NCBI GenBank assembly: GCA_021777335.1
Contig: JAJYDT010000019.1
Coordinates: 1-37,854, forward strand
Reading direction: 5' to 3'
Source: Pseudomonadota bacterium
Lineage (GTDB): Bacteria > Pseudomonadota > Gammaproteobacteria > Acidiferrobacterales > Acidiferrobacteraceae
Length of the DNA: 37,854 bases
The notes beneath the pieces were generated by a model, which ran no database searches, was not told the DNA's origin, and worked only from the letters and a program-made list of their open reading frames with translations. Position 1 is the stretch's first letter; each line of letters begins with the position of its first letter. The position numbers were made by a program, and so were the translations under genes. Below are positions 1-37,854 of this stretch, in pieces.

Positions 1-14
1 GGTCTTCTAATTTG

Positions 15-416
15 ATGCTGCTACTTCGGCGACAGACACGCACCCGAGGTCGGGTCATCGCGCTGGTCGCTTGGCTGGTTTACGTGATGTGGGCCCCGGT
101 GCAGTGGTGTCTGCCGGTACAGGCCTCGGAACTACCTCAGCACACGCCCGTGTTCTGTCCGATGATCGGGGCAATGCATGGCACCAGCATGGCCATGGCA
201 CACATGGGCGGGCAGTGCGCGCACGTACAGTGCCAGGGCGTGCATCCGGCGAGCAAGGGTTCTGCCACGCAATGGGTGTTCATGGGGCTGGCGCATGCCC
301 CGCCGGTTGTCCGTTTTGAGTGGGTGCGGCCGACAGGTCCGCGCCCGGTCGCTTGGTTGCCTGATCCACGATTTTCCACTGCGGTTAATCTGAACCCCGC
401 TCGTCTTCTGATTTAG
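15..416 (+). CDS. Small exported Met/His/Cys-rich protein upstream of cusCBA
   Basis: I do not recognise the family with certainty. The protein has 133 residues from the ATG (a TTG lies one codon earlier). It begins with an arginine-rich n-region, a hydrophobic stretch at about residues 14-30 and a plausible signal-peptidase site after the VQA motif near residue 37. The mature part is dense in Met, His and Cys between about residues 45 and 80 (several MH, HM and CxH-type groupings), the kind of composition seen in periplasmic copper-handling proteins. It ends in an LNPARLLI-like tail. It is followed after about 430 bp by cusC on the same strand, which supports a copper/silver link, but that is inference from context and composition. 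It could also be a DUF2946-like or CopL-like protein. The 5' flank is cut by the window edge, so the operon start is unknown. Confidence 0.55.
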   Translation: MLLLRRQTRTRGRVIALVAWLVYVMWAPVQWCLPVQASELPQHTPVFCPMIGAMHGTSMAMAHMGGQCAHVQCQGVHPASKGSATQWVFMGLAHAPPVVRFEWVRPTGPRPVAWLPDPRFSTAVNLNPARLLI

Positions 417-689
417 CCCACATCCGTTCCAGGCGCCCACCATGATCTCCGCGGGAGACTTGGGCAGGGTCCATGCGCCGTGTGCGGGCTCGATTCCGTG
501 GCTAATCCGATCCACCACCTTGGCTCTGGATACTCTCGGGTCCAGCGCTTTCGGCGCGAAGTGGAGGCCGGGCGCACCCGCCGCGTCTTGGGACACCAAC
601 GCACGGCGACTATTGACTCTACACCCAGCAACAAGCTGCATGATGTCGTTGATGGCGTCTGCCGCCGACAACCGACCCGGAGGTGTTTT
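417..689. other. Gene-free stretch before the cus leader frame
   Basis: No convincing gene was found here. Frames on both strands have no recognisable domain. A minus-strand frame runs through it into the preceding gene, but its sequence is not convincing as a protein. I see no clear intrinsic terminator or consensus promoter. Confidence 0.4.
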
Positions 690-860
690 ATGTCCTGGCT
701 GCTTTCTGGTCTGCGCGCCAATAAGGGCGTGTTTCTCCCTGCCACCCCCCGGGGCCGGACCTTGTTCCCGTGCCGGTGGCGCACCGTCTCTTTGCGTCTA
801 GCCCATGTCCGCGGATACGTTTCACGGTTTTTGCAGGGAAGTTACGCTCATGTCGCATAG
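690..860 (+). CDS. Possible 56-residue leader/small protein coupled to cusC
   Basis: An ATG preceded by a strong Shine-Dalgarno (GGAGG at 679-683, six bases before the ATG) opens a 56-codon frame whose TAG lies 11 bp inside the start of cusC. The product is basic, rich in Arg and Leu, contains one Cys, and has no recognisable domain or clear signal peptide. The good ribosome site and the overlap with cusC point to translational coupling or a leader-peptide role, but this is inference. It could equally be a chance frame in GC-rich DNA. Confidence 0.35.
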   Translation: MSWLLSGLRANKGVFLPATPRGRTLFPCRWRTVSLRLAHVRGYVSRFLQGSYAHVA

Positions 861-2133
861 TATCGGTTGGCCACGTGCCCGAAGATCGTCTTGGTGCAAG
901 ACCCTCTCTATAGGGCTCGCCCTCTTCATGCCGGCCATTCCCGTTGTGGCGAACCCGTTAAGTTTGCGGCAAGCGGAGACGATCACATTACGTCAAAACC
1001 CCGATCTTGCCGCTCTGGCGCAAAAGGTGGCGGCGTTGCGGCATCGGGCAGTGGCGGTGGCCCAACTACCGGATCCGCATCTCAGTGTCGGATCCGAGAA
1101 TCTGCCCACCAACAGCTTCGCCATGAATCAGCAGCAGATGAGCATGCTGAGTTTCGGCCTGAGCCAGACCTTTCCGCCGTTCGGCAAACTTGGACTGAAG
1201 GGGCAGCAGGTCGATATGCAGGCGCGGGCGGTTACCGACAGTCGGCACGCTCAGGCGGCAGAACTGGTATTGCTGCTACGCCGCGCGTGGCTGCAGGCGC
1301 TCGCGGCCGACGATGCCGTGCGGATCGTCCGGCAGCAGGAACAGGTGGAAGGCGAGAGTATACAGGCGGCATTGGCCCGATATCGCGCGGCCCGTGCCCC
1401 GGAAAGCGATGTGCTGCGCTCCGAGCTCGCCCACGATGGTCTCGCTAACGAGATCGATCGCCTCAAGGTGACACGCGCCACTGCCGTAGCGCAGATCGCC
1501 CGGATCCTGAATCTCTCGAAACCACCATCCATCGAACACCGATGGCCGATACTGCCGCGACCACCAACGCTCGCGACACTGGAGGCCCGGCTTTCCGGGC
1601 AACCGCTCCTGCGCGCCGCGCGGGCGGAAACGCGCGCGGCCCGCATCGGGGTCGAGGCGGCGCGGCGCGATCGGTTACCGCAGATCACGGTCAGTGTCGG
1701 CTATGGTCGCGATTTCTTCCCGGGGAGCCCGAACTGGGTCTCCGCCAGCGTGGGTCTGAGCCTGCCCATCTTCCCGCAGGATCGCCAGGACGAAGAGATT
1801 GCCTCGGCTCAGGCCCAGTCACTGCAGGCGCAATATCGCTATGACGACCAGCGTCTTGCGCTCGAGCGGGAGGCGCGCGCCGTCTTCGCCCGCCACGAGG
1901 CCCTGAAGCGTCAACTTGCGCGAACTGACCAGCGACTCCTGCCGACGGCCCGCGACGCCTTCCGGGCGACCCTTGCCGCGTATGCCGCAGGCGAGGCCCA
2001 TCTGAATGCCGTGCTGCATGCCCAGAAGGCGGTACTGAGGTATGCCCTGGCCCGTCTGCGGTATCGCCAAGACCTGGCGGTGAGTACCGCGGAGCTGGAT
2101 TTCCTGGCAACCAAAGGAGCGACGCAACCATGA
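850..2133 (+). CDS. cusC: Outer-membrane efflux channel, CusC/TolC family
   Basis: This is the outer-membrane duct of a tripartite heavy-metal efflux pump. The chosen start has AGGGAAG about eight bases upstream; an in-frame ATG at 805 lacks a site as good. The 427-residue product starts with a signal peptide (basic region, hydrophobic segment around residues 15-30, likely cleavage after an A-x-A near residue 33) and then shows the duplicated OEP architecture: long amphipathic helices rich in Ala, Arg, Gln and Leu (for example about residues 60-100, 140-220, 270-420), with beta segments such as the SVGYGRDFFPGSPNWVSA stretch in the second half. Length is normal for the family. It overlaps cusB by 4 bp (ATGA), so it is the first structural gene of a cusCBA operon. 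Copper/silver specificity is taken from CusB and CusA, not from this protein. Confidence 0.9.
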   Translation: MSHSIGWPRARRSSWCKTLSIGLALFMPAIPVVANPLSLRQAETITLRQNPDLAALAQKVAALRHRAVAVAQLPDPHLSVGSENLPTNSFAMNQQQMSMLSFGLSQTFPPFGKLGLKGQQVDMQARAVTDSRHAQAAELVLLLRRAWLQALAADDAVRIVRQQEQVEGESIQAALARYRAARAPESDVLRSELAHDGLANEIDRLKVTRATAVAQIARILNLSKPPSIEHRWPILPRPPTLATLEARLSGQPLLRAARAETRAARIGVEAARRDRLPQITVSVGYGRDFFPGSPNWVSASVGLSLPIFPQDRQDEEIASAQAQSLQAQYRYDDQRLALEREARAVFARHEALKRQLARTDQRLLPTARDAFRATLAAYAAGEAHLNAVLHAQKAVLRYALARLRYRQDLAVSTAELDFLATKGATQP

Positions 2134-3512
2134 CCTCACGCAACTGGATGATGGGTATCAGCCTGCTGGCGGTGGGGGCCGCCATCGGCGCGGGCGCGGT
2201 CTGGTGGGGGCGGTCACCCTCCGTGGCGCCCAGTACCGCTGTGGTGGTCCGCGCCCAGAAAGGGGTACAGACCGGTCGGCACGTGTTGTATTGGGCTGAT
2301 CCGATGAACCCCAGGGTGCGCTCGAATCATTTCATGAAGGATTCCATGGGGATGAACTACGTTCCGGTGTATGGCGCAGATTCGGGCACCGAGTCGCAGA
2401 CGGGATTTCGTATCGATCCACGATTGGCACAAAACCTGGGGGTACGGCTCATCAAGGTCGAGCGTCGCCTGTTGGGTCAGGCGATTCACACGGTCGGCAC
2501 CGTGGCGGTGGACGAGAACCGCGTGTATGCCGTCAATCCCCGTTTTTCCGGGTGGGTGGAACACCTTGATGTCCGGGCGGTGGGCGATGCCGTGCGGCGA
2601 GGTCAGGTGCTGGCACAGATCTATGCTCCGGCACTCTACAGTGCGCAGCAGGAGTACCTCATCGCCCGTCGGCAGCCGCAGGCGTTCGGACGCCGGACGC
2701 TGATGACTGCGGCGGAAGAAAAGCTGCATCTGCTCGGCCTGTCCCCGGCCCAGATCGCCGCGCTCATCCGGCGTCGGCGGGCGGAGCCGGATGTGCCGAT
2801 CATGGCGCCGGTTTCCGGGGTCGTGACAGTCCTTAAGATCCACCAGGGGAGCTATGTCTCGCCCGGGATGGCGGTGTATGAGATTGCGAATCTGGATCGG
2901 GTATGGGGTGATGTCGCCCTGTATTCGTACCAGTTGCCCTGGGTCGCGCGCGGCGATCCCGTGCGTCTGCGTCTGCCATCCTATCCCGGGCAACTCTGGC
3001 AAGGTCACCTGAGTTTCTTGTATCCCACCGTCGATCCCCGGAGCCGGACCGTGACGGCCCGGTTGAGCATTCCCAATCCAGGGGGTGTCCTGCGCCCCGG
3101 CATGTACGCCGACGCGGAGATCCTCGCGCGCCCTCAGCAGGCGCTCGCGGTGCCGAGCAGCGCGGTATTGCAGACCCCGCAAGGCGATTACGTGATGCTG
3201 GGCGAAGGTTCTGGGCATTTCCTGCCGGTACAGGTGGCGCTGGGGCCGGAGGCAGACGGGTGGGTGGAGATCCGCAGAGGGATCAGGGCCGGCGATCAGG
3301 TCGTCGATAATGCCCAGTTCCTGCTCTATTCCGAGTCGCAGTTTCAGTCGGTCAAGGCGCGCCTGCTCGGCGGCAACATGGGCCGGTCTCAGGTTGGAAA
3401 GAAACCCGCGCTCGGGGTTCAGGAGAAGCGCGGCGCGGCGCCGACGGTCTCGTCCGGTCAGGGCAGTATGGCCGGGATGAAGCAGGGTACGGGAGATCAC
3501 CCCCATGATTAA
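2130..3512 (+). CDS. cusB: Periplasmic adaptor (membrane fusion) protein CusB
   Basis: This 460-residue HlyD/CusB-type adaptor links the inner-membrane pump to the outer-membrane channel and passes metal to it. An AAAGGAGC ribosome site lies just before the ATG, which overlaps the cusC stop. An uncleaved-looking N-terminal membrane segment (about residues 7-27) is followed by the metal-binding N-terminal motif: DPM at 57-59 and SMGM at 72-75. These Met residues (M59, M73, M75) match in spacing the three Met ligands known for E. coli CusB. Barrel-sandwich/lipoyl segments (VDENRVYAVNPRFSGWVEHL and the VPIMAPVSGVVTVL region), an alpha hairpin and a beta-barrel follow. The tail after about residue 415 is low complexity and ends in His-rich GDHPHD. 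It overlaps cusA by 8 bp. Confidence 0.93.
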   Translation: MTSRNWMMGISLLAVGAAIGAGAVWWGRSPSVAPSTAVVVRAQKGVQTGRHVLYWADPMNPRVRSNHFMKDSMGMNYVPVYGADSGTESQTGFRIDPRLAQNLGVRLIKVERRLLGQAIHTVGTVAVDENRVYAVNPRFSGWVEHLDVRAVGDAVRRGQVLAQIYAPALYSAQQEYLIARRQPQAFGRRTLMTAAEEKLHLLGLSPAQIAALIRRRRAEPDVPIMAPVSGVVTVLKIHQGSYVSPGMAVYEIANLDRVWGDVALYSYQLPWVARGDPVRLRLPSYPGQLWQGHLSFLYPTVDPRSRTVTARLSIPNPGGVLRPGMYADAEILARPQQALAVPSSAVLQTPQGDYVMLGEGSGHFLPVQVALGPEADGWVEIRRGIRAGDQVVDNAQFLLYSESQFQSVKARLLGGNMGRSQVGKKPALGVQEKRGAAPTVSSGQGSMAGMKQGTGDHPHD

Positions 3513-6500
3513 AGCCGTCATGCGCTGGTGTCTGAAAAACCGCATACTGGTCATGATCGCGGCGGTGACGCTGATCGTCGCTGGCATCTGGGCGATCACC
3601 CACATTCCGCTGGAGGCGCTCCCCGACATTTCGCCGACCGAGGTCATCGTCAAGACGTCCTATCCGGGTCAGGCACCCGAGATCGTGCAGGATCAGGTGA
3701 CCTATCCCCTTGAAACCACGCTCCAGGAGGTCCCCGATGCCCAGGCCGTCCGTGGCTACTCGATGTTCGGGGATTCCTACGTCTATATCCTGTTCCGGCG
3801 GGGCACGAACATCTACCAGGCGCGCAACCTGGTCCTTCAGTACCTGAACCAGGCGGAGTCCAAGTTGCCCCGTGGCGTCACCCCGGCCCTGGGACCGAAC
3901 AGTTCGGGGGTCGACTGGATTCTCGAATACGCCCTCACCGATCCCACGGGCACCTTGAACCTGGCCCAGCTCACCACCCTGCAGAACTGGTTTCTCAAAT
4001 ATGAGCTACAGGGCATCCCGGGCATCGCGGAGGTGGCGACCATCGGGGGCATGGTGCAGGAATATCAGGTGGTGGTGGATCCCCAAAAGCTCTTGGCCTA
4101 CCGGTTGACCCTGCCGGACGTGGAGGCGGCGATCCGCGCCGCCAACGGCGAGACCAGCGGCTCGGTCGTGGATCAGGGGGAGGCGAGTTATATCGTTCGC
4201 ACCTCAGGTTACATCCGTTCACTGAAAGATCTGGAGGAGGCGCCACTCGCGGTGCGCGCCGGGGTTCCGGTCACGCTCAGGGACGTGGCACGTGTACAAC
4301 TCGGCCCCGAGCTGCCCCATGGTGTCGCCGAGCTCAATGGCCAGGGCCTAGTGGTTGGCGGCATCGTCATGATGAACCAGGGGGAAAATGGCTATGCGCT
4401 CATTCATCGCATCGAACATAAGCTGAAAGAGATTCGATCGTCCCTGCCCGCAGGCGTCCGGATCGTGACCACCTACAGTCAGGCCCCGCTCGTGCGGCGT
4501 AGTATTCGCACGCTGACCGGCAAACTACTGGAAGAGTCCTTGGTAGTGACGCTCGTCTGCCTGCTCTTTCTTCTGCGCGTCCGTTCGGCCCTAGTGGCAA
4601 TTGTCGCCCTGCCGCTCGGGATTCTGGCCGCCTTTCTCATCATGTGGCTCCAAGGCGTCCCGGCGAACATCATGTCGCTCGGCGGCATCGCCATTGCCAT
4701 CGGTGTCATGGTGGACGCGGCCGTGGTCATGATCGAGAACATGCACAAACACCTCGAGCGTGCACCCGGTGCCGATCCTTGGGTGACCGCAGGCATGGCC
4801 GCGGAGGAGGTGGGCCCGGCTCTGTTCTTCTCGCTGCTGATCATCGCGGTTTCCTTTCTGCCGGTGTTCGCCCTGGGCGGCGAGGAAGGCCGGCTCTTTG
4901 CGCCGCTCGCCTTCACCAAGACCTATTCCGTAGCAGCCGCTGCGGTCCTGTCCATCACCCTGGTACCGATCCTCATGGCCTGGTTCATCCGCGGCCGGGT
5001 TCCATCCGAGCACAAAAATCCCCTGAACCGGGTCCTGGCATTTCTCTATCGGCCGCTGATCGAAGCGGTTCTGTGCGCGCCATGGCGGGTCCTGGGTGTC
5101 GCTGTGCTGGTGACGGCGACGCTTTACTACCCCTGGTCGCGCCTCGGTTCCCAGCTCATGCCGCCGCTCAACGAGGGTACGCTACTGTATATGCCGGTCA
5201 CGCAAGACCCCGCGGTTTCGATCGGCGAGGCCGCGATCCTGCTGCAGCAGACCGACCGTATCCTGAAGCGGTTTCCACAGGTCCAGACCGTCTTCGGCGA
5301 GGCCGGTAGGGCGCAGACCGCAACCGATCAGTCGCCGTTGTCCATGTTCGATACGGTGGTGGACCTGAAGAACCCGGATCAGTGGCCCGCGGGGATGACG
5401 ATACACAGTCTGGAGACCCAGATGAACCGGGCCTTGCAAATCCCCGGTCTCTCGAACATCTGGACCCAGCCGATCAAAGATCGGGTAGAGATGCTGACCA
5501 CGGGCTTGCAGACGCCGCTCGGCATCAAAGTCGGCGGCACGAATCTCGATACCCTAAACCGGTTAGGACAGGAGGTCCAGACGGTGCTCCGGAAGGTGGC
5601 CGGCACCCAGAGTGCCTACGCGGCCCGGATCACCGGAGGGCGCTATATCGTCATCCATACCGATCGGGCCCAGGCGGCCCGTTATGGACTGTCGGTGGCG
5701 GACGTGAACCGGTTGGTGGCGACCGCGATCGGCGGGCAGGTTCTCACCACGGCGGTGCAAGGGTTGGAACGTTTCCCGGTGAATCTGCGCTACCCGCGGG
5801 CCCTGCGCCAGTCGCTCGCGACCCTGATGGCCAGCCGGATCGCGACACCGAACGGGGCTCAGATCCCCCTGGCGCAAGTGGCCGACGTCCGCATTGAGGG
5901 CGGCCCTTCGATGCTGACCAGCGACAACAGCCGTCTCGATAGCTGGGTCTATATCGATCTGATGCCCGGGACCAGCATCGGCAGTTATGTCGCCCATGCC
6001 AAAGCCGCGATCGCCAAGGTGATCCGGCTGCCCGCCGGCTACACGCTTTCCTGGGTCGGTCAGTACCAGGTCATGAAGCAAGCCGCCCGGCGGCTCGAAC
6101 TGATGCTTCCCGGTGTCATCTTGCTCATCGCCTTGCTGCTCTATTTCAATTTTCGGAACTGGGCGGAGGTGGCCATCATCCTGGCGACCCTGCCGCTGTC
6201 CTTGGTGGGCGGTTTCTGGCTTGTCTACTGGCTGGGCTACAAACTGTCGGTGGGTGTGGCCGTGGGTTTTATCGCCTTAGCAGGGGTGACCGCAGAATTC
6301 GGGGTCGTGATGCTGCTGTACCTCGATCAAGCCCTGAAGCGCCGGCAGGCGCAGGGCACCCTGCAGTCTCGGGCCGACCTGCAACAAGCCATCATCGAGG
6401 GCACCATGTTGCGGTTGCGGCCGCTCGCCATGACCTTCACGCTGGTGGTGGGTGGTCTGTTGCCCGTTCTGTTCAGCCATGGGGCCGGCGCCGATATGAT

Positions 6501-6612
6501 GAAACGTATTGCTGCCCCCATGGTCGGCGGCATGTTCAGTGCCGCACTGCTGGCGTTGGTGGTGGTTCCTGCCGTCTACACCCTGTGGCAGCGGCGGAGG
6601 CTGGGTCTGTGA
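3505..6612 (+). CDS. cusA: Copper/silver RND efflux pump CusA (HME family)
   Basis: This is the proton-driven inner-membrane transporter of the trio, 1035 residues, the usual size. It shows the HME-RND plan: TM1 at about 13-33, a large periplasmic loop, a TM cluster around 340-500 with the signature GVMVDAAVVMIEN carrying the Asp and Glu used in proton relay, a second periplasmic loop, and C-terminal TMs 865-1025. The three Met residues used by E. coli CusA for Cu(I)/Ag(I) binding have clear counterparts here: M563 (LLYMP), M614 (PLSMFD) and M663 (VEMLTTG), with almost identical spacing. This argues for monovalent Cu/Ag rather than Co/Zn/Cd export. The gene starts inside the end of cusB and is the last gene of the operon; a terminator follows. 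No cusF, cusRS or copA is visible in the window. Confidence 0.95.
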   Translation: MIKAVMRWCLKNRILVMIAAVTLIVAGIWAITHIPLEALPDISPTEVIVKTSYPGQAPEIVQDQVTYPLETTLQEVPDAQAVRGYSMFGDSYVYILFRRGTNIYQARNLVLQYLNQAESKLPRGVTPALGPNSSGVDWILEYALTDPTGTLNLAQLTTLQNWFLKYELQGIPGIAEVATIGGMVQEYQVVVDPQKLLAYRLTLPDVEAAIRAANGETSGSVVDQGEASYIVRTSGYIRSLKDLEEAPLAVRAGVPVTLRDVARVQLGPELPHGVAELNGQGLVVGGIVMMNQGENGYALIHRIEHKLKEIRSSLPAGVRIVTTYSQAPLVRRSIRTLTGKLLEESLVVTLVCLLFLLRVRSALVAIVALPLGILAAFLIMWLQGVPANIMSLGGIAIAIGVMVDAAVVMIENMHKHLERAPGADPWVTAGMAAEEVGPALFFSLLIIAVSFLPVFALGGEEGRLFAPLAFTKTYSVAAAAVLSITLVPILMAWFIRGRVPSEHKNPLNRVLAFLYRPLIEAVLCAPWRVLGVAVLVTATLYYPWSRLGSQLMPPLNEGTLLYMPVTQDPAVSIGEAAILLQQTDRILKRFPQVQTVFGEAGRAQTATDQSPLSMFDTVVDLKNPDQWPAGMTIHSLETQMNRALQIPGLSNIWTQPIKDRVEMLTTGLQTPLGIKVGGTNLDTLNRLGQEVQTVLRKVAGTQSAYAARITGGRYIVIHTDRAQAARYGLSVADVNRLVATAIGGQVLTTAVQGLERFPVNLRYPRALRQSLATLMASRIATPNGAQIPLAQVADVRIEGGPSMLTSDNSRLDSWVYIDLMPGTSIGSYVAHAKAAIAKVIRLPAGYTLSWVGQYQVMKQAARRLELMLPGVILLIALLLYFNFRNWAEVAIILATLPLSLVGGFWLVYWLGYKLSVGVAVGFIALAGVTAEFGVVMLLYLDQALKRRQAQGTLQSRADLQQAIIEGTMLRLRPLAMTFTLVVGGLLPVLFSHGAGADMMKRIAAPMVGGMFSAALLALVVVPAVYTLWQRRRLGL

Positions 6613-6674
6613 CACCATTCAGCCACTCAACAGGGTTGCGACAGCAACGCCCGGCCAACGCGATCCGTAAGCCG

Positions 6675-6699
6675 CGCCCGCGCACGGGTGTCTTTTTTT
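6675..6699 (+). terminator. Intrinsic terminator of cusCBA
   Basis: A six-pair stem (CGCCCG 6675-6680 with CGGGTG 6685-6690, one G-T pair) with a CGCA loop is followed at once by TCTTTTTTT. It lies 63 bp after the cusA stop and ends the plus-strand transcript before the convergent MFS gene. Confidence 0.8.
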
Positions 6700-6730
6700 A
6701 AAGGATCTGGCCACGATGGCTTGGCTTGAT

Positions 6731-8209
6731 CTATTGCTTGCCGGAGGTTTTTGATTTGGCCGGTGTGGAAACGTCAGGCGACGGCAATGCCTCGTCAAGG
6801 GCCGATGCAGGGGTGGTTCCCGTCGTTGCCAACACGATGATGCCACAAGCGAGCTGAACCAGACTTCCCAGCACCATTGAATGGCGCAATCCGACCAGGC
6901 GGTGTTGCGCAGAGGAAAACACGGCGCCCAGGACGGCCACGCCAATCGTCGCCCCGGTCATTCGGGCCACATTAATAAGCGCAGCCGCAGTGCCCGAGCG
7001 CGCAGCGGGAACCGCATTAAGCGCGACGGCAAGGAAGGGTCCGGTGGCAAGTCCCATGCCGAGACCGGTCAGTGCCAGCGCAATTTCCGCCATGATGATT
7101 GATTCCCAATCGGCGGTCACGCCGAGGATCAGGAGCCCCAACGCGATCACGAGCAGGCCACTGGTGATCATAAACCGTGTCCCAAGTGTGCGTGAGAGTG
7201 CGCCGGAAAAGGGTGAAACGAACACGTAAACGAGCGCCATCGGCATGAGGGCTATGCCTGTCCGCAGCGGATCAAACCCATCGACGCTTTGCCACGTCAG
7301 CGGCAACAGAAACAAGACGCCATACATGCCGAATGTCATGCCGATCGTTGCCGTCATTGCACCAGTAAACTCGCGGACACGAAACATATCCAGCGGGACC
7401 AGTGCCATCGCACCCCGTTTTGATTCGACCAGCATGAAGAGCGGAAGCGCGAGTATGGCCACCCCTAGGGCTGCCAGAGCAGTCAGGATTGCGCCGCGCG
7501 CCTCGATGCTGGCGAAGACCAGACCGCCGAGTACGGCTGCGCCCAGGATCTGGCCAGGCATATCGAAATGACGGTCTTTCGGATTGGAGGACTCCGGAAT
7601 GGCGGGTACCGCCAGCACAAAGGCAGCGAATCCCAGGGGAACGACGACCAGAAAGACACTGCGCCATCCGAACTGCGGAATTAACAAACCGCCGAGCGTC
7701 GGCCCGATCGCCAGTGCCACCCCATTACAGGCGGCCCATATGCCAAGGACGCGGCCGCGCGCGGCGCGGTCAGGCCATACCACCCGAATGATGGCCAATG
7801 ATGCGGGGAGCAGCAAGGCGGCTCCGAGCCCCGCAAGTGCTCGTCCACTGACCAAAAGCCAGACGGTGGGCGCAAACGCGCACAAGAGCGATGCTGCGGT
7901 AAAAATGGCAGCACCGACCATGAAGATGCGTCGTCGGCCGTAGAGATCAGCGAGCAGCCCGCCAGTCAGGAGGAAGACCGCGTAGACCAGGTTGTAGCTG
8001 TCTACGACCCACTGGAGGGTGGCGACGTTCGCCGAAAAATAGACGCCGATTGAACGCACCGCCAGGTTGACGACAGATGTGTCCACCTGGGCAATGAGCA
8101 CAGCCAGACAGAGCGTGGCCAGGGTCAGGGTGCGTCGATCAGCAACACCGCGGGTGTGTTTTCCAGCGCCTGCCGCTCCGGGGCAAGGACCGGCATCCTC
8201 CTTTCGCAT
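6731..8209 (-). CDS. MFS exporter, DHA2 (EmrB/QacA-like) family
   Basis: A proton-coupled drug/solute exporter of the 14-TM DHA2 type, 492 residues. TM1 carries the family signature with the acidic residue (QVDTSVVNLA), and the loop between TM2 and TM3 has GGLLADLYGRRR (motif A). Motif C-like (GPTLGGLL) sits in TM5. The C-terminus is hydrophilic, rich in Ser, Pro and Lys. No EmrA-type partner is adjacent, so substrate is unknown. The start is uncertain: the first 23 residues look unlike DHA2 proteins, and a strong AAAGGAGG lies just inside the frame at codons 3-5, serving another short frame (see findings). The gene is divergent from galE and convergent with cusA. Confidence 0.85.
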   Translation of the reverse strand: MRKEDAGPCPGAAGAGKHTRGVADRRTLTLATLCLAVLIAQVDTSVVNLAVRSIGVYFSANVATLQWVVDSYNLVYAVFLLTGGLLADLYGRRRIFMVGAAIFTAASLLCAFAPTVWLLVSGRALAGLGAALLLPASLAIIRVVWPDRAARGRVLGIWAACNGVALAIGPTLGGLLIPQFGWRSVFLVVVPLGFAAFVLAVPAIPESSNPKDRHFDMPGQILGAAVLGGLVFASIEARGAILTALAALGVAILALPLFMLVESKRGAMALVPLDMFRVREFTGAMTATIGMTFGMYGVLFLLPLTWQSVDGFDPLRTGIALMPMALVYVFVSPFSGALSRTLGTRFMITSGLLVIALGLLILGVTADWESIIMAEIALALTGLGMGLATGPFLAVALNAVPAARSGTAAALINVARMTGATIGVAVLGAVFSSAQHRLVGLRHSMVLGSLVQLACGIIVLATTGTTPASALDEALPSPDVSTPAKSKTSGKQ

Positions 8210-8486
8210 CGTGATATTTTCTGTGTTTCTGTCTGCAGGATGCGTATTATTGTTTGATCAGTGTGGTCGATATTTCGACGCGGATCGAAGCATTCAGGCC
8301 GGGCTTCGTGCATAATACCGGGACCTTATGGGCAACAAAAGCATTTATTTCCTTCCCGGGCATGTTTTGTCCATTGCCTATCTGATCGCCGATCCGACAA
8401 GGATCGTGATGCTTATGGCTCTGGCGCGGTGCTTCGCGGGTCACAAGCTTTCGGGGTCACCGGATCGGCGTTGAATCGGAGGGCGT
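8210..8486. promoter_or_regulatory. Divergent intergenic region between the MFS gene and galE
   Basis: This 277-bp spacer must hold the promoters of both divergent genes. It is more AT-rich near 8215-8275. An interrupted palindrome, GTCGA-TATT-TCGAC at 8266-8279, could be a repressor site for the exporter, but that is a guess. I see no pair of good -35/-10 boxes. The galE ribosome site GGAGGG (about 8477-8482) is clear. Confidence 0.4.
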
Positions 8487-9539
8487 ATGACGAGGCGGAG
8501 CAGAGCGGACCGCAAACGCGTGCTCGTTACCGGCGGGGCTGGATACATCGGATCGCATACGGTATGGCAGCTCGTCGACGCCGGATACGAGGTCACGGTG
8601 CTCGACAACCTGTACTCCGGCCACCGGTGGGCCGTGCACCCGCAGGCCGAGTTCATTGTCGGCGATGCCGGAGACACGGATAAGGTAAGGGCGCTCCTGC
8701 GCGAACGCGGGATCATTTCCGTCGTGCATTTTGCCGGCCACATTGTTGTGCCGGAATCGGTGCGCGATCCTCTCAAGTACTACCACAACAATACCGCCGT
8801 GTCGCGCAATCTCATGGAGGCCTCGGTAGCTGAGGGTGTCACTGAATTCGTGTTCTCCTCGAGCGCCGCGGTGTATGGTATCCCCGCGAAAGTACCGGCA
8901 GACGAGGAAACCCCTACGGCGCCGATCAGTCCTTATGGTGCCTCAAAGCTCATGACCGAATGGATGCTGAGGGACCTGGCGGTCGCGACGGTCGGTTCCC
9001 AGCGGCCTTTTCGGTACATCGCCCTGCGTTACTTCAATGTTGCGGGCGCACGTCTTGACGGGCGACTGGGGCAGGCAACGCCCGATGCGACGCATCTGAT
9101 CAAGACCGCGTGTCTTGTCGCATGCGGTCTGCGTTCCCACATCGATATCTTCGGCACTGATTATGAGACCCCGGACGGGACCTGCGTTCGGGACTATATC
9201 CACGTCGAGGATCTCGCCGCCGCGCACCTCCTTGCCTTGCGATATCTCGGGGACGGTAAGCCTGCCCAGGTACTGAACTGTGGCTATGGGAGGGGATCGA
9301 GTGTGCGCGAGGTGATCGAAATGGTCCGGCGCGTGAGCGGACAAGCCGTCCCGGTCCAGGAGGCGGGGCGGCGCGCGGGTGATCCACCACTTCTGACCGC
9401 TGCCGCCGAGCGTGTGCGGAAGGTGCTGGGATGGGTCCCGCAGCACCAGAGTCTCGAGGTGATCTGCCGGTCGGCCTACGAATGGGAGCGATCGTTCTCG
9501 AAGGATGGGGTTGTGCCGGAGCGCGAAGGTCGCCGTTAA
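8487..9539 (+). CDS. galE: UDP-glucose 4-epimerase
   Basis: This NAD-dependent cytosolic epimerase interconverts UDP-glucose and UDP-galactose (some members also the N-acetyl forms), supplying sugars for surface polysaccharide. The 350-residue product is a full-length extended SDR: the NAD-binding GGAGYIG is at about residues 16-22, the catalytic serine region is SSSAAVYG, and the catalytic pair is Y150 and K154 in PYGASK. Also visible are LRYFNVAGA and the substrate-binding RDYIHVEDLAAAHLLAL stretch, both typical of GalE. A GGAGGG ribosome site precedes the ATG. It stands alone, divergent from an MFS gene. A role in feeding the glycosyl donor of the pilin O-ligase at 30624 is possible but speculative. 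Confidence 0.92.
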   Translation: MTRRSRADRKRVLVTGGAGYIGSHTVWQLVDAGYEVTVLDNLYSGHRWAVHPQAEFIVGDAGDTDKVRALLRERGIISVVHFAGHIVVPESVRDPLKYYHNNTAVSRNLMEASVAEGVTEFVFSSSAAVYGIPAKVPADEETPTAPISPYGASKLMTEWMLRDLAVATVGSQRPFRYIALRYFNVAGARLDGRLGQATPDATHLIKTACLVACGLRSHIDIFGTDYETPDGTCVRDYIHVEDLAAAHLLALRYLGDGKPAQVLNCGYGRGSSVREVIEMVRRVSGQAVPVQEAGRRAGDPPLLTAAAERVRKVLGWVPQHQSLEVICRSAYEWERSFSKDGVVPEREGRR

Positions 9540-9708
9540 GCCGAATCCCGCTGGGTGGCCGATAGCCCGGCGTGACTTGAAATTGACTGCTCGTCAGTGG
9601 CCCGCACGGTTGCCCTGCGCTATTTATCCATGTATAACAAATGTCTTAATTGAAGACGCAAGAAAAGAGGGCCGTGTCGGAGAAACGAGTGCAGCAGACC
9701 GGGACGGC

Positions 9709-10494
9709 GGTTTAGGGATCGAAAGGTGTGTCGGGTGGTAGCGGTACGCGCGTGGTCAATCGGTCTTTCGAGGGGTGCTGACCTGGTGTAGACGACGGGG
9801 AGCGGGCCTTGGATGTTGCTCCGTATGTAAACGGAAACAACCGCCCATGCGATCGTGGATGGATGGCGCCCCTACGGCGGCGATGTTGGACGAGCACCCT
9901 TGTGATCGCGACCACATGGGTGAAGCAGCGGTGTGCGTCCGCACGGCGCCCCGCTTCGATAACCCAGCGGTGCCATGAGCAGACCCGGTTCGTCGACAAT
10001 AAAGAAGACCAGTCATCAGGCGTGCAGCGTTGTTCTCACCTGTGGCCACTCCTCCTTGATCCAATGGTACGTCTCACCTGCGTCGCGTTTCAGCACCGGG
10101 TGTTCTGGTTTCCGGGGGCCCACCCCAGTCCATGCAGGAGCCTCTCGATATGATCGACGTGATAACGTACCCCGAACGCCGCCTCGATCAACTGTGCCAC
10201 CCGTGGGCAGGTCCACGGATCGGTGGGAAAACCGGCGGCGCAGACACCCGGAAGCAGGAGATATTCGAGCCGGCATTTGGCCCTGGCATCAGGGACCGGC
10301 GGGCGTCCGGACGACGGCTTGGCGGTGATTCCCTGTTCGCCTTGCGCTCGATCACTCGCTTTCCAGCGTCGTACACTGCGCCGGTTCACACCAATCTGTC
10401 GCGTCACCTCGACCGGCGGCACATCTTCTTTCAGCAGCGCGATCGTGTGTCTGCGCCGACGTTCCAGTTCCTTTGGGTTGCCCGGCGGTCTCAT
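9709..10494 (-). pseudogene. Decayed IS630-family transposase remnant
   Basis: Reading the minus strand from 10494 gives an IS630-type N-terminal helix-turn-helix: a RRRRHTIALLKE start, RSVRRWKA, AKPSSGRPPVP, then a winged-helix segment ending in LLHGLGW. The frame then breaks: the expected continuation (RKPEHPVLKRDAGETYHW) lies in a second frame ending at 10016. The start of the DDE domain (VFFIVDEPGLLMAPLG, first Asp) and a GRTPLLHP stretch follow in another frame near 9915-10010. Further shifts follow, with an SNIQGPLPVVYT-like segment near 9800. No second Asp or Glu of the DDE triad is found, and similarity fades by about 9709. This is a dead, 3'-truncated copy, probably an old insertion. 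Confidence 0.8.
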
Positions 10495-10536
10495 CTCATA
10501 CCCTCTGCCGCCGGAACAGGATGTTTGTTAAGCAGG

Positions 10537-10562
10537 GAGCAATAGTTGCGTAGCTATTGCTC
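10537..10562. repeat. 9-bp inverted repeat (GAGCAATAG/CTATTGCTC)
   Basis: Perfect nine-base arms at 10537-10545 and 10554-10562 with an eight-base loop. It lies just outside the 5' end of the transposase remnant. It could be part of the old element end or a hairpin upstream of the methyltransferase gene. Confidence 0.6.
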
Positions 10563-10618
10563 AACAAGACATAGAGAGAATGCTCCTGTGTGGCGGTTAC
10601 AAGAAGGCGTTGTTGAGC
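10559..10618. repeat. Second, overlapping inverted repeat (GCTCAACAA/TTGTTGAGC)
   Basis: The right arm of the preceding hairpin runs into GCTCAACAA (10559-10567), which is the exact reverse complement of TTGTTGAGC at 10610-10618, directly before the ATG at 10620. The two repeats share GCTC and cannot both fold fully at once. They suggest alternative structures or nested element ends. Confidence 0.5.
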
Positions 10619-10619
10619 C

Positions 10620-11255
10620 ATGAAGACCGATGCCATGTCTAGCTGCAGACACAAGGCCTGTCAGTGTGCCCGAGCGCTGCTCGCACGGATGGTTCCGGAC
10701 GATCTTCGATTATTCGTCAAGGTGCTGTGCGCGCGTCCACAGACCGTCGGAGCACCCTGTCCGAGCTCCCGCCGCCTGGCCAATTATATGGCGGCCCAGG
10801 CAATCGCTAACGCGAAGGGAACGGTAGTCGAGCTTGGGGCCGGTACGGGTGTCGTGACACAGGCCCTGCTGGATCGCGGGCTTGCCGCTGAAAAATTGAT
10901 TGTCGTCGAACAGTCGCCGATCCTTGCAGGACACCTGCGCGCCCGGTTCCCGCAGGTGACGGTGCTGGAGGGTGACGCTGCGCGATTGCGGGATCTGCTC
11001 GGCACGCATGCGCAACGGGTATCGACCATCGTATCCAGCCTGCCGTTACGGTCGTTGCCTCGCGTCACGGTCGATCGTATCGGCCGCGAACTCGATCGTG
11101 TCCTGCCCAGAGGCGCGACCTTCATTCAGTTCACCTATAGTTTACGTTGCAACGAGATCCACTGGACGCCGAATGCAACGTGCGTGCGCTCCCGTACCAT
11201 ATGGCGCAACCTGCCCCCCGCACGGGTCAACACGTTTGCCTGGGGAGTCAACTGA
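10620..11255 (+). CDS. SAM-dependent methyltransferase, phospholipid N-methyltransferase-like
   Basis: A 211-residue class I methyltransferase. SAM motif I is VVELGAGTGVVTQALL (about residues 69-84), with an acidic residue ending the second strand (IVVEQSP), a GDA turn, and a strand reading STIVSSLPLRSLP that replaces the usual motif IV. The preceding GAPCPSSRRLA and the C-terminal FIQFTYSLR segment resemble bacterial PmtA-type phosphatidylethanolamine N-methyltransferases and their KsgA-like relatives. That assignment is from motif recall; the substrate is not proven. The N-terminal 25 residues contain three Cys and a basic character. No strong ribosome site is seen; the upstream inverted repeat runs right up to the ATG. 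Alternative start at 10635. Confidence 0.7.
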   Translation: MKTDAMSSCRHKACQCARALLARMVPDDLRLFVKVLCARPQTVGAPCPSSRRLANYMAAQAIANAKGTVVELGAGTGVVTQALLDRGLAAEKLIVVEQSPILAGHLRARFPQVTVLEGDAARLRDLLGTHAQRVSTIVSSLPLRSLPRVTVDRIGRELDRVLPRGATFIQFTYSLRCNEIHWTPNATCVRSRTIWRNLPPARVNTFAWGVN

Positions 11256-11788
11256 TCCGTGAGATCAGTAAGCGTGTGCCCGTATATACACCACGGGGCA
11301 GGCCCTTATGTTTCTCAGCATTGGGTCTAAGTAGAAAAACTTGGTCGGTCGCGGCGGGAAGAGGCAAACCGAATCCGGGTAGCGGCAAGTTGCCGCATAA
11401 AGACTTCCTCTGCAATATATTCAGCATGGGCGCAGGCGTTTGTGGCGGCACCGCGCGGATCCTATTTTTTGTCTGTCGCTTTTGTCGATGGCTCGGATCT
11501 GATCCCGCAGGATCAAGCCATGTTTGCCCACATGCCCTACCTCAATACGAAGCGACGCCGACAGGATCTCCACTTCCAGACGCTCCCGGCGGTCGCATCG
11601 AAACCCGCAGGCCAGACGTCGTCATGTCACCCTATCCAGTCCGCGTTGTCCGCAAAACGAACGGTTTCTCCATGGGTTTTCTGTAGCACGGGATCCAGGA
11701 GATTGCAGGGCAAAACGGGAACCCTGGCCCACGCACCCCCGGGCAGCGTCTATAATTGCTGAGCACCCTTATTTTTGATGGAGTCTTT
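11256..11788. other. Gene-free stretch between the methyltransferase and htpX
   Basis: About 530 bp with no convincing gene on either strand. A seven-pair stem (ACTGATC 11251-11257 with GATCAGT 11263-11269) overlaps the preceding stop codon but has no T-run. A perfect TATAAT at 11751-11756 lies 33 bp before the htpX ATG, without a recognisable -35 box 17 bp upstream. Confidence 0.4.
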
Positions 11789-12679
11789 ATGTTACGCCGC
11801 TGTGGTTGGTTTATTGCTGTCAACTCCGCGTTTTTGCTCATGATTGCGCTGCTGGTCGCGGTGCTCCACCTCGGTCCGGTGCTCGCCCACAACGGGATCC
11901 CCTGGGATCGGCTGCTCGGGTTTTCAGCGCTTCTCGGTTTCGGTGGCGCGCTGCTTTCCCTCTTGTTGTCACGCTGGACTGCCCAGCGTATGACCCATGC
12001 ACGCATTATCGCCAAGGTGACGAATGACGAAGAGCGATGGCTGCTCACCACAACCGCTAGGCTCGCACACGCGGCGGATATCGGTATGCCCGACGTTGCA
12101 ATCTTTGAATCGGATTCGCCGAATGCGTTTGCCACGGGCGCGCACCGTGATCATGCACTGATCGCTGTCAGCAGCGGACTTATCCGTACGTTTACCCGGG
12201 ACGAAGCGGAGGCGGTACTCGCGCACGAGATCACACACGTCGCAAACGGGGATATGGTCAGTCTCGCCCTGCTTACCGGAGTCCTGAACACGTTTGTGTT
12301 TTTCCTTGCATGGGTTCTCGGTTACGCCGTGGACCGGCTGATATTGAATGGCCGTGGTCGCGGGTTCGTTTACGTGGGCGCGGTCTTGGTGACCCAGCTG
12401 ATCCTCGGGCCGGTCGCCATGGCGCTGGTGATGGCCTACAGTCGCCGGCGCGAGTTTCGTGCGGATGCGGGAGGTGCGCAGCTCACGCACGCGCGCCAAA
12501 TGGTCGGCGCGCTTCAACGACTGCAGACCGCACCGGTAGCGCTTCCCGAGGGCCTGCAGGCATTCAGCATCGCCGGGGGACGTGTGGGCCGTTTTTTCGA
12601 GTCCCACCCGCCGATCGAGACGCGCATCGCGGCACTACAGGTGCGCCCCGAGGGTCGTGTCGAACCCTATTTCAGCTAA
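11789..12679 (+). CDS. htpX: Membrane zinc metalloprotease HtpX (M48 family)
   Basis: An inner-membrane quality-control protease that cleaves misfolded membrane proteins. From the chosen ATG (GGAG five bases upstream) it has 296 residues, normal for HtpX. Two N-terminal TMs (about 8-30 and 40-61) precede the cytosolic domain with the zinc motif HEITH at 146-150. A second TM pair lies at about 160-182 and 195-220. The third ligand Glu is in REFRADAGGAQL. The frame extends to a TTG at 11756, but that start lacks a ribosome site. It stands alone and ends in an 8-bp convergent overlap with the dioxygenase gene. Homologues are often stress-induced; no clear sigma32 promoter is seen here. Confidence 0.92.
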   Translation: MLRRCGWFIAVNSAFLLMIALLVAVLHLGPVLAHNGIPWDRLLGFSALLGFGGALLSLLLSRWTAQRMTHARIIAKVTNDEERWLLTTTARLAHAADIGMPDVAIFESDSPNAFATGAHRDHALIAVSSGLIRTFTRDEAEAVLAHEITHVANGDMVSLALLTGVLNTFVFFLAWVLGYAVDRLILNGRGRGFVYVGAVLVTQLILGPVAMALVMAYSRRREFRADAGGAQLTHARQMVGALQRLQTAPVALPEGLQAFSIAGGRVGRFFESHPPIETRIAALQVRPEGRVEPYFS

Positions 12680-13484
12680 AAACATAGGCATCCATCGCAA
12701 GTGTGCCATACACGTAGCCGTGGCATACCTGATCAGCGATAAGAGCCTCGCCGGCCGCGCCTAACGCAACAAAAAGCGGCAGCAGGTGTTCCTCGCTCGG
12801 GTGGCTCTGCACCGCGTGCGGGGCGCGTGCGCGATAGCCTATGAGATCGTCGAGACGTCTTTCGACGAGCGCGCGGTGTATCCATTTCTGAAATGTGGTG
12901 ACCCATTCCGGCGGAGCTACAGTTCCCCCCGGGATCAATGCACCAAGGTTGTGTGTCAGCCCCCCCGAAGTAACGATCAGGATGTTCTCGGCACGTAACG
13001 GCGCGAGCGCACGACCGACGGACACATGGAGCGGCGGGCCGCCACGCGCGCTGAGCGATACGGGCACCACCGGGATATCCGCTTCGGGGAACAGGTTCAT
13101 CAAGGGAACCCATACTCCGTGGTCGAGCCCCCGATGATCATCGCCTTGTGGATCGAGGCCGGCCTTGGTGAGCAGGGCTTGGACGCGATCCGCCAGCCCG
13201 GGTGCCCCGGGCGCGGGATAATTCAGCTGGTACAGCGAGTCGGGAAAGCCTGAGAAATCGTGGATCGTGTGCGGTCTGGGGGAGCGCCCTACCGTAATGT
13301 GGTCCTCGATCCAGTGGGCCGATACGGCGACGACTGCCTCCGGCCGCACAAGATCCGCGCTCAAGGCGCGCCAGCACCCGGCGGTTGCACCGTTGACCGA
13401 GGTTGGCGCCCCGTGCGAGATGAACAGCGTCGGTCCGAGCGTGGCTCGTGGCTGCGCGTTCATGTCCCTCAAGCCACGCGCCAT
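12672..13484 (-). CDS. LigB/DODA-type extradiol ring-cleavage dioxygenase
   Basis: A class III extradiol dioxygenase of the 4,5-DOPA dioxygenase/YgiD group, 270 residues. Metal ligands expected for the family are visible: H24 in ISHGAPT, H57 in VSAHW, and a late HPSEEH motif near residue 230. H122 in LDHGVWVPL is the likely acid/base residue. The substrate is unknown; YgiD-type enzymes open catechol rings such as L-DOPA. The gene begins 3 bp after the GST stop, so both are almost surely cotranscribed. The start may be 13484 or 13463; neither has a well-spaced ribosome site. It overlaps htpX by 8 bp tail to tail. Confidence 0.87.
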   Translation of the reverse strand: MARGLRDMNAQPRATLGPTLFISHGAPTSVNGATAGCWRALSADLVRPEAVVAVSAHWIEDHITVGRSPRPHTIHDFSGFPDSLYQLNYPAPGAPGLADRVQALLTKAGLDPQGDDHRGLDHGVWVPLMNLFPEADIPVVPVSLSARGGPPLHVSVGRALAPLRAENILIVTSGGLTHNLGALIPGGTVAPPEWVTTFQKWIHRALVERRLDDLIGYRARAPHAVQSHPSEEHLLPLFVALGAAGEALIADQVCHGYVYGTLAMDAYVFS

Positions 13485-13487
13485 GGG

Positions 13488-14195
13488 TTATGTGGTGCCG
13501 CTTGCGCCCTTTGCCGCCTGCCGGGTTCCCGAAGCACTGGAATTAAGACGCGCATCGAGACAGCCCTTTTGGCGGTGCACAAACTCGATCATGAGATCGC
13601 GGTATTCGTTGTGGATCGCTGTCCTGACTGAAGGCCGGGCGAGCAGCGTCTCGCGCCAGCGGCTGGTCTTGTCGAGGTTTTTTAGGAACCCGAAGCGATG
13701 CACGGACTCGAGAAAATCGATGGTGACGAGTACCGGCGCGAACACCGCATCGACAAGAGAGAAATGTTCCCCGGAAAAAAGCGGACCGGCACGCAGCTCC
13801 GATTCGACCCGCGCAAGGTGGTCACGGATCGCCGCCTGTGTTTCGATGAAAAGATGCTCGTCCCTGACGGTGACAAGGCGCGCGAGCAGCGCCTGCACCG
13901 AAGAGGCATAGACGATCCACGACCGGTGTCTGGCGCGGGCAGGAGGTGGCGTTGGCAGGAACGGCGGTTTTTTGATCTCGTCCAGATATTCCAGGATCAC
14001 TGCGGATTCGAACAGATGCTGGTCGTTTCCGATGTCGAGAACCGGGACCTTGCCAAGCGGCGAGATATGGTGAAAATCGGCGGGTCTTTTGCCGTAAGGA
14101 TCGATATATTCGAGGGTATGGCGGATGCCCTTTTCATGCAGCACGATCACCACGCGTTGCACGTAAGGACAGATCTTGAAACCAATCAGCTTCAT
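13488..14195 (-). CDS. Glutathione S-transferase family protein
   Basis: A cytosolic GST-fold protein of 235 residues. The thioredoxin-like N-terminal domain begins MKLIGFKICPYVQR, with C9 and Y11 as candidate active-site residues, followed by the cis-Pro GKVPVLDIG and ESAVILEYLDE, which bind the glutathione gamma-glutamyl part. The all-helical C-terminal domain spans about 90-210. Start choice: GGAG six bases upstream of 14195 is excellent. The open frame continues far upstream, but that part lies over the next gene in another frame and is not coding. Its neighbours (dioxygenase 3 bp downstream, OYE reductase and methyltransferase upstream) suggest detoxification of quinones or other electrophiles. 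Confidence 0.85.
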   Translation of the reverse strand: MKLIGFKICPYVQRVVIVLHEKGIRHTLEYIDPYGKRPADFHHISPLGKVPVLDIGNDQHLFESAVILEYLDEIKKPPFLPTPPPARARHRSWIVYASSVQALLARLVTVRDEHLFIETQAAIRDHLARVESELRAGPLFSGEHFSLVDAVFAPVLVTIDFLESVHRFGFLKNLDKTSRWRETLLARPSVRTAIHNEYRDLMIEFVHRQKGCLDARLNSSASGTRQAAKGASGTT

Positions 14196-14385
14196 CGGTG
14201 TCTCCATCAAACCCATGTCCCCGGAGACAGGAAGGCCATGGATCGTCGCGCCATTCAGGGCCCGCGGCAGGCGGGTTCTACGGGTGAGCCGACCATCCGT
14301 TTGCGAATCGCTCATCCCAAAGTGTAGACCGTTCCACGGAGGGCGCGAGGACCAAATAGGGATTTCGTATGCGCTGGAGCCGTGG

Positions 14386-15450
14386 TCATCGGAACTTGGC
14401 GCGCTCGTACTGTACTGGCCACGGCAGTTCCGCGCGCAGTGTGTGGGCCGCGCGCAGCGGCCAGTAGGGGTCGCGCAAGAGTGCCCGTGCGAGAAAGACC
14501 GCATCGGCCTGCCCGGTCGCGACGATCTGCTCAGCCTGGACCGGCTCGGTGATGAGGCCGATTGCGCCGGTCGGTATCCCCGTGCGCGCGCGAATGGTCT
14601 GCGCAAATGGGACTTGGTAGCCGGGACCGGCCGGGATCGGCGCGTCAGGGAGCAAGCCACCGCTCGAGCAGTCGATGAGATCGACCCCCCGGTCTCCAAG
14701 GTTGCGCGCAAGTTGCACCGATTGATCGAGATCCCATCCGCCGTCAACCCAGTCAGTGGCCGAGATACGCACAAAAAGGGGCAGATGTTCCGGCCAGGCC
14801 ACACGTACCATCTCGGTGATCTCGAGTGGAAAGCGGGCGCGACCCGCGAAATCCCCGCCATAACTGTCTTTGCGGTGGTTCGACCGTGGCGACAGGAATT
14901 GGTGCAGCAGGTAACCGTGCGCCATATGGATCTCGAGCACCTCAAAACCCGCTTCCTGGGCGCGCTGCGCAGCACTCGTAAAGGCAGTGCGCACGGTGCG
15001 CAGATCGTTGTCGTCCATCGGTTTTGGCGGCGGGATACCGGGGGCAAACGCAGTGTTGTCAGGCGCGACCGTGGTCCAGGCCAGTTCAGGTGGCAGGGGA
15101 TGGCCGCCCGCCCAGGGTGTCTGCATCGATCCCTTTCGTCCGGCATGGGCGAGCTGGATGCCGGGTACCGCGCCCTGTGCCTTGATGAAATCAACAATGG
15201 TACGGTAGGCCCCGATGTGCGCGTCATCCCAGAGACCAAGGTCGCCCGGCGAGATCCGGCCTTCGGGACTCACGGCCGTGGCCTCGAACATCACCAGCGC
15301 GGCGCCCCCGACGGCGCGACTGCCAAGGTGCACGAGGTGCCATGAGTCGGGATAGCCGCCGGTGGCAGAGTATTGACACATCGGGGAGACAAACACCCGG
15401 TGCCGGAAATGCACGCCGCGCAGGGTGAGCGGCGAAAACAGCTGGCTCAT
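14386..15450 (-). CDS. Old yellow enzyme (YqjM-like NADH:flavin oxidoreductase)
   Basis: An FMN-dependent ene-reductase of 354 residues that reduces activated C=C bonds of enals, enones or similar electrophiles with NAD(P)H. The TIM-barrel opens with FSPLTLRG and VSPMCQYSA, where C25 matches the redox-tuning Cys of YqjM-type enzymes. QLAHAGRKG and the His pair in EIHMAHGYLLHQFLSP bind the substrate oxygen. The RSNHRKDSYGG stretch and the C-terminal FLARALLRDPYWPLRAA are typical of this subgroup. It overlaps the methyltransferase stop by 4 bp (ATGA) and is separated from the GST by 190 bp. Confidence 0.92.
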   Translation of the reverse strand: MSQLFSPLTLRGVHFRHRVFVSPMCQYSATGGYPDSWHLVHLGSRAVGGAALVMFEATAVSPEGRISPGDLGLWDDAHIGAYRTIVDFIKAQGAVPGIQLAHAGRKGSMQTPWAGGHPLPPELAWTTVAPDNTAFAPGIPPPKPMDDNDLRTVRTAFTSAAQRAQEAGFEVLEIHMAHGYLLHQFLSPRSNHRKDSYGGDFAGRARFPLEITEMVRVAWPEHLPLFVRISATDWVDGGWDLDQSVQLARNLGDRGVDLIDCSSGGLLPDAPIPAGPGYQVPFAQTIRARTGIPTGAIGLITEPVQAEQIVATGQADAVFLARALLRDPYWPLRAAHTLRAELPWPVQYERAKFR

Positions 15451-16460
15451 GACGTGCGCCGTGCCACGATAACTGCTTCCCGGTCCTCAAGAAACAGATG
15501 GATTTCCGGCATCAGGCCAGCCGTGCGGGCGGCCTCGGCAATCTCTTCGGCTTCGAGAAAATGGTTGCCCTGTACGTGTTCTGAGAGATTCTGGAATGCC
15601 ATGACCCGGTGCGTCGGCTGGCGCAGTGTTGTCCGGGCCCGTGGCCAGTTCGGTTCCCAGATCACGGCGGCGCCGCCAGGCTCGAGGTGATCGTGCAGGG
15701 TGCGGAACACGTGTTCGTGCTGGTCCCATACATGATGCAGTGCGCGGTTCATGGCGATGACCCTTGCCGGGGCGTCAAGCCGGAACTGGTAGATGTCACC
15801 CGCCGTGAATCGAAGACGATCTCCGAACCCATCCTGGTCCGCGCGATCGCGCGCCTGTGCGACGTTCTCCTCGAAGCCGTCAAGCCCGACACCGCGAAGG
15901 TGCGGGTAGCGGCGCGCCAGCGTGCGCAGATACCAGCCATTCCCGCAGCCGAGATCGATGACCAGTCCACGTGCCTGATCCGCCTCGGCGAAGATCGGGA
16001 GTTTCGGCAGGATCTTGCCCTCGAACAGCGGTCCGAACTGGTGTTCGAGCATGGGGCCAAACCACGGCAGGAGGGTGGTGCGTTCCGCAAGCACCGATTC
16101 ACCCGGACGGTTACCGCTGCGCATGAACTCGGTGGCACGCTCCGCCATGTGCGCAGACAGGATCGACTGTACGGCGAATGGCATCAGGCTGTCGCCGGTG
16201 TCCACACGGAAGGCCGCTCCGAGTTCGCTTAAACTGAAACCCTCGGGGCCGGATTCAAGGAGCTCAAAGGCGTAGGCAGCATCGGACCAGCGATGCACGT
16301 AGCCTTCATCCATTCCGGTTGCCAGCGCGAGATCGCGAGCGCTCATGGGTTTATCCGCAAGCGCTGTGAACAGTCCGTTGGCAATGCCGATATACGCGAG
16401 ATCAAGGGTGAGCGCGTGCTGGACATAGTGGACGATCAGTTCTCGGTGTTCTGCTTTCAT
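15447..16460 (-). CDS. SAM-dependent methyltransferase with N-terminal winged-helix domain
   Basis: A 337-residue class I methyltransferase. The N-terminal 90 residues look like a winged-helix/dimerisation domain (IGIANGLFTALADKPMS, then a helix-turn-helix reading ARDLALATGMDEGYVHRW). SAM motif I is VIDLGCGNGWYL, with GVGLDG as motif II and an MNRALHHVWD strand before the catalytic region. This arrangement resembles Rv2258c-like small-molecule methyltransferases. The substrate is unknown. I chose ATG 16460 because it overlaps the stop of a small upstream frame (ATGA); the frame also runs to a TTG at 16511. It is translationally coupled to the OYE gene downstream. Confidence 0.8.
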   Translation of the reverse strand: MKAEHRELIVHYVQHALTLDLAYIGIANGLFTALADKPMSARDLALATGMDEGYVHRWSDAAYAFELLESGPEGFSLSELGAAFRVDTGDSLMPFAVQSILSAHMAERATEFMRSGNRPGESVLAERTTLLPWFGPMLEHQFGPLFEGKILPKLPIFAEADQARGLVIDLGCGNGWYLRTLARRYPHLRGVGLDGFEENVAQARDRADQDGFGDRLRFTAGDIYQFRLDAPARVIAMNRALHHVWDQHEHVFRTLHDHLEPGGAAVIWEPNWPRARTTLRQPTHRVMAFQNLSEHVQGNHFLEAEEIAEAARTAGLMPEIHLFLEDREAVIVARRTS

Positions 16461-16654
16461 CGCGTAATATCCTGTCGGGTCGCCGCTTCGTGCCACGCTG
16501 ACGTGATCCAATCATGTGTGTCGCGCGCAGCGCTCGGCACGGAGCAAGGGTCGTTGCGAAAGAGGCCGTCGGGGGATGGCAGGCACACGCCGGCCGTATC
16601 GCGTAAGCCCATCTCGGAGGCATCCTCTGCCGATCCGATTGCCACGGGATTCAT
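16457..16654 (-). CDS. Possible 65-residue small protein coupled to the methyltransferase
   Basis: A short frame whose TGA overlaps the methyltransferase ATG by 4 bp. The product is acidic in its first third, has two Cys and no recognised domain or membrane segment. There is no strong ribosome site upstream. The ATGA junction is the only positive evidence; chance is not excluded. Confidence 0.3.
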   Translation of the reverse strand: MNPVAIGSAEDASEMGLRDTAGVCLPSPDGLFRNDPCSVPSAARDTHDWITSAWHEAATRQDITR

Positions 16655-17457
16655 GGCAAAGCGGCCGTGATGATGGGTTTTGTTTCCGGTATCGCGTCAT
16701 CGGTGCGGCGCAGCTCCTGTTCCGCGTACCGCGCTACTGGCCTGGTCACCAGCAGCAGGTCGGCGTGATGTGGCGATGTCATTTAAAGTGCGCTCCTCTC
16801 GTTCCGGGCCGTAATACAGGCCGTGCAGGGCGTGCATCGAGTTCGCTCGCATGACACGATCCCGCGGCCATGTGAGAGATGACCAGTGTACCAATGAACC
16901 ATGGTCGATTCCCTCGTCCAGCCGGTCCCTCGCCTCAGTTCCGCGACCGGTCCCGAGTGTCACCGACCAAGAACGCCGGTTGCAATGATTCCGTGGATGA
17001 GTGCTGAGCCTATGCTGCGGATCCTGAGCACTATAGCGCAATTTGAGCGATTTGTTGATGAGCGGGAACGTTCTTAACGGCCAGAAAACGGCTCTGCCGG
17101 TCCAGAGATCAGGATACCCAGTGGCCCGGAGCACTGCTGACAGTGCATCGAGACGCCGGCATGTCGCTCTTGCTGCCGCCCCACGGGTTTTCTTGGGATG
17201 CCTGATGAGGCGTACGCCGTGATCGCAAGAAGCAGAACGAACGGTCCCGTGGGGTTCCCGCGGGTGGCGGTGCGCATCGTGGTTCGCCGGGCTTTCGGGT
17301 TGTCGTTTCCTGCGGACGTTTGCGCACACGCCGGGTCGCTGCATGTGTGGATCAGGTGCGCGCCAGATCGTCTGCGCGCTACCGGGCCAGTTCCGGAAAT
17401 GCTATCGTGGACGACACCCCGAATGGGGGCGCATCGAAAACGGAGATCTTGCCAAAG
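16655..17457. other. Gene-poor stretch, possibly decayed coding DNA
   Basis: About 800 bp without a recognisable gene. Several medium frames exist on both strands, none with a known domain, signal peptide or good ribosome site. On the minus strand between about 16700 and 16850 a frame starting MRANSMHALHGLYYG ends in another ATGA overlap, so a remnant of a lost small-gene operon is possible. I can support nothing further. Confidence 0.35.
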
Positions 17458-17928
17458 ATGAAACACCTTGTTCTGTGTCTTGCGCTGGTGCTCGTGGCCC
17501 CGATCGCTGCGGCGAATCAAAACGTGTTTCTGCAAAGCGTCAAGCGCCCGATCGGGCCGACATTCAGACATGTCGTGGCCGCGCTCAGGCACTCGGGTTT
17601 CAAGGTGGTCGCGCGGATCAACGTCGGCAAGAAGCTTGCCATGGCCGCCAAGCGTTTCCACTGGAAGCGCTATAACGAGAACCACCTGAAGGGCATACGC
17701 AGCGTCGTGTTCTGCAACGGCAAGTTCGCCAATGCGATCGGTAACACGGACCCGTCCATGCTGGTGGTTTGTCCGCTGCATCTCACCCTGATCCAGCAGG
17801 GGGATTTCACCCAGGTCGAGTTCGTGAAGCCTGCGGTGATCGTCCGGGGAACCCGGGCCGAGGCGAGCGTCCTGAAGCTGCAGGAGAAGATCATCGCCGC
17901 CGTGCGCACAGGGCTGTCTGCGCCGTAG
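17458..17928 (+). CDS. Exported DUF302-domain protein
   Basis: A 156-residue protein with a clean signal peptide (MKHLVLCLALVLVAPIAAA, cleavage near residue 19). The mature part fits the DUF302 fold: a helix and strand reading VVAALRHSGFKVVARINVGK, then the ILGVRSVVFCN-like strand (here IRSVVFCNG), MLVVCPLHLTL and a final helix. Two Cys (in VFCNG and VVCPL) could bind metal or form a bond. DUF302 proteins are of unknown function and often occur in sulfur, redox or stress loci. A GGAG lies 12 bases before the ATG, a little far, with AAAG closer. The frame is open further upstream, but without a signal peptide at those starts. It is a single gene with no terminator seen. Confidence 0.75.
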   Translation: MKHLVLCLALVLVAPIAAANQNVFLQSVKRPIGPTFRHVVAALRHSGFKVVARINVGKKLAMAAKRFHWKRYNENHLKGIRSVVFCNGKFANAIGNTDPSMLVVCPLHLTLIQQGDFTQVEFVKPAVIVRGTRAEASVLKLQEKIIAAVRTGLSAP

Positions 17929-18024
17929 TCCCGCCATGGCCTTGCATCAGGGGTCCCAGTGGAAGATGGCGCCGGGTCCGTCATCGAGCAAATGCGGTCC
18001 GCTGCGGGAGGTGGATGTTCGGGA

Positions 18025-18366
18025 CTAGTGGATCGCCCGGAAATAGCGTACCCACACCACGACAATCAGCGCGGCGAGCAGCAGATTGGTCCAGGCAAGG
18101 CGCCTGAGGCGCGCGCGCTGTGTGTCGCCTGGCTTGTGTTCGAGCATCAGCAGCCGGGCCATGAAGGCATCGACCAGCAGGCTGATCCAGAGGAACGGGA
18201 TGGACAACGGGATCAGCAGGGTCGTGATCATCCGCCAGCCGTGTTCGATGGGTGTGGTGCCCGGACTGGGCACAGCCAGGAGTGCGACCAGCGTATAACC
18301 AAAAAGCAGCATACGCAGGACGCCTGCGTCGCGCGGGAAGCGTTTCAGGGTCTGTTGGAGCGACAT
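18025..18366 (-). CDS. Small inner-membrane protein of unknown function
   Basis: A 113-residue hydrophobic protein with about three membrane segments (roughly residues 17-34, 46-72 and 91-108). It has a basic N-terminus (LKRFPRD) and a charged loop between the last two segments (EHKPGDTQRARLRR). I recognise no family. A weak GGAT-type ribosome site precedes the ATG. It lies between two small genes for exported proteins. Confidence 0.6.
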   Translation of the reverse strand: MSLQQTLKRFPRDAGVLRMLLFGYTLVALLAVPSPGTTPIEHGWRMITTLLIPLSIPFLWISLLVDAFMARLLMLEHKPGDTQRARLRRLAWTNLLLAALIVVVWVRYFRAIH

Positions 18367-18487
18367 TTCGGGATCCGGTTCTCGCTTGAGGGGCGCGCGG
18401 ATCGGTTGTGGTCGCGCGCGCTGGGAATAGTGCGATCCGCCGTGGCTTCACACGCCGTGCCGGATCGCGTTGCCGGGAGATTCCTGC

Positions 18488-18805
18488 TCAATGCAGCGGT
18501 GTGAAGCCGAGATGCACGTCGATACGCTCACCCTGTTTGACCTGACGCAGCGACGCGGGCGGAAAATGCAGTCTCAGGATGCCCATCGTGGTCTTGACCG
18601 AGATGATCCCGGTGCGGTGGTTGATCGCCGTGACGGTGCCAACCATCTGGTGCACCCCGGTCTCGTGATTCATCGTTGTGTAATGGGTGCACCGCTGGTT
18701 GCCCATCATGGTCGTCGATCCTTTGTCCATGCCGGTATTCGCGGCCCACGCCGAGGCGCTAAAGAGCGCGATCGTGCCCGCGGCCACCACCTTTTTGATA
18801 TCCAT
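18488..18805 (-). CDS. Small periplasmic Met/His-rich OB-like protein
   Basis: A 105-residue exported protein. The start at 18805 has AAGGAG six bases upstream and a clear signal peptide (MDIKKVVAAGTIALFSASAWA, cleavage near residue 21). The first 35 mature residues are rich in Met, His and Thr with one Cys (TTMMGNQRCTHYTTMNHETG). The rest alternates beta strands (VGTVTAINHRTGIISV, GILRLHF, GERIDVHLGF), resembling the small OB-fold of CusF-like and related periplasmic proteins. Metal binding is inferred from composition only. It lies 12 kb from cusCBA, so any link to that system is speculative. Confidence 0.65.
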   Translation of the reverse strand: MDIKKVVAAGTIALFSASAWAANTGMDKGSTTMMGNQRCTHYTTMNHETGVHQMVGTVTAINHRTGIISVKTTMGILRLHFPPASLRQVKQGERIDVHLGFTPLH

Positions 18806-18837
18806 CGCTGTCTCCTTGGTCATTGTTTGCGACATCC

Positions 18838-19404
18838 TCAGCCGCGAAGGTCCCGCGACTGGTCCGTTATGATAGCGCGCGTCCATCCCTGTGATAAGTT
18901 GCGGAGCCACTGGCTATGGCGGCCTATCGTGCCGGCCGTCGTCATTTGATGATGCCGATGGGGTCGGCCATAGGACAGGTATCGGGGCCGAGAGTTCCGA
19001 GACCGGGGTTCCCGACAGCAGGGATGCGGAAAGCACGGCTCGTAGAACAGGACTGCGAGCACGAACAGGTTGATGGGGCCAAGAAAGAGATACACCGGAA
19101 ACAAGAGCACTATGCCGAACATTATCGCGATGACGGAGACCAGCGAGGCGCCCACTGCGTAACAGATGACGAAACCGCAGGACCACGGCGGGGACCAGCA
19201 CCACACTTCGACCGGGTCCGATGAAGGATGCGAGCAGGCCAGCAACCAGGAGACCAGAAACGCCAGGACGGTAAATTGAACAACGCGCACCACGCCCCGT
19301 CGCTGTGATGCACGTGATCGGACCCGAAGCGCGGTGGCGAGCGCGAGCCCCTTTGCCCAGACTTGCTCGCGCCTCGTGATGTGCGAGTGTAACGCCGGGT
19401 GCAA
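18838..19404 (-). CDS. Possible small membrane protein, doubtful
   Basis: An open frame of 188 codons from a TTG. The central part carries two to three hydrophobic segments (VVQFTVLAFLVSWLLAC, a GFVICYAVGASLVSVIAIMF stretch, and LLFPVYLFLGPINLFVLAVL), which is unusual for a chance frame. The first has an LLAC lipobox-like end. The last 60 residues are basic and polar and look non-coding, so the real end may be lost by a frameshift. No good ribosome site is seen. Family unknown. Confidence 0.35.
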   Translation of the reverse strand: MHPALHSHITRREQVWAKGLALATALRVRSRASQRRGVVRVVQFTVLAFLVSWLLACSHPSSDPVEVWCWSPPWSCGFVICYAVGASLVSVIAIMFGIVLLFPVYLFLGPINLFVLAVLFYEPCFPHPCCREPRSRNSRPRYLSYGRPHRHHQMTTAGTIGRHSQWLRNLSQGWTRAIITDQSRDLRG

Positions 19405-19440
19405 GCGCCGCGGATCGGCCCTCGTTCGTGGGACGTACCC

Positions 19441-20934
19441 TTACATCAGATCAATGGGTTCTGCGTGATCCGTAGGGCCCAGCACGTCCTCCTTGGCGAC
19501 CGACAGGATGGCGGCGATGATGTTGATGACAAGCAACGTCACCATGACCGGCGCAAAACCGTGAAGAAATGCCCCCTCGCGAACGGCTATTGGCAGGCCT
19601 TTGAGCGGCTGCACCGCATAGCCGTGTGCGACCAGGTAACCATGCTCAAGCGATGTGAAGATGACCCCTGAGATGTCGACCCCGAAGATGAGGCCAAGCG
19701 CCCGCATCATGTTCAGGATGCCTCCCGCAACCCCAAGTCTTTCCTTGGGTGCCGAGCCCATGATCGCGGAGTTGTTGGGCGGCGTAAAGAGTCCCATGCC
19801 GATACCGAGCACGACGAGCTCGAGAATAAGCACCATCCTGTCCGGCGCACCTCCGAGGAATACCAGCAGCAGGGTTGCCGCCGCGCAGATCATCATGCCG
19901 GAGGTCGTCATGATGCGCGAACCAATCCTGTCCGACAGGTGGCCGGCAAACGGTGCCACGATGGCCATGGCAAGCGGGATGGGCGTGAGAATCGTCCCTG
20001 TCAGCGCCGGCGTGTAGCCTGCCACCTGCTCCAGGTAAAAGGGCATGAGGAACAAGACCGCGAACAGCACGTAATAGGAGAGCATGCCCGTCAGGTTGCC
20101 CGCCGAAAACGCGTATCGCTTGAAGAGGCTCAAGTCGATCATCGGATGTCGCACCCTCATCTCGGTGATAATGAATGCCGTCAGCAGTACGGCCGCGAGT
20201 GCAAAGTAGGCGAGAATGAGATGAGAGCTCCAGCCATGGCTTTCGCCCTCGTTCACCGCAAGCACGAGGAACGCGAGTCCGGTGGCAAACAGGGCGGTTC
20301 CGAGGTAGTCGATGCTCTCGCGCTGATGCGTCTTTTCGGCGCCCGGCAGGACATAAAGTGCGGCGAATGTGCCGACGATACCGATCGGGACATTGACATA
20401 GAAGATTGCGCGCCAGCTCACAGCCGAGATCAGGAGACCGCCGACAAACGGACCGACGGACATGGCGATTGCCTGAACCGCCCCTTGAATCCCGATTGCG
20501 CGCCCGCGTTCGTTCGCCGGGAACGCCTGGGTGATCAGGGCCACAGAATTCGCCTGCAGAAGTCCTGCCCCGATTGCCTGCAGTACCCGTGCGCCGATCA
20601 GAAAACCCGCGGTGTTGGCAAGCCCGCAGAGGGCCGAGCCCACCGTGAACACGACAAACCCGGTGTTGTACATGCGGCTGCGGCCAAAGATATCCGCGAG
20701 TCGCCCGAACAAGGGCAGGAAGATCGTGAGCGTCAGCATGTACGCCATCGCGACCCACTCGATCAGGGCGAGTTTTACCCTGAAATCGCCCTGAAGGGTC
20801 GGTAGCGCCACATTTACGATGCTGACATCCAGCGCCGACATGGTTGCGCCGACCAATACCGTGCCAAGCACGAACCAGCGCCATTTTGGATGTGAGGTGA
20901 AATAGGGATGCGGAAAATTCGACTTCGCTTGCAC
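19441..20934 (-). CDS. MFS exporter, DHA2 (EmrB/QacA-like) family
   Basis: A second 14-TM proton-coupled exporter, 497 residues, starting at a GTG with AGAGGAG five bases upstream. TM1 holds SALDVSIVNVALP; the following loop has PLFGRLADIFGRSR (motif A); motif C-like GPFVGGLLISAVSWRAIFYVN is the classic DHA2 TM5 signature. The C-terminus is short and hydrophilic. No membrane-fusion partner or regulator is adjacent. It is a distinct paralogue of the protein at 6731-8209, not a recent duplicate: the two share the family motifs but differ widely elsewhere. Substrate unknown. Confidence 0.87.
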   Translation of the reverse strand: MQAKSNFPHPYFTSHPKWRWFVLGTVLVGATMSALDVSIVNVALPTLQGDFRVKLALIEWVAMAYMLTLTIFLPLFGRLADIFGRSRMYNTGFVVFTVGSALCGLANTAGFLIGARVLQAIGAGLLQANSVALITQAFPANERGRAIGIQGAVQAIAMSVGPFVGGLLISAVSWRAIFYVNVPIGIVGTFAALYVLPGAEKTHQRESIDYLGTALFATGLAFLVLAVNEGESHGWSSHLILAYFALAAVLLTAFIITEMRVRHPMIDLSLFKRYAFSAGNLTGMLSYYVLFAVLFLMPFYLEQVAGYTPALTGTILTPIPLAMAIVAPFAGHLSDRIGSRIMTTSGMMICAAATLLLVFLGGAPDRMVLILELVVLGIGMGLFTPPNNSAIMGSAPKERLGVAGGILNMMRALGLIFGVDISGVIFTSLEHGYLVAHGYAVQPLKGLPIAVREGAFLHGFAPVMVTLLVINIIAAILSVAKEDVLGPTDHAEPIDLM

Positions 20935-21302
20935 GTGCGCTCCTCTCAGTAACAGTTCTCTCGAGGAGGAGTCACCCCTCCCGAACCGGTATGCTCCAGC
21001 ACGATCAAGGACAGGCGCCGGCGCGCTGCATGAGCCTTCGCGTCATTGCCACGTCCCCGACCGTGCCAGTGTTGCCCGCGAGGTCACGCCGATGATTTTT
21101 CGGGCGCGCGTCCACTCAAGGCCGCCGACGGGGCAATGGACAGACCACCATTGCCAGCCGGTGCGAAGTGCCGCAAAAAGACGCCGCGATTGGGGTGCGC
21201 AGTATACGCGCATGTGTTTGCTCCGCCAAGACTGCCGGACATGCCAGTCCGGATCGGATCCCCGTGTTCTGTAGCGACAACAGGTCTTGTCCGACACCCG
21301 GG
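20935..21302. other. Gene-free stretch between the MFS gene and queH
   Basis: No gene is supported in this 368-bp region. A minus-strand frame reads through it from inside queH, without a known domain. A six-pair hairpin (CCGGAC/GTCCGG around 21235-21252) has no T-run. The MFS ribosome site lies at its left end. Confidence 0.4.
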
Positions 21303-21947
21303 TCAGGACCGCGGGCTGTAGAATCGGGCTCCGAACCGGATCTTTCCGCGGCCGGCCGCCCTGCGCGCGCGGTTGGTGTCCCGCAGCGAATAGACGCAGC
21401 CGCAGTACTCCTGCTGGTAAAACCGTTCCGTTTTCGCGATCTCGATCATGCGCTGGCTGCCTCCGCCCTTGCGCCAATTAAGTGTCCAGTAGCGCAGATC
21501 CTCATGGCGGGCGGCGGCGCGCATCCCACACCAGGTGATCTGCTCCATGTCTTTCCAGCGGGAGATTCCCAGAGAGCTCGTGAATACACGGAATCCGTGC
21601 TCGACGGCATAAAGTGCGCTGCGCTCGAAACGGGTGTCAAAACACACGGTGCAGCGTGCCCCGCGCTCGGGCTCGTTCTCAAGGCCACGCACGCGCGCGA
21701 ACCATTGGTCGGTGTCGTAGTCGACATCAATGAACGGCATTCCGAGCTTGTCGGCGTAGCGCATGTTTTCCTGCTTGCGCAGGAGGTACTCGTGCTGCGG
21801 GTGGATATTCGGGTTATAGAACAGGATCGTGCAGTCGAGACCCGAGCGTTTTAATTCGCTCATGATGTCCGATGCGCAGGGCGCGCAACAGGAGTGCAGC
21901 AAGATCCGGGTTTCGCCGTCCGGCGGGATGAGCGTGGAGCGGTCCAA
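21303..21947 (-). CDS. queH: Epoxyqueuosine reductase QueH (DUF208)
   Basis: This enzyme reduces epoxyqueuosine to queuosine in tRNA, the last step of the modification, as the non-orthologous alternative to QueG. The 214-residue protein shows the family's [4Fe-4S] and metal ligands: HSCCAPC with C20, C21 and C24 near the N-terminus, [12 protein letters not shown] in the middle, and the late [11 protein letters not shown] with a Cys pair. Also typical are [16 protein letters not shown] and [11 protein letters not shown]. The start is a TTG with an in-frame stop seven codons upstream, so the N-terminus cannot be much longer; no clear ribosome site precedes it. No other queuosine gene is in the window. 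Confidence 0.92.
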
Positions 21948-22016
21948 GGGTCCAGAAACGCAAGATTAAGGATCACGTAGCATAGCAGAAGCAGGGCCGG
22001 GTTGACGCGGACAGGC

Positions 22017-22049
22017 AATAAAAAGCCCCGGGGCCAGAGGCCCCAGGGC
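22017..22049 (-). terminator. Intrinsic terminator after the two-component operon
   Basis: On the minus strand an 11-pair GC-rich stem (22025-22049, one G-T pair, three-base loop) is followed by TTTTTATTG. It lies about 150 bp downstream of the response-regulator stop and just before queH, and separates the two transcription units. Confidence 0.85.
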
Positions 22050-22179
22050 ACACTCCCTGTCCAATCCATCCTGTGGCGATAATGATCCCGCGAGCGGTGC
22101 CATTTGTACGTCCCTGTCACGTCCTTGTTACTGCGCCAGGCAGCGTCGCCACGTTAGAGTCCTGGCCGCCCGGCGGCTA

Positions 22180-22195
22180 TCCGACTTAAGTCGGA
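22180..22195. repeat. Perfect 16-bp palindrome after the response-regulator gene
   Basis: TCCGACTTAAGTCGGA is fully self-complementary and lies 4 bp beyond the stop codon of the response regulator. It has no loop, so it looks more like a dimeric protein site than a hairpin, though it could also extend into a 3'-end structure. Confidence 0.6.
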
Positions 22196-22199
22196 CCGC

Positions 22200-23588
22200 T
22201 TACATAAATGTCTTATTCACTTGAATACGCAGCTTTTTAATCCGGTGCCACAGGCTGCGTTCGGAGACCCCGAGGCGTTTGGCAGCCTGTGCCTGGACGC
22301 CGGAACATTGGTCAAGTGCCTCGAGGATTGCCCGCCGTTCGAGATCTTCAAGCCACCTGTCGAGACCTTGCGGGCCAATCACTGTGTCTGCGTAACGCCC
22401 TTCGGGCGCCTGATCGCGCCTTGCGACCACCGCCTGTGGCAGATCGCCGATATCGATCTCGTCGCTGTGCGCTGACAGCAGTGCGCGCTCGACGGCATTG
22501 CGCAGTTCCCGGATATTCCCCGGCCATGAATAGCTCGTCAACGCCTTGAGCGCTCTGTCCGTGAGGCGGCGCTTCGGCCGGTCCATCTCGAGGCTCAGCT
22601 CCTCGAGAAAGAGTTCCGCGAGCAGCGGGACGTCAGTGAGGCGGTCGCGCAGGGGTGGCACATTGATGTTGTAGACGTCGAGCCGGTAAAAGAGATCTTC
22701 GCGGAAGCGGCCGGCATGGACCAGTTCCTTGAGGACGCGATTGGTCGCGGCGATCAGACGGATATCCGCGATGTGCGTCTGATTGCTGCCGAGCGGCGAA
22801 TACTCGCGCTCCTGGAGCACCCTCAGGAGTTTTGCCTGCAGCGCGATATCGAGATCCGCAATCTCATCAAGAAACAGGGTGCCGCTCCGGGCCTGCTCGA
22901 TGCGTCCGATGCGCGTCTGGGCCGCGCCGCTGAATGCACCCCTCACGTATCCGAACAGTTCGCTCTCAAGCAGGTCGCGCGGGATTGCCGAGCAATTGAT
23001 CGCGACCCAGGGGCGTTCGTGCCGCGGCCCAAGTTCATGGATCAGCCGCGCGACCAGTTCTTTCCCTGTTCCGGATTCCCCGGTGATCAGTACGTTCGAT
23101 TTCACCGGTGCGACCCGCCGGATCTCCTCGACAAGACGTACAGCTGCCGGGCTCGTGCCGGTGATCCGGTATGGTCGCGTGCTGCGCGCCGCTTCTTTCA
23201 GCCGCTGGTTCTCCCGCATGATGTCTCGAAGCTTCAGTGCGTTGTGGACAGCGATCTCGAGTGCTTCGGGCTCGAACGGCTTGGTCAGGTAATCCGCGGC
23301 ACCTGCATGGATGCTGTTTACCGCGGAGCGGATGGTGCCATAGGCCGTGATGACGATGATGGGCAGCTCCGGATGTTCGGCGCGGGCCCGCCGCACAAAC
23401 TCCTCCCCCCCCATGCCGGGCATCTTGAGATCCGAGAGCACGACATCGATGGCCTGTCGATCGAGTTCCCGCAGGGCTGCCTCACCGTTTTCGGCGGCGA
23501 TCACCGCATGGCCCGCATCCTCGAGGATCATCCGGATGACGGCCTGCATGTTCTGCTCGTCGTCGACAACCAGTATGTTGCGTTTCAT
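22200..23588 (-). CDS. NtrC-family sigma54-dependent response regulator
   Basis: A 462-residue transcription activator with the full NtrC plan. Receiver domain about 1-120, with phospho-acceptor D53 (LSDLKMP) and K103. AAA+ domain about 145-370: Walker A GESGTGKE at 170-177, sigma54-contacting loop GAFSGA at 217-222 (the usual Thr is Ser), Walker B TLFLDEIADL, and the arginine-bearing GRFREDLFYRL. C-terminal Fis-type helix-turn-helix at about 433-452 (AAKRLGVSERSLWHRI). GGAGGGG lies eight bases before the ATG, and the ATG overlaps the kinase stop (ATGA), so the pair is cotranscribed and coupled. Target genes are not shown; the pilus locus 3 kb upstream has sigma54-type promoter matches, which makes a PilR-like role plausible. 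Confidence 0.93.
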   Translation of the reverse strand: MKRNILVVDDEQNMQAVIRMILEDAGHAVIAAENGEAALRELDRQAIDVVLSDLKMPGMGGEEFVRRARAEHPELPIIVITAYGTIRSAVNSIHAGAADYLTKPFEPEALEIAVHNALKLRDIMRENQRLKEAARSTRPYRITGTSPAAVRLVEEIRRVAPVKSNVLITGESGTGKELVARLIHELGPRHERPWVAINCSAIPRDLLESELFGYVRGAFSGAAQTRIGRIEQARSGTLFLDEIADLDIALQAKLLRVLQEREYSPLGSNQTHIADIRLIAATNRVLKELVHAGRFREDLFYRLDVYNINVPPLRDRLTDVPLLAELFLEELSLEMDRPKRRLTDRALKALTSYSWPGNIRELRNAVERALLSAHSDEIDIGDLPQAVVARRDQAPEGRYADTVIGPQGLDRWLEDLERRAILEALDQCSGVQAQAAKRLGVSERSLWHRIKKLRIQVNKTFM

Positions 23589-25327
23589 GTGGCGCGCCCC
23601 TCCGGGCAGAGTGGGAAACTCATCACGAAACGTGCTCCCGACCGTTTCGGCATGGCTGCGGTGAGCGTGCCCCCGTTTGCCTCGACGAGCGTATGCGCGA
23701 TCGACAGACCAAGCCCCGTGCCCTGTGCCTTGGTCGTAAAAAACGGCTCGAACAGGCGGGGCATGACCTCGGCGGCGATGCCAGGACCGCTGTCCTCGAT
23801 CGCGAGACGCACGTGGCCGTCTTCCACCTCCGACTCCAGCCATAGCTGGCCGTGCTTCCCCATGGCCTCAAGCGCGTTTCTGAGAAGATTTCCCCAGGCC
23901 TGCTGCAGGAGTGGCCCATCTGCGCGGATGCGCGCATGGCCGTGACGGAACTCCTTGGTGACACGGATATCCTCGCGGTCGGCAAGTGCGGTCGCCAGTG
24001 CGCCGTTCAAGGGCGAGGCGGGATCGAGATCCGCGAACGAGGGCTGGCGGTGGCGCGACAGCTGCAGGAAGTCCTGCACCAGGCCGCTGACGCGCAGACT
24101 CTCCTCCCGGATCATGCGCAAAAGCTCCGATCGCTTGTGCGGCGTCGGTGATTTCTCAAGCAGGGCCGATGCGGTGCTGATGACGCCGATCGGGTTGCGG
24201 ATCTCGTGCGCGAGCGCTGCCGACAGCTCGCCGAGCGCCGCCAGCTTGTTCTTCTGGAACAGCCGCCGCTCTTCGTCGCGCACCTCTCTCAGGCGCACGG
24301 CCATGGCGTTGAATGCCTTGGCAAGATCGCCGAGCTCATCATTGGAATGAATCGGCACGGCGGCACGGTAGTCCTGCGCGGCGAGCTGCATGACCGCATT
24401 GCGCAGGTGTTCCACCGGGCGGACAACGAGCCGGCTCAGCAACAGGCCGGCGGCCCCCCCGATGATAAGGCCTCCGAGCGAGATCGCGAGGAACAGGACC
24501 GCGCGGTTGGTAACGAACTCATCAAATCCGCGCCGTTCCAGTCCGCTGAACATGATCGCCTCTACCCGGCCTTCCGAGTCCACGATCGGTACGTAGAGGC
24601 CCCGGTAACGCCCTGTTTCCGCGCGCACGTCATAGTAGGATTTCTTGTCGTGATCGAGACGGCGCCAGGCCATACGGGACAGGTTTCTCAGGGGCAGCAG
24701 GTGTCCGGGGCGGGAGAAGAGATCGAAGTAGTGGCTGCCCGCGCGGTAGTAGAGACGTGTCGTGAGGCCTGTGAGCTGGGCGAGCTCCTGGATGAAATCA
24801 CGATTGACCAGGCTGCCGAGCACGAGATAGCGGCGCGGTGTGCCGGCAGGCCCGGTAATCGGCACGATTCCGACTGCCGCGAGCAGGTTCTGTCCGTGGT
24901 AACGCACCTTGAGGACCGCTTGGCGCTGGCCAGGGGCCCATGAGGGGGTTTCCCTGACCGGAAGGGACGAGTACAGGAGCCGGTGCCCCGGGGTATAGAT
25001 CTGCAGGAGGGTGATGCCGAGCTCCTCCGCGATGTGGCGCAGCGGCGGGCGCACGACCGCGGGCTGACCGTGTTCGACGAGCGTCACGAACTGCGGATCG
25101 CGCGCAAGTGCGTCGCCCAGCATAAGCGCATCGTTCTGGTAAGCCTTGAGCCAGATCTGGTCGACGCGGGAAGCCTCGGTGATCCATTGCGCGAGACGGT
25201 GCTCAAAATACGACGATACCCAGCCGGCAGCGCCGACGCCCGCAGCCAGCATGGGCACGACCACCATGGCCAGGATAACGAGCAGGACCTTCCGCTGCAG
25301 GCGGTTCAGCTTGAGCCAATGCGTCAT
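23585..25327 (-). CDS. Membrane sensor histidine kinase
   Basis: Partner kinase of the sigma54 activator, 580 residues from ATG 25327. TM1 at about 13-36, a periplasmic sensor domain at 37-275 that looks like a Cache-type double fold (ITLLQIYTPGHRLLYSSLP and a later YYDVRAETGRYRGLYVPIVD segment), TM2 at about 277-298, a HAMP linker to about 350, a HisKA domain with phospho-acceptor H374 in ALAHEIRNP, and a HATPase with N box (NLLRNALEAM), EDSGPGI and GTGLGLSI. The architecture is of the NtrB/AtoS/ZraS sort rather than the six-TM PilS. The ligand is unknown. The frame extends to a TTG at 25384, but no ribosome site supports it; none is strong for the ATG either. A perfect palindrome lies 22 bp upstream. 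Confidence 0.92.
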   Translation of the reverse strand: MTHWLKLNRLQRKVLLVILAMVVVPMLAAGVGAAGWVSSYFEHRLAQWITEASRVDQIWLKAYQNDALMLGDALARDPQFVTLVEHGQPAVVRPPLRHIAEELGITLLQIYTPGHRLLYSSLPVRETPSWAPGQRQAVLKVRYHGQNLLAAVGIVPITGPAGTPRRYLVLGSLVNRDFIQELAQLTGLTTRLYYRAGSHYFDLFSRPGHLLPLRNLSRMAWRRLDHDKKSYYDVRAETGRYRGLYVPIVDSEGRVEAIMFSGLERRGFDEFVTNRAVLFLAISLGGLIIGGAAGLLLSRLVVRPVEHLRNAVMQLAAQDYRAAVPIHSNDELGDLAKAFNAMAVRLREVRDEERRLFQKNKLAALGELSAALAHEIRNPIGVISTASALLEKSPTPHKRSELLRMIREESLRVSGLVQDFLQLSRHRQPSFADLDPASPLNGALATALADREDIRVTKEFRHGHARIRADGPLLQQAWGNLLRNALEAMGKHGQLWLESEVEDGHVRLAIEDSGPGIAAEVMPRLFEPFFTTKAQGTGLGLSIAHTLVEANGGTLTAAMPKRSGARFVMSFPLCPEGRAT

Positions 25328-25349
25328 TGCACTCGGACAGGCACCGGGA

Positions 25350-25365
25350 TTTGGGCCGGCCCAAA
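25350..25365. promoter_or_regulatory. Perfect 16-bp palindrome upstream of the sensor kinase
   Basis: TTTGGGCCGGCCCAAA lies 22 bp before the kinase ATG, in the 108-bp gap after trxC. It is a candidate operator or 5'-leader hairpin for the two-component operon. No promoter boxes are evident around it. Confidence 0.5.
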
Positions 25366-25435
25366 GCGCACCGGCGGCTTCCAACCGGTCTTATCCTGCG
25401 CCCCTGCACCCTCCCGGTTCAAGCGCAGGCCGCCT

Positions 25436-25861
25436 TTAGAGGCGCGGTTCGACCCATTGGCGCAGGCGCATGGCATCCAGTGCCCCCGAGTATCGGTCTA
25501 CCTCGCGTCCCTGTTTGAACAGGATCAGGGTGGGGATGCTGCGGATGCCATATCGGGCAGCGAGCGGCGGCTGCTGTTCGGTATTCACCTTGGCAAAGCG
25601 GGCCCGTGTGCGCATCTCGGCAGCGGTCCGCGCGAACGCCGGGGCCATCGCGCGACAGGGGCCGCACCAGGGGGCCCAGAAGTCGACCACGAGGGGGATG
25701 TCTGTCCGTTCGATCTGGCGGTTAAACGTCTCCTGGGTGAGTTCGATCGGCTCGTCTTTCAGGAGTGGCTGATGACAGGCGCCACACCGGGGCTCGTCGC
25801 CGAGGCGTTCCTGCGGGATACGGTTCGTTGCGCCGCAGTGCGGACAGACGACATGCTTCAT
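25436..25861 (-). CDS. trxC: Thioredoxin 2 (TrxC)
   Basis: A cytosolic disulfide reductase with an N-terminal zinc ribbon, 141 residues, the usual size. Zinc ligands are C6, C9, C26 and C29 (CPHCG, CGACH). The thioredoxin domain has the active site WCGPC (C66, C69) in FWAPWCGPC and the cis-Pro loop RSIPTLILFKQG. GGAG lies six bases before the ATG. It follows trmL by 33 bp and precedes the sensor kinase by 108 bp, probably the same transcript as trmL. TrxC is tied to oxidative stress in other bacteria; no OxyR site was recognised. Confidence 0.94.
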   Translation of the reverse strand: MKHVVCPHCGATNRIPQERLGDEPRCGACHQPLLKDEPIELTQETFNRQIERTDIPLVVDFWAPWCGPCRAMAPAFARTAAEMRTRARFAKVNTEQQPPLAARYGIRSIPTLILFKQGREVDRYSGALDAMRLRQWVEPRL

Positions 25862-25894
25862 AAAATTCTCCGATTTGTTCGGGCTCCTCTCCCC

Positions 25895-26401
25895 TTATGG
25901 GTCCGTGAACCCCGAAAATCCAGCTGCCGGCGTGCCTTCGGCACCGGCGAAGCACTGCTGTCGCCAGGCCTCGAACACGGCGACCGCGACCGCATTGGAG
26001 AGGTTCAGGCTGCGGTTACCTGGACGCATGGGCAGGGACAGCCGCCGATCCGCAGGGATCGCAGCGAGCACTGCGTCCGGCAGCCCCCGGGTTTCGGGCC
26101 CGAACAGCAAGGCATCGTCGGGGCCGTAGGACACCGTGGTATAGCAACGCCTCGCGTGCCGCGAGAAGGCGAGCAGACGTGCAGGGGATACGGAGGTTGC
26201 AAAGGCCGCGAGCGAGGGGTACGTGCTGACATCGGCAAACTCCCGGTAGTCGAGACCGGCACGCCTCAGTTTGGCGTCGTCAAGCGAGAAACCGAGCGGC
26301 CGGATGAGATGCAGGCAGGCCCCGGTGTTCGCGCAAAGACGCATGATATTGCCGGTATTAGGCGGGATCTCGGGTTCAAAAAGGACCACGTGCAGGCGCA
26401 T
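25895..26401 (-). CDS. trmL: tRNA (cytidine(34)-2'-O)-methyltransferase TrmL
   Basis: A SPOUT-class methyltransferase that 2'-O-methylates the wobble base of tRNA-Leu isoacceptors. The 168-residue protein is full length: LFEPEIPPNTGNIMRLCANTG at the N-terminus, then RPLGFSLDDAKLRRAGLDY, LLFGPETRGLP (knot and SAM binding), and the C-terminal RSLNLSNAVAVAVFEAWRQ typical of TrmL. The start is the ATG at 26401; no good ribosome site is seen. It is divergent from mshE, with only 79 bp between the two starts. Confidence 0.95.
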   Translation of the reverse strand: MRLHVVLFEPEIPPNTGNIMRLCANTGACLHLIRPLGFSLDDAKLRRAGLDYREFADVSTYPSLAAFATSVSPARLLAFSRHARRCYTTVSYGPDDALLFGPETRGLPDAVLAAIPADRRLSLPMRPGNRSLNLSNAVAVAVFEAWRQQCFAGAEGTPAAGFSGFTDP

Positions 26402-26420
26402 GAGCCGTTAAATTATCGCC

Positions 26421-26437
26421 TTGGTCTGCTTTTTGCT
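26421..26437 (+). promoter_or_regulatory. Candidate sigma54 (-24/-12) promoter of the pilus operon
   Basis: TTGGTCTGCTTTTTGCT has GG (26423-26424) and GC (26435-26436) separated by exactly 10 bases, with a strong TTTTTGCT -12 half. The -24 half matches TTGG but not CAC. The expected start site is near 26448, about 33 bases before the mshE ATG. A sigma54 activator is encoded nearby. Confidence 0.55.
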
Positions 26438-26460
26438 AGATTTTCAACTAGATTCCCTAG
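26436..26460. repeat. Three CTAG motifs in 25 bp within the mshE leader
   Basis: CTAG occurs at 26436-26439, 26448-26451 and 26457-26460; the first two lie in a CTAGATT direct repeat with a 12-bp period. They start on the -12 element and run past the expected transcription start. Confidence 0.5.
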
Positions 26461-26480
26461 TAGACCACTGCGAGAGTCCC

Positions 26481-28199
26481 ATGCCGCCCGCTAATGTACA
26501 GATCGTGAAACCGAAGAAGATTCGGATCGGCGATCTCCTGATCGAACACAAGATCATCTCCCGCGAACAGCTGGAGAGCGCGCTTGCGGACCAGCGCCAG
26601 AGCGGCCGCAAGCTTGGGCGTGTGCTGATCGAAAACGGCTTTCTCACCGAAGAGCAGCTGCTCACTTTCCTGTCGCGCCAGCTCAAGGTGCCCTACATCG
26701 ATCTTCGGCGCTATCAGTTCCAGCCCGAAGTGGTGCGCCAGATCCCGGAGACTCATGCCCGCCGGTACCGGGTGATTCTCCTCGAGGATGCCCAGGATGC
26801 ACCACTCATGGGGATGGCCGACCCCACGGATCTCTTCGCGTATGACGAGATGACACGGATACTCAAGCGGCCGCCGCGGATCGCCGTCGTCGGCGAGGCC
26901 GATCTTCTGAAGACAATCGACCTTGTCTATCGTCATACCGAGCAGATCAGCGGTCTTGCGGCTGAGCTCGAGCAGGAACTGTCGGCCTACGACGTCGACC
27001 TGACCGAACTTGCATCCACCGAGGGGCTGACCGACGCGCCTGTGGTGAAGCTTTTGCAGACGGTGTTCGAGGATGCGGTCCAGGTGAACGCCTCCGACGT
27101 CCATATCGAACCCGATGAGCGGGCCCTCAGGATCCGGTTTCGCTTGGACGGTGAACTGCGCGTTCAGACCACTGCGGATCGCCGGATCGCCGCGGCACTG
27201 GTATCGCGCCTCAAGCTCATGGCCGGTCTTGACATCTCGGAGCGGCGTCTGCCACAGGATGGCCGCTGCAATGTCCGGGTACACGACCAGCATGTCGACG
27301 TGCGTCTTTCGACAATGCCGGTTCAGCACGGCGAGTCGGTGGTGATGCGGCTCCTGAACCAGGCCTCCGGCCTGCTCGATCTGGAAAGGCTCGGGATGCC
27401 CGAGACCCCACTCGCGCGCTTTCGCGAGGTGCTCCGGGCGCCATATGGCATGGTGCTCGTCACAGGTCCGACTGGCTCAGGCAAGACCACGACACTTTAT
27501 GGCGCGCTCAAGACGCTGAACAGCGAGGCAGTCAAGATCGTCACGGTCGAGGATCCGGTTGAGTACCGGCTTCCCGGCATCAACCAGGTGCAGATCAATC
27601 CGAAGATCGAACTCACTTTTGCCCGCGCCCTGCGTTCGATCCTGCGTCAGGACCCGGACATCATCCTGGTCGGCGAGATGCGTGATCGTGAGACCGTCGA
27701 GATCGGGCTGCGTGCCGCCATGACCGGGCATCTGGTGTTGTCCACTTTGCACACCAACGACGCGATCTCCACGGCGCTGCGGCTCATGGATATGGGTGCG
27801 CCGTCCTACATGCTGGCCGCGTCGTTGCGGGCGATCGTGTCGCAGCGGCTCGTGCGGCGTATCTGCGAGTCCTGCTCCGAGCCGGATCAGCCCGACCCGG
27901 GGATGGTGGCGCTTGCCAAGGCGGAGCTCGGCGATGCGCCGCTCAATTTCCGGCGCGGGCGCGGCTGCGCTTTTTGCCATCATACCGGTTACCAGGGACG
28001 TATCGGCGTGTTCGAGTTCCTCGAGACGAGCAGCAGGCTTATCGAGGCGCTGCACACGGGCGATCCACAGCGTTTCGCGGAGACCGCGCGCCAGCAGCCG
28101 GGGTATCAGAGTTTGCGGCGCGCCGCGATCGCGCTGGCGGCGGAAGGTCTCACGACCATGGAACAGGCCGCGAGAGTTTCATTCACCGTCGAGGAATGA
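26481..28199 (+). CDS. mshE: MSHA-type pilus assembly ATPase with c-di-GMP-binding N-domain
   Basis: The extension motor of the pilus, a cytosolic GspE/PilB-family hexameric ATPase of 572 residues. The N-terminal MshEN region holds two tandem copies of the family's 24-residue motif (about 15-38, RIGDLLIEHKIIS..., and 44-67, KLGRVLIENGFLT...), the element that binds c-di-GMP in Vibrio MshE. Deviations: K24 where Gly is usual in copy 1, and K44 for the first Arg in copy 2. The ATPase core has Walker A GPTGSGKTT, Asp box EDPVEYRLPGINQVQ, Walker B ILVGEMRDRET and the His box STLHTNDA, then a zinc tetracysteine (CESC ... CAFC). I chose ATG 26481; the open frame starts at 26421, overlapping the promoter match. 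Confidence 0.93.
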   Translation: MPPANVQIVKPKKIRIGDLLIEHKIISREQLESALADQRQSGRKLGRVLIENGFLTEEQLLTFLSRQLKVPYIDLRRYQFQPEVVRQIPETHARRYRVILLEDAQDAPLMGMADPTDLFAYDEMTRILKRPPRIAVVGEADLLKTIDLVYRHTEQISGLAAELEQELSAYDVDLTELASTEGLTDAPVVKLLQTVFEDAVQVNASDVHIEPDERALRIRFRLDGELRVQTTADRRIAAALVSRLKLMAGLDISERRLPQDGRCNVRVHDQHVDVRLSTMPVQHGESVVMRLLNQASGLLDLERLGMPETPLARFREVLRAPYGMVLVTGPTGSGKTTTLYGALKTLNSEAVKIVTVEDPVEYRLPGINQVQINPKIELTFARALRSILRQDPDIILVGEMRDRETVEIGLRAAMTGHLVLSTLHTNDAISTALRLMDMGAPSYMLAASLRAIVSQRLVRRICESCSEPDQPDPGMVALAKAELGDAPLNFRRGRGCAFCHHTGYQGRIGVFEFLETSSRLIEALHTGDPQRFAETARQQPGYQSLRRAAIALAAEGLTTMEQAARVSFTVEE

Positions 28200-28205
28200 C
28201 CATCT

Positions 28206-29435
28206 ATGCCTGCGTTCCAGTATAAGGGTCGCAACGGCCGCGGTGAGGCTGTGTCCGGACGGATCGAGGCGGCAAGCCCCGATGCCGTTGCGGACCAGCT
28301 CCTGAACAGTGGCGTTACGCCGATTGATATCACCGCCGCGGGCGCAGGTGAGGACGTCGTCGAGGCCATGCGCCGGTATCTGGGTGGCCAGCAGGTAACG
28401 ATTGACGAACTGTCGCTGTTCTGCCGGCAGATGTATACGCTGTCGAAATCCGGTGTGCCGATCATGCAGGCGCTGCGCGGACTGCGCGCGAGCGCCCAGA
28501 ATCCGCGGCTTGGCGATGTGATCCGCCAGCTCGGAGACAGCCTGGACGCGGGCACGGATCTCACGACGGCGCTCAAGCGTCATCCCAAGGTGTTTCCGCC
28601 GCTGTTCGTCAGTCTCGTGCAGGTCGGTGAGACCACGGGACGTCTCGAGCAGGCGTTCCTGCAGCTATCGAGCTATCTCGATATCGAGAAGACAACCCGG
28701 CTGCGGATCAAGTCCGCGATGCGCTACCCGACATTTGTCCTTGTCGCGATCGTTGTGGCGGTGGCGGTCATCAATATCTTCGTGATCCCGGCGTTCAGCC
28801 GCATGTATGCAAGCTTTCACGCGCAACTGCCGCTTGCGACCAGGATCCTGATCGCGACCTCGCGCTTCACCATCACCTACGGCTGGATGATCCTTGCGGT
28901 GCTCATCGCGCTCGTGGTCGGTGTGCGGATCTATGTCGGGACTGAGGCCGGGCGCTACCGTTGGCACAAACTCAAGCTCCATCTGCCGGTGGTCGGCAGC
29001 ATCATCTACCAGGCGATGCTCGGGAGGTTCGCGCGCTCGCTTGCACTGACGGTGGTCTCCGGGGTGCCGCTGATCCAGGGGATGACCGTGGTGAGCCGCG
29101 CGGTCGACAACGACTTCGTGGCATCGCGCATCCTGCAGATGCGCGATGGCATTGAGCGTGGCGAAAGCATTACGCGCACGGCGGCCGCGACCGGGATGTT
29201 CTCTCCGCTCGTGCTGCAGATGATCGGTGTCGGCGAAGAGGCAGGTGCCGTGGATGCCCTGATGAACGATGTCGGCGAATACTACGAACGCACGGTTGAC
29301 TACGAACTCGAAAATCTGACGGCGACGATCGAGCCGATCCTGATCGTCGCGATGGGGGGGCTCGTTTTGGTGCTGGCGCTTGGCGTGTTTCTGCCCATGT
29401 GGGACCTTGCCCGTGCTGCCGGCGCTGGTCGCTGA
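28206..29435 (+). CDS. mshG: Pilus inner-membrane platform protein, MshG/GspF family
   Basis: A 409-residue platform protein. Two homologous T2SSF cytosolic helical domains (about 70-190 and 270-395) are each followed by membrane segments; TMs are seen at about 175-198, 222-245 and 380-403. Typical sequences are FCRQMYTLSKSGVPIMQAL, LVQVGETTGRLEQ and the matching second-domain MIGVGEEAGAVDAL. A GAGGAA ribosome site lies at the end of mshE, six bases upstream of which the ATG follows after a short gap. Its position directly after mshE matches other msh/gsp loci. Confidence 0.93.
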   Translation: MPAFQYKGRNGRGEAVSGRIEAASPDAVADQLLNSGVTPIDITAAGAGEDVVEAMRRYLGGQQVTIDELSLFCRQMYTLSKSGVPIMQALRGLRASAQNPRLGDVIRQLGDSLDAGTDLTTALKRHPKVFPPLFVSLVQVGETTGRLEQAFLQLSSYLDIEKTTRLRIKSAMRYPTFVLVAIVVAVAVINIFVIPAFSRMYASFHAQLPLATRILIATSRFTITYGWMILAVLIALVVGVRIYVGTEAGRYRWHKLKLHLPVVGSIIYQAMLGRFARSLALTVVSGVPLIQGMTVVSRAVDNDFVASRILQMRDGIERGESITRTAAATGMFSPLVLQMIGVGEEAGAVDALMNDVGEYYERTVDYELENLTATIEPILIVAMGGLVLVLALGVFLPMWDLARAAGAGR

Positions 29436-29463
29436 AACTGGACAACCGGGTGAATCGTTGCCT

Positions 29464-30033
29464 ATGTTCCCTCAGAGAGGGCCAGACAGGGGCCCCGCCC
29501 GCGCGCGCAGCGACACACACGTGACGCGCCATGTCACCGGCCGCATCGTGCTGACGTACCTGGAGTTCGTTGCCGTGCTGCTGCTGATCGCGCTGCTGCT
29601 CGGAGTCGCCGCAGAGCGGCTGTGGCGCCTGACATCGATCGCCGAGCATGTGGCCATGGACAACGTGTTGGGCGATATCCGCAGCGCACTTGGCATAAAA
29701 GTTGCTGAGTATGTCGCGAGAGACGATGTGCGCGGGTTGAAGGGATTTGCCGGCAGCAATCCCATGCGGCTGATGGCAGAGGTCCCGCGCAATTATGTCG
29801 GGGTGCGGCAGGGCCCCGCGGGAGTCCGGGGCGGGCAGTGGTACTTCAACGCCCACGACCGGTATCTCGTGTATGTGGTGCGCAGCCGGGGCGAATTCGA
29901 AACGCCTCTGCGGTCGCCGAAGCGTGCGCGGTTTGCCGTCGTCCTGGTGTACGGGCAGGACGGTGCGTTGGGACAGCATCGGATTGCGGGTTTGCGTCTT
30001 AAGGCCGTCGAGCCTTATCACTGGAGACGTTGA
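29464..30033 (+). CDS. MshF-like/degenerate prepilin-like membrane protein
   Basis: A 189-residue protein between mshG and mshA, the place of mshF/mshB in Vibrio. One N-terminal membrane segment (TYLEFVAVLLLIALLLGV, about residues 32-50) carries a Glu at the position of the prepilin E5 when aligned with the GFTLIE core, but the residue expected to be the cleavage Gly is replaced. So it has pilin-like topology but probably is not processed by prepilin peptidase. The periplasmic part (about 51-189) has mixed strands (GQWYFNAHDRYLVYVVRS, RFAVVLVYGQD). Start is uncertain: ATG 29464 has no strong ribosome site and a GTG lies at 29521. MshF assignment is by position only. Confidence 0.55.
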   Translation: MFPQRGPDRGPARARSDTHVTRHVTGRIVLTYLEFVAVLLLIALLLGVAAERLWRLTSIAEHVAMDNVLGDIRSALGIKVAEYVARDDVRGLKGFAGSNPMRLMAEVPRNYVGVRQGPAGVRGGQWYFNAHDRYLVYVVRSRGEFETPLRSPKRARFAVVLVYGQDGALGQHRIAGLRLKAVEPYHWRR

Positions 30034-30126
30034 GCAGGTGTGCAAGGGGACGAGCGGGAGGGGAATGCTCCGCAGATCCAAGTCAGGAAGGTCGAAGTAA
30101 CGGTCATCTACGTGGAGAACGAGTTT

Positions 30127-30561
30127 ATGAACAGACAGTCTGGTTTCACCCTGATCGAACTGGTGCTGGTGATTGTCATCATCGGTATCCTGGCGGCTAC
30201 CGCGTTGCCCCGGTTCGTGAATCTGAGCAACGACGCACGGGTTGCCGCGGTAGAAGGTCTCTCGGGCAGTCTGCGCAGTGCCGGTGATCTGGCGCACGCG
30301 ACCCAGCTTGCCGAGAACCTGAGTTCGAGCACCTCGGTGACCATGGACGGCGTTACCGTCACCATGGCAAACGGCTACCCGACGGCGGATGCGAACGGGA
30401 TCCAGAACGCGATCACCGACTTCACCAACTTCACGCCGACCAGTACCGGCTCCACCGGGACCGACAGTTTCGTCCCGAACGGTGCCAGCAACTCCGCATC
30501 CTGCTACGCGCAGTATGCGAATGCGGGCGGGGTTGTTACCTTCCAGTCGACCGGCTGCTGA
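30127..30561 (+). CDS. mshA: Major type IV pilin, MshA-like
   Basis: The structural subunit of the pilus, 144 residues. A short leader MNRQSG is cut before F7 by a PilD-type peptidase (G|FTLIE), leaving E11 as the conserved E5 of mature pilin. The hydrophobic spine ([19 protein letters not shown]) and the following [11 protein letters not shown] helix match MshA proteins. The C-terminal globular part is rich in Thr, Ser, Asn and Gly and has a D-loop Cys pair (C126, C144). Many Ser/Thr in the 100-125 stretch could be O-glycosylated by the ligase encoded next; that is inference. GGAG lies nine bases before the ATG. It has its own 5' gap (94 bp) and a 3' stem-loop. Confidence 0.92.
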
Positions 30562-30572
30562 TCGATGGCGGA

Positions 30573-30599
30573 CGGAAGGAGGACCCTGTCCTCCTTCCG
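30573..30599 (+). terminator. 12-bp perfect stem-loop after mshA, without U-run
   Basis: Arms CGGAAGGAGGAC (30573-30584) and GTCCTCCTTCCG (30588-30599) pair perfectly around a CCT loop, 11 bp after the mshA stop. No T-run follows, so it is more likely a 3'-end stabiliser or partial terminator that lets mshA RNA accumulate over the downstream genes. It also buries an AGGAGG-like sequence. Confidence 0.55.
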
Positions 30600-30623
30600 G
30601 TTCAGCCGTCCCGGGAGGGGCCT

Positions 30624-32588
30624 GTGCACACCCGGTTCCTAGACCACCGGCCGCCGCTGACCGCGCTGGCCGTCATAGGCGCCCTCGTGGCGTCGCTCTT
30701 TTTTCACGGACGCTGGCTCGGATTCCTGAGCCTTACCCTTGCCTTCGAGATCCTCGCGCTCCTGGCGGTAGCCTGGCGTGCCGATGGCCGCTTTTCGATC
30801 CCGGTCAGCGCGCTGACGCTGTTCATCTCGCTCTTCTGGGCGTGGCTTGCGCTGACACTCCTGTGGACCCCGGTACCGGCCACGAGCGGACTCAATTTCT
30901 GGTGGCTTGGCTCGCTGCCGCTCATCTACTGGGTCTCCCTCCTCACCTCGGATGCGGAGGCTTATTGGCGATTCGTGTTTTCCGTCACGGGCGTCATCGC
31001 CGTCCTGCTCGCCGTGGTCGCGCTCTACCAGTATTTTCATCTGCATGCGTTGCCCCGGTCGGTGTTCCTCTACACGAACTCGCAGGATGCGTTTCTCAAC
31101 CTGGTGACGCTCCCGCTGTGCGCTTATCTCCTCAAGGCGGTTGCCGCGCGCCACCGCATTCGTGCCGCCGCGCTCAGCGCGGCCGTGGGCCTGCTGATCT
31201 TCGTGGTGGCGTTGACAGGTGAACGCGCACCGGCGATTACCCTCATCGTCGGGTTTCTGGTACTCGCCGTTGTCGTCCGCAGTCTCGTGCCCCGTGCAGC
31301 GCTCGGCTTGCCGTTCGCACTGGCGTTCGCGGCCTATGGGCTCGCCGGCATCACAGCCCACAGCGAGGCCGTAGGCCGGCTCGCCACTCTGGCGCACCCT
31401 GCTCAGGCGGCAGCGACCCGCGTCGTGATCTGGCGCGGGGCGGTAGCGTTGCTTGCGCATGCGCCCTGGCATGGGATCGGTCTTGGCCTGTTCTCGCTTG
31501 CCTATCCCCCTTACCGCCACGCTGGCGACACCAGCGCCGGGTTTTTCGTGCACGATGACTACCTCCAGATCGCGATCGAGGCGGGCTGGGTCGGGTTGCT
31601 CCTCTTCCTCGCGGTACTGGGTTCAGTGGCGGTGACATTTGTCCAGGGTCTGCCGGCGCGCGGAGAGGATGACGGGAAGCGTATCGAGATGGCCGGACTC
31701 TTCGGCGCACTGCTCACGGTCGCGGTCCACAGCCTTGTCGATTTCAATTTCTATATCCCTTCCATCCTGGTGCTCTCGGGGCTGATACTGGGCCGCCTGC
31801 ATGTGCTTAGTCTGCGCCCGGCAGCGCGGCGGATCGGGTTCTCGCTGCGTCCGGCGCTGAGCCGCGGCGGCTACCGCAGCATCCTTATGCTGCTGGCGCT
31901 GATCCCGCTCCTAGATTTTTCCGCCGTGGCGCTTGCGGACCACGAATATCGCGTCGGTCTTGCCGCGGCCGCACGCGGCGACTGGCTTGCCTCGGACCGC
32001 GCGCTCGCCCATGCCGAACGGCTGTTCCCCGATTCGGACACGGTGCGCATGACCCGCGCTGATCTCTATCGGCACCTGCTCCTCTATCTGCCGCGGAACG
32101 CGCAGCACGAACGTACGCATGTCTATCATCTGGCCAAGCACCTGCTGCGCAGAGCGGCCGCCCTGAACCCGCTGCGTCCCGAGACCCCATGGCTTCAGGG
32201 TGAACTCGATGCCGAACATCCCAGTCTCACCGGGGCGCATTGGCAGCGCCGGGCGCTTGCCTGCTACCACCGGGCGCTCGCGCTTGACCCGCGCTTTTAT
32301 CCGGCGCGGTTCGATATCGCGGAACTCCTCCTGCACCAGCAGCGTCCAGTGCCGGCGCTGGCGACACTGACCGCCGGGCTGCCGTACTGGTATCCCGCAC
32401 AACCGAAGATACTGCCCTATTACGGCCTGAGCGCAGCGCTTTTGCGTGCGCAAGGCCACCCCGTGGAGGCGGCCCGGGTGTCGCAAAGAGCCGAGGCGAT
32501 CGAGCGAGCGTTTCCCGACAATGCCATGAGCCGCAAGGTCGCGCTCCTCGCCGAGACGCCGAATGCGCGTGGCTGGGACGTGCCATGA
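30624..32588 (+). CDS. O-ligase family membrane protein (WaaL/PglL-type) with TPR-like tail
   Basis: A 654-residue inner-membrane protein starting at GTG with a GGGAGGGG ribosome site. About 11-12 TMs fill residues 10-440. The Wzy_C/O-antigen-ligase signature lies in a large periplasmic loop: ERAP near 200, HDDYLQIAIEAGWVG from H310, and HSLVDFNFYIPS from H369. The last 200 residues are hydrophilic, with helical TPR-like repeats (LAHAERLFPDSDTVR, CYHRALALDPRFYPARFDIAELLL). This layout is shared by WaaL ligases and by PglL/TfpO protein O-oligosaccharyltransferases. Lying between the pilin and pseudopilin genes, it most likely glycosylates MshA or a minor pilin; that is inference from position. 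Its stop overlaps the next ATG (ATGA). Confidence 0.8.
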   Translation: MHTRFLDHRPPLTALAVIGALVASLFFHGRWLGFLSLTLAFEILALLAVAWRADGRFSIPVSALTLFISLFWAWLALTLLWTPVPATSGLNFWWLGSLPLIYWVSLLTSDAEAYWRFVFSVTGVIAVLLAVVALYQYFHLHALPRSVFLYTNSQDAFLNLVTLPLCAYLLKAVAARHRIRAAALSAAVGLLIFVVALTGERAPAITLIVGFLVLAVVVRSLVPRAALGLPFALAFAAYGLAGITAHSEAVGRLATLAHPAQAAATRVVIWRGAVALLAHAPWHGIGLGLFSLAYPPYRHAGDTSAGFFVHDDYLQIAIEAGWVGLLLFLAVLGSVAVTFVQGLPARGEDDGKRIEMAGLFGALLTVAVHSLVDFNFYIPSILVLSGLILGRLHVLSLRPAARRIGFSLRPALSRGGYRSILMLLALIPLLDFSAVALADHEYRVGLAAAARGDWLASDRALAHAERLFPDSDTVRMTRADLYRHLLLYLPRNAQHERTHVYHLAKHLLRRAAALNPLRPETPWLQGELDAEHPSLTGAHWQRRALACYHRALALDPRFYPARFDIAELLLHQQRPVPALATLTAGLPYWYPAQPKILPYYGLSAALLRAQGHPVEAARVSQRAEAIERAFPDNAMSRKVALLAETPNARGWDVP

Positions 32589-33085
32589 GTACGCCCGCGC
32601 GGTCAACGATCGCGTCACGGCCACGCCCGCAGGGCGGTTTCACGCTCGTCGAGCTCGTGATCGTGATCATGCTTGCGGGGATCCTGGCCGTCGCCGCGAT
32701 GGACCGGCTGCCCGGGGCGGGTCTGAGTCTCGGGGCGCAGGCTGACCAAGTGGCGTCTGACGTGCGCCTTGTGCAGTCGCTCGAGCTGACCCGGGGCGTC
32801 TCGTATTGCCTCAACGTCATGCCGAGCGGCTACCAGATCACGGATCAGGGGTGCACCACCCCCATTGTCAATCCGGCAACCGGTGCAACCACCACGGACT
32901 TTGGTCCGGGGATCACGGCAGGCACGAATTTCACCAATGGTTACGTGGCCTTCAGGGGGCCGGGTGTGCCCTATGCCTCCCAGACCACGGCGCTCGCGGC
33001 ACCCGGTGTCATCACGTTGAGCGCCGGCGGCGCGTCTGCCACGGTATCGATCGCGCCGCAGACCGGCTATGTGAGCGTGCAATGA
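32585..33085 (+). CDS. Minor pseudopilin, MshC/GspH-like
   Basis: A 166-residue prepilin. The leader ends at G18|F19 (QGGFTLVE), with E23 as the mature E5 residue, followed by the hydrophobic spine LVIVIMLAGILAVAAMDRL. The rest is beta-rich and Thr/Gly-rich with a Cys pair about 17 residues apart (SYCLNV, DQGCTT). It overlaps both neighbours by 4 bp. Position after the pilin and the GspH-like body suggest MshC or MshD; I cannot separate them with certainty. Confidence 0.8.
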   Translation: MSTPARSTIASRPRPQGGFTLVELVIVIMLAGILAVAAMDRLPGAGLSLGAQADQVASDVRLVQSLELTRGVSYCLNVMPSGYQITDQGCTTPIVNPATGATTTDFGPGITAGTNFTNGYVAFRGPGVPYASQTTALAAPGVITLSAGGASATVSIAPQTGYVSVQ

Positions 33086-33618
33086 GCCCCGGCGTTTCCG
33101 ACCACTCAGGTCTTGCCCGCGGGCACCGTGGCTTCACCCTGATCGAAATGGTGGTGGTGATCATCATCCTCGGCATCATCGCCGGGCTTGGTGCCCTGAT
33201 TCTGCGGGGAGGTTTCAACTCTTATTTCGCGGAACGGGACATCAGCGCCGCCGATGGCCAGGCGCAGACCGCACTCGCGCGCATGACGCGCGAACTGCGC
33301 ACGGTGCGCACCGCTTCGACCGCAGATCTGCCCGTCATGACCTCGACCAGCATGACATTTGTCGATTTTGCGGGAGACACGATCGCGTACACGTATGACG
33401 CAGTCCCGCAGACGATCACCCGGAGCGAGAATGGCGGGGCCGCACAGACGCTGGCCGATCACGTCAGCGCCGCGAGCTTTTCATACTGGCAGTCGGATGC
33501 GCAGACCGCGGCGACCGGTCCCGGAAATGTTTACTACATCACCATCCAGATGACCGTCACGGAGGGGATCTCGTCGCTCACGTACCGCGTCACCGTGCAT
33601 CCGAGGGACTTCTCATGA
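33082..33618 (+). CDS. Minor pseudopilin, MshO/PilW-like
   Basis: A 178-residue prepilin, leader cut at G17|F18 (HRGFTLIE) with E22, followed by MVVVIIILGIIAGLGALIL. The body begins with an amphipathic helix (AQTALARMTRELRTVRTA) typical of MshO/PilW/GspJ proteins and continues with strands such as SMTFVDFAGDTIAYTYD. No Cys. The ATG overlaps the preceding stop (ATGA), and its own stop overlaps the start of the propeller pilin. Confidence 0.83.
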   Translation: MSPGVSDHSGLARGHRGFTLIEMVVVIIILGIIAGLGALILRGGFNSYFAERDISAADGQAQTALARMTRELRTVRTASTADLPVMTSTSMTFVDFAGDTIAYTYDAVPQTITRSENGGAAQTLADHVSAASFSYWQSDAQTAATGPGNVYYITIQMTVTEGISSLTYRVTVHPRDFS

Positions 33619-35423
33619 GTGCCCAGCGGCAGCGCGGTTTCCTGCTCATCGCCGCAATCGTGCTGCTCGTGATCCTGAGCTTCTTCGCGCTCGTGGTCAC
33701 CGATCTCTATGTCGGCGATACCCGTCGCAGCATCGATCACTTGAGTTCGGCTCAGGCATTCTTCCTGGCCGAATCCGGTCTGGAACGGGCGACCCGGGCG
33801 CTCCTGTCGCCGACCGTACTGACGCCTTCGTCCCCGGACAACCGCCAGTCCTGTGCCACCGTCAACACCAACCTGACCGGGGTCGCCCAGGGGGCGGGGG
33901 TGTTTTCCGTGACGGGTGGCACGCCGTTCTACTCCGGGGATACCACGAACAGTGCGATGACCGTGAACGGACCCCTGTCCGCGACCGCGACGGTCATCCC
34001 ACTCGCCAATACCGCCTCGCTCGCCGATTACGCACCCTCGGGGCGCGTGATGATCGGTCAGGAAGAGATCGACTACAGCGCGATCTCGCCAAGCGCCTCG
34101 GTGTGCGGTACGGCGCCCTGCCTGATCGGCGTGATCCGCGGGGTGGATGGCACCACTGCCGTCGCCCATGTTTCCGGCACCCCGGTCGGGCAATACCAGT
34201 GTGTGCTGAGCGCGCAAGGCGGGGTACCGGCGCTCACCAATGCACGCGGCCTGCGTACGCTGGCCCAGGGGGTCGAGCTCCAGGAGGCGTGGGCGGTCGG
34301 CAGCGAGGGGATGTCCCAGCAATCAGGGGCTGCGGTCACAACCGCGCTGCGCTGGAACGGGAGCGCGTGGACCGACGCGAGCGCGGGGATGCCGAGTCGT
34401 AACCTGAACAGCATCGCGTGCCTCAATTACGCCGACTGCTGGGCCGTGGGGAGCGCGAATTTCATGAACCTGATCCTCGGCGGCGGTCCGGCACCGGTCG
34501 CGACCGTGGTGCACTGGAACGGTTCGTCCTGGACCAATTTCTCAGGCACCCTGCCGCCGCCCATCCGCGGCGACGACCTCGACGATGTGACCTGCACGAG
34601 CTACGACAACTGCTGGATGGTCGGGGGCTACACCGCGGGCAAGTGGGCGCTCGTCCATATGACCTGGGGCGCGCCCAACACGCCGGCGTGGACCGTAGAC
34701 ACGCCGAAGAACCAGGGGCTGCCGAACAAGTACAACAGTTTTGATATCGACGGGGTGGCGTGTGTCAACGCAAACCTCTGCTGGGCGGTCGGGAGCCTGC
34801 GAAAGGCTCAGACCCTGCTGCTCGAATGGAACGGCACCAAATGGAGCGTCAAGACCGGCTTGTTGCCCGGTGGGGGTCCGATCAGGCAAAACAATCTCGA
34901 CCTTGACGCCATTACCTGCTCCGCAACCGCCTGCTGGGCGGTGGGCGCGGACAAGGATAACCGCGGAAGCCGGCAGGTCGCAATCGCCTACTGGAGTGCG
35001 GCCACTGGCTGGCAGGATCTCAGTAACGAGGTGGCGGGCTCGCTCGATGTGGAGAGCGTGGCCTGCGCCAATGCCAACGAGTGCTGGGCGACCGGCAGCT
35101 TAAATCCGAACAGCGTGACCGAGCTGCTCTACTGGAATGGCACAACCTGGGCCGATGTCAGCAACACGATCCCGACGGCAATCTCCTCGACCGCTGAGGA
35201 TCTCGATAGCATCGCCTGCGGTGCCGCCGACGACTGCTGGATTGTTGGCAGCATCTGGGGCCCTTACCTGACCGGGACCAACGGGCTGGTGGCGCTTCAC
35301 TGGGACGGGTCCTCATGGACAAATCTCAGCGCCTCGCTGCCGAACGGCAACGATGTCGAGGGGATTGCCCTGACCGGTCCCGGGGCCCGTCCCCGGTCGG
35401 CCTGGCAGGAGGTGTTCCCCTGA
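33615..35423 (+). CDS. MshP/PilX-like minor pilin fused to a seven-repeat, Cys-paired putative beta-propeller
   Basis: A 602-residue chain of two parts. Residues 1-70 are MshP/PilX-like: short leader RQRG|FLLIAAIVLL (E5 is Ala, as in MshP), a TM spine and the helix AQAFFLAESGLERATRAL. Residues 70-220 are Ser/Thr/Gly-rich with four Cys. Residues 222-600 hold seven repeats of about 50-58 residues, each with WNGSSW-like sequence (WNGSAW, WNGSSW, WNGTKW, WNGTTW, WDGSSW; two divergent). Six begin with a close Cys pair before CW-hydrophobic-x-G: C269/C275, C327/C333, C383/C389, C435/C440, C484/C490, C535/C541. Repeat 1 starts at EAWAVGS and lacks its first strand; the C-terminal VEGIALTGPG can supply it, a classic propeller closure. 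MshP is normally under 200 residues. A tip-adhesin role is inferred, with MshQ or PilY1 as functional parallels. Confidence 0.8.
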   Translation: MSAQRQRGFLLIAAIVLLVILSFFALVVTDLYVGDTRRSIDHLSSAQAFFLAESGLERATRALLSPTVLTPSSPDNRQSCATVNTNLTGVAQGAGVFSVTGGTPFYSGDTTNSAMTVNGPLSATATVIPLANTASLADYAPSGRVMIGQEEIDYSAISPSASVCGTAPCLIGVIRGVDGTTAVAHVSGTPVGQYQCVLSAQGGVPALTNARGLRTLAQGVELQEAWAVGSEGMSQQSGAAVTTALRWNGSAWTDASAGMPSRNLNSIACLNYADCWAVGSANFMNLILGGGPAPVATVVHWNGSSWTNFSGTLPPPIRGDDLDDVTCTSYDNCWMVGGYTAGKWALVHMTWGAPNTPAWTVDTPKNQGLPNKYNSFDIDGVACVNANLCWAVGSLRKAQTLLLEWNGTKWSVKTGLLPGGGPIRQNNLDLDAITCSATACWAVGADKDNRGSRQVAIAYWSAATGWQDLSNEVAGSLDVESVACANANECWATGSLNPNSVTELLYWNGTTWADVSNTIPTAISSTAEDLDSIACGAADDCWIVGSIWGPYLTGTNGLVALHWDGSSWTNLSASLPNGNDVEGIALTGPGARPRSAWQEVFP

Positions 35424-35453
35424 GGGCAAATTCCATTGCCAACAGAGGCTTGC

Positions 35454-35469
35454 TGGCAAAATTTCTGCT
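35454..35469 (+). promoter_or_regulatory. Candidate sigma54 (-24/-12) promoter before mshI
   Basis: TGGCAAAATTTCTGCT has GG (35455-35456) and GC (35467-35468) exactly 10 bases apart, matching TGGCA of the -24 element and TGCT of the -12 element. It lies in the only gap (87 bp) between the pseudopilin genes and the mshI-J-K block. The predicted start site is near 35480. A TTGCCA/TGGCAA hairpin overlaps its -24 half. Confidence 0.55.
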
Positions 35470-35510
35470 ATGACTATAAGTGTCTGAAGTGAGCATCATG
35501 CGGGGCGGGG

Positions 35511-36470
35511 TTGCCGGATCGGGCGGTCCTGCTCGGGAGGAGTGTCCTGTTTTCATTATTTTCCAAGCGCTTGGGTGCCGGCGGGCTCGCGGCCGTGGGT
35601 CTCTATACGGACGGGGTCTGCGTGGCGCGTGTGCGGCGGGATGGCATTAAAAAGCCGATCGTCGACGCCTATGAGTTTTGCCCGTGGGCGGGCGAGGAGG
35701 AGGCCAAGGTGCTCTCGCGCCTCGCGGCGCGCCACCAGCTCAAGCGCGTCCGGTGCACAACCGTGCTCGATCTGGACGAGTACAAGCTGATTCCGACCGA
35801 CGCCCCCGACGTGCGGCCGGACGAGTTGCGCGCGGCGCTCCGCTGGCGCCTCAAGGATCTCATCGAGTTTCACGTGAACGACGCCGCCATCGACGCCTTC
35901 GAGCTGCCCAAGGATAACCGGGGTGGGCAGGTGCGTTCCATGTTCGCAGTGGTCGCGAAGAATGGCACGATCCAGGCGCGCGCCGACCGGTTGTGTGCGG
36001 CCGGCGTCAACCTGGATGTCATCGACATCCCGGAGCTGGCACAGCGCAACCTTGCCGCGCTCGCGCCCGAGGATGCGGCAGGTGTCGCCTTTCTCGCGCT
36101 CACCGAGACCGGTGGCCTCATCACGATCACCAAGCAGACCGAGCTTTATTTCAGCCGCTCGCTCGACATCGGGGCGCGTGCGCTGGGTCCGCACGATGGC
36201 AATGACGCGCCGGAGCGGCTGATCCTCGAGATCCAGCGCTCACTCGACTACTTCGACAGCCACTTCCGGCAACCGCCGATCGGGCACCTGCTGCTTGACC
36301 CGGAGACCGCCGTCGTACCCGGGCTCATGGAACGTTTTGCGTCCTCACTCAATATCAAAGTGGCCGCCTTCGATGTCGGTAGCCTGCTCGAATGGCGCAG
36401 CGAGCGGCCCAAAACCGCGCGCCTGCCGGTGGTGGGCGCCGCGCTGCGCGAGGAGATCGTGGCGCTATGA
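35511..36470 (+). CDS. mshI: Pilus assembly actin-like protein, MshI/PilM-like
   Basis: A cytosolic PilM/GspL-type actin fold (ASKHA-like), up to 319 residues, which docks on the PilN-like partner at the inner membrane. Visible are the AAVGLYTDGVCVARVRRDG strand pair, the ALRWRLKDLIEFHVNDAAIDAF stretch, a Ser/Asp-rich nucleotide-binding segment reduced relative to PilM (LTETGGLITITKQTELYFSR), and the EIQRSLDYFDSHF helix followed by LLLDPETA. The start is uncertain: TTG 35511 has no good ribosome site, whereas GGGAGGAG inside the frame is followed six bases later by CTG at 35547, which would give the usual MFSLF-like N-terminus. It overlaps the next gene by 4 bp. Confidence 0.83.
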   Translation: MPDRAVLLGRSVLFSLFSKRLGAGGLAAVGLYTDGVCVARVRRDGIKKPIVDAYEFCPWAGEEEAKVLSRLAARHQLKRVRCTTVLDLDEYKLIPTDAPDVRPDELRAALRWRLKDLIEFHVNDAAIDAFELPKDNRGGQVRSMFAVVAKNGTIQARADRLCAAGVNLDVIDIPELAQRNLAALAPEDAAGVAFLALTETGGLITITKQTELYFSRSLDIGARALGPHDGNDAPERLILEIQRSLDYFDSHFRQPPIGHLLLDPETAVVPGLMERFASSLNIKVAAFDVGSLLEWRSERPKTARLPVVGAALREEIVAL

Positions 36471-37066
36471 GGCAGCAGATCAACCTCTACCACCCGGTAT
36501 TCCGAAAACAGCAGAAGCGTTTTTCGGCGGTCGCCATGGCGCAAGCCGCCCTGCTCGTGGCCGGTGGTGCGGCGCTTCTTTACAGCTATACGGCGTGGCA
36601 GGTCCATTCGCTGTCGGACGCGGTCCTCGTGGCGCGCGCCCAGCGGCTCTCGGCGGCCAAACAGCTTGTGCAGGCGCAGGCGCAGTTCGGAAACCGCGGG
36701 TTTGCGCGCCGCGTCCGGCACATGAAGCGCGAGATCAAGGCGCGTCTGCGCGTTGCAAACCTGCTTGCGCACGGCCGGTTCGGCAATACGACCGGTTACT
36801 CAGCCTATTTCGAGGCGCTTGCACGAGGCGACGTCCCGGGACTCTGGATCACCTCCTTCAGCGCGCAGGGCGCCGGGACGCATATCGAGATCAAAGGGAA
36901 GGCGGTGGCGCCGGATCTTGTCCCGCGCTTCGTGGCAAATCTGGGACGCAGCGCTCCGTTCGCGGGCGTGGACTTCGGTCAATTCCAGGTGGAGCAGCCA
37001 CCGGCGCCCGCGCGATACATCCAATTCGTCGTGGGGCGCGACGTGACGGCCGGGGGGACACAATGA
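36467..37066 (+). CDS. PilN-like bitopic assembly protein of the pilus locus
   Basis: A 199-residue bitopic inner-membrane protein. The N-terminal MRQQINLYHPVFRK is the cytosolic peptide by which PilN-type proteins bind PilM/MshI. One TM at about 22-43 is followed by a coiled-coil-prone helix (residues 50-95) and a small ferredoxin-like periplasmic domain (VPGLWITSFSAQGAGTHIEIKG). In Vibrio-type nomenclature this is the second mshI gene or MshI2. The start ATG overlaps the mshI stop, and its stop overlaps the next gene. Confidence 0.83.
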   Translation: MRQQINLYHPVFRKQQKRFSAVAMAQAALLVAGGAALLYSYTAWQVHSLSDAVLVARAQRLSAAKQLVQAQAQFGNRGFARRVRHMKREIKARLRVANLLAHGRFGNTTGYSAYFEALARGDVPGLWITSFSAQGAGTHIEIKGKAVAPDLVPRFVANLGRSAPFAGVDFGQFQVEQPPAPARYIQFVVGRDVTAGGTQ

Positions 37067-37704
37067 ACCTGCACCCGGCATTCAAGCGCGTACTGGATCG
37101 CGCCGATGACCTGTCGCTCCGGGAGCGTGCACTGCTGTTTGTCGTGGTGATCGCCGCCGTCTATTTCGGGGTCAGCGGGCTGCTGTTCCGGCCGCTTCAG
37201 CAAAGGCGTGAACAGCTGCTGCACTCGCTGAAGATCGAACGCGACCGTACCCGCACCCTGGACATGAAATCACAGGTGACCCTGAATGAGAGCGGCCGCA
37301 GTGCCGCGTCCCGCGCGGAGCTCGCGGCACTCAAGGCACGGCTGGCCACCGTCGACACGTCGCTTCAGTCCATGACGCAGGGACTGGTGAGCCCAAAGGA
37401 CATGGTGGCGCTGGTCGAGCGCGTGCTTGCACAAAGCCCGGGAATCACCGTGGTCTCGGTGCAGAACATGCCGGCCGTACCGGCGGTCAGCGGCAAGACA
37501 CGGACACCCCTCTACCGCCATGGACTGAAGATCGTGGTCGAGGGCGGCTATCCGGCGCTCGTGCGGTACCTGAAGGCGCTGGAAGGACTCCACTGGAAGG
37601 TGTTCTGGGGGAAGGCGGATCTCAGGGTGGAGCGCTACCCGGTGTCGCGTCTGACCCTCGTTCTCTACACATTGAGCCTGCGCCGGGGATGGATTGGTAC
37701 ATGA
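37063..37704 (+). CDS. mshJ: PilO-like assembly protein MshJ
   Basis: A 213-residue bitopic protein. Cytosolic start to about residue 22, TM at about 23-43 (RALLFVVVIAAVYFGVSGLLF), then a coiled coil (about 46-115) and a periplasmic ferredoxin-like domain with RHGLKIVVEGGYPALVRYLKALEGL, the typical PilO/GspM/MshJ strand-helix. It forms the alignment complex with the PilN-like protein. The start overlaps the previous stop (ATGA). Upstream in-frame sequence is shadow coding over the PilN-like gene. Confidence 0.85.
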   Translation: MNLHPAFKRVLDRADDLSLRERALLFVVVIAAVYFGVSGLLFRPLQQRREQLLHSLKIERDRTRTLDMKSQVTLNESGRSAASRAELAALKARLATVDTSLQSMTQGLVSPKDMVALVERVLAQSPGITVVSVQNMPAVPAVSGKTRTPLYRHGLKIVVEGGYPALVRYLKALEGLHWKVFWGKADLRVERYPVSRLTLVLYTLSLRRGWIGT

Positions 37705-37732
37705 TGGCACGAAAATTGATAGCTATTGGACT

Positions 37733-37854
37733 ATGAGACGGACAATTACCGCACTGGTCCTGTTCTTTGCCGCGGTGCGCCTGTCGACCGCCAGTCTGGT
37801 TGATCCGACGCGCCCGAATTTCGGGACCAGCGTGCGCCCAGGCTATCGCCTTGA
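37733..37854 (+). CDS. mshK: MshK-like periplasmic protein, 3' end cut by window
   Basis: The visible 40 codons give a signal peptide (MRRTITALVLFFAAVRLSTA) and then LVDPTRPN, the DPTRPP-type motif typical of MshK and GspC-like linker proteins. Position directly after mshJ fits mshK, with mshL (secretin), mshM and mshN expected beyond the window. The ATG overlaps the stop of an 11-codon mini-frame starting at 37704. The ribosome site is weak. Confidence 0.7.
   Translation, partial: MRRTITALVLFFAAVRLSTASLVDPTRPNFGTSVRPGYRL

Follow-up and report, generated by a model that had tools for sequence, protein, structure and literature searches.

A modular K-type minor pilin with a predicted disulfide-braced seven-bladed propeller in an MSHA-like pilus gene cluster

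Introduction

Can a minor pilin of an MSHA-like type IV pilus itself carry the domain with which the pilus holds a surface? MshP, which ends the minor-pilin genes of MSHA clusters with an MshEN-type ATPase, is a small protein. The putative adhesin of these pili, MshQ, is a separate protein (PMC7096442). The question is raised by a stretch of 37,854 nucleotides (hereafter the window; contig JAJYDT010000019.1 of assembly GCA_021777335.1) from a member of the Acidiferrobacteraceae, in which a preliminary description, made from the sequence alone, had read one frame as an MshP-like pilin N-terminus fused to a seven-bladed propeller, and had suggested that a tip adhesin made in this way would be a new organisation of the MSHA tip. 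Here we analyse this protein (the propeller pilin), its gene cluster and its homologues.

Results

The propeller pilin ends a minor-pilin operon

The window has the arrangement of an MSHA pilus locus, with an ATPase carrying the MshEN domain (PF05157, NF053729), an adjoining GspF gene and pilin genes downstream (Table 1). The propeller pilin is the fourth pilin-like gene of the cluster and, as expected of a K subunit in the H-I-J-K series, the last of its H-J-K minor-pilin operon, with PilM-like and PilN-like genes downstream. ATGA overlaps join the H, J and propeller-pilin genes, the ATG of the latter overlapping the TGA of the J gene, and the three are therefore probably translated together. 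The MshP/PilX position proposed earlier is thus the one found. A PilV-like I subunit, located between H and J in most relatives, is absent from the operon of the window, where H and J overlap directly at 33082-33085.

Table 1 Features of the pilus cluster in the window and of nested homologues (coordinates of the latter refer to their own loci).
Feature	Location	Strand	Basis or remark
MshE/PilB-type extension ATPase with MshEN c-di-GMP-binding domain	26421..28199	+	PF05157, PF00437, NF053729
GspF/MshG platform protein	28206..29435	+	PF00482
Major pilin, MshA-like	30127..30561	+	
O-antigen-ligase-like (Wzy_C) gene with TPR	30624-32588		Between major pilin and minor pilins
H-type (GspH/MshC-like) minor pilin	32585..33085	+	
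J-type (PilW/MshO-like) minor pilin, upstream of propeller pilin	33082..33618	+	ATGA overlap at both ends
CDS, 602-aa propeller-bearing PilX/K-type minor pilin	33615..35423	+	Sequence; conserved in relatives
Prepilin leader MSAQRQRG, residues 1-8	33615..33638	+	Sequence; PilD cleavage predicted after G8
Hydrophobic alpha-1 and PilX_N-like region, residues 9-57	33639..33785	+	Sub-cut-off PF14341 match; modelled helix 4-63
Extra pilin-head segment, about residues 125-196 (GRVMIGQEEIDY...GVIRGVDGTTAVAH..GTPVGQYQC)	33987..34202	+	Alignments
Last conserved strand-like pilin-head segment, LRTLAQGVELQ, residues 213-223	34251..34283	+	Conservation
Seven-bladed beta-propeller module (predicted), residues 224-589	34284..35381	+	Repeat map, predicted structure, fold comparison
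Six Cys pairs C269/275, C327/333, C383/389, C435/440, C484/490, C535/541	34419..35237	+	Sequence; paired presence/absence
Closing strand A of split blade 1, residues 579-589 (strand 583-587)	35349..35381	+	Model, blade HMM
Conserved C-terminal tail RSAWQEVFP, residues 594-602	35394..35420	+	Common to relatives with other modules
Nested propeller pilin, L056 (G048)	ORF 2030-4759	-	7-unit inner set
Nested propeller pilin, L110 (G055)	ORF 7934-10663	-	7-unit inner set
Nested propeller pilin, L112 (G019)	ORF 264-2723	-	5-unit inner set

All 602 residues are encoded without interruption in one frame that opens with a prepilin N-terminus, so that pilin and propeller are fused in one chain, as had been claimed. 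The N-terminus has the form of a class III signal peptide, MSAQRQRG followed by FLLIAAIVLLVILSFFALVV, in which a short basic leader ending in Gly precedes a hydrophobic helix. After the predicted cut (QRG/FLLIAAIVLLV) mature position 5 is Ala; Glu is likewise missing from this position in the homologues listed, and Glu5 is also absent from PilX homologues and GspK (PMC7541494). The prepilin and K-type features of the supposed MshP-like N-terminus were therefore recovered, whereas its membership of the PilX_N family was not, since residues 7-57 matched PF14341 with 19.6 bits, below the cut-off of 25.5 bits; a relative encoded at the same position (L054) passes with 26.3 bits.

Alignments located an extra segment in the head of the window protein, bearing the motifs IxxEEIDY and RGVDGT, that is not present in short-headed relatives. 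This segment, in generalised form with the motifs IDxExIxY and RGxxGTxAxxH, has similar counterparts in second PilX-like paralogues without modules (L052:5531-6559 and L060:6295-7197). The counterpart of the last head segment, LRTLAQGVELQ, reads [RK]RTLxxxxQLQE or RTVxAxL in the head types seen. In a structure model, pLDDT was mostly under 50 over residues 28-222 of the head, which the model does not resolve, and under 50 over residues 589-602 at the tail, whose placement is accordingly tentative.

The repeats are predicted to close into a seven-bladed ring

The motif W-[AMI]-[VT]-G recurs seven times, beginning at W226, W276, W334, W390, W441, W491 and W542, and in six of the seven repeats a Cys pair with a spacing of 5-6 residues precedes the Trp unit, which confirms the count and phase reported before. 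A blade HMM built from the repeats likewise found seven units in this protein. The first of them aligns only from model position 15 onwards and thus lacks strand A, and the missing strand is matched by DVEGIALTG at the C-terminus. This arrangement, with exactly seven units and the first strand missing, was identified by the blade HMM in 17 divergent homologues, the window's own protein included, which is more than chance would give; in three of them an extra tail match of negative score was ignored.

Modelling of residues 207-602 with AlphaFold2 from a shallow alignment of 5 sequences (the window protein and four homologues) yielded a closed seven-bladed propeller (pLDDT 72.6, pTM 0.79), with DVEGIALTG completing the ring in the manner foreseen by the preliminary description. 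The best match of this model to a solved structure was the seven-bladed designer protein 7bid (VIA Z 29.8, rmsd 2.4 Å over 276 residues, model residues 17-383). Foldseek matches included Kelch domains, YCF48 and the fucose-binding lectins PLL and AAL, and the structural neighbours also comprised the enzymes streptogramin B lyase, CylK, thiocyanate dehydrogenase and GH74; among the fold matches listed there was no PilY1 structure. A PDB sequence search with the propeller alone retrieved no relative, and a Pfam/NCBIfam search of the window protein returned no propeller family above cut-off. Residues 224-589 are thus predicted to form a closed propeller of seven four-stranded blades, with blade 1 split between both ends.

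In each intact blade one Cys closes strand A and the other opens strand B. Among the scorable units of all homologues 131 had both Cys, 19 had neither and 2 had only one, both of the latter in one genus; the two residues occur or are missing as a pair (Fisher p = 3e-22, a value that is indicative only because repeats and species are not independent). The split blade 1 is free of Cys, with Ala before its Trp and a closing strand devoid of Cys at that phase. Because all-or-none presence is the pattern that a disulfide predicts, these counts support one putative disulfide between strands A and B in each intact blade, in line with the pairing suggested earlier.

Whole propellers may be nested within a split blade

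In G048 and G055 the order of units, as read from the sequence, opens with strand B of blade 1, continues through seven complete units to strands C-D of that blade, and then has six complete units and a final strand A. On the simplest reading of this order, a complete seven-bladed propeller would have been placed into the split blade of another one, between its strands B and C. The layout of G019 is the same, with five inner units. The inner sets (7, 7 and 5) enter as whole groups at one point, and the outer ring therefore remains one of six full blades and one split blade. A homologue in G052 has only four units, possibly owing to assembly collapse of near-identical repeats. A universal count of seven is ruled out by G052 and by the inner set of five in G019. 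The G052 locus (L111, 2345-6108, +) encodes two modular PilX-like pilins in tandem, one of them the four-unit propeller form. The other has 632 residues and another kind of propeller-like repeat, and each of the two has a W-x-E tail at its end.

Common heads and tails carry different modules

At the K position, the same type of head was found with other modules. These were jelly-roll-like, as judged by eye, in Sulfuricaulis (L052:4071-5639) and G054, of another type in Sulfurifustis and G018, repetitive and beta-rich in G368, G150 and G110, and with a sub-threshold CBM_4_9 match in G024. Whatever the module, W-x-E or W-x-Q was present within the last ten residues of 28 of the 33 proteins with this head type.

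Propeller carriers did not form one clade in the tree of heads (AU p = 0.00075, from 202 columns with hand-chosen cut points, hence supportive and not final), and supported branches force at least three changes. A phylogeny of the repeat domain, which the preliminary description had proposed as a check, conflicted with that of the heads at well-supported branches. The propeller tree groups G364 with G136/G260/G021/G026 (100/99) and leaves G157, G413 and G407 outside, and the head tree groups the latter three with G136/G260/G021/G026 and leaves G364 outside (100/99). A single history cannot contain both splits, and recombination between heads and propellers is therefore probable, judging from the two trees, to whose conflict an out-of-register repeat alignment or long branches could contribute. 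The conflict, together with the common head and W-x-E tail that carry other modules, points to the propeller as an exchangeable cassette.

Distribution is patchy and PilY1 or DUF6701 may coexist

A full-length profile matched 15 of the 57 genomes of the order, several through the pilin head only, and 16 of 369 genomes in a sample of the class, spread over many families; three of the latter (G110, G150 and G368) matched by the head only and carry a different module. The single match among the 398 genomes of a phylum-wide sample was the window itself. Spread is therefore patchy and dependent on sampling (class 16/369 vs phylum 1/398). In distant genomes the gene is mostly the last of the H-I-J-K set, and the operon order H-(I)-J-K is conserved. 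In sister genus g3 of the same family (L043, L044 and L045) it lies away from pilin genes, and its neighbours in L043 are a LysR-type regulator and a CobD-type gene. Genomes of genus g2 gave no match to the propeller pilin, and in those examined the region that follows the ATPase lacks pilins. A plasmid collection contributed two actinobacterial records, unannotated there, that resemble the propeller pilin weakly (identity 23-28%, E values of 3e-4 and 7e-3); they speak neither for nor against the domain acquisition by transfer that the preliminary description had considered possible.

Neither PilY1 (PF05567) nor DUF6701 (PF20419), which we take to be MshQ, matched the window protein or its genome, and the family, with 18 genomes, yielded no match to either. 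Since runs on the own genome gave no positive control, both searches were extended to the order, in which PF05567 matched 27 of 57 genomes and PF20419 matched 10. PilY1 is present in G034 and G048, and a DUF6701 protein is encoded on the same contig as the propeller pilin in G052 and G055. This coexistence in G052 and G055 means that replacement of DUF6701 is not general and, with the PilY1 of G034 and G048, rules out as a rule that the propeller pilin replaces MshQ/PilY1.

Discussion

We consider it likely that the propeller pilin serves an MSHA-like type IV pilus as a modular minor pilin of the K type (PilX/MshP position), with a disulfide-braced propeller that is displayed at the tip and binds a surface ligand. 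Judging from the motif, PilD would cut after G8, and the alpha-1 helix lacking Glu5 would enter the H-J(-I) minor-pilin complex as its topmost subunit, as the GspK/PilX precedent and the conserved operon order suggest. Outside the membrane, residues 224-589 would fold into the closed propeller of the predicted structure, each intact blade with the A-B disulfide to which the comparative evidence points. At the tip the propeller may then recognise a ligand on a surface, probably a glycan or a component of a matrix, and thereby let a pilus presumably controlled through its c-di-GMP-binding ATPase attach. Tip location and adhesion are argued by analogy, from the tip precedent of PilX and GspK, the presence of the PilX and PilY1 roles in one chain and the lack of PilY1 or DUF6701 matches in the 18 genomes of the family. 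The module would accordingly be displayed on pili and functional there, and since comparison finds head and W-x-E tail constant and the module exchanged, the pilin may be viewed as a display platform for interchangeable binding heads. We counted against this reading the orphan gene of the sister genus, the sub-cut-off PilX_N match, the low model confidence for the head, the four-unit homologue of G052 and the absent I subunit.

That the propeller mainly primes or gates pilus assembly, as PilY1 partly does, rather than binding a ligand, seems unlikely, even though PilY1 and minor pilins prime pilus formation in Myxococcus (PMC7541494) and, with PF05567 and DUF6701 unmatched throughout the family, the tip role may fall to something else; a primer would be expected to be conserved, yet the module is swapped for unrelated folds and varies in size from four to fourteen blades, and in G052 and G055 a DUF6701 protein is encoded on the contig of the propeller pilin. 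The several enzymes among the structural neighbours, and the sulfur oxidisers of the order, would suit a pilus-borne enzyme or a domain scavenging metals or other ligands. We regard this as quite improbable, as fold similarity alone does not show function and other modules at the same position resemble jelly-roll or carbohydrate-binding domains. More improbable still is an open array in which the number seven is incidental. The variable unit number (four in G052, extra sets in G019, G048 and G055) and the 5-sequence alignment under the model speak for such an array, but 17 homologues have exactly seven units and the same split blade, the extra sets were inserted whole at one point with the outer ring intact, and the modelled closure matches seven-bladed structures.

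The tip-displayed binding pilin that we favor conforms to the definition of modular pilins, i.e. a pilin module and a folded domain that is not pilus-specific in one chain, here conserved across genera; these pilins are an established and widespread class with 264 architectures (PMC8179133). PilB and PilC of Streptococcus sanguinis, like modular pilins at large, show at the filament a functional domain grafted on a pilin, but with vWA or lectin modules (PMC8179133). The census of that class searched pilins with IPR012902 (PMC8179133), and because the head of the window protein matches PilX_N only below cut-off, its family may lie outside the census. Closer in fold is PilX2 of the T4P-2 of Nanosynbacter lyticus TM7x (Saccharibacteria), published in 2025 and, according to the portions of that report available to us, a PilX-named minor pilin with a seven-bladed RCC1-type propeller whose deletion roughly halved host-bound cells, from about 10.6% to 4.6%; the jelly-roll of its sister PilX1 parallels the module exchange seen here (PMC12206443). 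As described in those portions, PilX2 differs in its RCC1 repeats, in a C-terminal propeller, in having no predicted PilD signal peptide and in its phylum, and they make no mention of Cys-paired Trp-rich blades, a W-x-E tail or a nested propeller (PMC12206443). The earlier claim of a new organisation of the MSHA tip was therefore overstated.

In the tip complex of Pseudomonas aeruginosa and Myxococcus xanthus, modelling places a PilX that lacks Glu5 at the tip of the pilus, where it makes contact with PilY1; the conserved C-terminal part of PilY1 forms a modified beta-propeller (PMC7541494). There the two roles are divided between separate proteins, whereas the propeller pilin would combine them in a single chain, and its propeller does not match PF05567. 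GspK of type II secretion is likewise the last of an H-I-J-K set, without Glu5, with an extra domain inside the pilin fold and proposed as the tip pseudopilin, but its insert is alpha-helical. A literature search that left most subscription papers outside its reach found no description of this propeller family in MSHA-type pili, of a head-tail cassette or of nested propellers. Single-chain propeller pilins are thus already known, while the disulfide-braced version, the domain exchange and the ring-within-ring forms appear to be undescribed. The preliminary description did not yet include the exchange of modules, the conservation of the C-terminal tail, the nesting of propellers or the occurrence across Gammaproteobacteria.

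The propeller pilin would represent a one-chain equivalent of the PilX-PilY1 tip complex for MSHA-like pili, and a clear candidate for the binding element of such pili where no PilY1 or DUF6701 protein was found. A broader proposal, to which we assign even chances, is that the MSHA-like K-type minor pilins of Gammaproteobacteria constitute a plug-in platform in which a constant head and W-x-E tail hold exchangeable modules (disulfide-braced propellers, jelly-rolls and other folds) that are swapped between lineages by recombination, and in which valency is raised by a second propeller inserted into a split blade. If so, a head and tail that stay fixed while the module between them is exchanged would account for changes of ligand in one type of pilus. 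How repeat proteins evolve under mechanical load could be tested on the propeller-in-propeller forms and on the all-or-none Cys pairs.

The O-antigen-ligase-like gene between the major and minor pilins of the window is a candidate pilin glycosylation ligase. ORFs resembling it were observed at the same place in L056, L058 and L050, by appearance two each in L056 and L058. The window also contains tripartite efflux genes at 805-6612 (OEP, CusB/HlyD-type and AcrB/AcrD/AcrF-family), unrelated to the pilus cluster.
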